This document shows positions 1 through 42,496 of a stretch of DNA of 42,496 nucleotides, one piece after another (position 1 is the stretch's first letter; every line of letters starts with the position of its first letter). The notes below the pieces were generated by a model that did no database searches, was not told the origin of the DNA, and saw nothing but the letters and a program-made list of their open reading frames with translations. Source of the stretch: Betaproteobacteria bacterium. GTDB lineage: Bacteria > Pseudomonadota > Gammaproteobacteria > Burkholderiales > WYBJ01. The position numbers were made by a program, and so were the translations under genes. The stretch covers positions 1 through 42,496 of the forward strand of contig WHTS01000049.1 in the NCBI GenBank assembly GCA_009377585.1. Direction: 5' to 3'.

Positions 1-111
1 TGTGCTATCGTCTTTCACGCAAAGGCCCCTTCGCTGGCAGTTCGCTTGTCTCGCAACGGCGTTCTACCATGAAGCGGGCCTTTGTCTTACAGGCTTCGTG
101 AATTATTCAGG

Positions 112-1425
112 TTAGCGCTGTTCGGTCCGATACTCGACGTAGGCCTTGTCGCGCAGCTGGCGCAGCCACTCCTGATAGGCTTCGTCGGACTTGCGGGCGC
201 GTAATGCCTGGCGCGCGGTCAGGCGCAGCCGCTCCTTTGACATGTCTTCGTCGCGCCTGGCGAGGACCTGGATCAGATGCCAGCCGAACTCGGTTTTCAC
301 CGGCTGGGACACCTGGTTCACCTGCAGTTGGTTCATGGCCCGCTCGAAATCCGGAACCGTGTCCCTGGGGGAGATCCAGCCGAGGTCGCCTCCCTTGGAC
401 GCGCTCGCATCCTGCGATTGCAGCCGCGCCAGCTCGGCGAAATTTTCGCCGTTCACGACGCGCTCGCGCAGCCCCAGCAGGCGGTTGCGGGCCTCGGCCT
501 CCGAGATGATTTCGTTGGTGCGGATCAGGATGTGGCGCGCGTGCGTCTGCTGCACGATGACCGGCGCCGCGCCGCGCTGGTCGAGCAGCTTCAGGATATG
601 GAAGCCGTTGGGGCTGCGCAGGATGGCGCTCACATCGCCCACGCGCATGCCCTTGACCGCCTCGAGGAACAATCCGGGCAGGCGGCTCGCCTCGCGCCAG
701 CCGAGCACGCCGCCCTTGAGGCCCTCCGGCGCATCGGAATACGTTGCCGCAACCTGACCGAAATCCGCGCCCTGCTTCAGCTGCGCCAGCGCTTCCTCGG
801 CCCTTGCCTGCCGGATCTTGATCTGCTCCGGATTCGCCTGCTCGGGCACGCGCACCAGGACATGGCCGAGATTGTATTCGTCGTTGCGGCCGAGCACGTC
901 CTCGCGCGTTTGCAGGAACGCGTCGATCTCGGCATCGGTAACGACGCTCTTGCTGTCGACCTCGCGTTCGCGCAGCCGGGCAATGGTGATCTCCTTGCGC
1001 AGCTCATCGCGGAACCGGTCGTAGGAGACGCCGTCCTTTTCCAGCGCCGCGCGCAGGGCCGGCAGGGTGAGCTTGTTCTGCTGGGCAATGCGCGCGACCG
1101 TCTTGTCGAGGATCGCATCGTCGATGCGGATGCCGCTATCCTTGGCGAACTGAAGCTGGGTTTTCTGGCCGATCATGCGCTCGAGCACCTGCTTCTCCAG
1201 CACGTCCTGCGGCGGCAGCGGGGTGCCCTGGCGGCGCAGACTGTCGGTGGCGAGCTTCATTTGTTCGGTCAGGTCGAATCGGGTGATGACCTCGTCGTTC
1301 ACCACCGCGACGATGCGGTCGACTTCGAGCACGCGCGGCGCTGGCGCGGATGCGCCCGGGGCCAGGGCCGAAAGGAAGCTGAACGAGGCCATCGCAGCGA
1401 CGGCCACGGCATGCTTGGCGTTCAT
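112..1425 (-). CDS. surA: Periplasmic chaperone / peptidyl-prolyl isomerase SurA
   Basis: SurA escorts unfolded outer-membrane proteins through the periplasm. The 437-residue product has an N-terminal signal peptide (about residues 1-27, ending near GASA), a SurA N-terminal helical domain, and two parvulin modules at roughly residues 175-280 and 290-390; GGVLGW in the first and GGDLGW in the second are typical parvulin segments. Length fits the family. The start was chosen because it follows a signal-peptide pattern and because its ATG overlaps the lptD stop by one base (TGATG), indicating translational coupling. The same frame stays open upstream into lptD, but that extension is antisense-like filler inside another gene. 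SurA is known to be needed for LptD assembly, so the pairing is functional. pdxA and ksgA, which often follow surA, are not seen in the remaining 111 bases. Confidence 0.95.
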   Translation of the reverse strand: MNAKHAVAVAAMASFSFLSALAPGASAPAPRVLEVDRIVAVVNDEVITRFDLTEQMKLATDSLRRQGTPLPPQDVLEKQVLERMIGQKTQLQFAKDSGIRIDDAILDKTVARIAQQNKLTLPALRAALEKDGVSYDRFRDELRKEITIARLREREVDSKSVVTDAEIDAFLQTREDVLGRNDEYNLGHVLVRVPEQANPEQIKIRQARAEEALAQLKQGADFGQVAATYSDAPEGLKGGVLGWREASRLPGLFLEAVKGMRVGDVSAILRSPNGFHILKLLDQRGAAPVIVQQTHARHILIRTNEIISEAEARNRLLGLRERVVNGENFAELARLQSQDASASKGGDLGWISPRDTVPDFERAMNQLQVNQVSQPVKTEFGWHLIQVLARRDEDMSKERLRLTARQALRARKSDEAYQEWLRQLRDKAYVEYRTEQR

Positions 1426-3665
1426 CAGTAGCGCGTGGGCGGCAGGGGGCCGCCGCCTTGGGGTTCGTTGATCTTGGTGTAGCCGGCAATGTTCTCCCGC
1501 AACACCTCCAGTGGATTCGATCCGACCCTGGCGACACCGTTGAGTTCCAGCTGCAGGAAGATCGCACGCGACGATTCGCCCGTTCCCACCGCGACGTTGT
1601 GCATGACCAGCCGCGCGACCCAGCAGCCGCCGTTGTATTCGATCCCGGCGAGCCCCTCGGCGATGCGGCCGTCGCGCAGCGAGTAATTCACGCGCCCGAC
1701 CCCGCTCCAGCCGCGCGCGATCGGCCACTGCGCGGACAGGTCGACGTTCTCCAGCAGGTCGCGGGTGAAGCGGTAACCCACATTCAGCACCTTGCCGACA
1801 TCCGGCTGATAGCGCGCGCCCAACGCGAGCTTGCGCGTCTCCTTGAACTCCTGGTTGTACTGGATGCCAACTTCCGCGATCAACGAGGGTGCGATCTGTC
1901 CGCTCAGCGCAGCCAGCATGTCCGAGCTCGTGTCCGTACGAACCGGCATGCCCGGAAGCGTCACCTGCTGGCTTTTGAAGTAGAAGCGCTGAGCGAACGC
2001 GACGCGCAGTTGCTCGATGCCGGATTGCGGGTCGATCAGGCGCGACTGTATGCCGAGCGTGAGCTGGTTGGCGTCGTTGATGCGATCCTGGCCGGCGAAC
2101 TGGTTCTCGCTGTAGATGGTGGCGAAGTTGATGTCGGCCGGCGTGCTGTCGAAGTTCGGCAGGCGGCTCTGGTCCCGGAACGGGATGTAGACATAGTACA
2201 GCTTCGGCTCGAGTGTGTGCAGGTACGCGCGACCGCGAATGGTGGTGTCGCGCTCGAACACCAGCCCGCCCTCGGCGCTGAAGATCGGCACGCTGCGATC
2301 CCCGTCCTGTGCGCTGGCGGTGGGCTGATCCACATCGTAGCGCGTGTAATGCACGCCCATCTTCGGCTTGAGGAACGCGTAGGGCGTCTGCAGCGGCAGC
2401 GCGATGCTCGGGTATGCGACCGCGCGCTGTCCGTTCAGCAGCGTCGGGTGCTGAAAGTGAGTGTAGCTGCCGGTGAAAGTGATGTCGGTGTGGGCGACAT
2501 CGTAGTTGAAAGTATCGAGCGTGACTTGCGGCAGCCGGTTGTACGGCGGCGTGATCGGTGCGCGTGGATCCTGCAAAGTCTGCCAGCGCTGCGCGAGGGT
2601 GCTCAATATCCATTGTCCGTTGCTGCCCAGCGCCCCCGCGCGCGTCGCCATGCCTTCGAGCGGCAGGAGGATCTTCGAGGTGGCCCGGATCTGCGTCGAT
2701 AGATCGCGGAAGTAGTCGTCGTCGGAGACTCTCTGCAGGTTCGCGTACAGCGACCAGGGCCCCCAGATCTGGTTATGCAGCAGGTAGGCGGCCCAGCGAT
2801 CGTCGCCCTGCACCTTGTCGTCCGGCAGCACCTCGAAGCGCGCGGTCCCCCTGTAGCCGGGCTCGAGATAGCGGAACTCGCTGCCGATCATGAGCCCGCG
2901 CTTGGACATGATATGCGGCGTGATGGTCGCATCGCGGTTGGGCGCGATGTTCCAGTAGTAGGGGATGGAGAACTCCAACCCGCTCGTGCCGCCGGTGCCC
3001 AAGGTGGGCGAAAGAAATCCGGACTTGCGCGCGTCGCTCAGCGGGAAATCCATCCACGGCGTGTACAGGAAGGGATAGTTGAAGAATACGACGCTGGCAT
3101 CGTGCGCCGTACCGACGTTCGTATTGCGGTTGAGATCCAGGTCGCGCGCACGAATGTACCAGTCGTCCTCGCCGGGGCCGCAGGTCGTATAGCGACCCTG
3201 TTCCACCTGGTAGCGATTCTCGCCGACGAACAGGAACTCCTTCGCATCGCCGCGCGCGTTCTGCACACCGAGACGAAACGTCGGCTCCTGCAGATAGCCT
3301 TGCTCGGTTTGCAGGTTGAGCTTGAGGCGCGTGCCTTCCACCACGTCGCCGTTGTTCTGCTCCAGGCGCACGCTGCCGACCGCTTCGACCTCCTCCGGCC
3401 CCACCTGGTAGAGCAGCCAATCGGCGAACAGCCGCTTGTCGCGCGTACGGAACCGGGCGCTGCCGCGCGCCTCGACGTCGCGGTCCTGGTGGCCGCGGAT
3501 ATCGTCTGCGTCGATGAAAACCGGCAGGCGCTCCTCGCTCCCGGGCGCGGGCGCGGATAGCGACGGGTCGAGCTTCAGACCGAGACCTGAGCCGGCGCCG
3601 TGCGCGTTGGCCGCGGCGAGCAGCAGCGCAACGATGCTCAGCGGCTGCAAGGGTCGGTAGCGCAT
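1425..3665 (-). CDS. lptD: LPS-assembly outer-membrane protein LptD
   Basis: LptD is the outer-membrane barrel that, with LptE, inserts lipopolysaccharide into the outer leaflet. The 746-residue protein begins with a signal peptide (about 1-24, ending NAHGA). An N-terminal jellyroll of the OstA/LptA type spans roughly residues 45-150 (IDADDIRG onward, with repeated EGTRLKLNLQTEQGYL-like strands). A long C-terminal region rich in alternating aromatic strands follows, as expected for the barrel. The conserved TTCGPGEDDWYIRA segment at the jellyroll/barrel junction is present. It is transcribed first in an lptD-surA operon, with a one-base stop/start overlap. Its 5' end faces amgK across a 141-base divergent promoter region. 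No truncation or frameshift is visible. Confidence 0.95.
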   Translation of the reverse strand: MRYRPLQPLSIVALLLAAANAHGAGSGLGLKLDPSLSAPAPGSEERLPVFIDADDIRGHQDRDVEARGSARFRTRDKRLFADWLLYQVGPEEVEAVGSVRLEQNNGDVVEGTRLKLNLQTEQGYLQEPTFRLGVQNARGDAKEFLFVGENRYQVEQGRYTTCGPGEDDWYIRARDLDLNRNTNVGTAHDASVVFFNYPFLYTPWMDFPLSDARKSGFLSPTLGTGGTSGLEFSIPYYWNIAPNRDATITPHIMSKRGLMIGSEFRYLEPGYRGTARFEVLPDDKVQGDDRWAAYLLHNQIWGPWSLYANLQRVSDDDYFRDLSTQIRATSKILLPLEGMATRAGALGSNGQWILSTLAQRWQTLQDPRAPITPPYNRLPQVTLDTFNYDVAHTDITFTGSYTHFQHPTLLNGQRAVAYPSIALPLQTPYAFLKPKMGVHYTRYDVDQPTASAQDGDRSVPIFSAEGGLVFERDTTIRGRAYLHTLEPKLYYVYIPFRDQSRLPNFDSTPADINFATIYSENQFAGQDRINDANQLTLGIQSRLIDPQSGIEQLRVAFAQRFYFKSQQVTLPGMPVRTDTSSDMLAALSGQIAPSLIAEVGIQYNQEFKETRKLALGARYQPDVGKVLNVGYRFTRDLLENVDLSAQWPIARGWSGVGRVNYSLRDGRIAEGLAGIEYNGGCWVARLVMHNVAVGTGESSRAIFLQLELNGVARVGSNPLEVLRENIAGYTKINEPQGGGPLPPTRY

Positions 3666-3771
3666 CGTTCTCGGTGGGAGCCTGGTATATCGGAGTTCGG
3701 TCCTGACTGCCGCCGAACCGCCCGGACACCGAGCACGCGATCGTTACGCGAGGCTTCGGGTTGGCGAATGA

Positions 3772-3777
3772 TAGAAT
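3772..3777 (+). promoter_or_regulatory. Candidate -10 element for amgK-murU
   Basis: TAGAAT lies 29 bases before the chosen amgK ATG, inside the divergent lptD/amgK gap. The same hexamer occurs ahead of dusB (8295) and the CadD-type gene (28976). No good -35 box is seen at 16-18 bases, so the call rests on the -10 hexamer and its position alone. Confidence 0.4.
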
Positions 3778-3806
3778 CGCCGCTCCGGGAAGGCAACGCA
3801 ATCGCG

Positions 3807-4799
3807 ATGGATCGCAGCGAGCAGCTGAGACTATGGGTGTGCGATCGGCTCGGTGCGCAACCCGAGAACATCGCCCGCGCTTCCGAGGACGCGAGCTTTC
3901 GCCGCTATTTCCGCATCGCGCACGAAGCGCGCACGCTGATTGCGATGGATGCGCCGCCGCCGCAGGAGAACTGCGCGGCGTTCGTGCATGTCGCCGGGCT
4001 CTTCGGCCGCGCCGGCGTCAACGTGCCGCGGATCCTCGCGCAGGATCTGGAGCGCGGGTTCCTGCTGCTCACCGATTTCGGCGCCACGACCTACCTGCAG
4101 GCATTGCCGGATGCGGACGTCGAGCGTTTGTACCGCGATGCCCTGCAAGCGCTGGTGCGTATTCAAGTCGCCACCACGGCGGGTGCGCTGCCCGAGTATG
4201 ACGCTGCGCTGCTGCGGGACGAGGTGGCGCTGTTCCCCGACTGGTACGTCGAGCGCCATCTCGGCCGAGTGCTGGCAAAGGACCAGCGTGAGCGCCTGGA
4301 ACGAATGTTCGATGCGCTGATCGCGCACAACCTCGCCGAACCGCGCGTGTACGTGCACCGCGACTACCATTCGCGCAACCTCATGCTGACCGAGCCCAAC
4401 CCGGGCATCCTGGATTTTCAGGATGCGGTACTGGGGCCGCTCAGCTACGACCTGGTGTCGCTGCTGAAAGACGCCTACGTCGAGTGGCCGGAGGAGCGCG
4501 TCATCGACTGGGCGGTGCGCTACTGGGAGCTGGCGCGCCGGGCGGGCCTTCCGGTGCGAGCCGACTTCGCCGAGTTCTATCGCGACTTCGAGTGGATGGG
4601 CGTGCAGCGCCATCTCAAGGTGCTGGGCATATTCGCGCGCCTGTGCCACCGCGACGGCAAGGCGCGCTACCTGGACGACCTGCCGCTGGTGCTGCGCTAC
4701 CTCGAGCGTGCCGCGAGCCGGTATCGCGAATTGAAGCCGCTCGCGCGCCTGCTCGACGAGTTGCACGGCCGCACCCCGCGCCTGGTCGACACCTTCTGA
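3807..4799 (+). CDS. amgK: N-acetylmuramate/N-acetylglucosamine anomeric kinase AmgK
   Basis: AmgK phosphorylates MurNAc (and GlcNAc) at C1 in the cytoplasm, the first step of the peptidoglycan recycling route that bypasses de novo UDP-MurNAc synthesis. The 330-residue protein is an aminoglycoside-phosphotransferase-fold kinase: FRRYFRI near the N-terminus, the catalytic loop HRDYHSRNLM and the metal-binding ILDFQDA. The ATG at 3807 is preferred over the in-frame ATG at 3768. It has an AAGG upstream and lies downstream of the TAGAAT -10 box, whereas the 3768 ATG lies just upstream of that box. The gene is followed after only 7 bases by murU, whose product uses its product, so an amgK-murU operon is well supported. 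Confidence 0.92.
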   Translation: MDRSEQLRLWVCDRLGAQPENIARASEDASFRRYFRIAHEARTLIAMDAPPPQENCAAFVHVAGLFGRAGVNVPRILAQDLERGFLLLTDFGATTYLQALPDADVERLYRDALQALVRIQVATTAGALPEYDAALLRDEVALFPDWYVERHLGRVLAKDQRERLERMFDALIAHNLAEPRVYVHRDYHSRNLMLTEPNPGILDFQDAVLGPLSYDLVSLLKDAYVEWPEERVIDWAVRYWELARRAGLPVRADFAEFYRDFEWMGVQRHLKVLGIFARLCHRDGKARYLDDLPLVLRYLERAASRYRELKPLARLLDELHGRTPRLVDTF

Positions 4800-4806
4800 G
4801 CGCGCC

Positions 4807-5511
4807 GTGAAAGCAATCATCCTGGCGGCAGGCCGCGGCGAGCGCATGCGCCCGTTGAGCGACCGGATTCCGAAACCGCTCCTCACCGTCGGTGGTGCAA
4901 GCCTGATCGAGTGGCAGGTGCGCCGGCTGACCGCGGCCGGCATCCGCGACATCGTGGTCAACGTTTCGCACCTGGCCGAAATGATCGTGGCCGAGCTCGG
5001 CGCCGGCGAGAGGCTCGGCGCCCGCATACGCTATTCGCACGAGCCGGTGGCCCTGGAGACGGCCGGCGGCATCGCGCTGGCGCTTCCTCTGCTCGGGGAC
5101 GATGCATTCGTCGCGGTCAACGCCGACATCTATTGCGAGTACGACTACTCGGCGCTGCCGCCTGTGCTCGATCGGCTCGACCGCGAACACACCGACTGGG
5201 CAGCCTACCTCGTGCTGATCGACAATCCTGCCCACCACCCGCAGGGCGACTTCACACTGAGCCGCGATGGTCTGGTGGGCGTGGCGGCGCAGGGACGGTT
5301 GACCTTCAGCGGGATCGGCGCCTACCGCCCGAGCTTCTTCGGCGGCATCGCGCCGGGTAGCCGCAAGCCGCTCGGACCCATGCTGTACGACGCGGGGGCG
5401 CAGGGGCGAGTGCATGGCGAGCGCTTTGCCGGGCGCTGGATCGACGTCGGCACGCCGCAGCGGCTCGCCCAGCTGCGCGCCACTTTGGGCAACGCAGGAG
5501 AAGCAGTCTGA
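4807..5511 (+). CDS. murU: N-acetylmuramate-1-phosphate uridylyltransferase MurU
   Basis: MurU converts MurNAc-1-phosphate and UTP to UDP-MurNAc, feeding recycled sugar straight into peptidoglycan synthesis. This route is known in Pseudomonas and other proteobacteria and gives intrinsic fosfomycin tolerance because MurA is bypassed. The 234-residue protein has the nucleotidyltransferase signature LAAGRGERMRPLSDRIPKPL at residues 6-25, a VNADIYCEYDY metal-binding segment and a terminal GRWIDVGTPQRL typical of the family. Translation starts at GTG 4807, 7 bases after amgK. The general homologues (glucose-1-phosphate thymidylyltransferase, GlmU N-domain) are longer, and the amgK partnership makes MurU the better call. 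Confidence 0.92.
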   Translation: MKAIILAAGRGERMRPLSDRIPKPLLTVGGASLIEWQVRRLTAAGIRDIVVNVSHLAEMIVAELGAGERLGARIRYSHEPVALETAGGIALALPLLGDDAFVAVNADIYCEYDYSALPPVLDRLDREHTDWAAYLVLIDNPAHHPQGDFTLSRDGLVGVAAQGRLTFSGIGAYRPSFFGGIAPGSRKPLGPMLYDAGAQGRVHGERFAGRWIDVGTPQRLAQLRATLGNAGEAV

Positions 5512-5514
5512 CGC

Positions 5515-5547
5515 GTGCCCGCTGCGGGCCTGGAACGCAGCGGGCAC
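5515..5547 (+). terminator. Strong hairpin after murU
   Basis: A perfect 12-bp stem (GTGCCCGCTGCG at 5515-5526 and its complement at 5536-5547) with a 9-base loop begins 3 bases after the murU stop. There is no T-run, so it may be a Rho-type boundary or an mRNA 3' stabiliser rather than an intrinsic terminator. Confidence 0.45.
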
Positions 5548-5681
5548 GGCAAGCGCCGGTCGCGGCCGCATTGCGCCTCGCCGGCCGCGGTGTTGCAATA
5601 CATCATCGGCGGCGGGCAGCGCGCCAGGCGCCAGGCGATAGGCGCGTCGTGGGCGTTATCCACTTGCGAAGGTTCGAATCG

Positions 5682-6992
5682 ATGGCGACAAATCCGGTAG
5701 CGGCATTCACGGCGAGACGGGAGCGGCTCGCGCGCGCCATGGGCGAGGGCGTGGCGATCGTGCCGACCGCCCCCGAACGCGTGCGCAATCGCGACGCCTC
5801 GTTTCCCTACCGCTTCGATAGCTACTTCTACTACCTCACCGGATTCACCGAGCCCGACGCGGTACTGGTCGTTATCGGCGGTGCGGCGCCGCGCAGCATT
5901 CTCTTCTGCCGGCCGAAAAACGAGGAACGCGAGATCTGGGACGGTTTCCGTTACGGCCCGCAGGCCGCGCGCGAAACGTTCGAGATGGACGAGGCCTACC
6001 CGATCGAGGCCCTGGACGAGCAGATGCCCACGTTGCTCGGCGATCGCGAGCGCCTGTATTTCAGCCTTGGTGCCGATCCGCACTGGGACGCGCGCGTGAC
6101 CGGCTGGTTGAATAGCGTGCGGCTGCGCTCACGCACCGGCGTACGGGCACCGGCCGAAGTGGTCGATCTGCCCAGCATCCTGGACGAAATGCGCCTCATC
6201 AAGGACGCGCACGAGCTCGCCACCATGCGACGCGCGGCCGCCATCTCGACCTCGGCGCACCGGCGCGCCATGCGCTTCGCGCGCCCGGGATTGCACGAAT
6301 ACGAGATCGAGGCCGAGCTCATGCACGAGTTCCTGCGCCACGGTGCGCAGGCCCCGGCGTATACCTCGATCGTCGCCGCGGGCGCAAATGCGTGCGTGCT
6401 GCACTACATATCCAACCGGGCGTTGCTCGAGCCCAACGAGCTGCTGCTGATCGACGCCGGCTGCGAGCTCGACGGCTATGCTTCCGACATCACGCGCACC
6501 TTCCCGGTGAGCGGCCGTTTCGAGGGCGCGCAGAAGGCGCTCTACGAGCTGGTGCTCGCCGCTCAGGCCGACGCGATCGCAGCGGTCGCGCCGGGCCGCA
6601 GCTTCAGCGATCCGCACGATGCGGCGGTGCGCACGCTGGCGCAGGGCATGCTCGACCTTGGCCTTTTGCAAGGCAGCCTCGACTCGGTGATCGAGAGCGG
6701 TGCGTACCGGCGCTTCTACATGCATCGTACCGGCCACTGGCTGGGTCTCGACGTGCACGACGCGGGCGAGTATGGCGCCGAAGGGCGCTGGAAACCCCTG
6801 GCGAGCGGCATGGTGCTTACGGTCGAGCCCGGCATCTATGTCCGTCCGGGCGAAGGCGTGCCGGACGCGTTCTGCAATATCGGCATCCGCATCGAGGACG
6901 ACGTGCTGGTTACGCCCGGGGGTTGCGAAGTTCTGACCACCGCGGCGCCCAAGTCGATTGCCGAGATCGAAGCGGTCATGCGCGCGGCCTAG
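5682..6992 (+). CDS. pepP: Xaa-Pro aminopeptidase PepP
   Basis: This is a metallopeptidase that removes the N-terminal residue when proline is second. The 436-residue protein has the AMP_N domain (about residues 7-130) and a creatinase-like M24 domain. Metal ligands are visible in LLLIDAGCELDGYASDITRTFP (two Asp), the HRTGHWLGLDVHD segment (His), MVLTVEPGIYV (Glu) and the late GIRIEDDVLVT (Glu). ATG 5682 was chosen because homologues begin close to the FTARRERL segment; the in-frame extension back to 5571 has no family likeness. The gene stands 170 bases after murU, behind the hairpin, and precedes a ubiH-like gene. pepP-ubiH neighbours are common in proteobacteria. Confidence 0.93.
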   Translation: MATNPVAAFTARRERLARAMGEGVAIVPTAPERVRNRDASFPYRFDSYFYYLTGFTEPDAVLVVIGGAAPRSILFCRPKNEEREIWDGFRYGPQAARETFEMDEAYPIEALDEQMPTLLGDRERLYFSLGADPHWDARVTGWLNSVRLRSRTGVRAPAEVVDLPSILDEMRLIKDAHELATMRRAAAISTSAHRRAMRFARPGLHEYEIEAELMHEFLRHGAQAPAYTSIVAAGANACVLHYISNRALLEPNELLLIDAGCELDGYASDITRTFPVSGRFEGAQKALYELVLAAQADAIAAVAPGRSFSDPHDAAVRTLAQGMLDLGLLQGSLDSVIESGAYRRFYMHRTGHWLGLDVHDAGEYGAEGRWKPLASGMVLTVEPGIYVRPGEGVPDAFCNIGIRIEDDVLVTPGGCEVLTTAAPKSIAEIEAVMRAA

Positions 6993-7020
6993 CGAGCTTC
7001 CGTAAATGACCGACCGCTCG

Positions 7021-7060
7021 CTCCCTCACCCCCGACCCCTCTCCCGAAGGGAGAGGGGAG
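7021..7060 (-). repeat. Partial R1 element (head hairpin only)
   Basis: A 10-bp perfect stem (CCCCTCTCCC at 7036-7045, GGGAGAGGGG at 7049-7058) followed on the minus strand by a GTCGGGGGTGAGGG-type stretch matches the first third of the R1 copies at 19209, 28831 and 41789. The middle and last hairpins are absent. It lies in the 121-base pepP/ubiH gap. Confidence 0.7.
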
Positions 7061-7113
7061 CGCATTGCGGAAAGCGGCTTGTCAGCCACTTTCCGGACGT
7101 TCCATAGGCGGCC

Positions 7114-8259
7114 ATGCACGATGTCGCGATCATCGGCGGCGGGCCGGTCGGGCTTTCCGCCGCGCTTGCGGCGGCGCTGCACGGCATGCAAGCCCTGGTG
7201 CTGGAAGCGCAGGTGGATCCGGGCGGCCGCGATGCGCGTGTCTTCGCCCTGTCGCATGGCGCGCGGCTCATTCTGGAACGCCTGGGGGCCTGGCAGCAGA
7301 TCCGTGCGCCCAGTCCGATCCGCTCGGTGCACGTCTCGCAGCGTGGCCGCTTCGGCCATACCGTCTTGCGCGCGCAGGAACTGAAGCTGGAGGCGCTCGG
7401 TTACGTGGTCGCGGCGGAGGAACTCGTGCGCGCATTGCGCGCACGAGCGGCGCAAGTAAGTATCGACTTCGTCGCCGGCGCCCAGGTGCGCGCCATCGAA
7501 TCGGCCGCCGCTGCAGCGAGCATTTGCTACCAGCATGCCGGCGCTGAGGAAACGATCGGCGCGAGTATCGTGGCGCAGGCCGACGGGGGTGCAAGCCTCG
7601 CTGCGCCCGGACGGACCACGGAGCACGACTATGGCCAATGCGCCTTGACCGCCCTGGTCGAATGCCCGCGCATCGATGCCGATTGCGCCAGCGAACGCTT
7701 CACCGGCAAGGGACCCGTTGCGCTCCTTCCCTTCGCGGGCCGACACGCGCTGATCTGGTCCGTACCGCAGGCCGAAGCGGCGGCGCTGATGGCGATGAGC
7801 GATCGAGCATTCGCGCACGCGCTGGTGCAGGGCTACGGCGAGCGGCTGGGCGAAGTGCGGCTCGCGGGCCCGCGTGCCTGCTTCCCGTTGCAGCTGCGTT
7901 TCGCGCACCGCATCGCAGGCAGCCGCCACGTGCTCATCGGCAACGCCGCGCAGACGCTGCATCCCGTCGCCGGCCAGGGCTTCAATCTCGGCTTGCGCGA
8001 CGCGTTCGAGCTCGCGCGCGCGCTTGCCGAAGCGCGCCGTCGCGGACAGGATCTGCTAGAGGGCCTGCAGCGCTATCGTGCCAACCGCAGGCTCGATCGC
8101 GCCGGTGGCACGCTTTTCACCGACTTTCTCGTGCGCATGTTCTCGAACGACGATCCCGTGCTTGGCAGCGCGCGCAGCGCCGGATTGTTTTTGCTCGACG
8201 CATCAGGGCCGGCGAAGCGTTTCTTGATGCGACGCATGATCTTCGGCAGTCGCTACTGA
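7114..8259 (+). CDS. UbiH/UbiF/VisC-family FAD-dependent hydroxylase (ubiquinone synthesis)
   Basis: This is a flavoprotein monooxygenase of the ubiquinone-ring hydroxylase family. The 381-residue protein shows the dinucleotide-binding GGGPVG at residues 8-13, the ARVFALSHGA segment near residue 45, and the family signature GNAAQTLHPVAGQGFNLGLR about residues 276-295, which binds the FAD ribityl chain. Length fits. The pepP-ubiH order supports a role in ubiquinone synthesis, but UbiH, UbiF, UbiI and UbiM cannot be told apart from sequence reading alone, so no symbol is given. The ATG at 7114 begins directly with the Rossmann strand, as usual for these soluble proteins. Confidence 0.85.
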   Translation: MHDVAIIGGGPVGLSAALAAALHGMQALVLEAQVDPGGRDARVFALSHGARLILERLGAWQQIRAPSPIRSVHVSQRGRFGHTVLRAQELKLEALGYVVAAEELVRALRARAAQVSIDFVAGAQVRAIESAAAAASICYQHAGAEETIGASIVAQADGGASLAAPGRTTEHDYGQCALTALVECPRIDADCASERFTGKGPVALLPFAGRHALIWSVPQAEAAALMAMSDRAFAHALVQGYGERLGEVRLAGPRACFPLQLRFAHRIAGSRHVLIGNAAQTLHPVAGQGFNLGLRDAFELARALAEARRRGQDLLEGLQRYRANRRLDRAGGTLFTDFLVRMFSNDDPVLGSARSAGLFLLDASGPAKRFLMRRMIFGSRY

Positions 8260-8294
8260 GCACTGGCTCGCTTTTTCCGCGCGCCGAATGCGAT

Positions 8295-8300
8295 TAGAAT
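8295..8300 (+). promoter_or_regulatory. Candidate -10 element for dusB-fis
   Basis: TAGAAT lies 51 bases before the dusB GTG, in the 92-base gap after the ubiH-like gene. The -35 region at 17 bases spacing is T-rich but not a clear TTGACA. In enterobacteria the dusB-fis promoter is strongly growth-phase controlled; nothing here proves that for this organism. Confidence 0.35.
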
Positions 8301-8351
8301 GAGCGCCCTTTCCGTGCGTTCTCACACCCGGTATTCCCAGGCGCTTGCACA

Positions 8352-9365
8352 GTGCAGATCGGACCCTATTCCCTGCCCAACGCGCTATGCGTCGCGCCGA
8401 TGGCCGGCGTCACCGATCGAGCATTTCGAAAGCTGTGTAAGCGCTTCGGCGCGGGGCTCGCGGTGTCCGAGATGATCGCCTCCAATCCGCAGCTGCGGCT
8501 GAGCGTCAAGACGCAGCGGCGCATGGATCACGAAGGCGAAGTCGAGCCCATCGCAGTGCAGATCGCGGGCGGCGAGCCGGCGATGCTCGCCGACGCGGCT
8601 CGCTTCAATGTCGATGGCGGTGCGCAGATCATCGACATCAACATGGGCTGCCCGGCAAAGAAGGTATGCAATGTCGCGGCCGGCTCGGCGTTGCTGCGCG
8701 ACGAAGCGCTGGTCGGGCGCATCCTCGAGTCGGTGGTGGCCGCGGTGCCGGTTCCGGTGACGCTCAAGATACGCACCGGTTGGGACCGCGCCGACCGTAA
8801 CGCCGTACGCGTAGCGCGCGCCGCCGAGCAGGCAGGTATCCGCGCCATCGCCATTCACGGCCGTACGCGCGCCGACGCTTTTCTCGGCGCGGCGGAGTAC
8901 GACACCATCGCCGAGGTCAAGGCCCGAATCGGCATACCGGTGATCGTCAACGGCGATATCGATTCGCCGGAAAAAGCGGCTTGGGTGCTGGCAAAAACCG
9001 GCGCCGACGGCGTCATGATCGGGCGCGCGGCGCAAGGCCGTCCGTGGATTTTTCGCGACATCGCGCATTACCTCGAGCACGGCGTTCGCGCGGTTGCGCC
9101 TTCGCTGGACGAGATCCGCGCGGTGCTGCGCGTGCATCTTGCCGAGTTGCACGCGTTCTACGGCGAATTTTCCGGTCTGCGCGTCGCGCGCAAGCATGTA
9201 TCCTGGTACACGGGGAGTCTTGCCGGCGGCACCGCATTCCGCCACGCCTTCAACAAGCTGGAGAGCGCCCGCGCGCAGCTCGATCATCTCGATCGCTACT
9301 TCGATCGACTCGAGCGCGAGGCCTGTCCCTATGCGGACGACGCAAGAGAGGAGCTTGCGGCATGA
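8352..9365 (+). CDS. dusB: tRNA-dihydrouridine synthase B
   Basis: DusB reduces a D-loop uridine of tRNA to dihydrouridine using FMN and NADPH. The 337-residue protein is a TIM barrel with the Dus markers LCVAPMAGVTDRAFR at the N-terminus, the active-site loop INMGCPAKKVC (catalytic Cys), KIRTGW, AIHGRTRA, VNGDI and GADGVMIGRAAQGRPWIF for FMN phosphate. Translation begins at GTG 8352 (GTGCAGATCGGACCC), which places the start at the usual position two residues before IGPY. The stop overlaps the fis ATG by four bases (ATGA), the conserved dusB-fis arrangement, so the two are co-translated. Confidence 0.95.
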   Translation: MQIGPYSLPNALCVAPMAGVTDRAFRKLCKRFGAGLAVSEMIASNPQLRLSVKTQRRMDHEGEVEPIAVQIAGGEPAMLADAARFNVDGGAQIIDINMGCPAKKVCNVAAGSALLRDEALVGRILESVVAAVPVPVTLKIRTGWDRADRNAVRVARAAEQAGIRAIAIHGRTRADAFLGAAEYDTIAEVKARIGIPVIVNGDIDSPEKAAWVLAKTGADGVMIGRAAQGRPWIFRDIAHYLEHGVRAVAPSLDEIRAVLRVHLAELHAFYGEFSGLRVARKHVSWYTGSLAGGTAFRHAFNKLESARAQLDHLDRYFDRLEREACPYADDAREELAA

Positions 9366-9601
9366 AGACTGATACGGAGCTGGTGCGCTCGGTGCGCCGG
9401 GCAATCGACGGCTATTTTCGCGATCTGGATGGCGAACAGCCCTGCGGGGTGTACGAGATGGTGATCAGCTGCGTCGAGCGACCCTTGATCGAGGCGGTGC
9501 TCACGCGCGTGGACGGCAACCAGACGCATGCGGCGCAAATGCTCGGCATCAACCGCAACACGCTGCGAAAAAAGATGAAGTCGCACGGCATCAAGGGTTA
9601 G
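9362..9601 (+). CDS. fis: DNA-binding protein Fis
   Basis: Fis is a small nucleoid-associated protein that bends DNA and regulates rRNA and other growth-linked promoters. The 79-residue protein has the C-terminal Fis helix-turn-helix, NQTHAAQMLGINRNTLRKKM, ending in KSHGIKG. It is shorter at the N-terminus than the 98-residue E. coli protein, which is usual for betaproteobacteria. The start overlaps the dusB stop (ATGA). purH starts 9 bases downstream, so dusB-fis-purH may be one transcript. Confidence 0.93.
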   Translation: MKTDTELVRSVRRAIDGYFRDLDGEQPCGVYEMVISCVERPLIEAVLTRVDGNQTHAAQMLGINRNTLRKKMKSHGIKG

Positions 9602-9610
9602 CGGAAAGCG

Positions 9611-11173
9611 ATGACCACCGTCAAGCGCGCGCTCCTGAGCGTTTCGGACAAGACCGGGCTCATCGAGCTGGCGCGCGCGCTCACCCGTTACGGCGCCGAG
9701 CTGATCTCCACCGGCGGCACGGCGAAAAGCCTGCGCGAGGCGGGACTTGCCGTGACCGAGGTGGCCGACTACACCGGATTCCCGGAGATGCTCGACGGCC
9801 GGGTGAAGACGCTCCACCCCAAGGTGCATGGCGGCATCCTGGCCCGCCGCGACTCAGCGGCGCACATGCAGGCGATGAGCCAGCACGGTATTGCGCCGAT
9901 CGACCTCGTGGTCGTGAACCTCTATCCATTCGCGCGCACCGTGGCCAAGGCCGATGTGGCGCTCGACCAGGCCATCGAAAAAATCGACATCGGCGGCCCG
10001 GCCCTGGTTCGCAGCGCTGCCAAGAACTACCGCGATGTCGCTGTGATCACCGACCCTGCCGATTACGGCTTGGTCATGCAGGAGCTGGATGCCACCCACG
10101 GTGCGCTCGGCGTGGAGCTGCGCTTCGCGCTCGCCAAGAAGGCCTTCGCGCACACCGCCGCCTACGACGGCGCGATCGCAAACTGGCTGGGCGCCTTGGA
10201 CGAGAACGACCGGCCCGGCCTTTTCCCGCAGCAGCTCAACTTGAATTTCGAGCGCGTGCAGCCGTTGCGCTACGGCGAGAATCCGCACCAGAACGCGGCG
10301 TTCTATCGCGACCTGGCGGGGGCGCCGGGGCTGATCGCGGGCGCTACCCAGATCCAGGGCAAGGAGCTTTCTTACAACAACATCGCCGATGCCGACGCCG
10401 CGTGGGAGTGCGTCAAGAGCTTCGAGCAGCCCGCCTGCGTGATCGTCAAGCACGCCAATCCCTGCGGCGTGGCCGTTGCCGATTCGGTGGCGGGCGCGTA
10501 TCGCAACGCGTTCGCGACCGATCCGACGTCGGCATTCGGCGGCATCATCGCGATCAATCGGGCGCTGGACGCGGCCACGGCCGAAGCGCTCTCGTCGCAG
10601 TTCGTCGAAGTGCTGATTGCGCCGCAGATCCTGCCGCAAGCCGCGACTCTGCTCGCGCACAAGCCCAACATCCGGGTGCTGGAGATCGCGGGCGCAGGCG
10701 CGAACAATGCCTGGGACTTCAAACGCATCGGCGGCGGCCTGCTGGTGCAGAGCCCGGACGATGGCGCCATCCAGGCCTCCGACTTGCGCTGCGTGACCCG
10801 CCGTGCACCCGATCCGGCCGAGCTCGACGACCTGCTGTTCGCCTGGCGCGTGGCGAAGTTCGTGAAGTCGAACGCGATCGTCTATTGCGGCGCCGGGCGC
10901 ACGCTCGGCGTGGGCGCGGGGCAGATGAGCCGGGTCGATTCGGCACGCATCGCCGCGATGAAGGCCGCAAATGCGGGCCTGTCGCTTGCCGGTTCGGTGG
11001 TGGCCTCGGACGCATTCTTTCCGTTCCGCGACGGGATCGATGTCCTGGCCGCGGCGGGCGCGCGTGCTGTTGTGCAGCCGGGCGGTAGCCTGCGCGACCA
11101 GGAAGTGATCGCCGCCGCCGACGAGCACGGGATCGCGATGGTGTTCACTGGCGTGCGGCATTTCCGTCATTGA
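9611..11173 (+). CDS. purH: Bifunctional AICAR transformylase / IMP cyclohydrolase PurH
   Basis: PurH carries out the last two steps of IMP synthesis. The 520-residue protein has the N-terminal MGS-like cyclohydrolase domain (about residues 1-140; [33 protein letters not shown]) and the transformylase domain. The latter includes the [13 protein letters not shown] and [10 protein letters not shown] segments with the catalytic Lys-His, and [17 protein letters not shown] near the end. The ATG follows GGAAAG closely and 9 bases after fis. purD follows 63 bases later, keeping two purine genes together. Confidence 0.96.
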
Positions 11174-11236
11174 ATGCGATCGGGCAGAATGCTGCAGCAA
11201 CGGCGATAGTGGACTTGCGCAAGGTAATATGACTCG

Positions 11237-12520
11237 ATGAAGGTTCTGGTGGTCGGTTCCGGCGGAAGAGAGCACGCGCTGGCATGGAAGCTCGCGCAAT
11301 CGCCCCGCATCACCCGCACCTTCGTCGCGCCGGGCAATGCCGGCACGGCGGCCGAGCCCGGCTGCAGCAACGTCGAGATCACCGACATCCCGGAGCTGCT
11401 CGACTTCGCACGTAATGAGAAGATCGCCTTTACCGTGGTCGGACCGGAGGCGCCGCTTGCGGCCGGCATCGTCGATGCGTTTCGTGCGGCCGATCAGCGC
11501 ATTTTCGGCCCCTCGCAGGCAGCCGCCCAACTCGAAAGCTCCAAGACGTTCGCCAAGACCTTCATGCAGCGCCACGGCATTCCAGCTGCTGCCTATGCGA
11601 GCTTCGACGATGCGGCCGCGGCGCATCGGCACATCGACGAGCTCGGCACGGCGCTGGTGGTGAAGGCCGATGGGCTCGCCGCCGGCAAGGGGGTGGTGGT
11701 CGCCACCACCCCGGGCGAAGCGCATGCAGCGGTGGATGCGATGATGGTGAGCGGGGCGATGGGCGAGGCCGGGCGCCGGATCATCATCGAGGAGTTCATC
11801 CGCGGCGAGGAGGCAAGCTTCATCGCCATGGTCGACGGCAAGAACGTCATGGCGCTCGCGACCAGCCAGGATCACAAGCGCCTGCGCGACGGCGACGCGG
11901 GGCCCAATACCGGCGGTATGGGCGCATATTCTCCGGCGCCGGTCGTAACACCGCGCATGCATGCCCGCATCATGCGCGAGGTGATCGACCCGGTGGTCAA
12001 CGGCATGATCGCCGAGGGCACGCCTTATACCGGCTTTCTCTATGCCGGGCTGATGATCGACGGTGACCGGCTGAACGTGCTCGAATTCAACTGCCGCCTG
12101 GGCGATCCGGAAACCCAGCCCATCCTGTTGCGCCTGAAATCGGACCTGGTCGTCCTGTTTGAGGCGGCTTTTGCCGGCACGCTCGACAAGGTCGAGCCGC
12201 AATGGGACCGGCGGGTCGCGCTCGGCGTCGTGCTGGCCGCGCAGGGCTATCCCGAATCGCCGCGCAAAGGCGATATCATCGAGGGGTTGCCGCCGGACGA
12301 GGCGCCGGACCTGCACGTGTTCCACGCCGGCACCGCCCGGGAGGGCGAACGCGTGGTCACCCAGGGCGGGCGGGTGCTGTGCGTCACCGCACTCGGCGAC
12401 AACGTGCGGCTCGCGCAGCGCCGCGCCTACGAAGCGGCCGAACAGATCCGCTTCGAGGGCGTGCAGATGCGGCGCGATATTGGTTACAGGGCAGCAGGCG
12501 CAAACCGGCGCGGCAGCTAG
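11237..12520 (+). CDS. purD: Phosphoribosylamine-glycine ligase PurD
   Basis: PurD couples glycine to phosphoribosylamine with ATP in purine synthesis. The 427-residue protein starts with MKVLVVGSGGREHALAWKL, has the ATP-grasp domain (VVKADGLAAGKGVVV around residue 140; EEFIRGEEASF; GPNTGGMGAYSPAP), and the ligand-binding EFNCRLGDPETQ. Length is normal for the family. It is 63 bases after purH; AAGGTAAT upstream is a weak ribosome binding site. Confidence 0.96.
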   Translation: MKVLVVGSGGREHALAWKLAQSPRITRTFVAPGNAGTAAEPGCSNVEITDIPELLDFARNEKIAFTVVGPEAPLAAGIVDAFRAADQRIFGPSQAAAQLESSKTFAKTFMQRHGIPAAAYASFDDAAAAHRHIDELGTALVVKADGLAAGKGVVVATTPGEAHAAVDAMMVSGAMGEAGRRIIIEEFIRGEEASFIAMVDGKNVMALATSQDHKRLRDGDAGPNTGGMGAYSPAPVVTPRMHARIMREVIDPVVNGMIAEGTPYTGFLYAGLMIDGDRLNVLEFNCRLGDPETQPILLRLKSDLVVLFEAAFAGTLDKVEPQWDRRVALGVVLAAQGYPESPRKGDIIEGLPPDEAPDLHVFHAGTAREGERVVTQGGRVLCVTALGDNVRLAQRRAYEAAEQIRFEGVQMRRDIGYRAAGANRRGS

Positions 12521-12555
12521 CGGCCGCGGCGGTGCGCCAGCGTAATGCGGAGCAA

Positions 12556-12560
12556 GGAGG
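12556..12560 (+). promoter_or_regulatory. Ribosome binding site deciding the VOC gene start
   Basis: AAGGAGG ends at 12560. It abuts the ATG at 12561 with no spacer but lies 6 bases before the second in-frame ATG at 12567, so the second ATG is the workable start. Confidence 0.7.
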
Positions 12561-12566
12561 ATGGCA

Positions 12567-13433
12567 ATGGCGCAGCAATTCGATCGTTCGCAAGAAGATT
12601 CCGGCAACGCCGTTCAGCTCGAGCACCTCAATCTGCGCAATCCCGATCAACGCCTGGCCATGCTGTTCTACCTGGTCGGCATGGGATTCACGCGCGATCC
12701 CTATCTCATGGTCGGCCTCGACAACATGTGGATCAACATCGGTCGCAGCCAGATCCACACGCCGAACGGCGAGGCCCAGCGCCTCAACGGCACCATCGGT
12801 ATCGTCCTGCCGGATTTGAAGGCCTTGTGCGCCCGCTTGCAGGCCGTGGCGCCGCGGCTCGACGGCACCCAGTTTCGTTTCACCGACCGCTCGGACTTCG
12901 TCGAGGTGACCTGCCCCTGGGGCAACCGGCTGCGGGCGCACGCGCCCTCGCCCGAGCTCGGCGGCTTCGAGATCGGTATGCCGTACCTCGAATTCCTGGT
13001 GGCGCCCGGCACGGCCGAAGGCATTGCGCGCTTCTATTCGCAGGTCATCGGCGCCACGGCGCGCTGCGAGGAGACGCGCGGCTCGCGCGTGGCTGTGGTG
13101 CGGGTCGGGCGCGGCCAGCAACTGTTCTTCCGCGAGAGCAACGACAAGCTCCCGCCCTACGACGGGCACCACATCCAGCTCTACATCGTAGATTTCTCCG
13201 GACCGCATCGATTCTTGAACGAACGCGGCCTCATCACGCAGGAAAGCGACCAGTATCAGTACCGGTTCGTGGATATCGTCGATCCGGAGGACGGCCGCGA
13301 GCTGACCAAGCTGGAGCACGAGATCCGCTCGGTCACGCACCCGCTCTACGGGCGGCCGCTGGTGAACCGCAATCCCACCCAGACCAACCGGACCTACGCC
13401 AAGAACTGCGACGCCTTCGCTGGCGCGTTCTAG
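12567..13433 (+). CDS. Two-module VOC (glyoxalase/dioxygenase-fold) family protein, substrate unknown
   Basis: The protein (288 residues from 12567) reads as two vicinal-oxygen-chelate modules. The first runs from [10 protein letters not shown] through [13 protein letters not shown] (about residues 15-125). The second runs from [11 protein letters not shown] through [10 protein letters not shown] and ends [12 protein letters not shown] (about 135-245). EVTCPWGN resembles the strand-turn around the second-module Glu of glyoxalases. Candidate metal ligands are His in LEHLNL, Glu in VEVT and His in HHIQL, but the second module starts with Glu (LEF) where many members have His. No specific reaction can be assigned. 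It sits between purD and hemF, 16 bases before hemF, on the same strand, so it is probably co-transcribed with hemF. The start is set by the AAGGAGG spacing. Confidence 0.75.
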
Positions 13434-13449
13434 CCGCACGCGGCCGCTG

Positions 13450-14346
13450 TTGGATACCCGCGCGGTCCTCGATTTCTTGAGCGGGCTGCAGGCGGGCATC
13501 GTCGCGGAGCTTTCGCGCCTCGACGGCCGCGAGTTCCGCCGCGATGCCTGGGAGCGCCCGCAGGGCGGAGGCGGCACGAGCTGCGTACTGGAAGACGGCG
13601 CCCTGTTCGAGCGCGGCGGCGTCAACTTCTCCCACGTTCGAGGCGACGGCTTGCCGCCTTCCGCTACCGCGGCTCGGCCCGAGCTCGCCGGCCGTGGCTT
13701 CGAAGCGATGGGCGTCTCGGCTGTGCTGCATCCGCGCAATCCCTATGTGCCCACGGTGCACATGAACGTGCGCTTCTTCGTCGCGACGCGGGCCGATGCC
13801 GATCCGGTGTGGTGGTTCGGGGGCGGCATGGATCTCACCCCCTACTACGGGTTCGAGGATGACGCGCGGCATTTCCATGGCGCCTGCCGCGCTGCCATCG
13901 CGCCGTTCGGGATGCAGTACTACGGGCGCTTCAAGCGCTGGTGCGACGAGTATTTCTTTCTGCGCCATCGCAACGAGCCGCGCGGCGTGGGCGGGCTTTT
14001 CTTCGACGACTTCAACGCGCCCGACTTCGAAACCTGCTTTGGGCTCACGCGCTCGGTAGGCGAGCATTTCCTGCCGGCTTACGTTCCGATCGTCGAGCGG
14101 CGGCGCGACACCACCTACGGCGAGCGCGAGCGTGCCTTCCAGGCCTACCGGCGCGGTCGCTACGTCGAGTTCAACCTCGTCTACGACCGCGGCACGCTGT
14201 TCGGGCTGCAGTCGGGCGGGCGCACCGAATCGATCCTCATGTCGCTGCCGCCCGTGGTGCATTGGCGCTACGACTGGAAGCCGGAACCGGGATCGCCCGA
14301 GGAAGCGCTGTATACGGAATTCCTTCCGCCGCGGGATTGGGTTTAA
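13450..14346 (+). CDS. hemF: Oxygen-dependent coproporphyrinogen III oxidase HemF
   Basis: HemF oxidatively decarboxylates coproporphyrinogen III to protoporphyrinogen IX in haem synthesis. The 298-residue protein carries the family segments [55 protein letters not shown] and [20 protein letters not shown]. Translation appears to begin at TTG 13450, which gives a normal N-terminus ([13 protein letters not shown]) without a long extension. Earlier codons in this frame do not resemble the family. The stop is followed at once by repeat-rich DNA. Presence of HemF indicates a lifestyle with oxygen. Confidence 0.94.
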
Positions 14347-14700
14347 CCGCTGGGAATCCACCCGAATGCCGTCATTCCCGCGAACGCGGGAATCCAGAAT
14401 GGAAGCATCGCAACCAGCGGGCGGCCTAGCGACGGGCGATGGGAACGACTGTTACCGGCGAAGCATTTCGCAGCCGAAATCCTGGGCTCCCGATTTCTCG
14501 GGAGCGACGGTTAGTTTAGTTCGCTGCCGTCATTCCCGCGAACGCGGGAATCCAGGCCGCCGCAATAGAGCGCAATACATGTAACCAACGGAGTACAGAC
14601 AGGCGAGCCGGCGAAATGCAATGCTATTTCGGCACGAACATCACAGCTGGCTCTCAACCCGCGAAAGCGGGATGCAGGATAAATCCTTGGGGCGAAACGC
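14347..14700. repeat. Intergenic repeat cluster: two R2 copies and one R3 hairpin
   Basis: This 354-base gap holds no gene I can support. It has R2 (ATTCCC-N8-GGGAAT) at 14374-14393 and 14532-14551, each preceded by CGTC and followed by CCAG, and an R3 hairpin (GCTCCCGA, 4-base loop, TCGGGAGC) at 14486-14505. The N8 spacer GCGAACGC is identical in both R2 copies and in the copy at 15032. Confidence 0.85.
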
Positions 14701-14985
14701 ATGCAGCCAGCGGTTTACATACTGGCAAGCAAGCGCAACGGAACGCTCTATATCGGCGTGACGAGCGATTTGCGCAAGCGCGTCTGGGAGCACAAGAACG
14801 ATGTGGTCGAGGGCTTCACCAAGAAGTACGTAATCCATCTTCTCGTCCACTACGAACTCCATGAGGACATGCTGGGCGCCATAGCCCGCGAAAAGCAACT
14901 CAAGGGTTGGAACCGAAGGTGGAAGCTGGAGCTCATCGAGCACGCGAACCCGCGATGGCGGGACTTGTGGTCCGACATCGTTTGA
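14701..14985 (+). CDS. Small GIY-YIG nuclease-family protein
   Basis: The 94-residue protein is a stand-alone GIY-YIG domain: VYILASKRNGTLYIGVTSDL supplies the first Tyr (residue 6) and the YIG (17-19), RKRVWEHK the Arg helix, and AIAREKQLKGWNR the conserved Glu-Lys region. It belongs with the small UPF0213-like group, whose cellular role is not well established. There is no DNA-binding extension. It is enclosed by repeats: R2/R3 before (14374-14551) and R2/R3 after (15032-15182). The ATG at 14701 is followed at once by the domain; no strong Shine-Dalgarno is visible. Homing or repair functions are possible but not shown. Confidence 0.85.
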   Translation: MQPAVYILASKRNGTLYIGVTSDLRKRVWEHKNDVVEGFTKKYVIHLLVHYELHEDMLGAIAREKQLKGWNRRWKLELIEHANPRWRDLWSDIV

Positions 14986-15031
14986 CGATCGCTGCCGCCC
15001 GATGCTCCATGCTCGTTCTCAAGGAGCCGTC

Positions 15032-15051
15032 ATTCCCGCGAACGCGGGAAT
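15032..15051. repeat. R2 (dRS3-like) repeat
   Basis: ATTCCC GCGAACGC GGGAAT, with flanking CGTC and CCAG, identical in core to the copies at 14374 and 14532. It lies between the GIY-YIG gene and the R3 array. Confidence 0.85.
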
Positions 15052-15093
15052 CCAGGGCCGCGCTGTAGAGCGGATTCATGCAGCCAATCCTGG

Positions 15094-15182
15094 GCTCCCG
15101 ATTTCTCGGGAGCGACGGTCGCTTGGAGCCCGATTTCTCGGGAGCGACGGTCGCTTGGAGCCCGATTTCTCGGGAGCGACGG
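15094..15182. repeat. R3 hairpin, three tandem 32-bp copies
   Basis: The core CCCGATTTCTCGGGAGCGAC recurs with a 32-base period (CGATTT at 15099, 15131 and 15163). Each copy forms a GCTCCCGA/TCGGGAGC-type stem, slightly weaker in copies two and three. The last copy abuts the stop codon of the convergent kinase gene at 15183. It could serve as a shared transcript end, but no T-run is present. Confidence 0.85.
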
Positions 15183-17108
15183 TTATTCAGCGTTCGAACG
15201 CAGCAGAAAACTGCGAAGCCGCTTGATCCGATCGAGCAGCGCGCGGCCGAGATTGGACGCGCGCAGCTTGTCCGCGCCGCTCACCTGGTGCTGTTTCACC
15301 AGCTCCGGCGCCTGCTTGAACGCGTTGTAGCGCCCGAGCGCCGCCTGCGTGTGGCCCTTGAGCAGCTTGTAGTTCACGGGCTTGTTGAGGAAGCGGAAGA
15401 TCTGCGCCTGGTTGATGAGATCGATGACCAGCTCCGAGTCGGACGCATCGGTGAGCACGATCGACAGGATCTCGGGGTGTTCCTGCTTGAGCAGCTTGAA
15501 GGCCGCCGTATCGTCCGGCTGGGCCGCGCCGATATCGGCGATGATCACCGCCACCGCGCGCGATTGCATGATCGTGAACGCCTCGGCAAGCGAGGCCACA
15601 TGCTCCACGTGGTAGGCATCGCCGAAAAGCTCGTTGATCGCCCGCCGGTAGCTCGATCCCGGGTCGACCACGAGGATCGCCTCGTCCATCTTTTCCGGCG
15701 GCGAACCCGCGCTCACCGTGGTATCGGCGAGCTCGATGCCGATTGCAACCGCCTCGGCCAGGACCGCCTGGATGTCCTGGTTGTTCCACGGCTTGTTGAT
15801 GAAGCGGTAGACCTCGCCCTCGTTGATCGAGCCCACGATCGAGGCGAGATCGGAATACCCGGTGAGGAGAATGCGCACGGTGGTGGGCGAAAGCTCCTTC
15901 GCCCGGCGCAGCAGCTCCACCCCCGGCATGCCCGGCATGCGCTGGTCGCTCACGATCAGGTGCACGCGAAAGCGTTTGAGGAACTCGAACGCCTGGTCGC
16001 CGCTGGTGGCGGTAAAGACGTGGTAGGTATTGCGGAAGATCGACTTGAGCGCGTTGAGAATGCGCTCCTCGTCATCGACGAACAGCACGCGCGCCTTGGG
16101 TGCATCCGCCGCCTGTGCGGGCTCGCCTGCGGAGGCGGCCGATGCCGCTTCGCTGAAGTCGAGCGAGTCTCCGCTGGGAAGCCGGATGTTGCGCGCCATT
16201 TTCAGCATGTCGGCGGCGATCGCGGGCTGCGGCGATTCCACCGTGGTCGGCGCCGATTGGCGCGTGGCCGCACCGCGCAGGCAGTCCTCGACCGCGAGCC
16301 GGAAGTCGTCGGCGAATTCGCGCGCGTTCTGGTAGCGGTCCTCGACCTTCTTGGCCAACGCCTTCTGCACCACGTAGTCCATCTGCCCGCTCAGGTGCAG
16401 GTTGAACTCGGACGGATTGCGCGCCGTCGCATCGAGCACTTCGCGCATCACGCTCGCATTGCTGCCCTTGCCGGGGAACGGCCGCCGGCCCGTGAGCAGC
16501 TCGTAGCCGATGACGCCGGCCGAGAAGATGTCGGTGCGCGCGTCGGTATCTTCGCCCATGCACTGCTCGGGCGACATGTAGAAGGGGGTACCTACCACCA
16601 GGCCGTATTGCGTGAGCGCGGACGATTCGATGCGGGCGATGCCGAAATCGCTCACCTTGATCTCGCCGCCCGAGCCGATGAGGATGTTGGAGGGCTTGAT
16701 GTCCCGGTGCGTGACGCCCTGAGCGTGCGAGTATTCGAGCGCGTCGAGCAGCGGCAGGATCACCTCGCGTATCTTCTCCAGCGAAGGCTGCGGCTCGCGC
16801 AGGAGCAGCTCGTGCACGCTGTCGCCGCGCACCAGCTCCATGGCGATGAAGGCGCTCTTGTCGTCCTCGCCGTATTCGAAGATCGTGACGATGCGCGGAT
16901 GGAACAACCCGCCCGCGGCCTGCGCTTCGTACTTGAAGCGCGTGAGCACGATGTCGCGCTCGTTGTCGTCGAGCAGCGCCTTCTCGATCACCTTGAGCGC
17001 GACCGCACGCTGGATTTCCGGATCGCGCCCCTGGTAGACCACGCTCATGCCGCCGCGGCCGATGATGCGCTCGATCGTGTATTTGCCGATCTTTTCCGGT
17101 AGGGTCAT
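15183..17108 (-). CDS. Ser/Thr protein kinase fused to two receiver domains
   Basis: The 641-residue protein combines a Hanks-type kinase (residues 8-275) with two response-regulator receiver domains. Kinase features: glycine loop GRGGMSVVYQG (17-27), Lys39, HRDIKPSN with catalytic Asp136, DFG 154-156, and GTPFYMSPEQ. A linker (about 280-338) has no clear domain. Receiver 1 (339-455) is complete: Asp345-Asp346, phosphoacceptor Asp388 in VSDQRMPG, Thr416 and Lys439. Receiver 2 (477-595) is degenerate: only one acidic residue in the first pocket (VDP, Asp482), Asp525 as possible acceptor, Lys576. No transmembrane helix is seen. It follows the histidine kinase by 15 bases, so the likely input is phosphotransfer from that kinase to receiver 1. 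Its Ser/Thr substrates are unknown. Confidence 0.92.
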   Translation of the reverse strand: MTLPEKIGKYTIERIIGRGGMSVVYQGRDPEIQRAVALKVIEKALLDDNERDIVLTRFKYEAQAAGGLFHPRIVTIFEYGEDDKSAFIAMELVRGDSVHELLLREPQPSLEKIREVILPLLDALEYSHAQGVTHRDIKPSNILIGSGGEIKVSDFGIARIESSALTQYGLVVGTPFYMSPEQCMGEDTDARTDIFSAGVIGYELLTGRRPFPGKGSNASVMREVLDATARNPSEFNLHLSGQMDYVVQKALAKKVEDRYQNAREFADDFRLAVEDCLRGAATRQSAPTTVESPQPAIAADMLKMARNIRLPSGDSLDFSEAASAASAGEPAQAADAPKARVLFVDDEERILNALKSIFRNTYHVFTATSGDQAFEFLKRFRVHLIVSDQRMPGMPGVELLRRAKELSPTTVRILLTGYSDLASIVGSINEGEVYRFINKPWNNQDIQAVLAEAVAIGIELADTTVSAGSPPEKMDEAILVVDPGSSYRRAINELFGDAYHVEHVASLAEAFTIMQSRAVAVIIADIGAAQPDDTAAFKLLKQEHPEILSIVLTDASDSELVIDLINQAQIFRFLNKPVNYKLLKGHTQAALGRYNAFKQAPELVKQHQVSGADKLRASNLGRALLDRIKRLRSFLLRSNAE

Positions 17109-17123
17109 GGCGCGCGCCTGGAC

Positions 17124-18932
17124 CTAGACGACGGCGACGGTGTCGTCGGGTGGGTGCACCGGCAGGCGCACGATGAAGCGGGTGCCGGCGCCGGCCTTGG
17201 AATCGACCGAGATGCGACCGCCGTGCGCTTCCACGATCTTGTACGCGATCGAAAGGCCGAGGCCCGTTCCCTTGCCCACCTCCTTGGTGGTGAAGAAGGG
17301 GTCGAAGATCTTCGGCAGCGCGTCGGCCGGTATGCCCTTGCCGTTGTCGGCGACCTCGATCTCGACGTGGCCGGGGTCGGGCGCGCGCGTGGTGAGGCGG
17401 ATCTCGCCGTCGGCGCGGCCCTCGGTCGCTTGCGCTGCATTGGTGATGAGATTGAGAAACACCTGGTTCAATTGCGACGGCGAGCAGGTGATGGCCGGCA
17501 CGGGGTTGTACTGCTTCTTCACGTCGATCGATTTCAGCATGTGCTTGGCGATCGAGAGCGTGCTCTCCAGGCCGTCGGCGACATTGTAGCGGTCGACCTT
17601 CTTGCGATCGAGGCGAGAAAAGTTGCGTAAATTGCCCACTATTTCGGCGATTTGAGTGATGCCGTACTGGCCGTCCTGCACCAGCTTGGCGACATCCTCC
17701 GGTGCGCCGTGGCCCTTGAGGCGGGTGATCGCCGAATTAACCAGGGCGAACTGCCGGCCGAAGGTCTGCTCGTCCGCGCCTTCCCTGAGCATGCGCAGCA
17801 GCTTCTCGGTCTCGGTCAGCGCCTCCGACATGCCCGAGATTTGCCCCTCGACGGTCTCGAGGCTGTTCTTGACGTAGGCGAGCGGGGTGTTGATCTCGTG
17901 CGCGACGCCCGCGACCATCTGTCCGAGCGAGGACATCTTCTCCGACTGCACCAGCATCGACTGCGATTCTTCCAGGCTCTTCAGCGCTTGCGAGAGCTCC
18001 TGCGTGCGCTCGGCGACGCGGCGTTCCAGGCCTTCGTTCGCTTCCTTCAGTGCGGCGTTGGCCGCGGCGATGTCGAGGTAGCTTTGGCGCAGCTGCGCGC
18101 CGATGTGCGAGAGCAGAATCAACAGCACGCCCGCATAGGTGATGAGCGCGGTGCGGAAGAGCTCCTTTTCCTGCACCGAAGCCTCGAGCTCGCGATGGAA
18201 GGCGCTGGTGAGCGTATCGAGCCGCGGGCCGGCCGTGATGTACTGGAGCCGGTTGTACAGCTCCTGCTCCGCGAGCTTCGCCTTGTAGAACTGGTCGACG
18301 GTCGCCAGAAACTTCTCCAGCAAGGGGCCGAGCGTGGGGCTGGCGGGCAATTCCGCCTGGCGCAGTGCCGCGAGCCTGGCCTCCAGGCGGCCGATCTGGG
18401 TGGCGTCGGGAGCGAGATTGAAGCGCAGGACTTCGGCCTGCACCGCGCCGAGGCTTTGCTCGAACGCGGTGATGCGATCACGCTGGCGCGGATTGGAAAG
18501 CAGCGCCTGGCGCAGCGACTTGTTGATGTCGGGTGCCGTGACCAGCGCAGTGTCGAGCCGCTGGCGCGCCTCGGCGGCCGTGATGCGGTACTTCTCCATC
18601 AACGCGGCCTTGTCGTTGAACGCGCGCTTGAGCTCGGGGAAGCTGTAGGACACCATCCGGCTCACCGAGGATTCGTCTTCGATCCCCTGCAGTGCGCGGC
18701 GAAGACGCTCGGCGGCGTGTGCGGCCGCCAATGGTGTGCTGGCCGAGTCGTTTTGCAGGCGCAGGAGCTCCGATTCCCAGCGCGTGTCGATGTCCTTGAG
18801 CTCGCGCAGGTGCGAGGCGATCTGCACCTGGCGGCGAAACTCGCCGATGTCGGTCTTGTAGTAGAGAAAGGCGAGCCCCGCGACCAGCACCACGGCCAGT
18901 ACTGTGATCGCCGCCATTTTTGCGGAATTCAA
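17124..18932 (-). CDS. Membrane sensor histidine kinase
   Basis: The predicted 602-residue sensor kinase has a first membrane helix at residues 7-24, a periplasmic helical region (about 30-258), a second helix (about 260-278), a coiled-coil linker (about 280-330), the HisKA phosphoacceptor His345 in VAGVAHEINTPLAY, and the ATPase domain with NLITNAAQA (N box), DNGKGIP and GTGLGLS. The start was set at TTG 18932 because GGGGGAGG ends 4 bases before it and the product then begins just before the membrane helix. An in-frame ATG at 19061 would add 43 low-complexity residues without family likeness. It probably phosphorylates the receiver domain of the kinase encoded 15 bases downstream; no DNA-binding partner is adjacent. 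Confidence 0.9.
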   Translation of the reverse strand: MNSAKMAAITVLAVVLVAGLAFLYYKTDIGEFRRQVQIASHLRELKDIDTRWESELLRLQNDSASTPLAAAHAAERLRRALQGIEDESSVSRMVSYSFPELKRAFNDKAALMEKYRITAAEARQRLDTALVTAPDINKSLRQALLSNPRQRDRITAFEQSLGAVQAEVLRFNLAPDATQIGRLEARLAALRQAELPASPTLGPLLEKFLATVDQFYKAKLAEQELYNRLQYITAGPRLDTLTSAFHRELEASVQEKELFRTALITYAGVLLILLSHIGAQLRQSYLDIAAANAALKEANEGLERRVAERTQELSQALKSLEESQSMLVQSEKMSSLGQMVAGVAHEINTPLAYVKNSLETVEGQISGMSEALTETEKLLRMLREGADEQTFGRQFALVNSAITRLKGHGAPEDVAKLVQDGQYGITQIAEIVGNLRNFSRLDRKKVDRYNVADGLESTLSIAKHMLKSIDVKKQYNPVPAITCSPSQLNQVFLNLITNAAQATEGRADGEIRLTTRAPDPGHVEIEVADNGKGIPADALPKIFDPFFTTKEVGKGTGLGLSIAYKIVEAHGGRISVDSKAGAGTRFIVRLPVHPPDDTVAVV

Positions 18933-18936
18933 CGTT

Positions 18937-18944
18937 CCTCCCCC
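18937..18944 (-). promoter_or_regulatory. Ribosome binding site for the histidine kinase TTG start
   Basis: GGGGGAGG on the minus strand, 4 bases before TTG 18932; it decides the start against the upstream ATG at 19061. Confidence 0.65.
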
Positions 18945-19088
18945 GATCGGCCCCGGCTGCGATGCGCGCTTTCGCCCGGAATCTTCCGTCCCTCCCCGCC
19001 TGCCCGGGTGCGGCGTGGCGAGCGTATCGGACCCGCCGGCGAGCGGGCTTTGCGTTGTCATGATTCCATTCGGGCCGGCATGGCGCAC

Positions 19089-19109
19089 CCCCTCCTCGCG
19101 GAGGAGGGG
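19089..19109. repeat. R4-type hairpin upstream of the histidine kinase
   Basis: A perfect 9-bp inverted repeat, CCCCTCCTC / GAGGAGGGG with a GCG loop, the same first stem as the R4 family. The rest of the 18933-19208 gap shows no supported gene; on the minus strand TATGCT near 19131-19136 is a weak -10 candidate for the kinase operon. Confidence 0.6.
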
Positions 19110-19208
19110 ATACGTCAATGGACGCGCTTAGCATAGCAGAGGCGTCTCGCCCCAGATAGCGACCCCGTCATCCCCAGGACCCTGCCCGCCGCAGCGGGCA
19201 CGCGACGC

Positions 19209-19325
19209 CCCCCTCTCCCTTTGGGAGAGGGGTTGGGGGGTTTGGCCGGGAATTCGCGGACCATGGTCCGCGCCGGGCGAACGGCATCGGCCTGCATGCC
19301 GATGCGCGCCCTGCAAGGGAGGGAA
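19209..19325 (+). repeat. R1 three-hairpin element, copy A
   Basis: About 117 bp with three stems: CCCTCTCCC/GGGAGAGGG (about 19211-19231), a perfect 18-bp palindrome CGCGGACCATGGTCCGCG at 19255-19272, and GCATCGGC/GCCGATGC at 19284-19305, followed by GCGCCCTGCAAGGGAGGG. It aligns over its whole length, without gaps between stems, with the copy inside hsdM. It lies between the kinase operon and livF. Confidence 0.9.
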
Positions 19326-19364
19326 GAGACGCCAGGTTCCAGGGCGCAAGTCGGGATGCATGCA

Positions 19365-20093
19365 TCATGGCGTCTCTCCCAGGTAGGCGCGGCGAACCGC
19401 ATCGTTGCCGAGAAGCGCGGGGGCGGTGTCATGCAAAGTGACGGCGCCGCTTTCGAGCACATAGCCCGAATCGCACGCCTGCAGGGCAAGACGCGCATTC
19501 TGCTCGACCACCAGGATGGTGACGCCCTGGCGCGCGATCTCGGCCACGATCTCGAAGATGCGCGCGACCACGAGCGGGGCGAGTCCCATGCTGGGCTCAT
19601 CGAGCAGCAGCAGCCGCGGCCGGCTCATGAGCGCGCGTGCGATCGCAAGCATCTGCTGTTCGCCGCCGGAGAGCGTGCCGGCGCTCTGGCCGCGGCGCTC
19701 GCGCAGGCGCGGGAAACGCTCGAACACCTGCGCCAGATCGGCCGCGACCGCTTTCCTGTCGATGCGCACGTAAGCGCCCATGGCGAGGTTCTCGTCCACA
19801 CTCAACTGGGGAAATACGCCGCGGCCTTCGGGCACCAGGGCCAAACCCCGTCGCACCAGCTCGAACGCACGCATGCCCCCGACCGGCCCGCCGTCCAGCA
19901 GCACCGATTCGCGCGCGACCGGCAGCAGTCCCGCGATCGCCTTCAGGGTCGAAGTCTTGCCGGCGCCGTTGGCACCGATGAGGCATACCATCTCGCCTGC
20001 GCCGATCGTGAGGTCGATGCCCTTGACGGCCTGGATGCCGCCATAGGCCACGCGCAGGCCGCGTACCTCCAGCAGCGGCCGCGCCTCGCTCAT
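19365..20093 (-). CDS. livF: Branched-chain amino acid ABC transporter ATPase LivF
   Basis: LivF is one of the two cytoplasmic ATPases that drive high-affinity branched-chain amino acid import. The 242-residue protein has Walker A GANGAGKTS, the LivF-type VPEGRGVFPQLSV segment, the ABC signature LSGGEQQ and Walker B LLLLDEPSMGLAP, with EQNARLAL as switch region. It is the last gene of livKHMGF, but is separated from livG by 337 bases of tandem repeats, whereas the two genes are usually adjacent. The ATG lies at the edge of the repeat block, so its translation signal is partly repeat-derived. Confidence 0.93.
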   Translation of the reverse strand: MSEARPLLEVRGLRVAYGGIQAVKGIDLTIGAGEMVCLIGANGAGKTSTLKAIAGLLPVARESVLLDGGPVGGMRAFELVRRGLALVPEGRGVFPQLSVDENLAMGAYVRIDRKAVAADLAQVFERFPRLRERRGQSAGTLSGGEQQMLAIARALMSRPRLLLLDEPSMGLAPLVVARIFEIVAEIARQGVTILVVEQNARLALQACDSGYVLESGAVTLHDTAPALLGNDAVRRAYLGETP

Positions 20094-20432
20094 GCGGTCG
20101 CCTCCGAACGGTCAACGAGTTGCGAAGGCCAAGCCTCTAGCGACTTGGCGGCAGTTCGCTTTGCGGTCCATCCCCGCAAGCAAGCACCTCCGAACCGGTC
20201 GATGTAAATGAACCGCCAAGCCGTCGGTGCCCGGCGCCATTCGCTTTGCGGTCGATCCCCACTGCGTGGGGCGACCTCCGAACCGTAGCGGCAGATCAAT
20301 CGCCAGGCCGTCGGTGGCCGGCGTTGCTCGCTTTGCGGTCGATCCCCGCAAGCGGGGCCCCTCGCCCGGGAAGCTCGCAACGACCCCCCTCGCCCGGGAA
20401 GCTCATGTCGCCGCCCCTCGCCCGGGAAGCTC
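20094..20432. repeat. Two tandem repeat arrays between livG and livF
   Basis: First array: an approximately 86-bp unit with TTCGCTTTGCGGTC at 20155, 20240 and (one mismatch) 20328, each followed by ATCCCC and, in the first two, CACCTCCGAACC or GACCTCCGAACC. Spacings are 85 and 87-88 bases, and the units have diverged by many substitutions. Second array: CCTCGCCCGGGAAGCTC three times, near 20360, 20389 and 20417, about 29 bases apart; the last overlaps the livG stop. No gene is supported here. Confidence 0.85.
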
Positions 20433-21201
20433 ATGCCACCGGAGCGCCGAGGTAGGCGGCTACGACCGCGGGATCGTGCTGGACCTGGCGCGGCGGTCCC
20501 TCGGCGATGCGGCGGCCGAAATCGAGCACCAGCACGCGGTCGCACAATCCCATCACCAGGCGCATGTCGTGCTCGATCAGGAATAGCGTCACGGCGTCGG
20601 CTCGGATGCGCTCGAGAAGTTTCGCCAGCGCCTGCGTTTCGGTCGCATTCATGCCGGCAGCCGGCTCGTCCAGCGCGAGCAGCCGCGGCTCGGTCGCGAG
20701 AGCACGGGCGATCTCCAGGCGGCGCTGGTCCCCGTAGGAAAGATTGCGTGCGAGCACGTTCGCGCGCGCGGCGATGCCGACATACTCGAGCAGCTGAGCC
20801 GCGCGTGCTTCGATCGCCACTTCTTCGGCGCGTTGCGAGCGAGTGCGAAAGATCGCCGCCGCCACACCCGCGCGTGTGCGCGCATGGCGCCCGATCATCA
20901 CGTTCTCCAGCGCGGACAGATTGGCGAACAGGCGAATGTTCTGGAACGTGCGTGCGATGCCGAGCGCTGCGATGGCATTGGGCTTGAGCCCAGTGAGCGG
21001 GCGGCCTTCGAGCGTCATGCGGCCGCTATCGGGGGCGATGAAGCCCGTGATGAGGTTGAAAAGCGTCGTCTTGCCGGCGCCGTTGGGTCCGATCAGCCCG
21101 TAGATCTCGCCGGCGTCGATGGCGAAGCTCACGTCGGTCAGCGCCTGCACGCCGCCGAAATGCTTGCCGACGTGCTCCACCTGCAGCAGCGGCGCGTTCA
21201 T
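20431..21201 (-). CDS. livG: Branched-chain amino acid ABC transporter ATPase LivG
   Basis: LivG is the second ATPase of the LIV importer. The 256-residue protein has Walker A GPNGAGKTT, FQNIRLFANLSALENVMIG (a LivG marker), the signature LSYGDQRR, Walker B LLALDEPAAGMNATE and the switch LIEHDMRLVMGLCDRVLVLDFG. The start ATG overlaps the livM stop by four bases (ATGA), so livM and livG are translationally coupled. Its stop codon lies in the third copy of the CCCGGGAAGCTC repeat, so the last residue or two (VA) may be repeat-derived. Confidence 0.94.
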   Translation of the reverse strand: MNAPLLQVEHVGKHFGGVQALTDVSFAIDAGEIYGLIGPNGAGKTTLFNLITGFIAPDSGRMTLEGRPLTGLKPNAIAALGIARTFQNIRLFANLSALENVMIGRHARTRAGVAAAIFRTRSQRAEEVAIEARAAQLLEYVGIAARANVLARNLSYGDQRRLEIARALATEPRLLALDEPAAGMNATETQALAKLLERIRADAVTLFLIEHDMRLVMGLCDRVLVLDFGRRIAEGPPRQVQHDPAVVAAYLGAPVA

Positions 21202-22271
21202 TGTTGCTCCGTGCGGCGGGCGAGCTCGCGCCGGCGCACCGCCGAGGGAAAGAGTCCCGCGGGCCGGTACATCATCATGACCACCAGCGCCAGCCCGAAC
21301 AGCAGCATGCGCACCACCTCGGGCTCGACGATCGAGCGGCCGAAGAGCGCCTGCTGCACGGGCCCCACGGTATGGCGCAGAAGCTCCGGCACGAACGAGA
21401 GCAGCAGCGCGCCGACGACGACGCCCCAGATGTTCCCCATCCCGCCCAGCACCACCATGGAAAGCACCATGATCGATTCGACCAGGACGAAACTCTCCGG
21501 GCTGATGAAGCCCTGCATGGCGGAGAAGATGCTGCCGGCGATGCCGCCGAACGAGGCGCCCATGGCGAAGGCGAGGAGCTTCATGCGCATGGTGTCGATG
21601 CCCATGGCGCGCGCCGCGGTTTCGTCCTCGCGAATCGCTTCCCATGCGCGCCCGATGCGCGAGTGCTGGAGGCGCACGTTGACCACCAGCACCAGCATCA
21701 GCACGACGATCAGCAGGTAGTAGTACTTGATCGGACCGCTGAAGGTCAGCCCGCCGATCGTGTCGGTCGAGCCAAGATTCAAGTTGCCGATGCGGATCGG
21801 ATCGATGCGCGAGATGCCTTGCGGGCCGTTGGTGATGTTGACCGGCTGCGACAGATTGTTGAGAAAGATGCGGACGATCTCGCCGAAACCGAGCGTAACG
21901 ATGGCGAGATAGTCGCCGCGCAGTTTCAGCGTCGGCGCGCCGAGCAGCACGCCGAAGATGCAGGCCACCAGCGCGCCCAGCGGGACGATGGCCCAGAACG
22001 GCCAGTGGATGTCGAATTGCGGCGAGGCGAGGAGCGCATAAACGTAAGCGCCGACGGCGTAGAACGCGATGTAGCCGAGATCGAGCAGACCGGCGAACCC
22101 GACCACGATGTTGAGACCCAGCGAGAGCAGGATGAACAGGATCGCCAGGTTGGTGACGCGCACCCAGGTGGTGCCGACCGAAGCCAGCACGAACGGCAAC
22201 GCTGCGAGCGCGATGACGATCAGCGCGATGCCGGGCCACGTGGCCGGGGAGCGGCGGTGAGCCTCAGCCAT
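21198..22271 (-). CDS. livM: Branched-chain amino acid ABC transporter permease LivM
   Basis: LivM is an inner-membrane permease of the LIV importer. The 357-residue protein has about nine or ten hydrophobic helices and the family segments LGLNIVVGFAGLLDLGYIAFYAVGAY, GDYLAIVTLGFGEI, REDETAARAMGID (ATPase contact loop) and GGMGNIWG. The start at 22271 (MAEAHRRSP) was chosen because the longer in-frame ATG at 22373 would add 34 residues that are simply translated R2 repeat (SVIPVKTGIQ). Upstream lie two R2 copies; downstream the gene overlaps livG. Confidence 0.92.
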   Translation of the reverse strand: MAEAHRRSPATWPGIALIVIALAALPFVLASVGTTWVRVTNLAILFILLSLGLNIVVGFAGLLDLGYIAFYAVGAYVYALLASPQFDIHWPFWAIVPLGALVACIFGVLLGAPTLKLRGDYLAIVTLGFGEIVRIFLNNLSQPVNITNGPQGISRIDPIRIGNLNLGSTDTIGGLTFSGPIKYYYLLIVVLMLVLVVNVRLQHSRIGRAWEAIREDETAARAMGIDTMRMKLLAFAMGASFGGIAGSIFSAMQGFISPESFVLVESIMVLSMVVLGGMGNIWGVVVGALLLSFVPELLRHTVGPVQQALFGRSIVEPEVVRMLLFGLALVVMMMYRPAGLFPSAVRRRELARRTEQQ

Positions 22272-22338
22272 TCGTGAAGCACCTAAGCGCAGCGTCATTC
22301 CCGCGTAGGCGAGCCAGGCCAATCGGCAAGAATCCTGG

Positions 22339-22391
22339 ATTCCCGTTTTCACGGGAATGACGGAGCTGGTCATTCCCGCGCAGGCGGGAAT
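22339..22391. repeat. Two R2 (dRS3-like) repeats in the livH-livM gap
   Basis: ATTCCC GTTTTCAC GGGAAT at 22339-22358 and ATTCCC GCGCAGGC GGGAAT at 22372-22391, 13 bases apart. A half copy (CGTCATTCCCGCGTAGGCGA) lies near 22292. Spacer bases differ between copies while the six-base arms are constant. Confidence 0.85.
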
Positions 22392-22459
22392 CCAGAAGAA
22401 TCGACTCTGGACACCCGTTTTCGCGGAGGTGATGGCTCGCAGTTACTGTACGCATGCGA

Positions 22460-23389
22460 TCAAACCCTGTCCCCGACGCGCTCGCCGAGCAAGCCGGAAG
22501 GACGAAACACCAGCACCAGGATCAGCACGATGAAGGCGAACACGTCCTGGTAGTTGCTGCCGAACCAGTTGTTGGTGAAATCCCCGATGTAGCCTGCGCC
22601 AAGCGCCTCGACCAGGCCGAGCAGGATCCCGCCCAGCATCGCGCCCGGGATGTTGCCGATGCCGCCGAGCACCGCCGCGCAGAACGCCTTGAGCCCCAGC
22701 AGCGAGCCCATCGTGTAATGCGCGATGCCGTAATAGGTGCCGACCATGACGCCGGCGATGGCGGCAAGCGTTGCGCCGATGACGAAGGTGGCCGCGATGA
22801 TGCGATCGATGTCGATACCCATCAGACCCGCGATCTGCGGATTCTGCGAGGTCGCCCGCATCGCGATGCCGAGGCGCGTGCGGTACACCATCAGCGTCAG
22901 CGCGCCCATCATGAGCGTGGCGACGATCCAGATCGCGAGCTGCACCGACGTGACCGTGGCGCCGGCGAAGTGGAACACGCGGTTGTCGAGGATCTGTGGG
23001 AACGCGAGCGGATTGCGGCTCCAGATCATGAGCCCGATCTGCTGCAGGATGATCGAGATGCCGATCGCGGTGATGAGGGGCGCGAGCCGCGGCGCGCCGC
23101 GCAAGGGGCGATACGCCACGCGCTCCATCGTGTACGAGACCGCCATGCAGACCGGAATGGCGGCGGCCGCACCGGCGAATACGATCGACCATGCAGGCAG
23201 GCCGGTCTCGGCTCCGGCCAGCGCACCGATCACCGAGAACGACACCATGGCGCCGATCATCACCACTTCACCATGGGCGAAGTTGATGAGCTGGATGATG
23301 CCGTAGACCATGGTGTAGCCGAGCGCCACCATGGCGTAGACGGTGCCCAGCGTGAGCCCGTTGATCAGTTGCTGGATGAAGGTTTCCAC
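22460..23389 (-). CDS. livH: Branched-chain amino acid ABC transporter permease LivH
   Basis: LivH is the partner permease of LivM. The 309-residue protein starts FIQQLINGLTLGTVYAMVAL, the usual LivH N-terminus, and contains GYTMVYGIIQLINFAHGE, RMRATSQNPQIAGLMGID-like contact loop and GGIGNIPGAMLGG. GTG 23389 was chosen because it gives the family-normal start; an in-frame ATG at 23443 would add 18 residues from R4 repeat DNA. It is separated from livM by 188 bases containing R2 copies and from livK by an R4 block and a terminator. Confidence 0.9.
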   Translation of the reverse strand: METFIQQLINGLTLGTVYAMVALGYTMVYGIIQLINFAHGEVVMIGAMVSFSVIGALAGAETGLPAWSIVFAGAAAAIPVCMAVSYTMERVAYRPLRGAPRLAPLITAIGISIILQQIGLMIWSRNPLAFPQILDNRVFHFAGATVTSVQLAIWIVATLMMGALTLMVYRTRLGIAMRATSQNPQIAGLMGIDIDRIIAATFVIGATLAAIAGVMVGTYYGIAHYTMGSLLGLKAFCAAVLGGIGNIPGAMLGGILLGLVEALGAGYIGDFTNNWFGSNYQDVFAFIVLILVLVFRPSGLLGERVGDRV

Positions 23390-23400
23390 GCGCGATACCT

Positions 23401-23560
23401 GGAAGGAAACCACACCACCCCGCCCGCATTCGCGAGATACCACACCACCCCGCTCGCTGGCGCGGGCACCGCTCCTCGTGAGAGGAGCGGATGTCTTTCA
23501 TTCCCCTCCTGACAAGGAGGGGCGGGACGCGACAGAGTCGCGGACGGGGTGGTCTGCAGA
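23401..23560. repeat. R4 repeat block between livK and livH
   Basis: Contains two ACCACACCACCCCGC motifs, a GCTCCTC/GAGGAGC hairpin (about 23471-23488), and a full R4 unit: CCCCTCCT/AGGAGGGG at 23503-23522, CGCGAC/GTCGCG at 23528-23542 and the GGACGGGGTGGT tail. Confidence 0.8.
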
Positions 23561-23629
23561 TCGCAGCCGAACCGATAACGCCTCGGCAACGACCGGCCTT
23601 GCGAAATACTTCGTGATGGCGAGTGCGCG

Positions 23630-23667
23630 CGCGCAAAACGCAAAAGGGCACCGCGAAGGTGCCCTTT
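23630..23667 (-). terminator. Intrinsic terminator after livK
   Basis: A perfect 10-bp stem (AAAGGGCACC 23643-23652, GGTGCCCTTT 23658-23667) with a 5-base loop; on the minus strand it is followed by TTTTGCGTTTT. It begins 28 bases after the livK stop. It may act as an attenuator, giving more LivK than the membrane subunits, as expected for a binding protein. Confidence 0.8.
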
Positions 23668-23695
23668 CGTGCCGGTGCGCATCGCGGACCGGCGC

Positions 23696-25036
23696 CTACT
23701 TGGCGACCGCGTCCTTGGCGGGCTCGGGCGCATTGTCGGTCGCCGCCGGTGCGGGCGCGCCCGCGGGGCTGGCAGGGGCGGAAGCCGCTTTCGCTTCGGC
23801 CTCGGCCTGCGCCTTCATGAACGCATCGAACTCGATCGGCTTTCCGCCCTTCACGATCGCGACCGGCTCGATCTTGGCGCCCTTCATCGTGAAGATCGTG
23901 ATCTCGGCGTCCTTGCGATCGCCCTTCTCGTCGAACCGAATCGTGCCGCTCGCGCCCTTGTGCTCGATGCTCGCGAGCGCCGGCAGGTATTTCGCGGGAT
24001 CGGCCGAATCGGCCTTCTGCATGGCGGCGATCAGGAGGTTGGTCGCATCGTAAGTGAACGGCGCGTACAGGATCGGATCCATATTGAACTTCTTCTTGTA
24101 CGCATCCAGGAACGCCTTCGAGGCGGCCTGCACCGGAATGCCGGCCTGCGAGCAGATCATGCCCTCCGCGTTCTTCTCGCCAGCAAGCTCGGCCATCTTG
24201 TCGGTGCAGCCGCCGTCGCCGAACGCGAACACCGCCTTGATGCCCAGCTCGCGGCCTTGCTTGAGCAGCGCGCCGCCGGTGGCATCCATGCCGCCGTAGA
24301 ACACGGCGTCGGGAGTGCGGGCGCGCAGCTTGGTGAGAATCGCCTTCCAGTCGCGCGTGTCCTTGTTGCCGCGCTCGCGAGGAAGAACCTCGACGCCCGC
24401 CGCCTTCAGCGTCTTTTCGACTTCGTTGGCCAGGCCCTCGCCATACGCGGTCGCATCGTCGATCACCGCCACCGTCTTGAGCTTGAACTGCGACATGAGA
24501 TAGCTCGCGATCGCCGGGCCCTGCTGATCGTCGCGGCCGACGATGCGGAAGATCTCCTTGAAGCCTTGCTCGGTGAGCCTCGGATTGGTCGCCGATCCGC
24601 TCACCATGGGAATGGCGGCCTGGTGGTAGACCGCGGAGGCCGGAATCGTGACGCCCGAATTCAGGTGACCGACCACGCCCGCCACCTTCGCATCGGCGAA
24701 CTTCTGCGCGACGATCGGCCCGCGATCGGGCTTCTCTTCGTCGTCTTCCGCGAGCAGCTCGAACTTCACCTTCGCGCCGCCGATGGTGATGCCTTTGGCG
24801 TTGGCCTGGTCGATCGCGAGCCGCGCGCCGTTCTCGTTGTCCTTGCCCAGGTGCGCGATGCCGCCAGTGAGCGGCGCCGCGTGTCCGATGCGAACCGTAA
24901 TTTCCTTGGGCGCCGGCGCCGCCGCCGGGGCATCGCCTTTCGCCTCGGTTTGCGGTTCGTCCCGGCCGCAGGCCCCGAGTGCGGCGGCGATGGCGAATGC
25001 GAAGATGGTCGATGCGAGCTGCCGGCGTGAAGTCAT
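23696..25036 (-). CDS. livK: Branched-chain amino acid ABC transporter substrate-binding lipoprotein
   Basis: This is the periplasmic receptor of the LIV importer. The 446-residue protein has a lipoprotein signal with lipobox LGAC (Cys23), a short Ala/Pro-rich linker, and a type I periplasmic binding fold beginning ITVRIGHAAPLTGGIAHLGKDNENGARLA. It includes GVVGHLNSGVTIPASAVY and GYGEGLANE-like AYGEGLANEVEKTLKAAG. An unusual Ala/Pro-rich tail of about 45 residues (from AQAEAEAKAASAPAS) extends the C-terminus. It heads livKHMGF, followed by a terminator and repeats. Ligand specificity (Leu, Ile, Val or another amide) cannot be fixed from sequence. The second residue pair after the Cys (GR) argues against an inner-membrane retention Asp at +2. 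Confidence 0.9.
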   Translation of the reverse strand: MTSRRQLASTIFAFAIAAALGACGRDEPQTEAKGDAPAAAPAPKEITVRIGHAAPLTGGIAHLGKDNENGARLAIDQANAKGITIGGAKVKFELLAEDDEEKPDRGPIVAQKFADAKVAGVVGHLNSGVTIPASAVYHQAAIPMVSGSATNPRLTEQGFKEIFRIVGRDDQQGPAIASYLMSQFKLKTVAVIDDATAYGEGLANEVEKTLKAAGVEVLPRERGNKDTRDWKAILTKLRARTPDAVFYGGMDATGGALLKQGRELGIKAVFAFGDGGCTDKMAELAGEKNAEGMICSQAGIPVQAASKAFLDAYKKKFNMDPILYAPFTYDATNLLIAAMQKADSADPAKYLPALASIEHKGASGTIRFDEKGDRKDAEITIFTMKGAKIEPVAIVKGGKPIEFDAFMKAQAEAEAKAASAPASPAGAPAPAATDNAPEPAKDAVAK

Positions 25037-25272
25037 GATGGCCTCTGCGTAGCGTTGTGATGCGACGCCGGATTATGCAAAGCGCCTCACATCGCCGTCA
25101 ACGCAAGTCGGTGCGCGTGCGCAGCCGATCCGGCCGGCGCAGCAACGAATCGAGCTGGCGCTTGGCCCCTGGTTGAGGATCTTGCATGCTGCGTCCACGA
25201 TCGAGAGCGCTTTGGGCTGCGTTGTGACCACCGCGTCCACGTATTCGCGCGCCCAGCGCCTCCTTACCAGGC

Positions 25273-25602
25273 TTACTTCAGCGAAAGAATCCAATCGACC
25301 AACGCCTTTGCGTCGGCTTCGCTGACGTTGGGATTCGGCGGCATCGGCACCACCTGGCCCCACGCGCCTATGCCGCCCTTCCTCACCTTCTCCACCAGCT
25401 TCGGTGCGATGTCCTTCTGCCCGCGATACTTCGCCGCGACGTCCTTGTATGCCGGGCCCACCTTCTTCTTGTCGATCTCGTGGCACGTGGTACAAACATG
25501 CTTCTTCATCAACTCTGCGGCGGCCTTCGCGTCGGCAGCCTGCGCAACGCCCGTGCCGAGTATGCCGGCCGCGGCGGCGAGCGCAATGAACGCTTGCTTC
25601 AT
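25273..25602 (-). CDS. Small periplasmic class I cytochrome c
   Basis: A 109-residue c-type cytochrome with a signal peptide (residues 1-22, ending AQA), one haem motif CTTCH (Cys37, Cys40, His41) and the likely Met ligand in VVPMPPN (Met87). It fits the cytochrome c551/c552-like group that shuttles electrons in the periplasm. No oxidase or reductase genes are adjacent, so the partner is unknown. It is 47 bases downstream of the DUF255 gene on the same strand. Between its stop and livK lie 236 bases with no clear gene; on the minus strand two frames there show protein-like stretches (see findings). Confidence 0.9.
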   Translation of the reverse strand: MKQAFIALAAAAGILGTGVAQAADAKAAAELMKKHVCTTCHEIDKKKVGPAYKDVAAKYRGQKDIAPKLVEKVRKGGIGAWGQVVPMPPNPNVSEADAKALVDWILSLK

Positions 25603-25649
25603 GGATGCTCCCTATTGTGTATTCGGTCAAGCGGAATGCGGTGCCAATT

Positions 25650-27695
25650 TTAGCGCGTCGCGTCGCGCTCCAGCATCTGGTGCAGCCGCGCAGGATCGTC
25701 CAGCGGCGGCAGGCAATTAACGCCGCGGCAAATCCAGGCGTTGACCTGTTCCGAATCCGGATGCGAAAGCGTGCGCGGCAGCGTGCCGGCGCCGTTCGGT
25801 ATCGAAAGCGCGATGACGTGCGGCCAGTAACGCCGCCGCAACGACGCCTGCCAGGGAGACATCGCGCCCGCAGGGCCCCGCAGCACGACGCTGGTCGGTG
25901 AGCCCCGATATTCTTCCAGCGCGACCAGCATGGTGGCAGCCGCGCTCGGATGCGCCTGCAGCTGCGGCCACAAGAGTTGCAACGTACGGGCGGCCGAGTC
26001 GAGATAGCGCGTCTCCCCGAGGAGGTGCCCGAGTCGTTGCAAGCCAACGGCCGCCACGCCGTTGCCCGCCGGCGTTGCATTGTCGTGTCCGGGCTTGGTG
26101 CGCTGGATGAGTTGTTCGTGATCGTGGCTGGTGAAGAAGAAGCCGCCGGCGTCCGTGTCCTCGAAGCGTTCCAGCATGGCGTCCGCGAGGGCCTGTGCGA
26201 AGTCGAGGTCTTCACCGCGAAACTGGGCCTGCATAAGCAGGATCAGCGCATCGAGCAGGAACGCGTAGTCGTCGAGGTAGGCGTTGAGATGGGTCTTGCC
26301 GTCGCGATGCGTGGCGTGCAGGCGCCCATCGCGCCACAGGGTCGTGCGAATGAAATCCACCGAGCCTTGCGCCGAGGCGATCCAGTCGGCGCGCCCGAAT
26401 TCGAGCCCGGCGCGCGCCATGCCACGCACCATGAGCGCATTCCAACTCGTCAGGATCTTCTCGTCGCGCCCCGGCCGCACGCGCTCCTCGCGCCGGGCGA
26501 AGAGCTTCGCGCGCGCTGCATCGAGCAGCGCCTGGCATTCGTCGAGCGTGCGGCGCGTCTGCTGCGCGACATAGGCAAGCGGCTTCGAGACCCGCAGGTG
26601 CCAATGGCGATGCTCGAAATTGGGTGGCCGGTCGAGCCCGTAGTGCGGCTCGACCACCGACCATTGCGCATCGCTCAGGCAGGCGCGCACTTCAGCGGCC
26701 GTCCAGACGTAGTACTTGCCTTCTTCGTGCTCGGAGTCCGCATCGAGGCTCGAGAAGTAGCCGCCCGCGGGCGACTGCATCTCGCGCATGACCCAGCCGG
26801 CGGTCTGCTCCGCCACGCGCGCAAACAGCGGTTCGCCGGTCGCGCGCCAGGCGTCGGCGTAGAGCGCGAGCAGCGGCCCGTTGTCGTAGAGCATCTTTTC
26901 GAAATGCGGGATGGTCCATTGAGCATCGACCGAGTAGCGGCAGAAGCCACCGCCGATCTGGTCGAAAATGCCGCCTTGCGCCATCTGCGTGAGGGTCGTC
27001 GTGACCATCTCCAGCGTGTCGTTGCCGGCGGCGTGCCGGCGCAGCAGAAAGTCGAGCTCGTACGGATGCGGAAACTTGGGCGCCTGCCCCAGGCCACCGT
27101 CGCGCGGATCGAACAAGCGCGAAAGCTCGCCTACGGCCGCTTCGATCGGACCGGCGTCGAGCGCGGCCTTGGCGCCCGCTGCAGGCTGCGGCACCGCACT
27201 TGCGAGCGCCTGCACGAGCGAGGCATTCTGCTGCGCGATCTCGGCGCGATGCGTGCGAAAGACTGTTTCGATGCGCGCGAGCAGATCTCTGAAGCCCGGC
27301 ATGCCATGGCGTGGCTCCTTCGGAAAATACGTGCCGCCGGCGAACGCAACCTGGTCGGGGGTGAGGAAGAGCGTGAGCGGCCAGCCGCCGCTGCGGCGCG
27401 CAAGCAGGTAATGCGCACTTTGATAGATCTGGTCGAGGTCGGGGCGCTCCTCGCGATCGACCTTGATGTTCACGTAGAGGCGATTCATCAGCGCTGCGAC
27501 CTCCGCGTCCTCGAACGACTCGTGCGCCATCACGTGGCACCAGTGGCACGCCGAGTAACCGATCGAGAGCAGGATCGGCTTGTCTTCGGTGCGCGCCCGC
27601 GCGAGCGCCTCCTCGCCCCACGGATACCAGTCGACCGGATTGTCCGCGTGTTGCTGCAGGTATGGGCTGGTTTCGCCTGCGAGTCGGTTCGGCAT
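25650..27695 (-). CDS. DUF255 thioredoxin-fold protein (YyaL/SPATA20 family)
   Basis: The 681-residue protein has an N-terminal thioredoxin-like DUF255 domain (about 1-165) with [21 protein letters not shown], a CHWCHVM motif near residue 50, and [13 protein letters not shown] long helical six-hairpin glycosidase-like region follows, ending near GVNCLPP. The family is widespread from bacteria to humans but its reaction is not established. Length is typical. The ATG at 27695 begins the conserved [12 protein letters not shown] segment directly. The cytochrome c gene 47 bases downstream may be co-transcribed, which would fit a redox role, but this is inference. Confidence 0.88.
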
Positions 27696-27819
27696 GGCGT
27701 GCCTCGGCTGTCGCGGGAAAGGTGAAGTCTATAGGGGCCGCACCGTGCGCGCCCGGGGATCGGCCAGAGGGTGCGCCAAGTACAGAGGTTGGCGCCAAGT
27801 AGTTTGCTCGGGTTCCCAT

Positions 27820-28310
27820 ACCACCCCCTCCGCGCAGAGCGCGTCGAGCCCCTCCTTGACAGGAGGGGAGGTGCGGTTGTCAGCTCTGCTGTGCTCCTTG
27901 ACAGGAGGGGAGGCGCCTAAGCTTCCCCTCCTCTCATGAGGAGGGGTGCCCGCGCATGCGGGCGGGGTGGTGTGGTTGTCAGCGCTGCGCGCTTCCTTTG
28001 CGGGAGGTGCGGTTGTCAGCTCTGCTGTGCTCCTTGACAGGAGGGGAGGCGCCTAAGCTTCCCCTCCTCTCATGAGGAGGGGTGCCCGCGCATGCGGGCG
28101 GGGTGGTGTGGTTGTCAGCGCTGCGCGCTTCCTTTGCGGGAGGTGCGGTTGTCAGCTCTGCTGTGCTCCTTGACAGGAGGGGAGGCGCCTAAGCTTCCCC
28201 TCCTCTCATGAGGAGGGGTGCCCGCGCATGCGGGCGGGGTGGTGTGGTTGTGAGCTTTCGGCGCTGCCGCCTCGTTTGCGGGCGGGGTGGTGTGGTTTTC
28301 GTCTCCATTC
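27820..28310. repeat. R4 block with 136-bp tandem repeat
   Basis: A reverse-oriented R4 copy (about 27820-27868) is followed by a 136-bp unit starting AGGTGCGGTTGTCAGC at 27869, 28005 and 28141. The first two units look identical by eye; the third matches for about 115 bases, then diverges after GGTGTGGTTGT. Each unit holds CCCCTCCTC/GAGGAGGGG, GCCCGCGCATGCGGGC and a GGGGTGGTGTGG tail. The first part (to 28114) is the only content of the 419-base gap after the DUF255 gene. Confidence 0.9.
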
Positions 28311-28687
28311 GAGGCGCGGTCGCGTTCGACAGCCGAGAGCTCCGCGCGGATCATGTGCAGTACGCCCTCGAGGTTTCGAATCGCATCGTCGTTGACGAAC
28401 CTGATGACACGTACACCCTTTTCCCGCAGATACTCGGATCGCTTGTGGTCGTAATACGATGCCGACTCGCTGTCGTGCGCAGTGCCGTCCAGCTCGATTG
28501 CGAGCCGACCACTCGGACAATAGAAGTCCACGATGAATGGCCCGATGCTGTGTTGCCGGCGGAATTTCCAGCCGAGCCGGTCACGCTGCAAACATGACCA
28601 CAGCCGCGCTTCGGCGACGGTCAACGAGCGGCGCAGCTCACGTCTGCGCGCCTTGAGCGCGAAGCGATTGTTGAGCGGCTGGCGCAT
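28115..28687 (-). CDS. DUF559 endonuclease-like protein with repeat-derived tail
   Basis: The 190-residue product has a DUF559 domain (about residues 1-125), related to the Vsr/PD-(D/E)XK nuclease fold: RRSLTVAEARLWSCLQRD, KFRRQHSIGPFIVDFYCP and LAIELDGTAHD supply the likely catalytic Asp and Glu. From about residue 130 the frame runs into R4 repeats and encodes HTTPPA-containing segments ending GSAQR, so the C-terminal third is probably not original. ATG 28687 was chosen because TTGGAATGC precedes it and the domain starts just after; an ATG 12 codons earlier is possible. DUF559 proteins are common near repeats and mobile DNA; biological role is unknown. Confidence 0.8.
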   Translation of the reverse strand: MRQPLNNRFALKARRRELRRSLTVAEARLWSCLQRDRLGWKFRRQHSIGPFIVDFYCPSGRLAIELDGTAHDSESASYYDHKRSEYLREKGVRVIRFVNDDAIRNLEGVLHMIRAELSAVERDRASNGDENHTTPPANEAAAPKAHNHTTPPACAGTPPHERRGSLGASPPVKEHSRADNRTSRKGSAQR

Positions 28688-28799
28688 GCATTCCAAGGTA
28701 ACTGACTGGATGCGGATTCGCATCGGCGGTACGTACTACGCTCAGTTCTAGACCTTCTACCGCCCACGTGGCCCGCCAACTCACTATTGATCGCTTTGC

Positions 28800-28817
28800 A
28801 TTGGACGACAGTCCAAT
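28800..28817. repeat. Inverted repeat ATTGGAC/GTCCAAT
   Basis: A 7-bp stem with a 4-base loop (GACA) immediately upstream of R1 copy B, in the gap between the DUF559 gene and the CadD-type gene. It may be an operator or a transcript hairpin; no more can be said. Confidence 0.5.
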
Positions 28818-28830
28818 ACAAACGCGACGC

Positions 28831-28947
28831 TCCTCTCTCTCCCGGGGAGAGGCGTTGGGGGGTGAGGCCGGGGTTTCGCGAACCATGGTCCGCGCCGGCC
28901 GAACAGCATCGGCTGCATGCCGATACGCGCCCTGCAAGGGAGGGACG
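28831..28947 (+). repeat. R1 three-hairpin element, copy B
   Basis: Same layout as copies at 19209 and 41789, but weaker: the 18-bp central palindrome at 28877-28894 (CGCGAACCATGGTCCGCG) has one mismatch, and the third stem has lost one base. The conserved CGCGCCCTGCAAGGGAGGGA end is intact. It lies between the DUF559 gene and the CadD-type gene. Confidence 0.88.
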
Positions 28948-28975
28948 AGCGTGACATGAAATAGGGAACGCTCGA

Positions 28976-28981
28976 TAGAAT
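28976..28981 (+). promoter_or_regulatory. Candidate -10 element for the CadD-type transporter
   Basis: TAGAAT in GATAGAATGCGC, 34 bases before the chosen ATG at 29016. It contains the other possible ATG (28980), which argues against that start. Confidence 0.4.
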
Positions 28982-29015
28982 GCGCGAGCCGTCTCCGAAC
29001 GGCAAACGCACAACA

Positions 29016-29639
29016 ATGCCCGAATCCATCGCATCGCTGATCGGCATCGCCGCGCTCGTCTACGCGTCGACCAACCTCGACGACCTGCTCATCCTGGCCG
29101 TGTTCTTCGCCGATCCACGCGTGCGGGCCGGCGCGGTCGTTGCCGGCCGCTTCATCGCTCTCGCAGTGCTGGTGCTTGCGAGCGGTGCGGCGGCGCTGCT
29201 CGCCCTTGCAGTGCCGGAAGAGTGGATTGCGCTCCTGGGCTTGGTGCCGCTGATTCTGGGGATGCGCCTGTTGCTGGCCCTGTTTCGCGAGGGAAGCGAC
29301 GGCGAGAGCGAGGAAAACGAGGCCGCTGCCAAAGTGGAGAACGCTTCCCGCAGCGGCTTCGCAGCCCAGATGCTTGCCGTCGCGGGCGTGAGCCTCGCGA
29401 ACGACGGCGACAATCTCGGCGTCTACATTCCGCTGTTCGCTGCGACGCCTTCTGCGATCCCGATCTATGTCGTCGTATTCGCCGTCATGACGATCGTGTT
29501 TTGCGCGCTCGGCTATCTGGTCGTGAACAATCCGCTGATCGGCCGCTACATCCGCCGCTATGGCGATGTCCTGCTGCCAGTGGTGCTGATCCCGCTCGGG
29601 CTATTCATTCTGTCCGACGCGCTGCCCTTGCTGCGCTGA
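29016..29639 (+). CDS. CadD-family cadmium-resistance-type membrane transporter
   Basis: The 207-residue protein has about five or six membrane helices and the CadD family pattern: YASTNLDDLLILAVFFAD near the N-terminus with the acidic pair, a charged central loop (EGSDGESEENEAAAKVE), and VSLANDGDNLGVYIPLFA in the second half. CadD proteins were described in cadmium resistance, and many homologues have untested substrates, so a cation exporter is as far as the call goes. ATG 29016 is preferred to 28980, which overlaps the putative -10 box. No metal-responsive regulator is adjacent. The gene is enclosed by R1 (upstream) and R4 (downstream). Confidence 0.85.
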   Translation: MPESIASLIGIAALVYASTNLDDLLILAVFFADPRVRAGAVVAGRFIALAVLVLASGAAALLALAVPEEWIALLGLVPLILGMRLLLALFREGSDGESEENEAAAKVENASRSGFAAQMLAVAGVSLANDGDNLGVYIPLFAATPSAIPIYVVVFAVMTIVFCALGYLVVNNPLIGRYIRRYGDVLLPVVLIPLGLFILSDALPLLR

Positions 29640-29654
29640 GGCCGTAGAGCGGGC

Positions 29655-29990
29655 GCCGGTGGTGTGCTTCCCCTCCCCTCACGAGGAGGGTGGCGCGAAG
29701 CCCCCGGGGTTGTGTGCTTCCCCTCCTCTCACGAGGAGGGTGGCGGCGAAGCCCCGGGGTTGTGTGTTTCCCCTCCTCTCACGAGGAGGGGTGTCACGAA
29801 GTGACGGGGTGGTGTGGTTCTCGGTTCCGAAGCGGGAATCCTGCGGTTAACCAAACCACCCCGTCCGCGACCTGCGGTCGCGTCCAGCCCCTCCTTCACA
29901 GGAGGGGAGTGAAAAACAACCCCTCCGCTGATGAGCTTCACAGGAGGGGAATGAAAACAACCCCTCCGCATGAGCGTCGCAGGAGGGGAG
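29655..29990. repeat. R4 block with 50-bp tandem repeat
   Basis: Three units starting TGTGCTTCCCCTCC or a near variant at about 29663, 29713 and 29763 (50-base period), each with CCCCTC(C/T)TCTCACGAGGAGG. They are followed by a reverse R4 copy (about 29850-29908: ACCACCCCGTCCGCGAC, GGTCGCGTCCAG, CCCCTCCTTCACAGGAGGGG) and two short CAACCCCTCCGC/AGGAGGGG units to 29990. This fills the 355-base gap between the CadD-type gene and ilvD; no gene is seen. Confidence 0.88.
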
Positions 29991-29994
29991 GTCT

Positions 29995-31668
29995 TCAGTC
30001 CGTTACCGCGCCCTGAGCCGCCGACGACACGAGCTTCACGTACTTCGCCAGCAATCCGCGCGTATAGCGCGGTTCGGGCTGCTTCCAGCTCTTCCGCCGC
30101 GCCGCCAGCTCAGGATCGCTCACGTTGAGCTGGATTTTTAGCTCGTACGCGTCGATCGTGATCGAATCGCCCTCCTGCACCAGCGCGATGGGTCCGCCCT
30201 CATACGCTTCCGGCGCGACGTGCCCGACCACCATGCCCCAGGTGCCGCCGGAGAAGCGCCCGTCGGTGATCAAGCCCACCGACTCGCCCAATCCCTGACC
30301 GATCAGTGCCGAGGTCGGCGCCAGCATCTCCTGCATCCCCGGTCCGCCCTTCGGCCCCTCGTAGCGGATCACGATTACGTCGCCCGCCTCGATCTTGCGC
30401 GCCATGATCGCTTCCATGCACGCGTTCTCGGAATCGAACACGCGCGCGGGGCCGCTGATGCGTGGGCTCTTGAGTCCCGTGATCTTCGCCACGCACCCGT
30501 CCGGCGCGAGATTGCCGCGCAGGATCGCGAGGTGGCCCTGCGCGTACAGGGGCTTGTCCCACGGCCGGATCACCTCCTGGTCGGCGCGCGGCTTCTCCGG
30601 CACCTTGGCAAGCTCTTCGGCCATCGTCCTGCCGGTGATCGTCATGCACTCGCCATGCAGCAGGCCGTGCGCGAGCAGCATCTTCAGGACCTGCGGCACG
30701 CCGCCGGCGCGATGGAAGTCGGTGGCGACATAGCGCCCGGAGGGTTTGAGATCGCACAGCACCGGGACCTTGACGCGGATGCGCTCGAAGTCGTCCATGC
30801 TCCATTCCACGCCTGCGGCATGCGCGATGGCGAGGTAGTGCAGCACCGCGTTGGTCGAGCCGCCGGTCGCCATGATGAGCGAGATCGTGTTCTCGATCGA
30901 TTTGCGGGTGATGATGTCGCGCGGGCGCAGCTGCTTGCGGATCGCGTTCACGAGAACCTTGGCCGAATCTGCGGAGGAGTCCGCCTTCTCGGCATCGGGC
31001 GAGGCCATCTGCGACGAGCCGAGAAGACTCATGCCGAGCGCCTCGAACGACGACGACATCGTGTTCGCGGTAAACATGCCGCCGCATGCACCCACCGTCG
31101 GGCAGGCGTTACGCTCGATGCCGTCGGCATCTTCCTTCCCCATCGTGCCCGCGGCGACCGCGCCGACCGCTTCGAACGCCGACACGACGGTGAGATCCTG
31201 CCCCTTCCACTTGCCCGGCTTGATGGTGCCGCCGTAAACGTAGATGCCCGGCACGTTCATGCGCGCCAGCGCGATCATCCCGCCCGGCATGTTCTTGTCG
31301 CAGCCCCCGCACACCAGCACGCCATCCATCATCTGGCCGTTGACCGAGGTTTCGATCGCATCGGCGATGACCTCGCGCGACACCAGCGAATACTTCATCC
31401 CCTCGGTGCCCATGCCGATGCCGTCGGTGACCGTCGGCACGCCGAACACCTGCGGTTTCGCGCCGGCTGCTTCCAGCGCCGCCATGGCGCGATCGACCAG
31501 CGGCTGGATGCCCGCGTTGCACGGGTTCATGGTGGAGTGGCCGTTGGCGACGCCGACGATGGGCTTGTCGAAATCCCCGTCCTTGAAGCCCACTGCGCGC
31601 AGCATGGCGCGGTTGGGCAGGCGCGCATTGCCTGCGGTGATGAGATGGCTGCGCCAGTTCTCTGCCAT
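29995..31668 (-). CDS. ilvD: Dihydroxy-acid dehydratase IlvD
   Basis: IlvD makes the 2-keto acid precursors of valine and isoleucine using an iron-sulfur cluster. The 557-residue protein has cluster-ligand segments with [15 protein letters not shown] and [18 protein letters not shown], plus [12 protein letters not shown] and [14 protein letters not shown] of the active site. The start at 31668 (MAENWRS) was chosen because GAAGGAAC lies 6 bases before it; an extension to 31722 has no likeness to the family. It is divergent from lgt, with 59 bases between the two starts. The conserved cysteine set identifies the IlvD/EDD family, and the sequence fits IlvD rather than Edd. Confidence 0.95.
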
Positions 31669-31727
31669 GGCCGTTCCTTCGGGTTGGCTTAAACTCGATA
31701 TTCTAGCGAACGCTCGGCGCACCCGAA

Positions 31728-32570
31728 ATGCTCGTCCACCCGCAGTTCGATCCCATCGCTTTCTCGCTCGGCCCGCTGGCCGTGCGCTGGTACGGGCTGA
31801 TGTACCTCGTCGCCTTCCTGGCCGTGATCGTGCTCGGACGCATGCGTGCCAAGCGCGATCCGTGGCGCGGCTGGGTGCCGCAAGACCTGGACGATGCGCT
31901 CTTCTACGGGGTGCTCGGTGTGATCATCGGCGGTCGGCTGGGCTATGTGCTCTTCTACAAGCTCGACTACTACGCAGCCCACCCGCTGGAGATCTTCTAC
32001 ATCTGGCAGGGCGGCATGTCGTTCCACGGCGGCTTCCTCGGCGTGCTGGTCGCGATGCTCCTGTTCGCGCGCAAGAAGAAGACGCGCTGGCTCGGCATCA
32101 TGGATTTCATCGCGCCCCTGGTGCCGCCGGGTATCGCCGCGGGCCGACTCGGCAACTTCATCAACGCCGAGCTGTGGGGGCGGCCGACCGACGTAGCGGG
32201 GGCGATGATCTTCCCCAACGTCGACAACGTGCCGCGCCATCCCTCGCAGCTCTACGAGCTCGCGCTGGAAGGCGTTGCGCTCTTCGTCCTGCTGTGGTGG
32301 TTCTCGAAGCGGCCGCGCCCGCTCGGCGCCATCTCGGCGCTCTTCCTCATCGGCTACGGCTTCGCGCGCTTCGTCGTCGAATTCACGCGCGAGCCCGACA
32401 GTTTCCTCGGCTTTCTCGCCTTCGGCTGGACCATGGGCCAGTGGCTGAGCCTGCCGATGATCCTGGCCGGGTTCGCGCTGTTGTGGTGGAGCTATCGGCA
32501 GGGCGGCGAGACTCAGCCGGCGGCCGAGGATTCGTCATTCCCGCGCAAGCGGGAATCCAGGCATTCCTGA
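31728..32570 (+). CDS. lgt: Prolipoprotein diacylglyceryl transferase Lgt (repeat-derived C-terminus)
   Basis: Lgt transfers diacylglycerol from phosphatidylglycerol to the lipobox cysteine of prolipoproteins at the inner membrane. The 280-residue protein has about seven membrane helices and the Lgt marks [26 protein letters not shown], the signature [16 protein letters not shown] and HPSQLYE. The last 11 residues or so ([11 protein letters not shown]) are translated from an R2 repeat at 32537-32556, and the stop lies just beyond it, so the original C-terminus has been replaced or extended. It converges on the DMT transporter gene with a 5-base gap. Confidence 0.95.
32537..32556. repeat. R2 (dRS3-like) repeat inside the 3' end of lgt
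   Basis: ATTCCC GCGCAAGC GGGAAT, the same core as the copy inside hsdM at 41694. It lies in the coding sequence of lgt, 14 bases before its stop. Confidence 0.88.
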
Positions 32571-32575
32571 GTCGG

Positions 32576-33502
32576 TCATCCCCGCTTGATCAGCGCCACG
32601 CCGGCGAGCAGCAGAACCACGCCCGCGAGCCGCATGCCGGAGACGGGACGCTGCGGAAGCCGGAACCAGCCGTGCTTATCGACGAAGACCGAAGCGACCT
32701 GCTGACCCGCCACGGTGAGCCCCGCTGCCGCGCCGGCGCCGATCGCCGGAATCGCGGTGAACATCGTCGTCACGTAGATGGCGCCAGCAAACCCGCCCAG
32801 CCAGCCCCACCATGGCATGCCGGCCACGCATTCGATGCACGGTGACGGAATCCTCAACCAGCCGGACCCGGCCCATATGACGGCGGCCATCGCGGCGGTC
32901 GCAACCACGAACGATACCGTGCCGACCGCGAACGCGGCGCCGCCGAGGTCCGCGTGCAGGAGCGCGTTCACTGCACCCTGGATCGGCAGCACGGCGCCGG
33001 CGATGAGCGCCAGCGCGATCCAGCCGAGCTTGGACCAGCCGAGCTCGGCCGCCGCTCCCTTCTGCCCGAACATGATCAGTACCGCGCCGAGCAGTACGAT
33101 GAGCGTGCCGGCCGCCCCGCCGGCATCCAGGCCGATCGCTGCGACGCCGAGTAAGCCGAAGCTGTCGAGCACCGCCGAGGCGAGCATCTGGCCGGCGATG
33201 AATAGGCCGACGGACACCACCGCGCCGATGCGCGGAAAGAGAAAGATGGTGGACACGACGTAGATGGCCGAGGCGACCCCGCCGAGGACGTGCCACCAGC
33301 GCGCGGCCGGCAGCGCGGCAAACGCCGCGACCGAGCCGGTCAGGATCGCGACGGCAAGTAACGCGACCGCAGCAACCGACAGCTGCAACGTCGTCGCCGT
33401 GAATGGGGAACCGATCGCTTTCGCGAGCTGCGCGTTGGCGCCCGCTTGAACCGTCAGGAGCCCGCCTGCGGCAAGCGCGAGCGGAATGAACAGGCTTTCC
33501 AT
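32576..33502 (-). CDS. DMT-superfamily transporter with two DUF606 (YdcZ) halves
   Basis: The 308-residue membrane protein has about ten helices in two similar halves. Each half contains the DUF606-type pattern: LLTVQAGANAQLAKAIGSP in the first, and LPIQGAVNALLHADLGG in the second. Each half also has an Ala/Gly-rich VGLFIAGQML / AGLTVAGQQVAS helix followed by D..G.f. DUF606 proteins often occur as two separate ~150-residue genes; here they are fused. Substrate is unknown. It is divergent from the LysR gene with 182 bases between starts, so regulation by that protein is likely. ATG 33502 starts at the first helix; a longer frame upstream reads through R4 repeat. Confidence 0.85.
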   Translation of the reverse strand: MESLFIPLALAAGGLLTVQAGANAQLAKAIGSPFTATTLQLSVAAVALLAVAILTGSVAAFAALPAARWWHVLGGVASAIYVVSTIFLFPRIGAVVSVGLFIAGQMLASAVLDSFGLLGVAAIGLDAGGAAGTLIVLLGAVLIMFGQKGAAAELGWSKLGWIALALIAGAVLPIQGAVNALLHADLGGAAFAVGTVSFVVATAAMAAVIWAGSGWLRIPSPCIECVAGMPWWGWLGGFAGAIYVTTMFTAIPAIGAGAAAGLTVAGQQVASVFVDKHGWFRLPQRPVSGMRLAGVVLLLAGVALIKRG

Positions 33503-33524
33503 GTGTCGACTCCTTTTTGCATTT

Positions 33525-33576
33525 CCCTCCTCGTCGAGGAGGGGCGGGACGCGACTGCGTCGCGGACGGGGTGGTC
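33525..33576 (+). repeat. R4 unit between the DMT transporter and LysR genes
   Basis: CCCTCCTC/GAGGAGGGG stem at 33525-33544, CGCGAC TGC GTCGCG at 33550-33564, then GGACGGGGTGGTC. Same orientation as the copy after the LysR gene. Confidence 0.88.
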
Positions 33577-33615
33577 CCCGAACGCGGTAGCGACCGCAAC
33601 ACCGCCCCACGCCCA

Positions 33616-33684
33616 ACAGCTTGCAGCTTTCACCCTTGCAAGCCAATATGACGCATCTGCAACCTCGGCTTGCAACCTCGCAAT
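33616..33684 (+). promoter_or_regulatory. Putative LysR-type operator region
   Basis: Between the divergent starts, TGCAA/TTGCA half-sites recur: CTTGCAG near 33619, TTGCAAG near 33637, and TGCAAC twice near 33658 and 33671, with CAATATG twice. Clustered short half-sites next to a LysR start are typical of autoregulatory operators, but the exact site cannot be fixed by eye. Confidence 0.35.
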
Positions 33685-34602
33685 ATGCCCCTCGGCCGCA
33701 CAGACCTGCGCCTGGTCCTCGCCATCGGCGAGGCGGGAACGCTGCTGGGCGGCGCACGCACAATCGGCATCGACCACTCCACCGCATTCCGACGCCTCAA
33801 TGCGTTGGAGAAGAGGCTCGGCGTGCGCCTGTTCGAACGCGCCCGCGACGGCTACGTGCCTACGGCGGCGGGCGAAGCGGCGATCGCAGCGGCGGGACGG
33901 ATGGAGGAAGAGATCGTTGGCCTGGAGCGGAAGCTGGCCGGCGCCGATCTACGACCGAGCGGCGTCGTGCGCGTGACCCTGACCGACACCGGGGTCGATC
34001 TGCTCACGCCCGTCTTCGCCGCTTTCCGCGCCGCCCATCCGCAGATCGCGCTGGAAGTCGCCGTCGCCAATCAATTCTTCTCGCTGTCGAGGCGCGACGC
34101 CGACGTGGCGATTCGACCGAGCGCCGAAGCTCCGGAAGACCTCATCGCGCATCGCATCGCCGAAGTGGCGACGGCGCTCTACGCCGCGCCTTCGTACCTC
34201 GCTTCGCGTGGGCGGCGCGCACTCGGGGAGCACGCCTGGCTCGGGCCGGACGAGAGCCTCATGCACCTCGGCTCGTCGCGCTGGTTGCGAAAGGAGATTG
34301 CGCCGGAGCAGATGGTCTATCGCGCCAACTCGCTCGTGGCGTTGCAGGCGGCGGCGCGCGCCGGTCTGGGCGTTGTGCCCTTACCCTGCTACATCGGCGA
34401 TCGCGATCCGGCGCTCGTTCGCGTCCGCGGTCCCGTCCCAGATATGGCGGCGACGATGTGGGTGCTGATCCATCCCGATCTGCGGCGCGCGGCGCGCATC
34501 CGGGTCTTCGTCGATTTCATCGTGCAGGAGCTGACGCGGCAGCGCGCCCTTATCGAGGGCCGTTCCCCGCGGAAGGAAGCTGCGGCCGTGCGGCGGAGTT
34601 GA
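33685..34602 (+). CDS. LysR-family transcriptional regulator
   Basis: The 305-residue protein has an N-terminal winged helix-turn-helix (LVLAIGEAGTLLGGARTIGI, STAFRRLNALEKRLGVRLFER, about residues 5-60) and a LysR substrate-binding domain (about 88-295). The wording LRLVLAIGEAGTLLGGARTIGIDHSTAFRR departs from the usual SxTxAA pattern, but the fold signature is clear. ATG 33685 is preferred; the TTG at 33670 would add five residues in the half-site-rich region. It probably regulates itself and the divergent DMT transporter. The gene is bracketed by two same-orientation R4 units. Confidence 0.87.
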   Translation: MPLGRTDLRLVLAIGEAGTLLGGARTIGIDHSTAFRRLNALEKRLGVRLFERARDGYVPTAAGEAAIAAAGRMEEEIVGLERKLAGADLRPSGVVRVTLTDTGVDLLTPVFAAFRAAHPQIALEVAVANQFFSLSRRDADVAIRPSAEAPEDLIAHRIAEVATALYAAPSYLASRGRRALGEHAWLGPDESLMHLGSSRWLRKEIAPEQMVYRANSLVALQAAARAGLGVVPLPCYIGDRDPALVRVRGPVPDMAATMWVLIHPDLRRAARIRVFVDFIVQELTRQRALIEGRSPRKEAAAVRRS

Positions 34603-34603
34603 C

Positions 34604-34657
34604 TCCCCTCCTCGTCGAGGAGGGGCTGGACGCGACAATGTCGCGGACGGGGTGGTC
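34604..34657 (+). repeat. R4 unit after the LysR gene
   Basis: CCCCTCCTC/GAGGAGGGG at about 34605-34625, CGCGAC AAT GTCGCG at 34631-34645, then GGACGGGGTGGTC; begins 2 bases after the LysR stop, in the same orientation as the unit at 33525. Confidence 0.88.
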
Positions 34658-34692
34658 GGTTCCTGATGAGTAGCGCTAAGCGCCGGGACGGT

Positions 34693-35493
34693 CTACCCCT
34701 GCTGCTGCCCCTGCCGGGCCGCCATACTGACCCGCCGATCCAGCAGCCGCTGAAAGTTCGCCAGCGATCCGACATGCGCATAAACCGCCGCCAGGTAGCC
34801 CCGGCTCAGCAACGCCTTGATCTGCTCGGCCTCCAAAGCAGCCAGCTTTTGCTCGTTTACCCGCCCCATTCCCGAAAGTGAGAGCGGCGTCCCCTCGTTC
34901 GGTTTCGCCTGCATGGTGAACGGCTCGATCACGCCATGGTTCGCCAGCGTCTTGCACATCTCGTTGGTGCGCGCGAGATCCGCCTCGTATTCGGTCAAAA
35001 GCTTCTGCTGCTGCTCCCACTCGGGCAGGGGCTTCCCCTCGTCATCGAACAGCCGATCGCCTTTGTCGCGCAGCGCCTTCTTCTCCACGCAAACCAGCCG
35101 CTCCTCGCGCATCTTCCCGTCGATCGTGATGGTCGCCATGCAGAACGGATAGCGGCGCACGTACGCCGGCAGATAGGCGCGGCGGTCCCAGGTGTTGTCC
35201 GACATGAGGAAGAGGTTCTTGCCCTGCTCGAGCCCCAGGACCGCGAAGGCGGCGTAGGTCTTGCCCGAATCGGCAGTAACGAACACGATCGGGTAGTCGC
35301 GCGCAACCAGCGCAAACTCGGCCAGGCTCACCGGCAGCGCGTTCAGAGTGCGGAAAGCCGGGGTGATCTTGCCCCGCTGCGGCACCAGCACGCGGTGAGT
35401 CTTGTTGAGCGGCACGATCTCGGTGTACGCGAACGGCGGCGAGATCTGCGGGCTGGTGGCGGCTACGGGTGTTGCGTTGTTCGGCTCGGCCAT
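34693..35493 (-). CDS. SapC-family protein
   Basis: The 266-residue protein matches the SapC family (Pfam PF07277 type): YTEIVPLNKTHRVL at the N-terminus, then ARDYPIVFVTADSGKTYAAFAVLGLEQGKNLFL, RRAYLPAYVRRYPF, and a C-terminal SGMGRVNEQKLAAL...YAHVGSLANFQRL. The name derives from Campylobacter S-layer studies; the actual biochemical role of this family is not established. It has no signal peptide or membrane helix. GGAG lies 7-8 bases before the ATG. It stands alone, opposite the tRNA. Confidence 0.85.
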   Translation of the reverse strand: MAEPNNATPVAATSPQISPPFAYTEIVPLNKTHRVLVPQRGKITPAFRTLNALPVSLAEFALVARDYPIVFVTADSGKTYAAFAVLGLEQGKNLFLMSDNTWDRRAYLPAYVRRYPFCMATITIDGKMREERLVCVEKKALRDKGDRLFDDEGKPLPEWEQQQKLLTEYEADLARTNEMCKTLANHGVIEPFTMQAKPNEGTPLSLSGMGRVNEQKLAALEAEQIKALLSRGYLAAVYAHVGSLANFQRLLDRRVSMAARQGQQQG

Positions 35494-35594
35494 GGCATCG
35501 CTCCTTGTCGAGGGATGGTAGCACGACAGGAAGATGCGTTTCGGCCCAAGCGTTTACCGGATTTCCGATCTTTAGTATCATCCTCCGTCGTCGT

Positions 35595-35670
<76 letters not shown>

Positions 35671-35672
35671 AT

Positions 35673-35703
35673 AAAATGGCTGCCCTTGTGGTGGCCATTT
35701 TTA
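35673..35703 (+). terminator. Terminator after tRNA-Ala
   Basis: AAAATGGC at 35673-35680 pairs with GCCATTTT ending in TTTTTAT at 35694-35703; it begins 3 bases after the tRNA CCA end. Confidence 0.75.
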
Positions 35704-35792
35704 TGGGTGGCACGGTAGGTGGAGTGAGAACGTCAGACCGGGTTCGACCCGTTCCGGTCATTCGACTCGCGCCGTGCACTTGCCCCCCGCGC

Positions 35793-35812
35793 TATGATCT
35801 GTGGGGAGATCA
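35793..35812 (+). promoter_or_regulatory. Candidate promoter -10 and overlapping operator for the Bug receptor operon
   Basis: TATGAT at 35793-35798 overlaps a perfect inverted repeat TGATCT-GTGGGG-AGATCA at 35795-35812, 50-67 bases before the receptor start. An inverted repeat over a -10 box would suit a repressor, but no -35 box or cognate regulator is identified. Confidence 0.35.
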
Positions 35813-35861
35813 GAGAGCCTGCCCTTCGCCGCGCGAGCTTGCTGTCGCAAGGAGCATGGAT

Positions 35862-36833
35862 ATGCCAGTCGCTATTCGGTCCGCATGCGTGACAATCGGG
35901 TTTCTTTCAGCCGCAGGGGCTGTGGCGCAAGGCTATCCGACGAAGGCCGTGCGGTTGGTGACGGATGGATCGGCGGGAGGAGGCGGGGACGTCCTTGCGC
36001 GTATCGTGGTCGCGGAACTGGCGAAAGTCCTGAACCAGCAGGTGATCGTGGAAAACCGTCCGGGAGCGGGCGGCACCCTGGCGCCCCCGGTCGTTCTTCG
36101 GGCACCGGCCGACGGATATACCCTGCTTCAGATAACCGTTGCGGCCGCCGCGAACGTCACGCTTCGCCCGAATCTGCCGTACGATCTCCTGAATGATTTC
36201 TCGGCCATATCCCAGGTTGCGTCGGGACCCGCTGTCGTCGTTGTTCATCCATCGTTGCCAGTGAGATCCATCAAGGAACTTATCGCGCTGACCCGGGCGC
36301 GGCCGGGAGAAGTGAACTATTCGTCTGCGGGCACCGGCAGTTCCACCTTTCTCGGTGCAGAGCTGTTCAACCATGCCGCTAGGGTCAACCTGGTGCAGGT
36401 GGCGTATCGCGGCGGCGCTCCGGCCCTCGTCGGCGTGGTGAGCGGCGAGACCGCGGTCATGTTTTCGCCGCTGGGGTCCTCCCTGCCTCTGCTGAACCGA
36501 GGCGCACTGCGCGCCCTTGCCGTGACCACGAGCGGGCGTGTGCCCGCCATTGCCAACGTCCCGACCGTGGCAGAGTCCGGTGTACCGGCGTATGAATTCA
36601 GTAACTGGTACGGTTGGTTCGCAAGGGCCGGAACGCCGGGAGATTCGATCAACACGATACAGAGCGCCCTCGTGTCCGTACTCGGGCGCCCCAACGTGGC
36701 ACAGCGTTTGTCCGACCTCGGTTATCTTCCGGTGGGCAGCAAGCCTGGAGAGTTCGCAGCCTACGTGAAAGAGAACGTAGACCGGCTCCGAACGGTCCTT
36801 CAGCCGCAAAGACGACCGGGCGGTGCGCGATAA
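35862..36833 (+). CDS. Bug/TctC-family periplasmic solute receptor (1)
   Basis: A 323-residue receptor of the tripartite-tricarboxylate (Bug) family, which are very numerous in Burkholderiales. It has a signal peptide (1-22, ending AVAQG), then YPTKAVRLVTDGSAGGGGDVLARIVVAELAKVL, VENRPGAGGTLA, VHPSLPVRSIKELIAL, LVQVAYRGGAPALVGVVSGE and FSNWYGWFARAGTP, all Bug landmarks. The start is ATG 35862 because GCAAGGAG ends 7 bases before it; the ATG at 35856 is one base from the same site. No tctA/tctB membrane genes are nearby, as is common for orphan Bug genes. The stop TAA overlaps the next ATG (TAATG). The ligand is unknown. Confidence 0.9.
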   Translation: MPVAIRSACVTIGFLSAAGAVAQGYPTKAVRLVTDGSAGGGGDVLARIVVAELAKVLNQQVIVENRPGAGGTLAPPVVLRAPADGYTLLQITVAAAANVTLRPNLPYDLLNDFSAISQVASGPAVVVVHPSLPVRSIKELIALTRARPGEVNYSSAGTGSSTFLGAELFNHAARVNLVQVAYRGGAPALVGVVSGETAVMFSPLGSSLPLLNRGALRALAVTTSGRVPAIANVPTVAESGVPAYEFSNWYGWFARAGTPGDSINTIQSALVSVLGRPNVAQRLSDLGYLPVGSKPGEFAAYVKENVDRLRTVLQPQRRPGGAR

Positions 36834-37054
36834 TGCACGGATTCCCGCACCCTGAATTGAATCGAACCTGGCACGACCTGGAAGCCATAGCGCTCGTGGG
36901 GTCAGGTCGCGACCTTTGCTGCATCTCCATACGACCTGGCCCTCTGCGGCCGCCGATCGTAGCCCGTGCCCTACGGCCCACCGATCAGCGTGGCCTGCTC
37001 GCCGTCCACGACGCAGAAGCGCTCGACCACGGCTGCACCGTGGAGGTTGCGTGA
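36833..37054 (+). CDS. Small coupled ORF, function unknown
   Basis: A 73-codon frame whose ATG overlaps the receptor stop (TAATG) and whose TGA overlaps the MmgE/PrpD GTG (GTGA). It is in a different frame from both neighbours. The product starts MHGFPHPELNRTWHDLEAI and ends LDHGCTVEVA; I do not recognise it. About 70% of third positions are G or C, a little below its neighbours. It has no signal peptide or membrane helix. It may be a real small protein, a remnant of a longer gene, or a coupling leader that carries ribosomes from the receptor to the next gene. Confidence 0.45.
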   Translation: MHGFPHPELNRTWHDLEAIALVGSGRDLCCISIRPGPLRPPIVARALRPTDQRGLLAVHDAEALDHGCTVEVA

Positions 37055-38412
37055 ACGGCACCACGCAGACGGTTGCGCGCTTCATCGAGGCATCGCGCTG
37101 GAGCGACGTTGCGCCGAATGTCCGGCACGAAGCCGCGCGGGCGATTCTGAACTGGCTGGGCTGCGCGATCGGCGGCTGCCGTGACGAGACCGTCGAAGTG
37201 ATGGTCGCCGCGCTTCGGGAATTCTCGGGACCGGCTCAGGCGACCCTGCTCGGGCGGGGCGAGCGCTTCGATGCACTCACGGCAGCGTGCATCAATGGGA
37301 CGAGCTCGAACCGGCTCGACTTCGACGATACCCATCTGCGCACCGTCATCCATCCCAGTGTGCCGGTGGCAAGCGCGCTCATCGCCCTGGCCGAACACCG
37401 CCCCATCACGGGCGCGGCGTTCCTGCACGCGTTCCTGCTCGGCGTCGAGGTCGAATGCCGGGTGGGCAACGCGATCACGCCGGAGCACTACGATCACGGC
37501 TGGCATATCACCGCAACCTGCGGCGTCCTGGGTGCCGCAGCAGCGGCCGCGAAGGCGCTGGAGCTCGATGCGCGACAGATCGCGCAGGCGCTGGGCATCG
37601 CGGCGACGCAGGCCGCCGGGCTGATGGAAATGCTCGGTACGATGTGCAAGAGCTACAACATGGGCAATGCGGCGCGCAACGGGTTGAGCGCGGCGTTGCT
37701 CGCGGCAGCGGGATTCACCAGTTCCGAGCGCGCGCTCGAGGCGCCACGCGGCTTTCTCCACGTGCTCGCGGTGCGCAGCGACGAATCCGAGATCACAGGC
37801 GAATTGGGGGCGCGTTGGGAGATCACGCAGAACGCGTACAAGCCCTACCCTTGCGGGATCGTGATCCATCCCGTGATCGACGGGTGCCTGGACTTGCGCA
37901 GGGCACACGGCATCGACCCAGCGGCGATCGCTCGGATCGACGTCGTCGTCAATCCGCTGGCGCAGACGCTATGCGGCCGGAGGGCGCCGCGCGATAGCCT
38001 CGAGGGGAAGCTCAGCCTCTATCATTCGGCGGCCGTCACCATGTGCGATGGCGAGGCGGGCGTGGGCCAGTTTCTCGATGAACGCGTAACCTCTGCCGAT
38101 GTGGTCGCGCTGCGCGAGAAGGTCTTCGTCGAGGTGGATGCGGGCATCTCCGCGGATCAGGCCCGCGTGCGGGTGGCGCTGACGAACGGCCAGCTCTGCG
38201 AAACCTTCGTCGAGCAAGCGCGTGGCTCGCTGCAGCGTCCGATGACGAACGCCGAGCTGGAAGCGAAATTTCGCAGCCTCGCGGCCTTCGAGCTTGCGCA
38301 GGCACAGGTCGATCGGCTGGTCGAGGCGTGCTGGTCTCTCGAAAAACTTCCCGACGCGTCGATCATCGCGCGCGGCAGTTGCGCATCGCAAACTGAATGG
38401 AGTCGCACATGA
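37051..38412 (+). CDS. MmgE/PrpD family protein
   Basis: The 453-residue protein belongs to the MmgE/PrpD family, which includes 2-methylcitrate dehydratase and cis-aconitate decarboxylase; many members act on unknown substrates. Segments seen: ILNWLGCAIGGCRDETVEVM, NGTSSNRLDFDDTHLRTVIHPSVPVASAL, LGVEVECRVGNAI, GWHITATCGVLGAAAAAAKAL, and QNAYKPYPCGIVIHPVIDG, covering the usual His/Asp active-site loops. GTG 37051 is chosen: GGAGG lies 4 bases before it, and the longer frame to 36916 is not family-like. It overlaps the deaminase start by four bases (ATGA). The absence of prpB/prpC/acnD nearby makes a methylcitrate cycle role unlikely. Confidence 0.88.
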   Translation: MNGTTQTVARFIEASRWSDVAPNVRHEAARAILNWLGCAIGGCRDETVEVMVAALREFSGPAQATLLGRGERFDALTAACINGTSSNRLDFDDTHLRTVIHPSVPVASALIALAEHRPITGAAFLHAFLLGVEVECRVGNAITPEHYDHGWHITATCGVLGAAAAAAKALELDARQIAQALGIAATQAAGLMEMLGTMCKSYNMGNAARNGLSAALLAAAGFTSSERALEAPRGFLHVLAVRSDESEITGELGARWEITQNAYKPYPCGIVIHPVIDGCLDLRRAHGIDPAAIARIDVVVNPLAQTLCGRRAPRDSLEGKLSLYHSAAVTMCDGEAGVGQFLDERVTSADVVALREKVFVEVDAGISADQARVRVALTNGQLCETFVEQARGSLQRPMTNAELEAKFRSLAAFELAQAQVDRLVEACWSLEKLPDASIIARGSCASQTEWSRT

Positions 38413-38879
38413 GCACTCATGAAACCTTCATGGATCGGGCGATGGCGCTCGCCACGCAGGCCATGAACGAGGGCAATCGTCCGGCCGGCTGCGTGATCGT
38501 CAAGGACGGGAAGATCGTCGGCGAGGGGCGCAATCTCGTGATCACCGAAACCGACCCGACAGCGCACGGCGAAGTCGTCGCGATCCGTCGCACGGCGCTC
38601 GACCTCGGAACCGTCGACCTCTCGAGCTGCACGCTGTACACATCGATGGAGCCTTGCCCCATGTGCTGCTGGGCAATGATCGATTCGAAGATACGTCGCC
38701 TCGTGCTCGGTTGCCGCCACGCCGCCCTCAACCGCAAGGACATCGGCACCTATTCGGTCGAGACGCTGGTCGCGATGACGGGGCGTCCGCTCGAGATCGT
38801 CACGGGGGTGCGCGCCGCCGAATGCGAGGCGTTGCGCCGGAGCTGGCCGGGCTGGCGTGCGTTTCAGGGGGAAGCGTGA
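38409..38879 (+). CDS. Nucleoside/nucleobase deaminase (cytidine deaminase fold)
   Basis: A 156-residue zinc-dependent deaminase: zinc ligands His53, Cys83 and Cys86 and the catalytic Glu55, in TAHGEVVAI and MEPCPMCCWAM. HGE instead of the HAE of TadA and GuaD is also found in fungal cytosine deaminase, and length and layout fit nucleobase deaminases better than TadA; the substrate is uncertain (guanine, cytosine or another aminated ring). The start is ATG 38409, which overlaps the MmgE/PrpD stop (ATGA) and has GGAG 6 bases upstream; the earlier ATG at 38397 contains that GGAG. Coupling to the MmgE/PrpD gene suggests a shared catabolic pathway. Confidence 0.87.
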   Translation: MSTHETFMDRAMALATQAMNEGNRPAGCVIVKDGKIVGEGRNLVITETDPTAHGEVVAIRRTALDLGTVDLSSCTLYTSMEPCPMCCWAMIDSKIRRLVLGCRHAALNRKDIGTYSVETLVAMTGRPLEIVTGVRAAECEALRRSWPGWRAFQGEA

Positions 38880-38913
38880 CGAAGGGCTGTGCGAGACGCG
38901 GGCGCGAGCAGCC

Positions 38914-39912
38914 TCACTCCACGCGGATGCCTTTGTCGCGCACGAGCTTCGCCCATTTCTTCGATTCCACGGAGACGAAAGCGGCGAAGTCCTCCACCGA
39001 TGCGCCGGTGGCGACCAGGCCTGATTCGAGCAGCCGCTGCCTGACCTCGGGTACCTGCAAGACCTTCCGGATCTCGGTGTTCAGACGGGTCACGATCTCG
39101 CGCGGGGTCCCGCTCGGCACGAACGTGCCGAACCAGAACACGGCCTCGTAGCCGGGCACCCCCGCCTCGGCGATCGTCGGGATCTGCGGCATCAGCTCGA
39201 AACGCTTCTTGCTCGTCACGCCGAGGGCACGCAGGCGTCCGCCCTTGATCGGCCCCACCGCAACGGCCATGGTCGCGATCATCATGTGGATGTTGCCGCC
39301 CACCAGGGCGACCATCGCCGGCGCACCTCCCTTGTACGAGATGTTCGTGAGCTTCGTGCCGGAGTGGCTTGCAAACAGTTCCGTGGCGACGTGATCGGAG
39401 CCTCCCGGGCCGCTGGAGCCGTAGTTGAGCTCGCCCGGACGCGCTTTTGCGAGGGCGATCAGCTCCTTCACGGACTTCACGGGCAGGGAAGGGTGAACGA
39501 CCAGCACGTTGATCACGTCCACGGCAGGGATGACCGGCGTCAGATCGCGCAGCGGGTCGAAGCCGAGCTTGCTGTAGATGTGGGGATTGATCGTGATGTT
39601 GCCGGTCGTTGCCATCAGCAGCGTGTGGCCGTCGGCCGGCGCCTTCGTCGCAAGCTCGACGCCGATATTGCCGTTCGCGCCACCGCGGTTATCGATGATG
39701 AATTGCTGTCCGACCGTTCCGGTCAGACGCTGCGCGATCGTGCGCGTCGTCACGTCGACGCCGCCGCCGGGAGCGAAGGGCACGATCCAGCGTACGGGCT
39801 TGCTGGGCCAGGTCTGCGCCTGTATCGGAGACGGCAGCAGCGCCGCTCCGAGGGGAACGCACGCAATGGCGGGGACGATACCTATACGGCGAGCATTCGT
39901 GGGACCATTCAT
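38914..39912 (-). CDS. Bug/TctC-family periplasmic solute receptor (2)
   Basis: A 332-residue Bug receptor with a signal peptide (1-33, ending PIQAQ), then WPSKPVRWIVPFAPGGGVDVTTRTIAQRL, IDNRGGANGNIGVELATKAPADGHTL, VHPSLPVKSVKELIALAKARPGELNYGSSGPGGSDHV and YEAVFWFGTFVPSGTP. It is convergent with the deaminase gene, 34 bases apart, and therefore on its own transcript. It differs clearly from receptor 1, so two ligands are likely. ATG 39912 begins the signal peptide; an ATG at 39948 is also possible. No membrane subunits are adjacent. Confidence 0.9.
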   Translation of the reverse strand: MNGPTNARRIGIVPAIACVPLGAALLPSPIQAQTWPSKPVRWIVPFAPGGGVDVTTRTIAQRLTGTVGQQFIIDNRGGANGNIGVELATKAPADGHTLLMATTGNITINPHIYSKLGFDPLRDLTPVIPAVDVINVLVVHPSLPVKSVKELIALAKARPGELNYGSSGPGGSDHVATELFASHSGTKLTNISYKGGAPAMVALVGGNIHMMIATMAVAVGPIKGGRLRALGVTSKKRFELMPQIPTIAEAGVPGYEAVFWFGTFVPSGTPREIVTRLNTEIRKVLQVPEVRQRLLESGLVATGASVEDFAAFVSVESKKWAKLVRDKGIRVE

Positions 39913-40040
39913 CACCGCCTGCTCTCCGTCAACGAAGACGAACGTCATGCTACGCGGGTCGGAAATCGCGGACAAGCGCAGGTGAGCGGGACGGCTGGTA
40001 ACGGGCACCAGGTGGGACGACGTCCTCACGACTCTTGTAG

Positions 40041-40310
40041 CACCGCATCAGCAACGGCTTGCTCCTGCGCTCCGATCTTCACAAGCTGTTCGATCTGGGA
40101 TACATCACCGTGACGCCCGAGCTTCGATTGGAAGGCAGCGCGCGCTTGCGTGAGGAATGGTGCAACCGCCGCGAGTACTATTCGCATCACGGCAAAGCGC
40201 TTGTCGTCGAGCCGACGAAGCTCGCGAGCCGCGCCAGGCGGGAGTTCTTGCCTGGCACAACGAACATCGATTCAAGGCTGAGCTGGAAGGAAGATATGAC
40301 GAGCACAGAA
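40041..40310 (+). pseudogene. Remnant of an HNH restriction-type endonuclease
   Basis: From 40041 the frame reads HRISNGLLLRSDLHKLFDLG, the C-terminal half of HNH endonucleases found in restriction genes (N, LLLR.DLH.LFD), and continues with RLREEWCNRREYYSHHGKAL. A stop sits just before it (40038-40040) and the N-terminal half is absent. Near 40245-40252 the reading changes frame: LAWHNEHRFKAELEG, the usual end of this family, is in the next frame. There is no plausible start. It lies between receptor 2 and hsdM, in the 493-base stretch otherwise without a gene. Confidence 0.72.
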
Positions 40311-40405
40311 ACCCGGCCGGGCGCTGCGATGACGGGCAGCGACGTGCACACCCGCGGCCGCAACGACGAAAGCGCAACCGTTCGCGCCGTTCCGAGTCGT
40401 CGCGC

Positions 40406-42109
40406 ATGATCACCGGCGACATCAGGAGCCAGATCGATGCCATCTGGAACACATTCTGGACCGGGGGCATCTCCAATCCGCTCGAAGTCATCGAGCAGAT
40501 CACCTATCTGCTCTTCCTGCGCCGGCTGGACGACCTGCACACACTGGAAGAGAACAAAGCGGCACGGCTCAAGAAGCCGATCGAGCTGCGAATCTTCCCG
40601 AAGGGCAAGGACGGGATCGGCAAGGACGGCGGTCGTGCCTACGAAGACTTCCGATGGTCGCGCTTCAAGAATTTCGCGCCGGCGGAGATGTACGCGGTGA
40701 TCGGCGAGCATGTCTTCCCCTTCCTGCGCACGGGCCTGGGCAAGAACCACGGCGGCGAGGACTCCACCTACGCGCATCACATGAAGGATGCGCGCTTCAC
40801 CATCCCGACGCCGGCGCTGCTGGCGAAGGTGGTGGATATGCTCGACCACGTGCCGATGGAGGACCGCGACACCAAGGGCGACGTGTACGAGTACATGCTC
40901 GGCAAGATCGCCACCGCCGGGCAGAACGGCCAGTTCCGCACGCCGCGCCACATCATCCGCCTGATGGTGGAGCTGACGGCGCCGCAGCCGCTCGACGTGA
41001 TCTGCGATCCGGCCTGCGGCACGGCGGGGTTTTTGGTGACGGCGGGCGAGCACCTGCGCGATCGGCATCCGAAGCTGCTGCACGATGCAAAGCTGAACGA
41101 GCACTTCCATCACCATCTCTTCCATGGCTTCGATTTCGACAACACGATGCTGCGCATCGGCAGCATGAACATGCTGCTGCACGGCGTGGAGAACCCGGAC
41201 ATCCGCTACCGCGATTCGCTCGCGCAGGATCACGCCGGCGAGGAGGAGAGGTACACGCTGGTGCTGGCCAATCCACCCTTCGCCGGCAGCCTCGACTACG
41301 AGAACACCGCCAAGGACCTGCTGCAGATCGTCAAGACCAAGAAGACGGAGCTGCTTTTCCTGGCGCTCTTCCTGCGGCTCTTGAAGCCTGGCGGGCGCGC
41401 GGCGGTGATCGTGCCCGACGGCGTGCTGTTCGGATCGAGCAAGGCGCACAAGGAGCTGCGCAAAATGCTCGTCGAGGACCAGAAGCTCGACGCCGTGGTG
41501 AAGCTGCCAGGCGGCGTGTTCAAGCCCTACGCGGGCGTTTCCACCGCGATCCTGCTCTTCACCAAGACCAATTCCGGCGGCACCGATCACGTCTGGTTCT
41601 ACGACGTGCAGGCCGACGGCTGGAGCCTCGACGACAAGCGCACGCCGCTGCTGCCGGACGACAAGCTCGGCCCCGTGCCCAGCGCCCTTCGTCATTCCCG
41701 CGCAAGCGGGAATCCAGAGCTTCTGACTGCCGAGGAACACGCAAAGAACAACCTGCCCGACGTGCTCGCACGCTGGAACACGCTCCGCTCCCCTCTCCCC
41801 CCGGGAGAGGGGCAGGGGGGTGAGGGCGGGAATTCACGGCCCATGGGCCGTGCCGGCCGAACGGCATCGGCTTGCAAGCCGATGCGCGCCCTGCAAGGGA
41901 GGGAGATTGATCGCCCCCGCACCGCCCAGAGCTTCTGTGTGCCCAAGGCCGACATCGCCGCTCAGGGCTACGACCTCTCGCTCAATCGTTACAAGGAAGT
42001 CGTGCACGAGGAGATCGCGCACCGGCCGCCGAAAGAGATTTTCAAGGAGCTGGCGCGTTTGGAGGAGGAGATACAGCGAGAGATGAAAGAGTTGGAGGCG
42101 ATGCTTTAG
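40406..42109 (+). CDS. hsdM: Type I restriction-modification methyltransferase subunit HsdM (with repeat insertions)
   Basis: HsdM is the adenine methyltransferase subunit of a type I system. The 567-residue product has the N-terminal HsdM helical domain (WNTFWTGGISNPLEVIEQITYLLFLRRLDD), the SAM motif DPACGTAGFL (residues 201-210), the catalytic NPPF (289-292) and VVKLPGGVFKPYAGVSTAIL. The C-terminal region is interrupted by two dispersed repeats that keep the frame: R2 (about residues 430-436) and R1 (about 462-500). The conserved QSFCVPKADIAAQGYDLSLN segment resumes afterwards. ATG 40406 starts the family-normal N-terminus; no good ribosome binding site is seen upstream. hsdS overlaps by one base (TAGTG). 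Whether the altered protein is active is unknown. Confidence 0.92.
   Translation: MITGDIRSQIDAIWNTFWTGGISNPLEVIEQITYLLFLRRLDDLHTLEENKAARLKKPIELRIFPKGKDGIGKDGGRAYEDFRWSRFKNFAPAEMYAVIGEHVFPFLRTGLGKNHGGEDSTYAHHMKDARFTIPTPALLAKVVDMLDHVPMEDRDTKGDVYEYMLGKIATAGQNGQFRTPRHIIRLMVELTAPQPLDVICDPACGTAGFLVTAGEHLRDRHPKLLHDAKLNEHFHHHLFHGFDFDNTMLRIGSMNMLLHGVENPDIRYRDSLAQDHAGEEERYTLVLANPPFAGSLDYENTAKDLLQIVKTKKTELLFLALFLRLLKPGGRAAVIVPDGVLFGSSKAHKELRKMLVEDQKLDAVVKLPGGVFKPYAGVSTAILLFTKTNSGGTDHVWFYDVQADGWSLDDKRTPLLPDDKLGPVPSALRHSRASGNPELLTAEEHAKNNLPDVLARWNTLRSPLPPGEGQGGEGGNSRPMGRAGRTASACKPMRALQGREIDRPRTAQSFCVPKADIAAQGYDLSLNRYKEVVHEEIAHRPPKEIFKELARLEEEIQREMKELEAML
41694..41713. repeat. R2 (dRS3-like) repeat inside hsdM
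   Basis: ATTCCC GCGCAAGC GGGAAT with CGTC before and CCAG after, read in frame as [10 protein letters not shown]. Confidence 0.9.
41789..41905 (+). repeat. R1 three-hairpin element, copy C, inside hsdM
   Basis: Full-length copy: stem CCCTCTCCC/GGGAGAGGG near 41791-41811, perfect 18-bp palindrome CACGGCCCATGGGCCGTG at 41835-41852, and a perfect 22-bp palindrome at 41864-41885, then GCGCCCTGCAAGGGAGGGAG. It is read in frame as a Gly/Arg-rich segment of about 39 residues (PLPPGEGQGGEGG onward). Confidence 0.92.
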
Positions 42110-42496
42110 TGGCAACATCCACGTCCTCCCACCGTTGGCCAATCGTGACGCTTAGCGATGTCGTGGACATGTGTCTGGGAAAGATGCTGGATGCCCAGAA
42201 GAACAAAGGACAACCTCAGCCGTACTTGCGGAATCCCAACATTCGCTGGTTCGACGTGGATCTTACGGACGTGCGCCTGATGCCATTCGAGGACCACGAG
42301 CAGGAGCGCTACGGATTGCGAGCTGGAGACGTCTTGGTGTGTGAGGGTGGCGAGGCGGGACGAGCTGCTATTTGGGATGGTCGCTTGCCTGAAATGAAAT
42401 TCCAAAAGGCCATTCATCGCGTGCGATGCGGGCCACAGTTACACAACCGGTTCCTCGTGCACCGACTTTTGGCCGACTATTACGCTGGGCGGTTAG
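42109..42496 (+). CDS. hsdS: Type I restriction specificity subunit HsdS (5' part, runs off the window)
   Basis: The frame from GTG 42109 stays open to the window end (129 codons) and reads as the first target-recognition domain of HsdS: HRWPIVTLSDVVDMCLGKML, YLRNPNIRWFDVDLTDVRLM, RYGLRAGDVLVCEGGEAGRAAIW and FQKAIHRVRCGPQLHNRFL. These are the usual strand, GD(V/I)L and E.GR.A landmarks. HsdS sets the DNA sequence recognised by the complex. It overlaps the hsdM stop by one base. Its base composition is visibly lower in GC than the genes before it, as is common for recognition domains exchanged between strains. An hsdR gene is not in view. Confidence 0.88.
   Translation, partial: MATSTSSHRWPIVTLSDVVDMCLGKMLDAQKNKGQPQPYLRNPNIRWFDVDLTDVRLMPFEDHEQERYGLRAGDVLVCEGGEAGRAAIWDGRLPEMKFQKAIHRVRCGPQLHNRFLVHRLLADYYAGRL

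Follow-up and report, generated by a model that had tools for sequence, protein, structure and literature searches.

A gene pair in the 42,496-nucleotide stretch of betaproteobacterial DNA analyzed here (the window) probably specifies a two-component system with a Ser/Thr kinase as its output. We predict that a sensor histidine kinase (HK) phosphorylates Asp388 in the first of two receivers (REC1) of the protein encoded beside it (STK-REC-REC), that a PleD-like change between REC1 and the second receiver (REC2) follows, and that the attached kinase is activated by proximity. Because the two genes stay together, their catalytic residues are kept and their trees run parallel, a route from HK through REC1 to the Ser/Thr kinase is the natural reading, and on these counts the original prediction of His-Asp control over Ser/Thr phosphorylation has gained in credibility, while its individual steps stay predictions.

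Gene Pair and Domain Content

The STK-REC-REC gene follows the HK gene after an intergenic gap of 15 bases, the spacing initially read from the open reading frames, whose coordinates agree (Table 1). TTG 18932 is a plausible start for the HK, with an ATG a few codons on, and the listed open reading frame begins at 19118. Pfam domains of the HK are DAHL (32-260), HisKA, which carries His345, and HATPase_c (485-593); an N-terminal hydrophobic segment and a second one after DAHL were judged by eye. Among 23 HKs scanned of the 69 partner HKs in related loci, all contain HisKA and HATPase_c and 20 contain DAHL. No paper using the term "DAHL domain" was found in the literature searched. Up to an E-value of 0.1, the Pfam matches of the STK-REC-REC protein comprise only Pkinase (10-260, 1e-49) and two stretches of Response_reg (best 341-450). 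Neither GGDEF nor a DNA-binding domain is among them, which fits the earlier expectation of an output "rather than transcription."

Table 1. Features of the gene pair and its flanks (window coordinates)
Feature	Position	Strand	Remarks
purH, purD, hemF	9611..14346	+	convergent with the HK/STK-REC-REC pair; conserved flank; one further ORF between purD and hemF
STK-REC1-REC2 protein	15183..17108	-	ATG start, 641 aa, whole ORF with stop
REC2, pseudo-receiver	15309..15710	-	residues 467-600; D482, D525, T553, K576 kept
REC1, canonical receiver	15735..16097	-	residues 338-458; D345, D346, D388, T416, K439
Kinase-REC1 linker	16098..16289	-	residues 274-337; low-confidence, length-variable
Hanks-type (PknB-like) Ser/Thr kinase domain	16290..17108	-	residues 1-273
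Sensor HK	17124..18932	-	602 aa counted from TTG 18932; 17124 includes stop
livF, livG, livM, livH, livK	19365..25036	-	ABC importer of the branched-chain amino-acid type; shares the HK strand and lies upstream of it; names are best NCBIfam matches, each under the curated equivalog cut-off

Conservation and Origin of the Pair

The comparison set holds 72 kinase-bearing rows, window included, and 67 kinase-less rows; those within one family-level group are not independent, and group f12 alone supplies 19/72. Loci with REC1 or REC2 scores under the cut-offs were left out, as were L127, L129, L132, L134, L135, and L136, which repeat genomes already in the set. One homologue scan supplied its best 80 matches. 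A full-protein search of 274 genomes of the class, with just 4 candidates scored per genome, returned the window only, and a later search scoring 7 candidates per genome was used in its place.

An HK gene lies upstream on the same strand in 69/72 kinase-bearing rows; of the other three, two lie at contig edges and one has a truncated gene. The conserved neighborhood expected in relatives is thus present and frequent separation of the two genes is not seen. The gap between the genes falls between -60 and +60 bases in 60 of the 68 cases measured. HK and REC-REC tree distances correlate with r 0.72 over 69 pairs (best of 300 shuffles, 0.12), a value to which common descent alone contributes part. 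By adjacency and parallel trees, the HK would be the cognate partner expected of a two-component system. HKs are in general capable of cross-talk with receivers, and the two genes might be chance neighbors, the HK serving other regulators and STK-REC-REC being driven by another kinase; given the adjacency and parallel trees, and an HK upstream of the kinase-less REC-REC genes as well (61/67 rows), we find this hardly credible.

Kinase-less HK/REC-REC pairs occur in Pseudomonas, Azotobacter, Comamonas testosteroni, Thiothrix, Moraxellaceae, Chlorobi, and others. They share gene order and a homologous HK core and REC-REC with the window pair, but have no kinase domain, vary in their HK sensors (among 61 HKs, 32 were scanned, with DAHL in 12 and CBS in 11), and often have a REC2 acceptor other than Asp. 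Since these pairs are widespread, REC-REC must have another output there. A downstream neighbor is present at 51/67 kinase-less rows, and no shared output was found among the 43 neighbors scanned: the first 35 include TonB_C four times and YHS three times, and the other 8 all differ except for TPR proteins in 3. Separate Ser/Thr kinase genes lie near the pair at 3 of 24 loci in one set (L207, L214, and L215). In the kinase-less loci collected before, L151 is the sole case, with its kinase gene on the opposite strand; these are too few to generalize from. L207, from another genome of the class, has its kinase gene directly after the REC-REC gene.

It appears from these sequences that a PknB-like kinase was fused once, in a betaproteobacterial branch, onto the N-terminal end of an older REC-REC protein that already had an HK partner. 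On the trees, the REC-REC duplication is placed before the fusion, and the Thiothrix kinase-less pair with a DAHL sensor is a possible evolutionary intermediate. The existence of the pair without a kinase in many taxa would also suit a kinase acting as input, which phosphorylates the receivers or the HK and tunes a REC-REC whose output is protein binding. Modification of response regulators by Ser/Thr kinases is documented (PMC12189002, PMC12471899), but such tuning requires no fusion and the separate kinase at L207 fits one downstream of the receivers equally well, so we regard an input role as improbable.

Kinase Domain, Linker, and REC1

Judged by its Lys, HRD Asp, DFG Asp and modeled fold, the N-terminal domain is a Hanks-type Ser/Thr kinase with predicted activity, and the complete Hanks kinase proposed at the outset is borne out by the Pkinase match and the presence of K39, D136 (HRD), and D154 (DFG). 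K39 is found in 65/65 aligned kinase domains covering the site, and D136 and D154 each in 65/66. In a structure search with the model, the closest fold is PknB (Z 35.0, rmsd 1.5 over 258 aligned residues; 40% identity). The activation-loop residue T166 aligns opposite the first Thr of the PknB TQT, which we take to be T171. R135 and T166 occur together in 56/66 kinase domains and are jointly missing from the other 10, the pattern expected of a phosphoregulated RD kinase. Nine kinase copies of group f12 lack both residues (non-RD duplicates), and at locus L123 HRD and DFG are lost (a pseudokinase) with the HK pairing still kept. The activation loop (156-171) has low confidence in the AlphaFold2 model.

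REC1 is the canonical receiver that it was first taken to be: Asp388, its phospho-acceptor position, is invariant across 24 aligned sequences, and the five pocket residues (DD, D, T, K) are complete in 72/72 kinase-bearing rows. Its most conserved helix in the kinase clade is alpha4, with a mean entropy of 0.32 versus 1.56 in the kinase-less relatives; alpha5 is poorly conserved (1.65, kinase clade). These element entropies, and those given below for REC2, average buried and exposed residues alike.

Conservation of alpha4 looks as if REC1 had gained a partner together with the kinase, and receivers commonly inhibit their effectors when unphosphorylated. Both points favor a release from autoinhibition, in which unphosphorylated REC1-REC2 blocks the kinase and phosphorylation of Asp388 frees it to act as a monomer. 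We consider this conceivable but rather unlikely. The linker has pLDDT <50 at 285-335 and ranges from 45 to 138 aa across 72 rows, which favors proximity over rigid kinase-receiver coupling, and with a pTM of 0.49 the full-length, single-chain model does not place the packing of kinase and receivers confidently. Moreover, the REC-REC duplication, which the trees place before the fusion, would not have arisen as a kinase inhibitor.

A Pseudo-Receiver That Keeps Its Aspartate

A pseudo-receiver is defined as a receiver whose set of five pocket residues is incomplete (PMC12632262). By sequence REC2 is one, with Pro483 replacing the second metal ligand, the sole pocket residue missing in the window. 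The original prediction had credited REC2 with one acidic pocket residue; this is incorrect, since Asp482 and Asp525 are both present, along with Thr553 and Lys576. In AlphaFold2 models, Asp525 (the Asp57 equivalent) sits at the end of beta3 in a complete receiver fold. The acceptor is Asp in 72/72 kinase-bearing rows, which rules out an aspartate-less receiver and counts against a purely adaptor role; Thr/Ser553 is kept in 71/72 and Lys/Arg576 in 72/72. The second metal-ligand position is acidic in only 9/72 and REC2 is fully canonical in 8/72. Among the kinase-less relatives the acceptor is Asp in only 32/67 and Glu, Asn, or Ser in 35/67.

With the acceptor, Thr/Ser553 and Lys/Arg576 held and the metal ligand lost, and with an acceptor that varies in the kinase-less relatives, REC2 might be an additional aspartate switch that works differently, and not a dead adaptor: a slow phosphate sink, timer, or AND gate controlling the duration of kinase activity. 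Where liv genes adjoin, the system would then turn amino-acid import status into timed Ser/Thr phosphorylation. We offer this reading tentatively and think it unlikely. Such a switch could be weakly metal-dependent.

REC2 had also been proposed as a dimer or docking surface, a suggestion that now has some indirect backing. The most conserved REC2 elements in the kinase clade are alpha4 (mean entropy 0.90) and beta5, and PleD chains occupy all of ranks 1-10 in a Foldseek search of the PDB with the REC-REC model, but alpha5, part of the usual receiver dimer face, is not well conserved (1.90). The PleD matches have an rmsd of about 6-8. Because the full model listed kinases in the VIA search, the receivers were modeled and searched without the kinase, and single receivers then scored slightly above PleD (rank 8). 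Domain order and fold therefore match PleD and orientation does not.

Link to the Importer Genes

The pair lies behind livKHMGF in five family-level groups, with 36 cases in all, 35 clear and one weak (L085, 33% identity). We counted PF02653 liv-type permeases in eight genomes. In G012, G005, and G031, with 40, 44, and 53 matches, the pair has no liv neighbors, which rules out the link as a mere product of many liv operons; the count is 4 in each of G014, G032, and G321, where two of the four adjoin the pair, and G000 (8 matches) and G024 (19) also show the link. Where the importer adjoins, its ligand or activity is plausibly the signal, the weakest step of our proposal. Several groups have the pair without liv genes, so this cannot be general.

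Proposed Mechanism and Comparison with Known Systems

In the reading that we prefer, the membrane HK would sense a signal through its DAHL domain, plausibly from the importer where livKHMGF adjoins, autophosphorylate His345 and pass the phosphoryl group to Asp388, as the conserved residues and gene pairing suggest. Phospho-REC1 would then repack in the manner of PleD, on the REC2 of either the same chain or another one. This rearrangement or dimerization would bring two flexibly tethered kinase domains together, which may trans-phosphorylate Thr166 and then act on Ser/Thr substrates.

PleD of Caulobacter (REC-REC-GGDEF) likewise has two receivers in tandem. Its second receiver has a reduced pocket, whereas REC2 of the window keeps the phospho-acceptor Asp, and its output is a C-terminal GGDEF domain rather than an N-terminal Ser/Thr kinase on a flexible linker. 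The active form of PleD is a dimer in which receiver D1 and adaptor D2 make contact (PMC8999164). The window kinase resembles PknB-type Hanks kinases in fold and activation-loop Thr, but those have PASTA or membrane sensors (PASTA in PknB) and the window kinase has receivers as its control.

Reviews by Galperin reportedly recognize a class of response regulators with Ser/Thr kinase or phosphatase output. Receiver-controlled Ser/Thr phosphorylation is exemplified by Pseudomonas aeruginosa PA3346 (REC-PP2C) and by a REC-PP2C-STYK protein of Campylobacterota (PMC12189002, PMC9239204). Both resemble the predicted window system in placing Ser/Thr phosphorylation and not transcription under a receiver, but PA3346 combines a single N-terminal receiver with a phosphatase, whereas the window has an N-terminal kinase, two receivers and an adjacent HK. 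No paper describing an HK/STK-REC-REC pair was found in our partial coverage of the literature; a kinase as response-regulator output is already known, and the conserved STK-REC-REC design looks new.

Accounts of bacterial signaling usually treat His-Asp and Ser/Thr phosphorylation as distinct systems, connected through cross-talk. In this conserved gene pair, one appears to feed directly into the other. The possible intermediate in Thiothrix and the natural variants (non-RD duplicates and one pseudokinase) make directly testable the control of a Hanks kinase by receivers, the role of a pseudo-receiver that keeps its Asp, and the feeding of a sensor by an ABC importer.

Gene Pair and Domain Organization

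The sensor histidine kinase (HK) gene and the gene for the 641-aa protein combining a Ser/Thr kinase with two receivers, REC1 and REC2 (STK-REC-REC), are separated by 15 bases from the HK stop to the next ATG, a spacing the original prediction had also given and that the ORFs reproduce. Pfam places Pkinase at residues 10-260 of STK-REC-REC and Response_reg in two stretches (best 341-450), and assigns DAHL (32-260), HisKA (336-387), and HATPase_c (485-593) to the HK, with the DAHL domain lying, by eye only, between two hydrophobic segments. Where the HK starts is uncertain: TTG at 18932 is a plausible site, with an ATG only a few codons downstream, and the ORF as listed opens at 19118.

Features of the window
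Feature	Position	Strand	Basis or remark
STK-REC-REC gene	15183-17108	minus	ORF + Pfam
HK gene	17124-18932	minus	ORF + Pfam
livF, livG, livM, livH, livK	upstream of pair		best NCBIfam matches, all under curated cut-offs
hemF, purD, purH	downstream of pair	convergent with pair	best NCBIfam matches
32-bp tandem repeat	15097-15183		2.7 identical copies; end is stop codon of STK gene
Palindromic repeats CATTCCCGCG...GCGGGAATCC	14373, 14531, 15031, 22371, 32536, 41693	+	
Palindromic repeat, same type	22337	-	
136-bp tandem repeat	27866-28255		2.9 copies, 99% matches

The 23-base core of the 32-bp repeat occurs four times genome-wide, always at this locus, the fourth copy being at 14489. The small palindromic repeats are far above chance (10 matches with <=3 mismatches vs 0.01 expected); two overlap the called livM start, and the true start is probably further in.

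Distribution and History of the Pair

Of 399 genomes of the order searched with REC2, 121 gave a match at E 1e-8, in many cases a weak one. Loci around the stronger matches, together with the best 80 loci from a profile search of genome contigs (24-row profile), yielded 139 REC1-REC2 loci above the receiver score cut-offs, six repeats left out: 72 with the kinase domain (window included) and 67 without. The expectation that relatives would keep the two genes together is borne out, as 69 of the 72 kinase-bearing loci (and 61/67 kinase-less loci) have a same-strand HK upstream, with gaps of -60 to +60 bases in 60/68 and 54/61, respectively. The three kinase-bearing exceptions are L096 and L109, both at a contig edge, and L106, where the gene lacks its first part and 6.5 kb upstream holds no HK. 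Taxa with kinase-less pairs among the best 80 loci are Pseudomonas, Azotobacter, Comamonas testosteroni, Thiothrix, Moraxellaceae, Alcanivorax, Solimonas, Rhizobium, Chlorobi, and Bacteroidota; every named kinase-bearing record belongs to the Betaproteobacteria, bar one "uncultured proteobacterium."

A class-wide REC-REC profile search (E 1e-45, seven candidates scored per genome) matched 41 of 369 genomes, and among 30 near-full-length matches only the window carried the kinase. Twenty-eight lack it because their frames are too short (304-467 aa); a kinase was sought in the 769-aa frame of genome G167 and none is present. In G167, at locus L207 (643-5263), the ORF directly after an HK and a kinase-less REC-REC is a stand-alone one of 744 aa that carries a Ser/Thr kinase at its C-terminus, possibly an unfused version of STK-REC-REC. 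Among 32 scanned HKs of kinase-less pairs, 11 have CBS domains and 12 DAHL; therefore, different sensors drive the same kind of REC-REC regulator.

On a quick REC-REC tree the kinase label requires two changes, one forced by starred branches. A branch with SH-aLRT 100 separates the 72 kinase-bearing loci plus Thiothrix L141 from the rest, and the identical split recurs in the HK tree (support 91). L141 pairs a DAHL-type HK with receivers lacking the kinase, and so could be a pre-fusion form or a case of kinase loss; being among long end branches, its placement is unsure. A tree constrained to keep the 72 as one group has the better score and is not rejected (p-AU 0.72), which is no proof of a clade. 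HK and receiver distances correlate at 0.81 over 130 pairs (shuffled maximum 0.14) and at 0.72 within 69 kinase pairs (0.12), a correlation to which common descent adds.

Receiver Domains

All five REC1 pocket residues (D345, D346, acceptor D388, T416, and K439) are kept in 72/72 kinase-bearing loci. The corresponding REC2 positions are D482, P483, D525, T553, and K576, giving two acidic residues, acceptor included, where the original prediction counted one. Across the 72, the REC2 acceptor is always Asp, one of eight invariant REC2 columns; 71 have T/S, the Lys position is K (65) or R (7), DD1 is acidic in 63 and DD2 in only 9, and the pocket is fully canonical in 8. The 67 kinase-less loci have D (32), E (27), N (6), or S (2) as acceptor. 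According to PMC12632262, DD2 contacts metal directly in receivers, and D, T, and K are each retained in about 65% of pseudo-receivers. By sequence, REC2 classes under that definition as a pseudo-receiver, yet not an aspartate-less one. Its pocket is degenerate at DD2 (P483), with acceptor Asp525 still in place.

The full-protein AlphaFold2 model (24-row alignment; mean pLDDT 79.8, pTM 0.49) gives REC2 a full receiver fold and places Asp525 where beta3 ends; pLDDT is <50 in the activation loop (156-171), in the linker (285-335), and at 464-467. The low-confidence kinase-REC1 linker varies from 45 to 138 aa among kinase-bearing loci. Modelled alone (53-row alignment), the REC-REC unit reached 87.8 and 0.73. 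PleD chains take all of its top ten Foldseek places (E 2e-14 to 1e-11); in VIA-align PleD (Z 20.1, 257 residues, rmsd 6.8) ranks eighth after single receivers (best Z 21.4), so that order and fold agree and orientation less so. PleD is active as a dimer in which receiver D1 touches adaptor D2 (PMC8999164). A pure adaptor role for REC2 does not account for the retained Asp525, the loose end of greatest interest here. Among the helices of either receiver, alpha4 is the best conserved across the kinase clade (mean entropy 0.32 in REC1, 0.90 in REC2), REC2 beta5 stands at 0.90, REC2 alpha1 and alpha2 at 2.3, and alpha5 is not well conserved (1.65 and 1.90), these means taking in buried residues too.

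Kinase Domain

The kinase domain resembles PknB, with 40% identity, Z 35, and rmsd 1.5 across 258 residues. In 67 aligned domains (L109 and L106 incomplete), K39 is retained in 65/65 and D136 and D154 in 65/66. The sole exception, L123 of genome G570, retains neither HRD nor DFG and is likely a pseudokinase by these motifs, with the HK still alongside. In the PknB TQT motif, the first Thr, autophosphorylation site T171, is the residue aligned with T166. R135 and T166 are both present in 56/66 domains and both missing in 10/66, the pattern expected if T166 were phosphorylated and read by R135. The ten are L123 and nine copies from f12; as these nine come from one family-level group, they represent one or few events.

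Tandem double pairs occur in f12 (L038, L094, L095, L097, L103, L104, L107, and L108), the liv-side copy lacking the HRD Arg and activation-loop Thr (HQD, non-RD) and the hemF-side copy having both. At L084, the HK is immediately preceded by another Ser/Thr kinase (8207-9490), this one bearing a cyclic-nucleotide-binding domain.

Gene Neighborhood

Same-strand upstream liv genes accompany 36 of the 62 kinase-bearing loci with enough upstream sequence, 35 clearly (groups f1, which includes the window, f217, f12, f22, and f30) and L085 weakly. Because 28 of the 35 also have hemF and purD on the opposite side, the arrangement looks like an inherited block; L039 has these genes beyond liv instead, and six show none. 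Simple liv-gene abundance was ruled out as the source of the link by genomes G014, G032, and G321, each with only four liv-type permease matches, two beside the pair. Among 30 kinase-less loci, many with only about 2 kb upstream, one had a liv match, weakly (26% identity). Group f29 differs, with, both by sight, an MFS-like gene upstream and a CcoI-like copper ATPase downstream in 10/11 loci, and several groups have neither type of flank; the liv link thus hints at the signal in some lineages but does not hold generally. In f29 loci such as L040, L105, and L111 a ccoN-like oxidase gene lies, by sight, beyond the ATPase, and a link to cbb3 oxidase assembly is possible.

Proposed Mechanism

Galperin's reviews reportedly include Ser/Thr kinases among response-regulator outputs. 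Ser/Thr phosphorylation under response-regulator control is already known; in Pseudomonas aeruginosa an HK stimulates the receiver-phosphatase PA3346 (PMC12189002), and a receiver-phosphatase-kinase protein is predicted in Campylobacterota (PMC9239204). A partial literature search found no paper describing this STK-REC-REC pair.

Comparison shows a conserved pair with intact catalytic residues and REC1, a conserved REC2 acceptor, and a low-confidence linker, a flexible tether that argues against rigid allostery. We propose that the HK would transfer a phosphoryl group to Asp388 and that a PleD-like rearrangement or dimer would follow, bringing kinase domains near each other; Thr166 would then be phosphorylated, and substrate phosphorylation would ensue.
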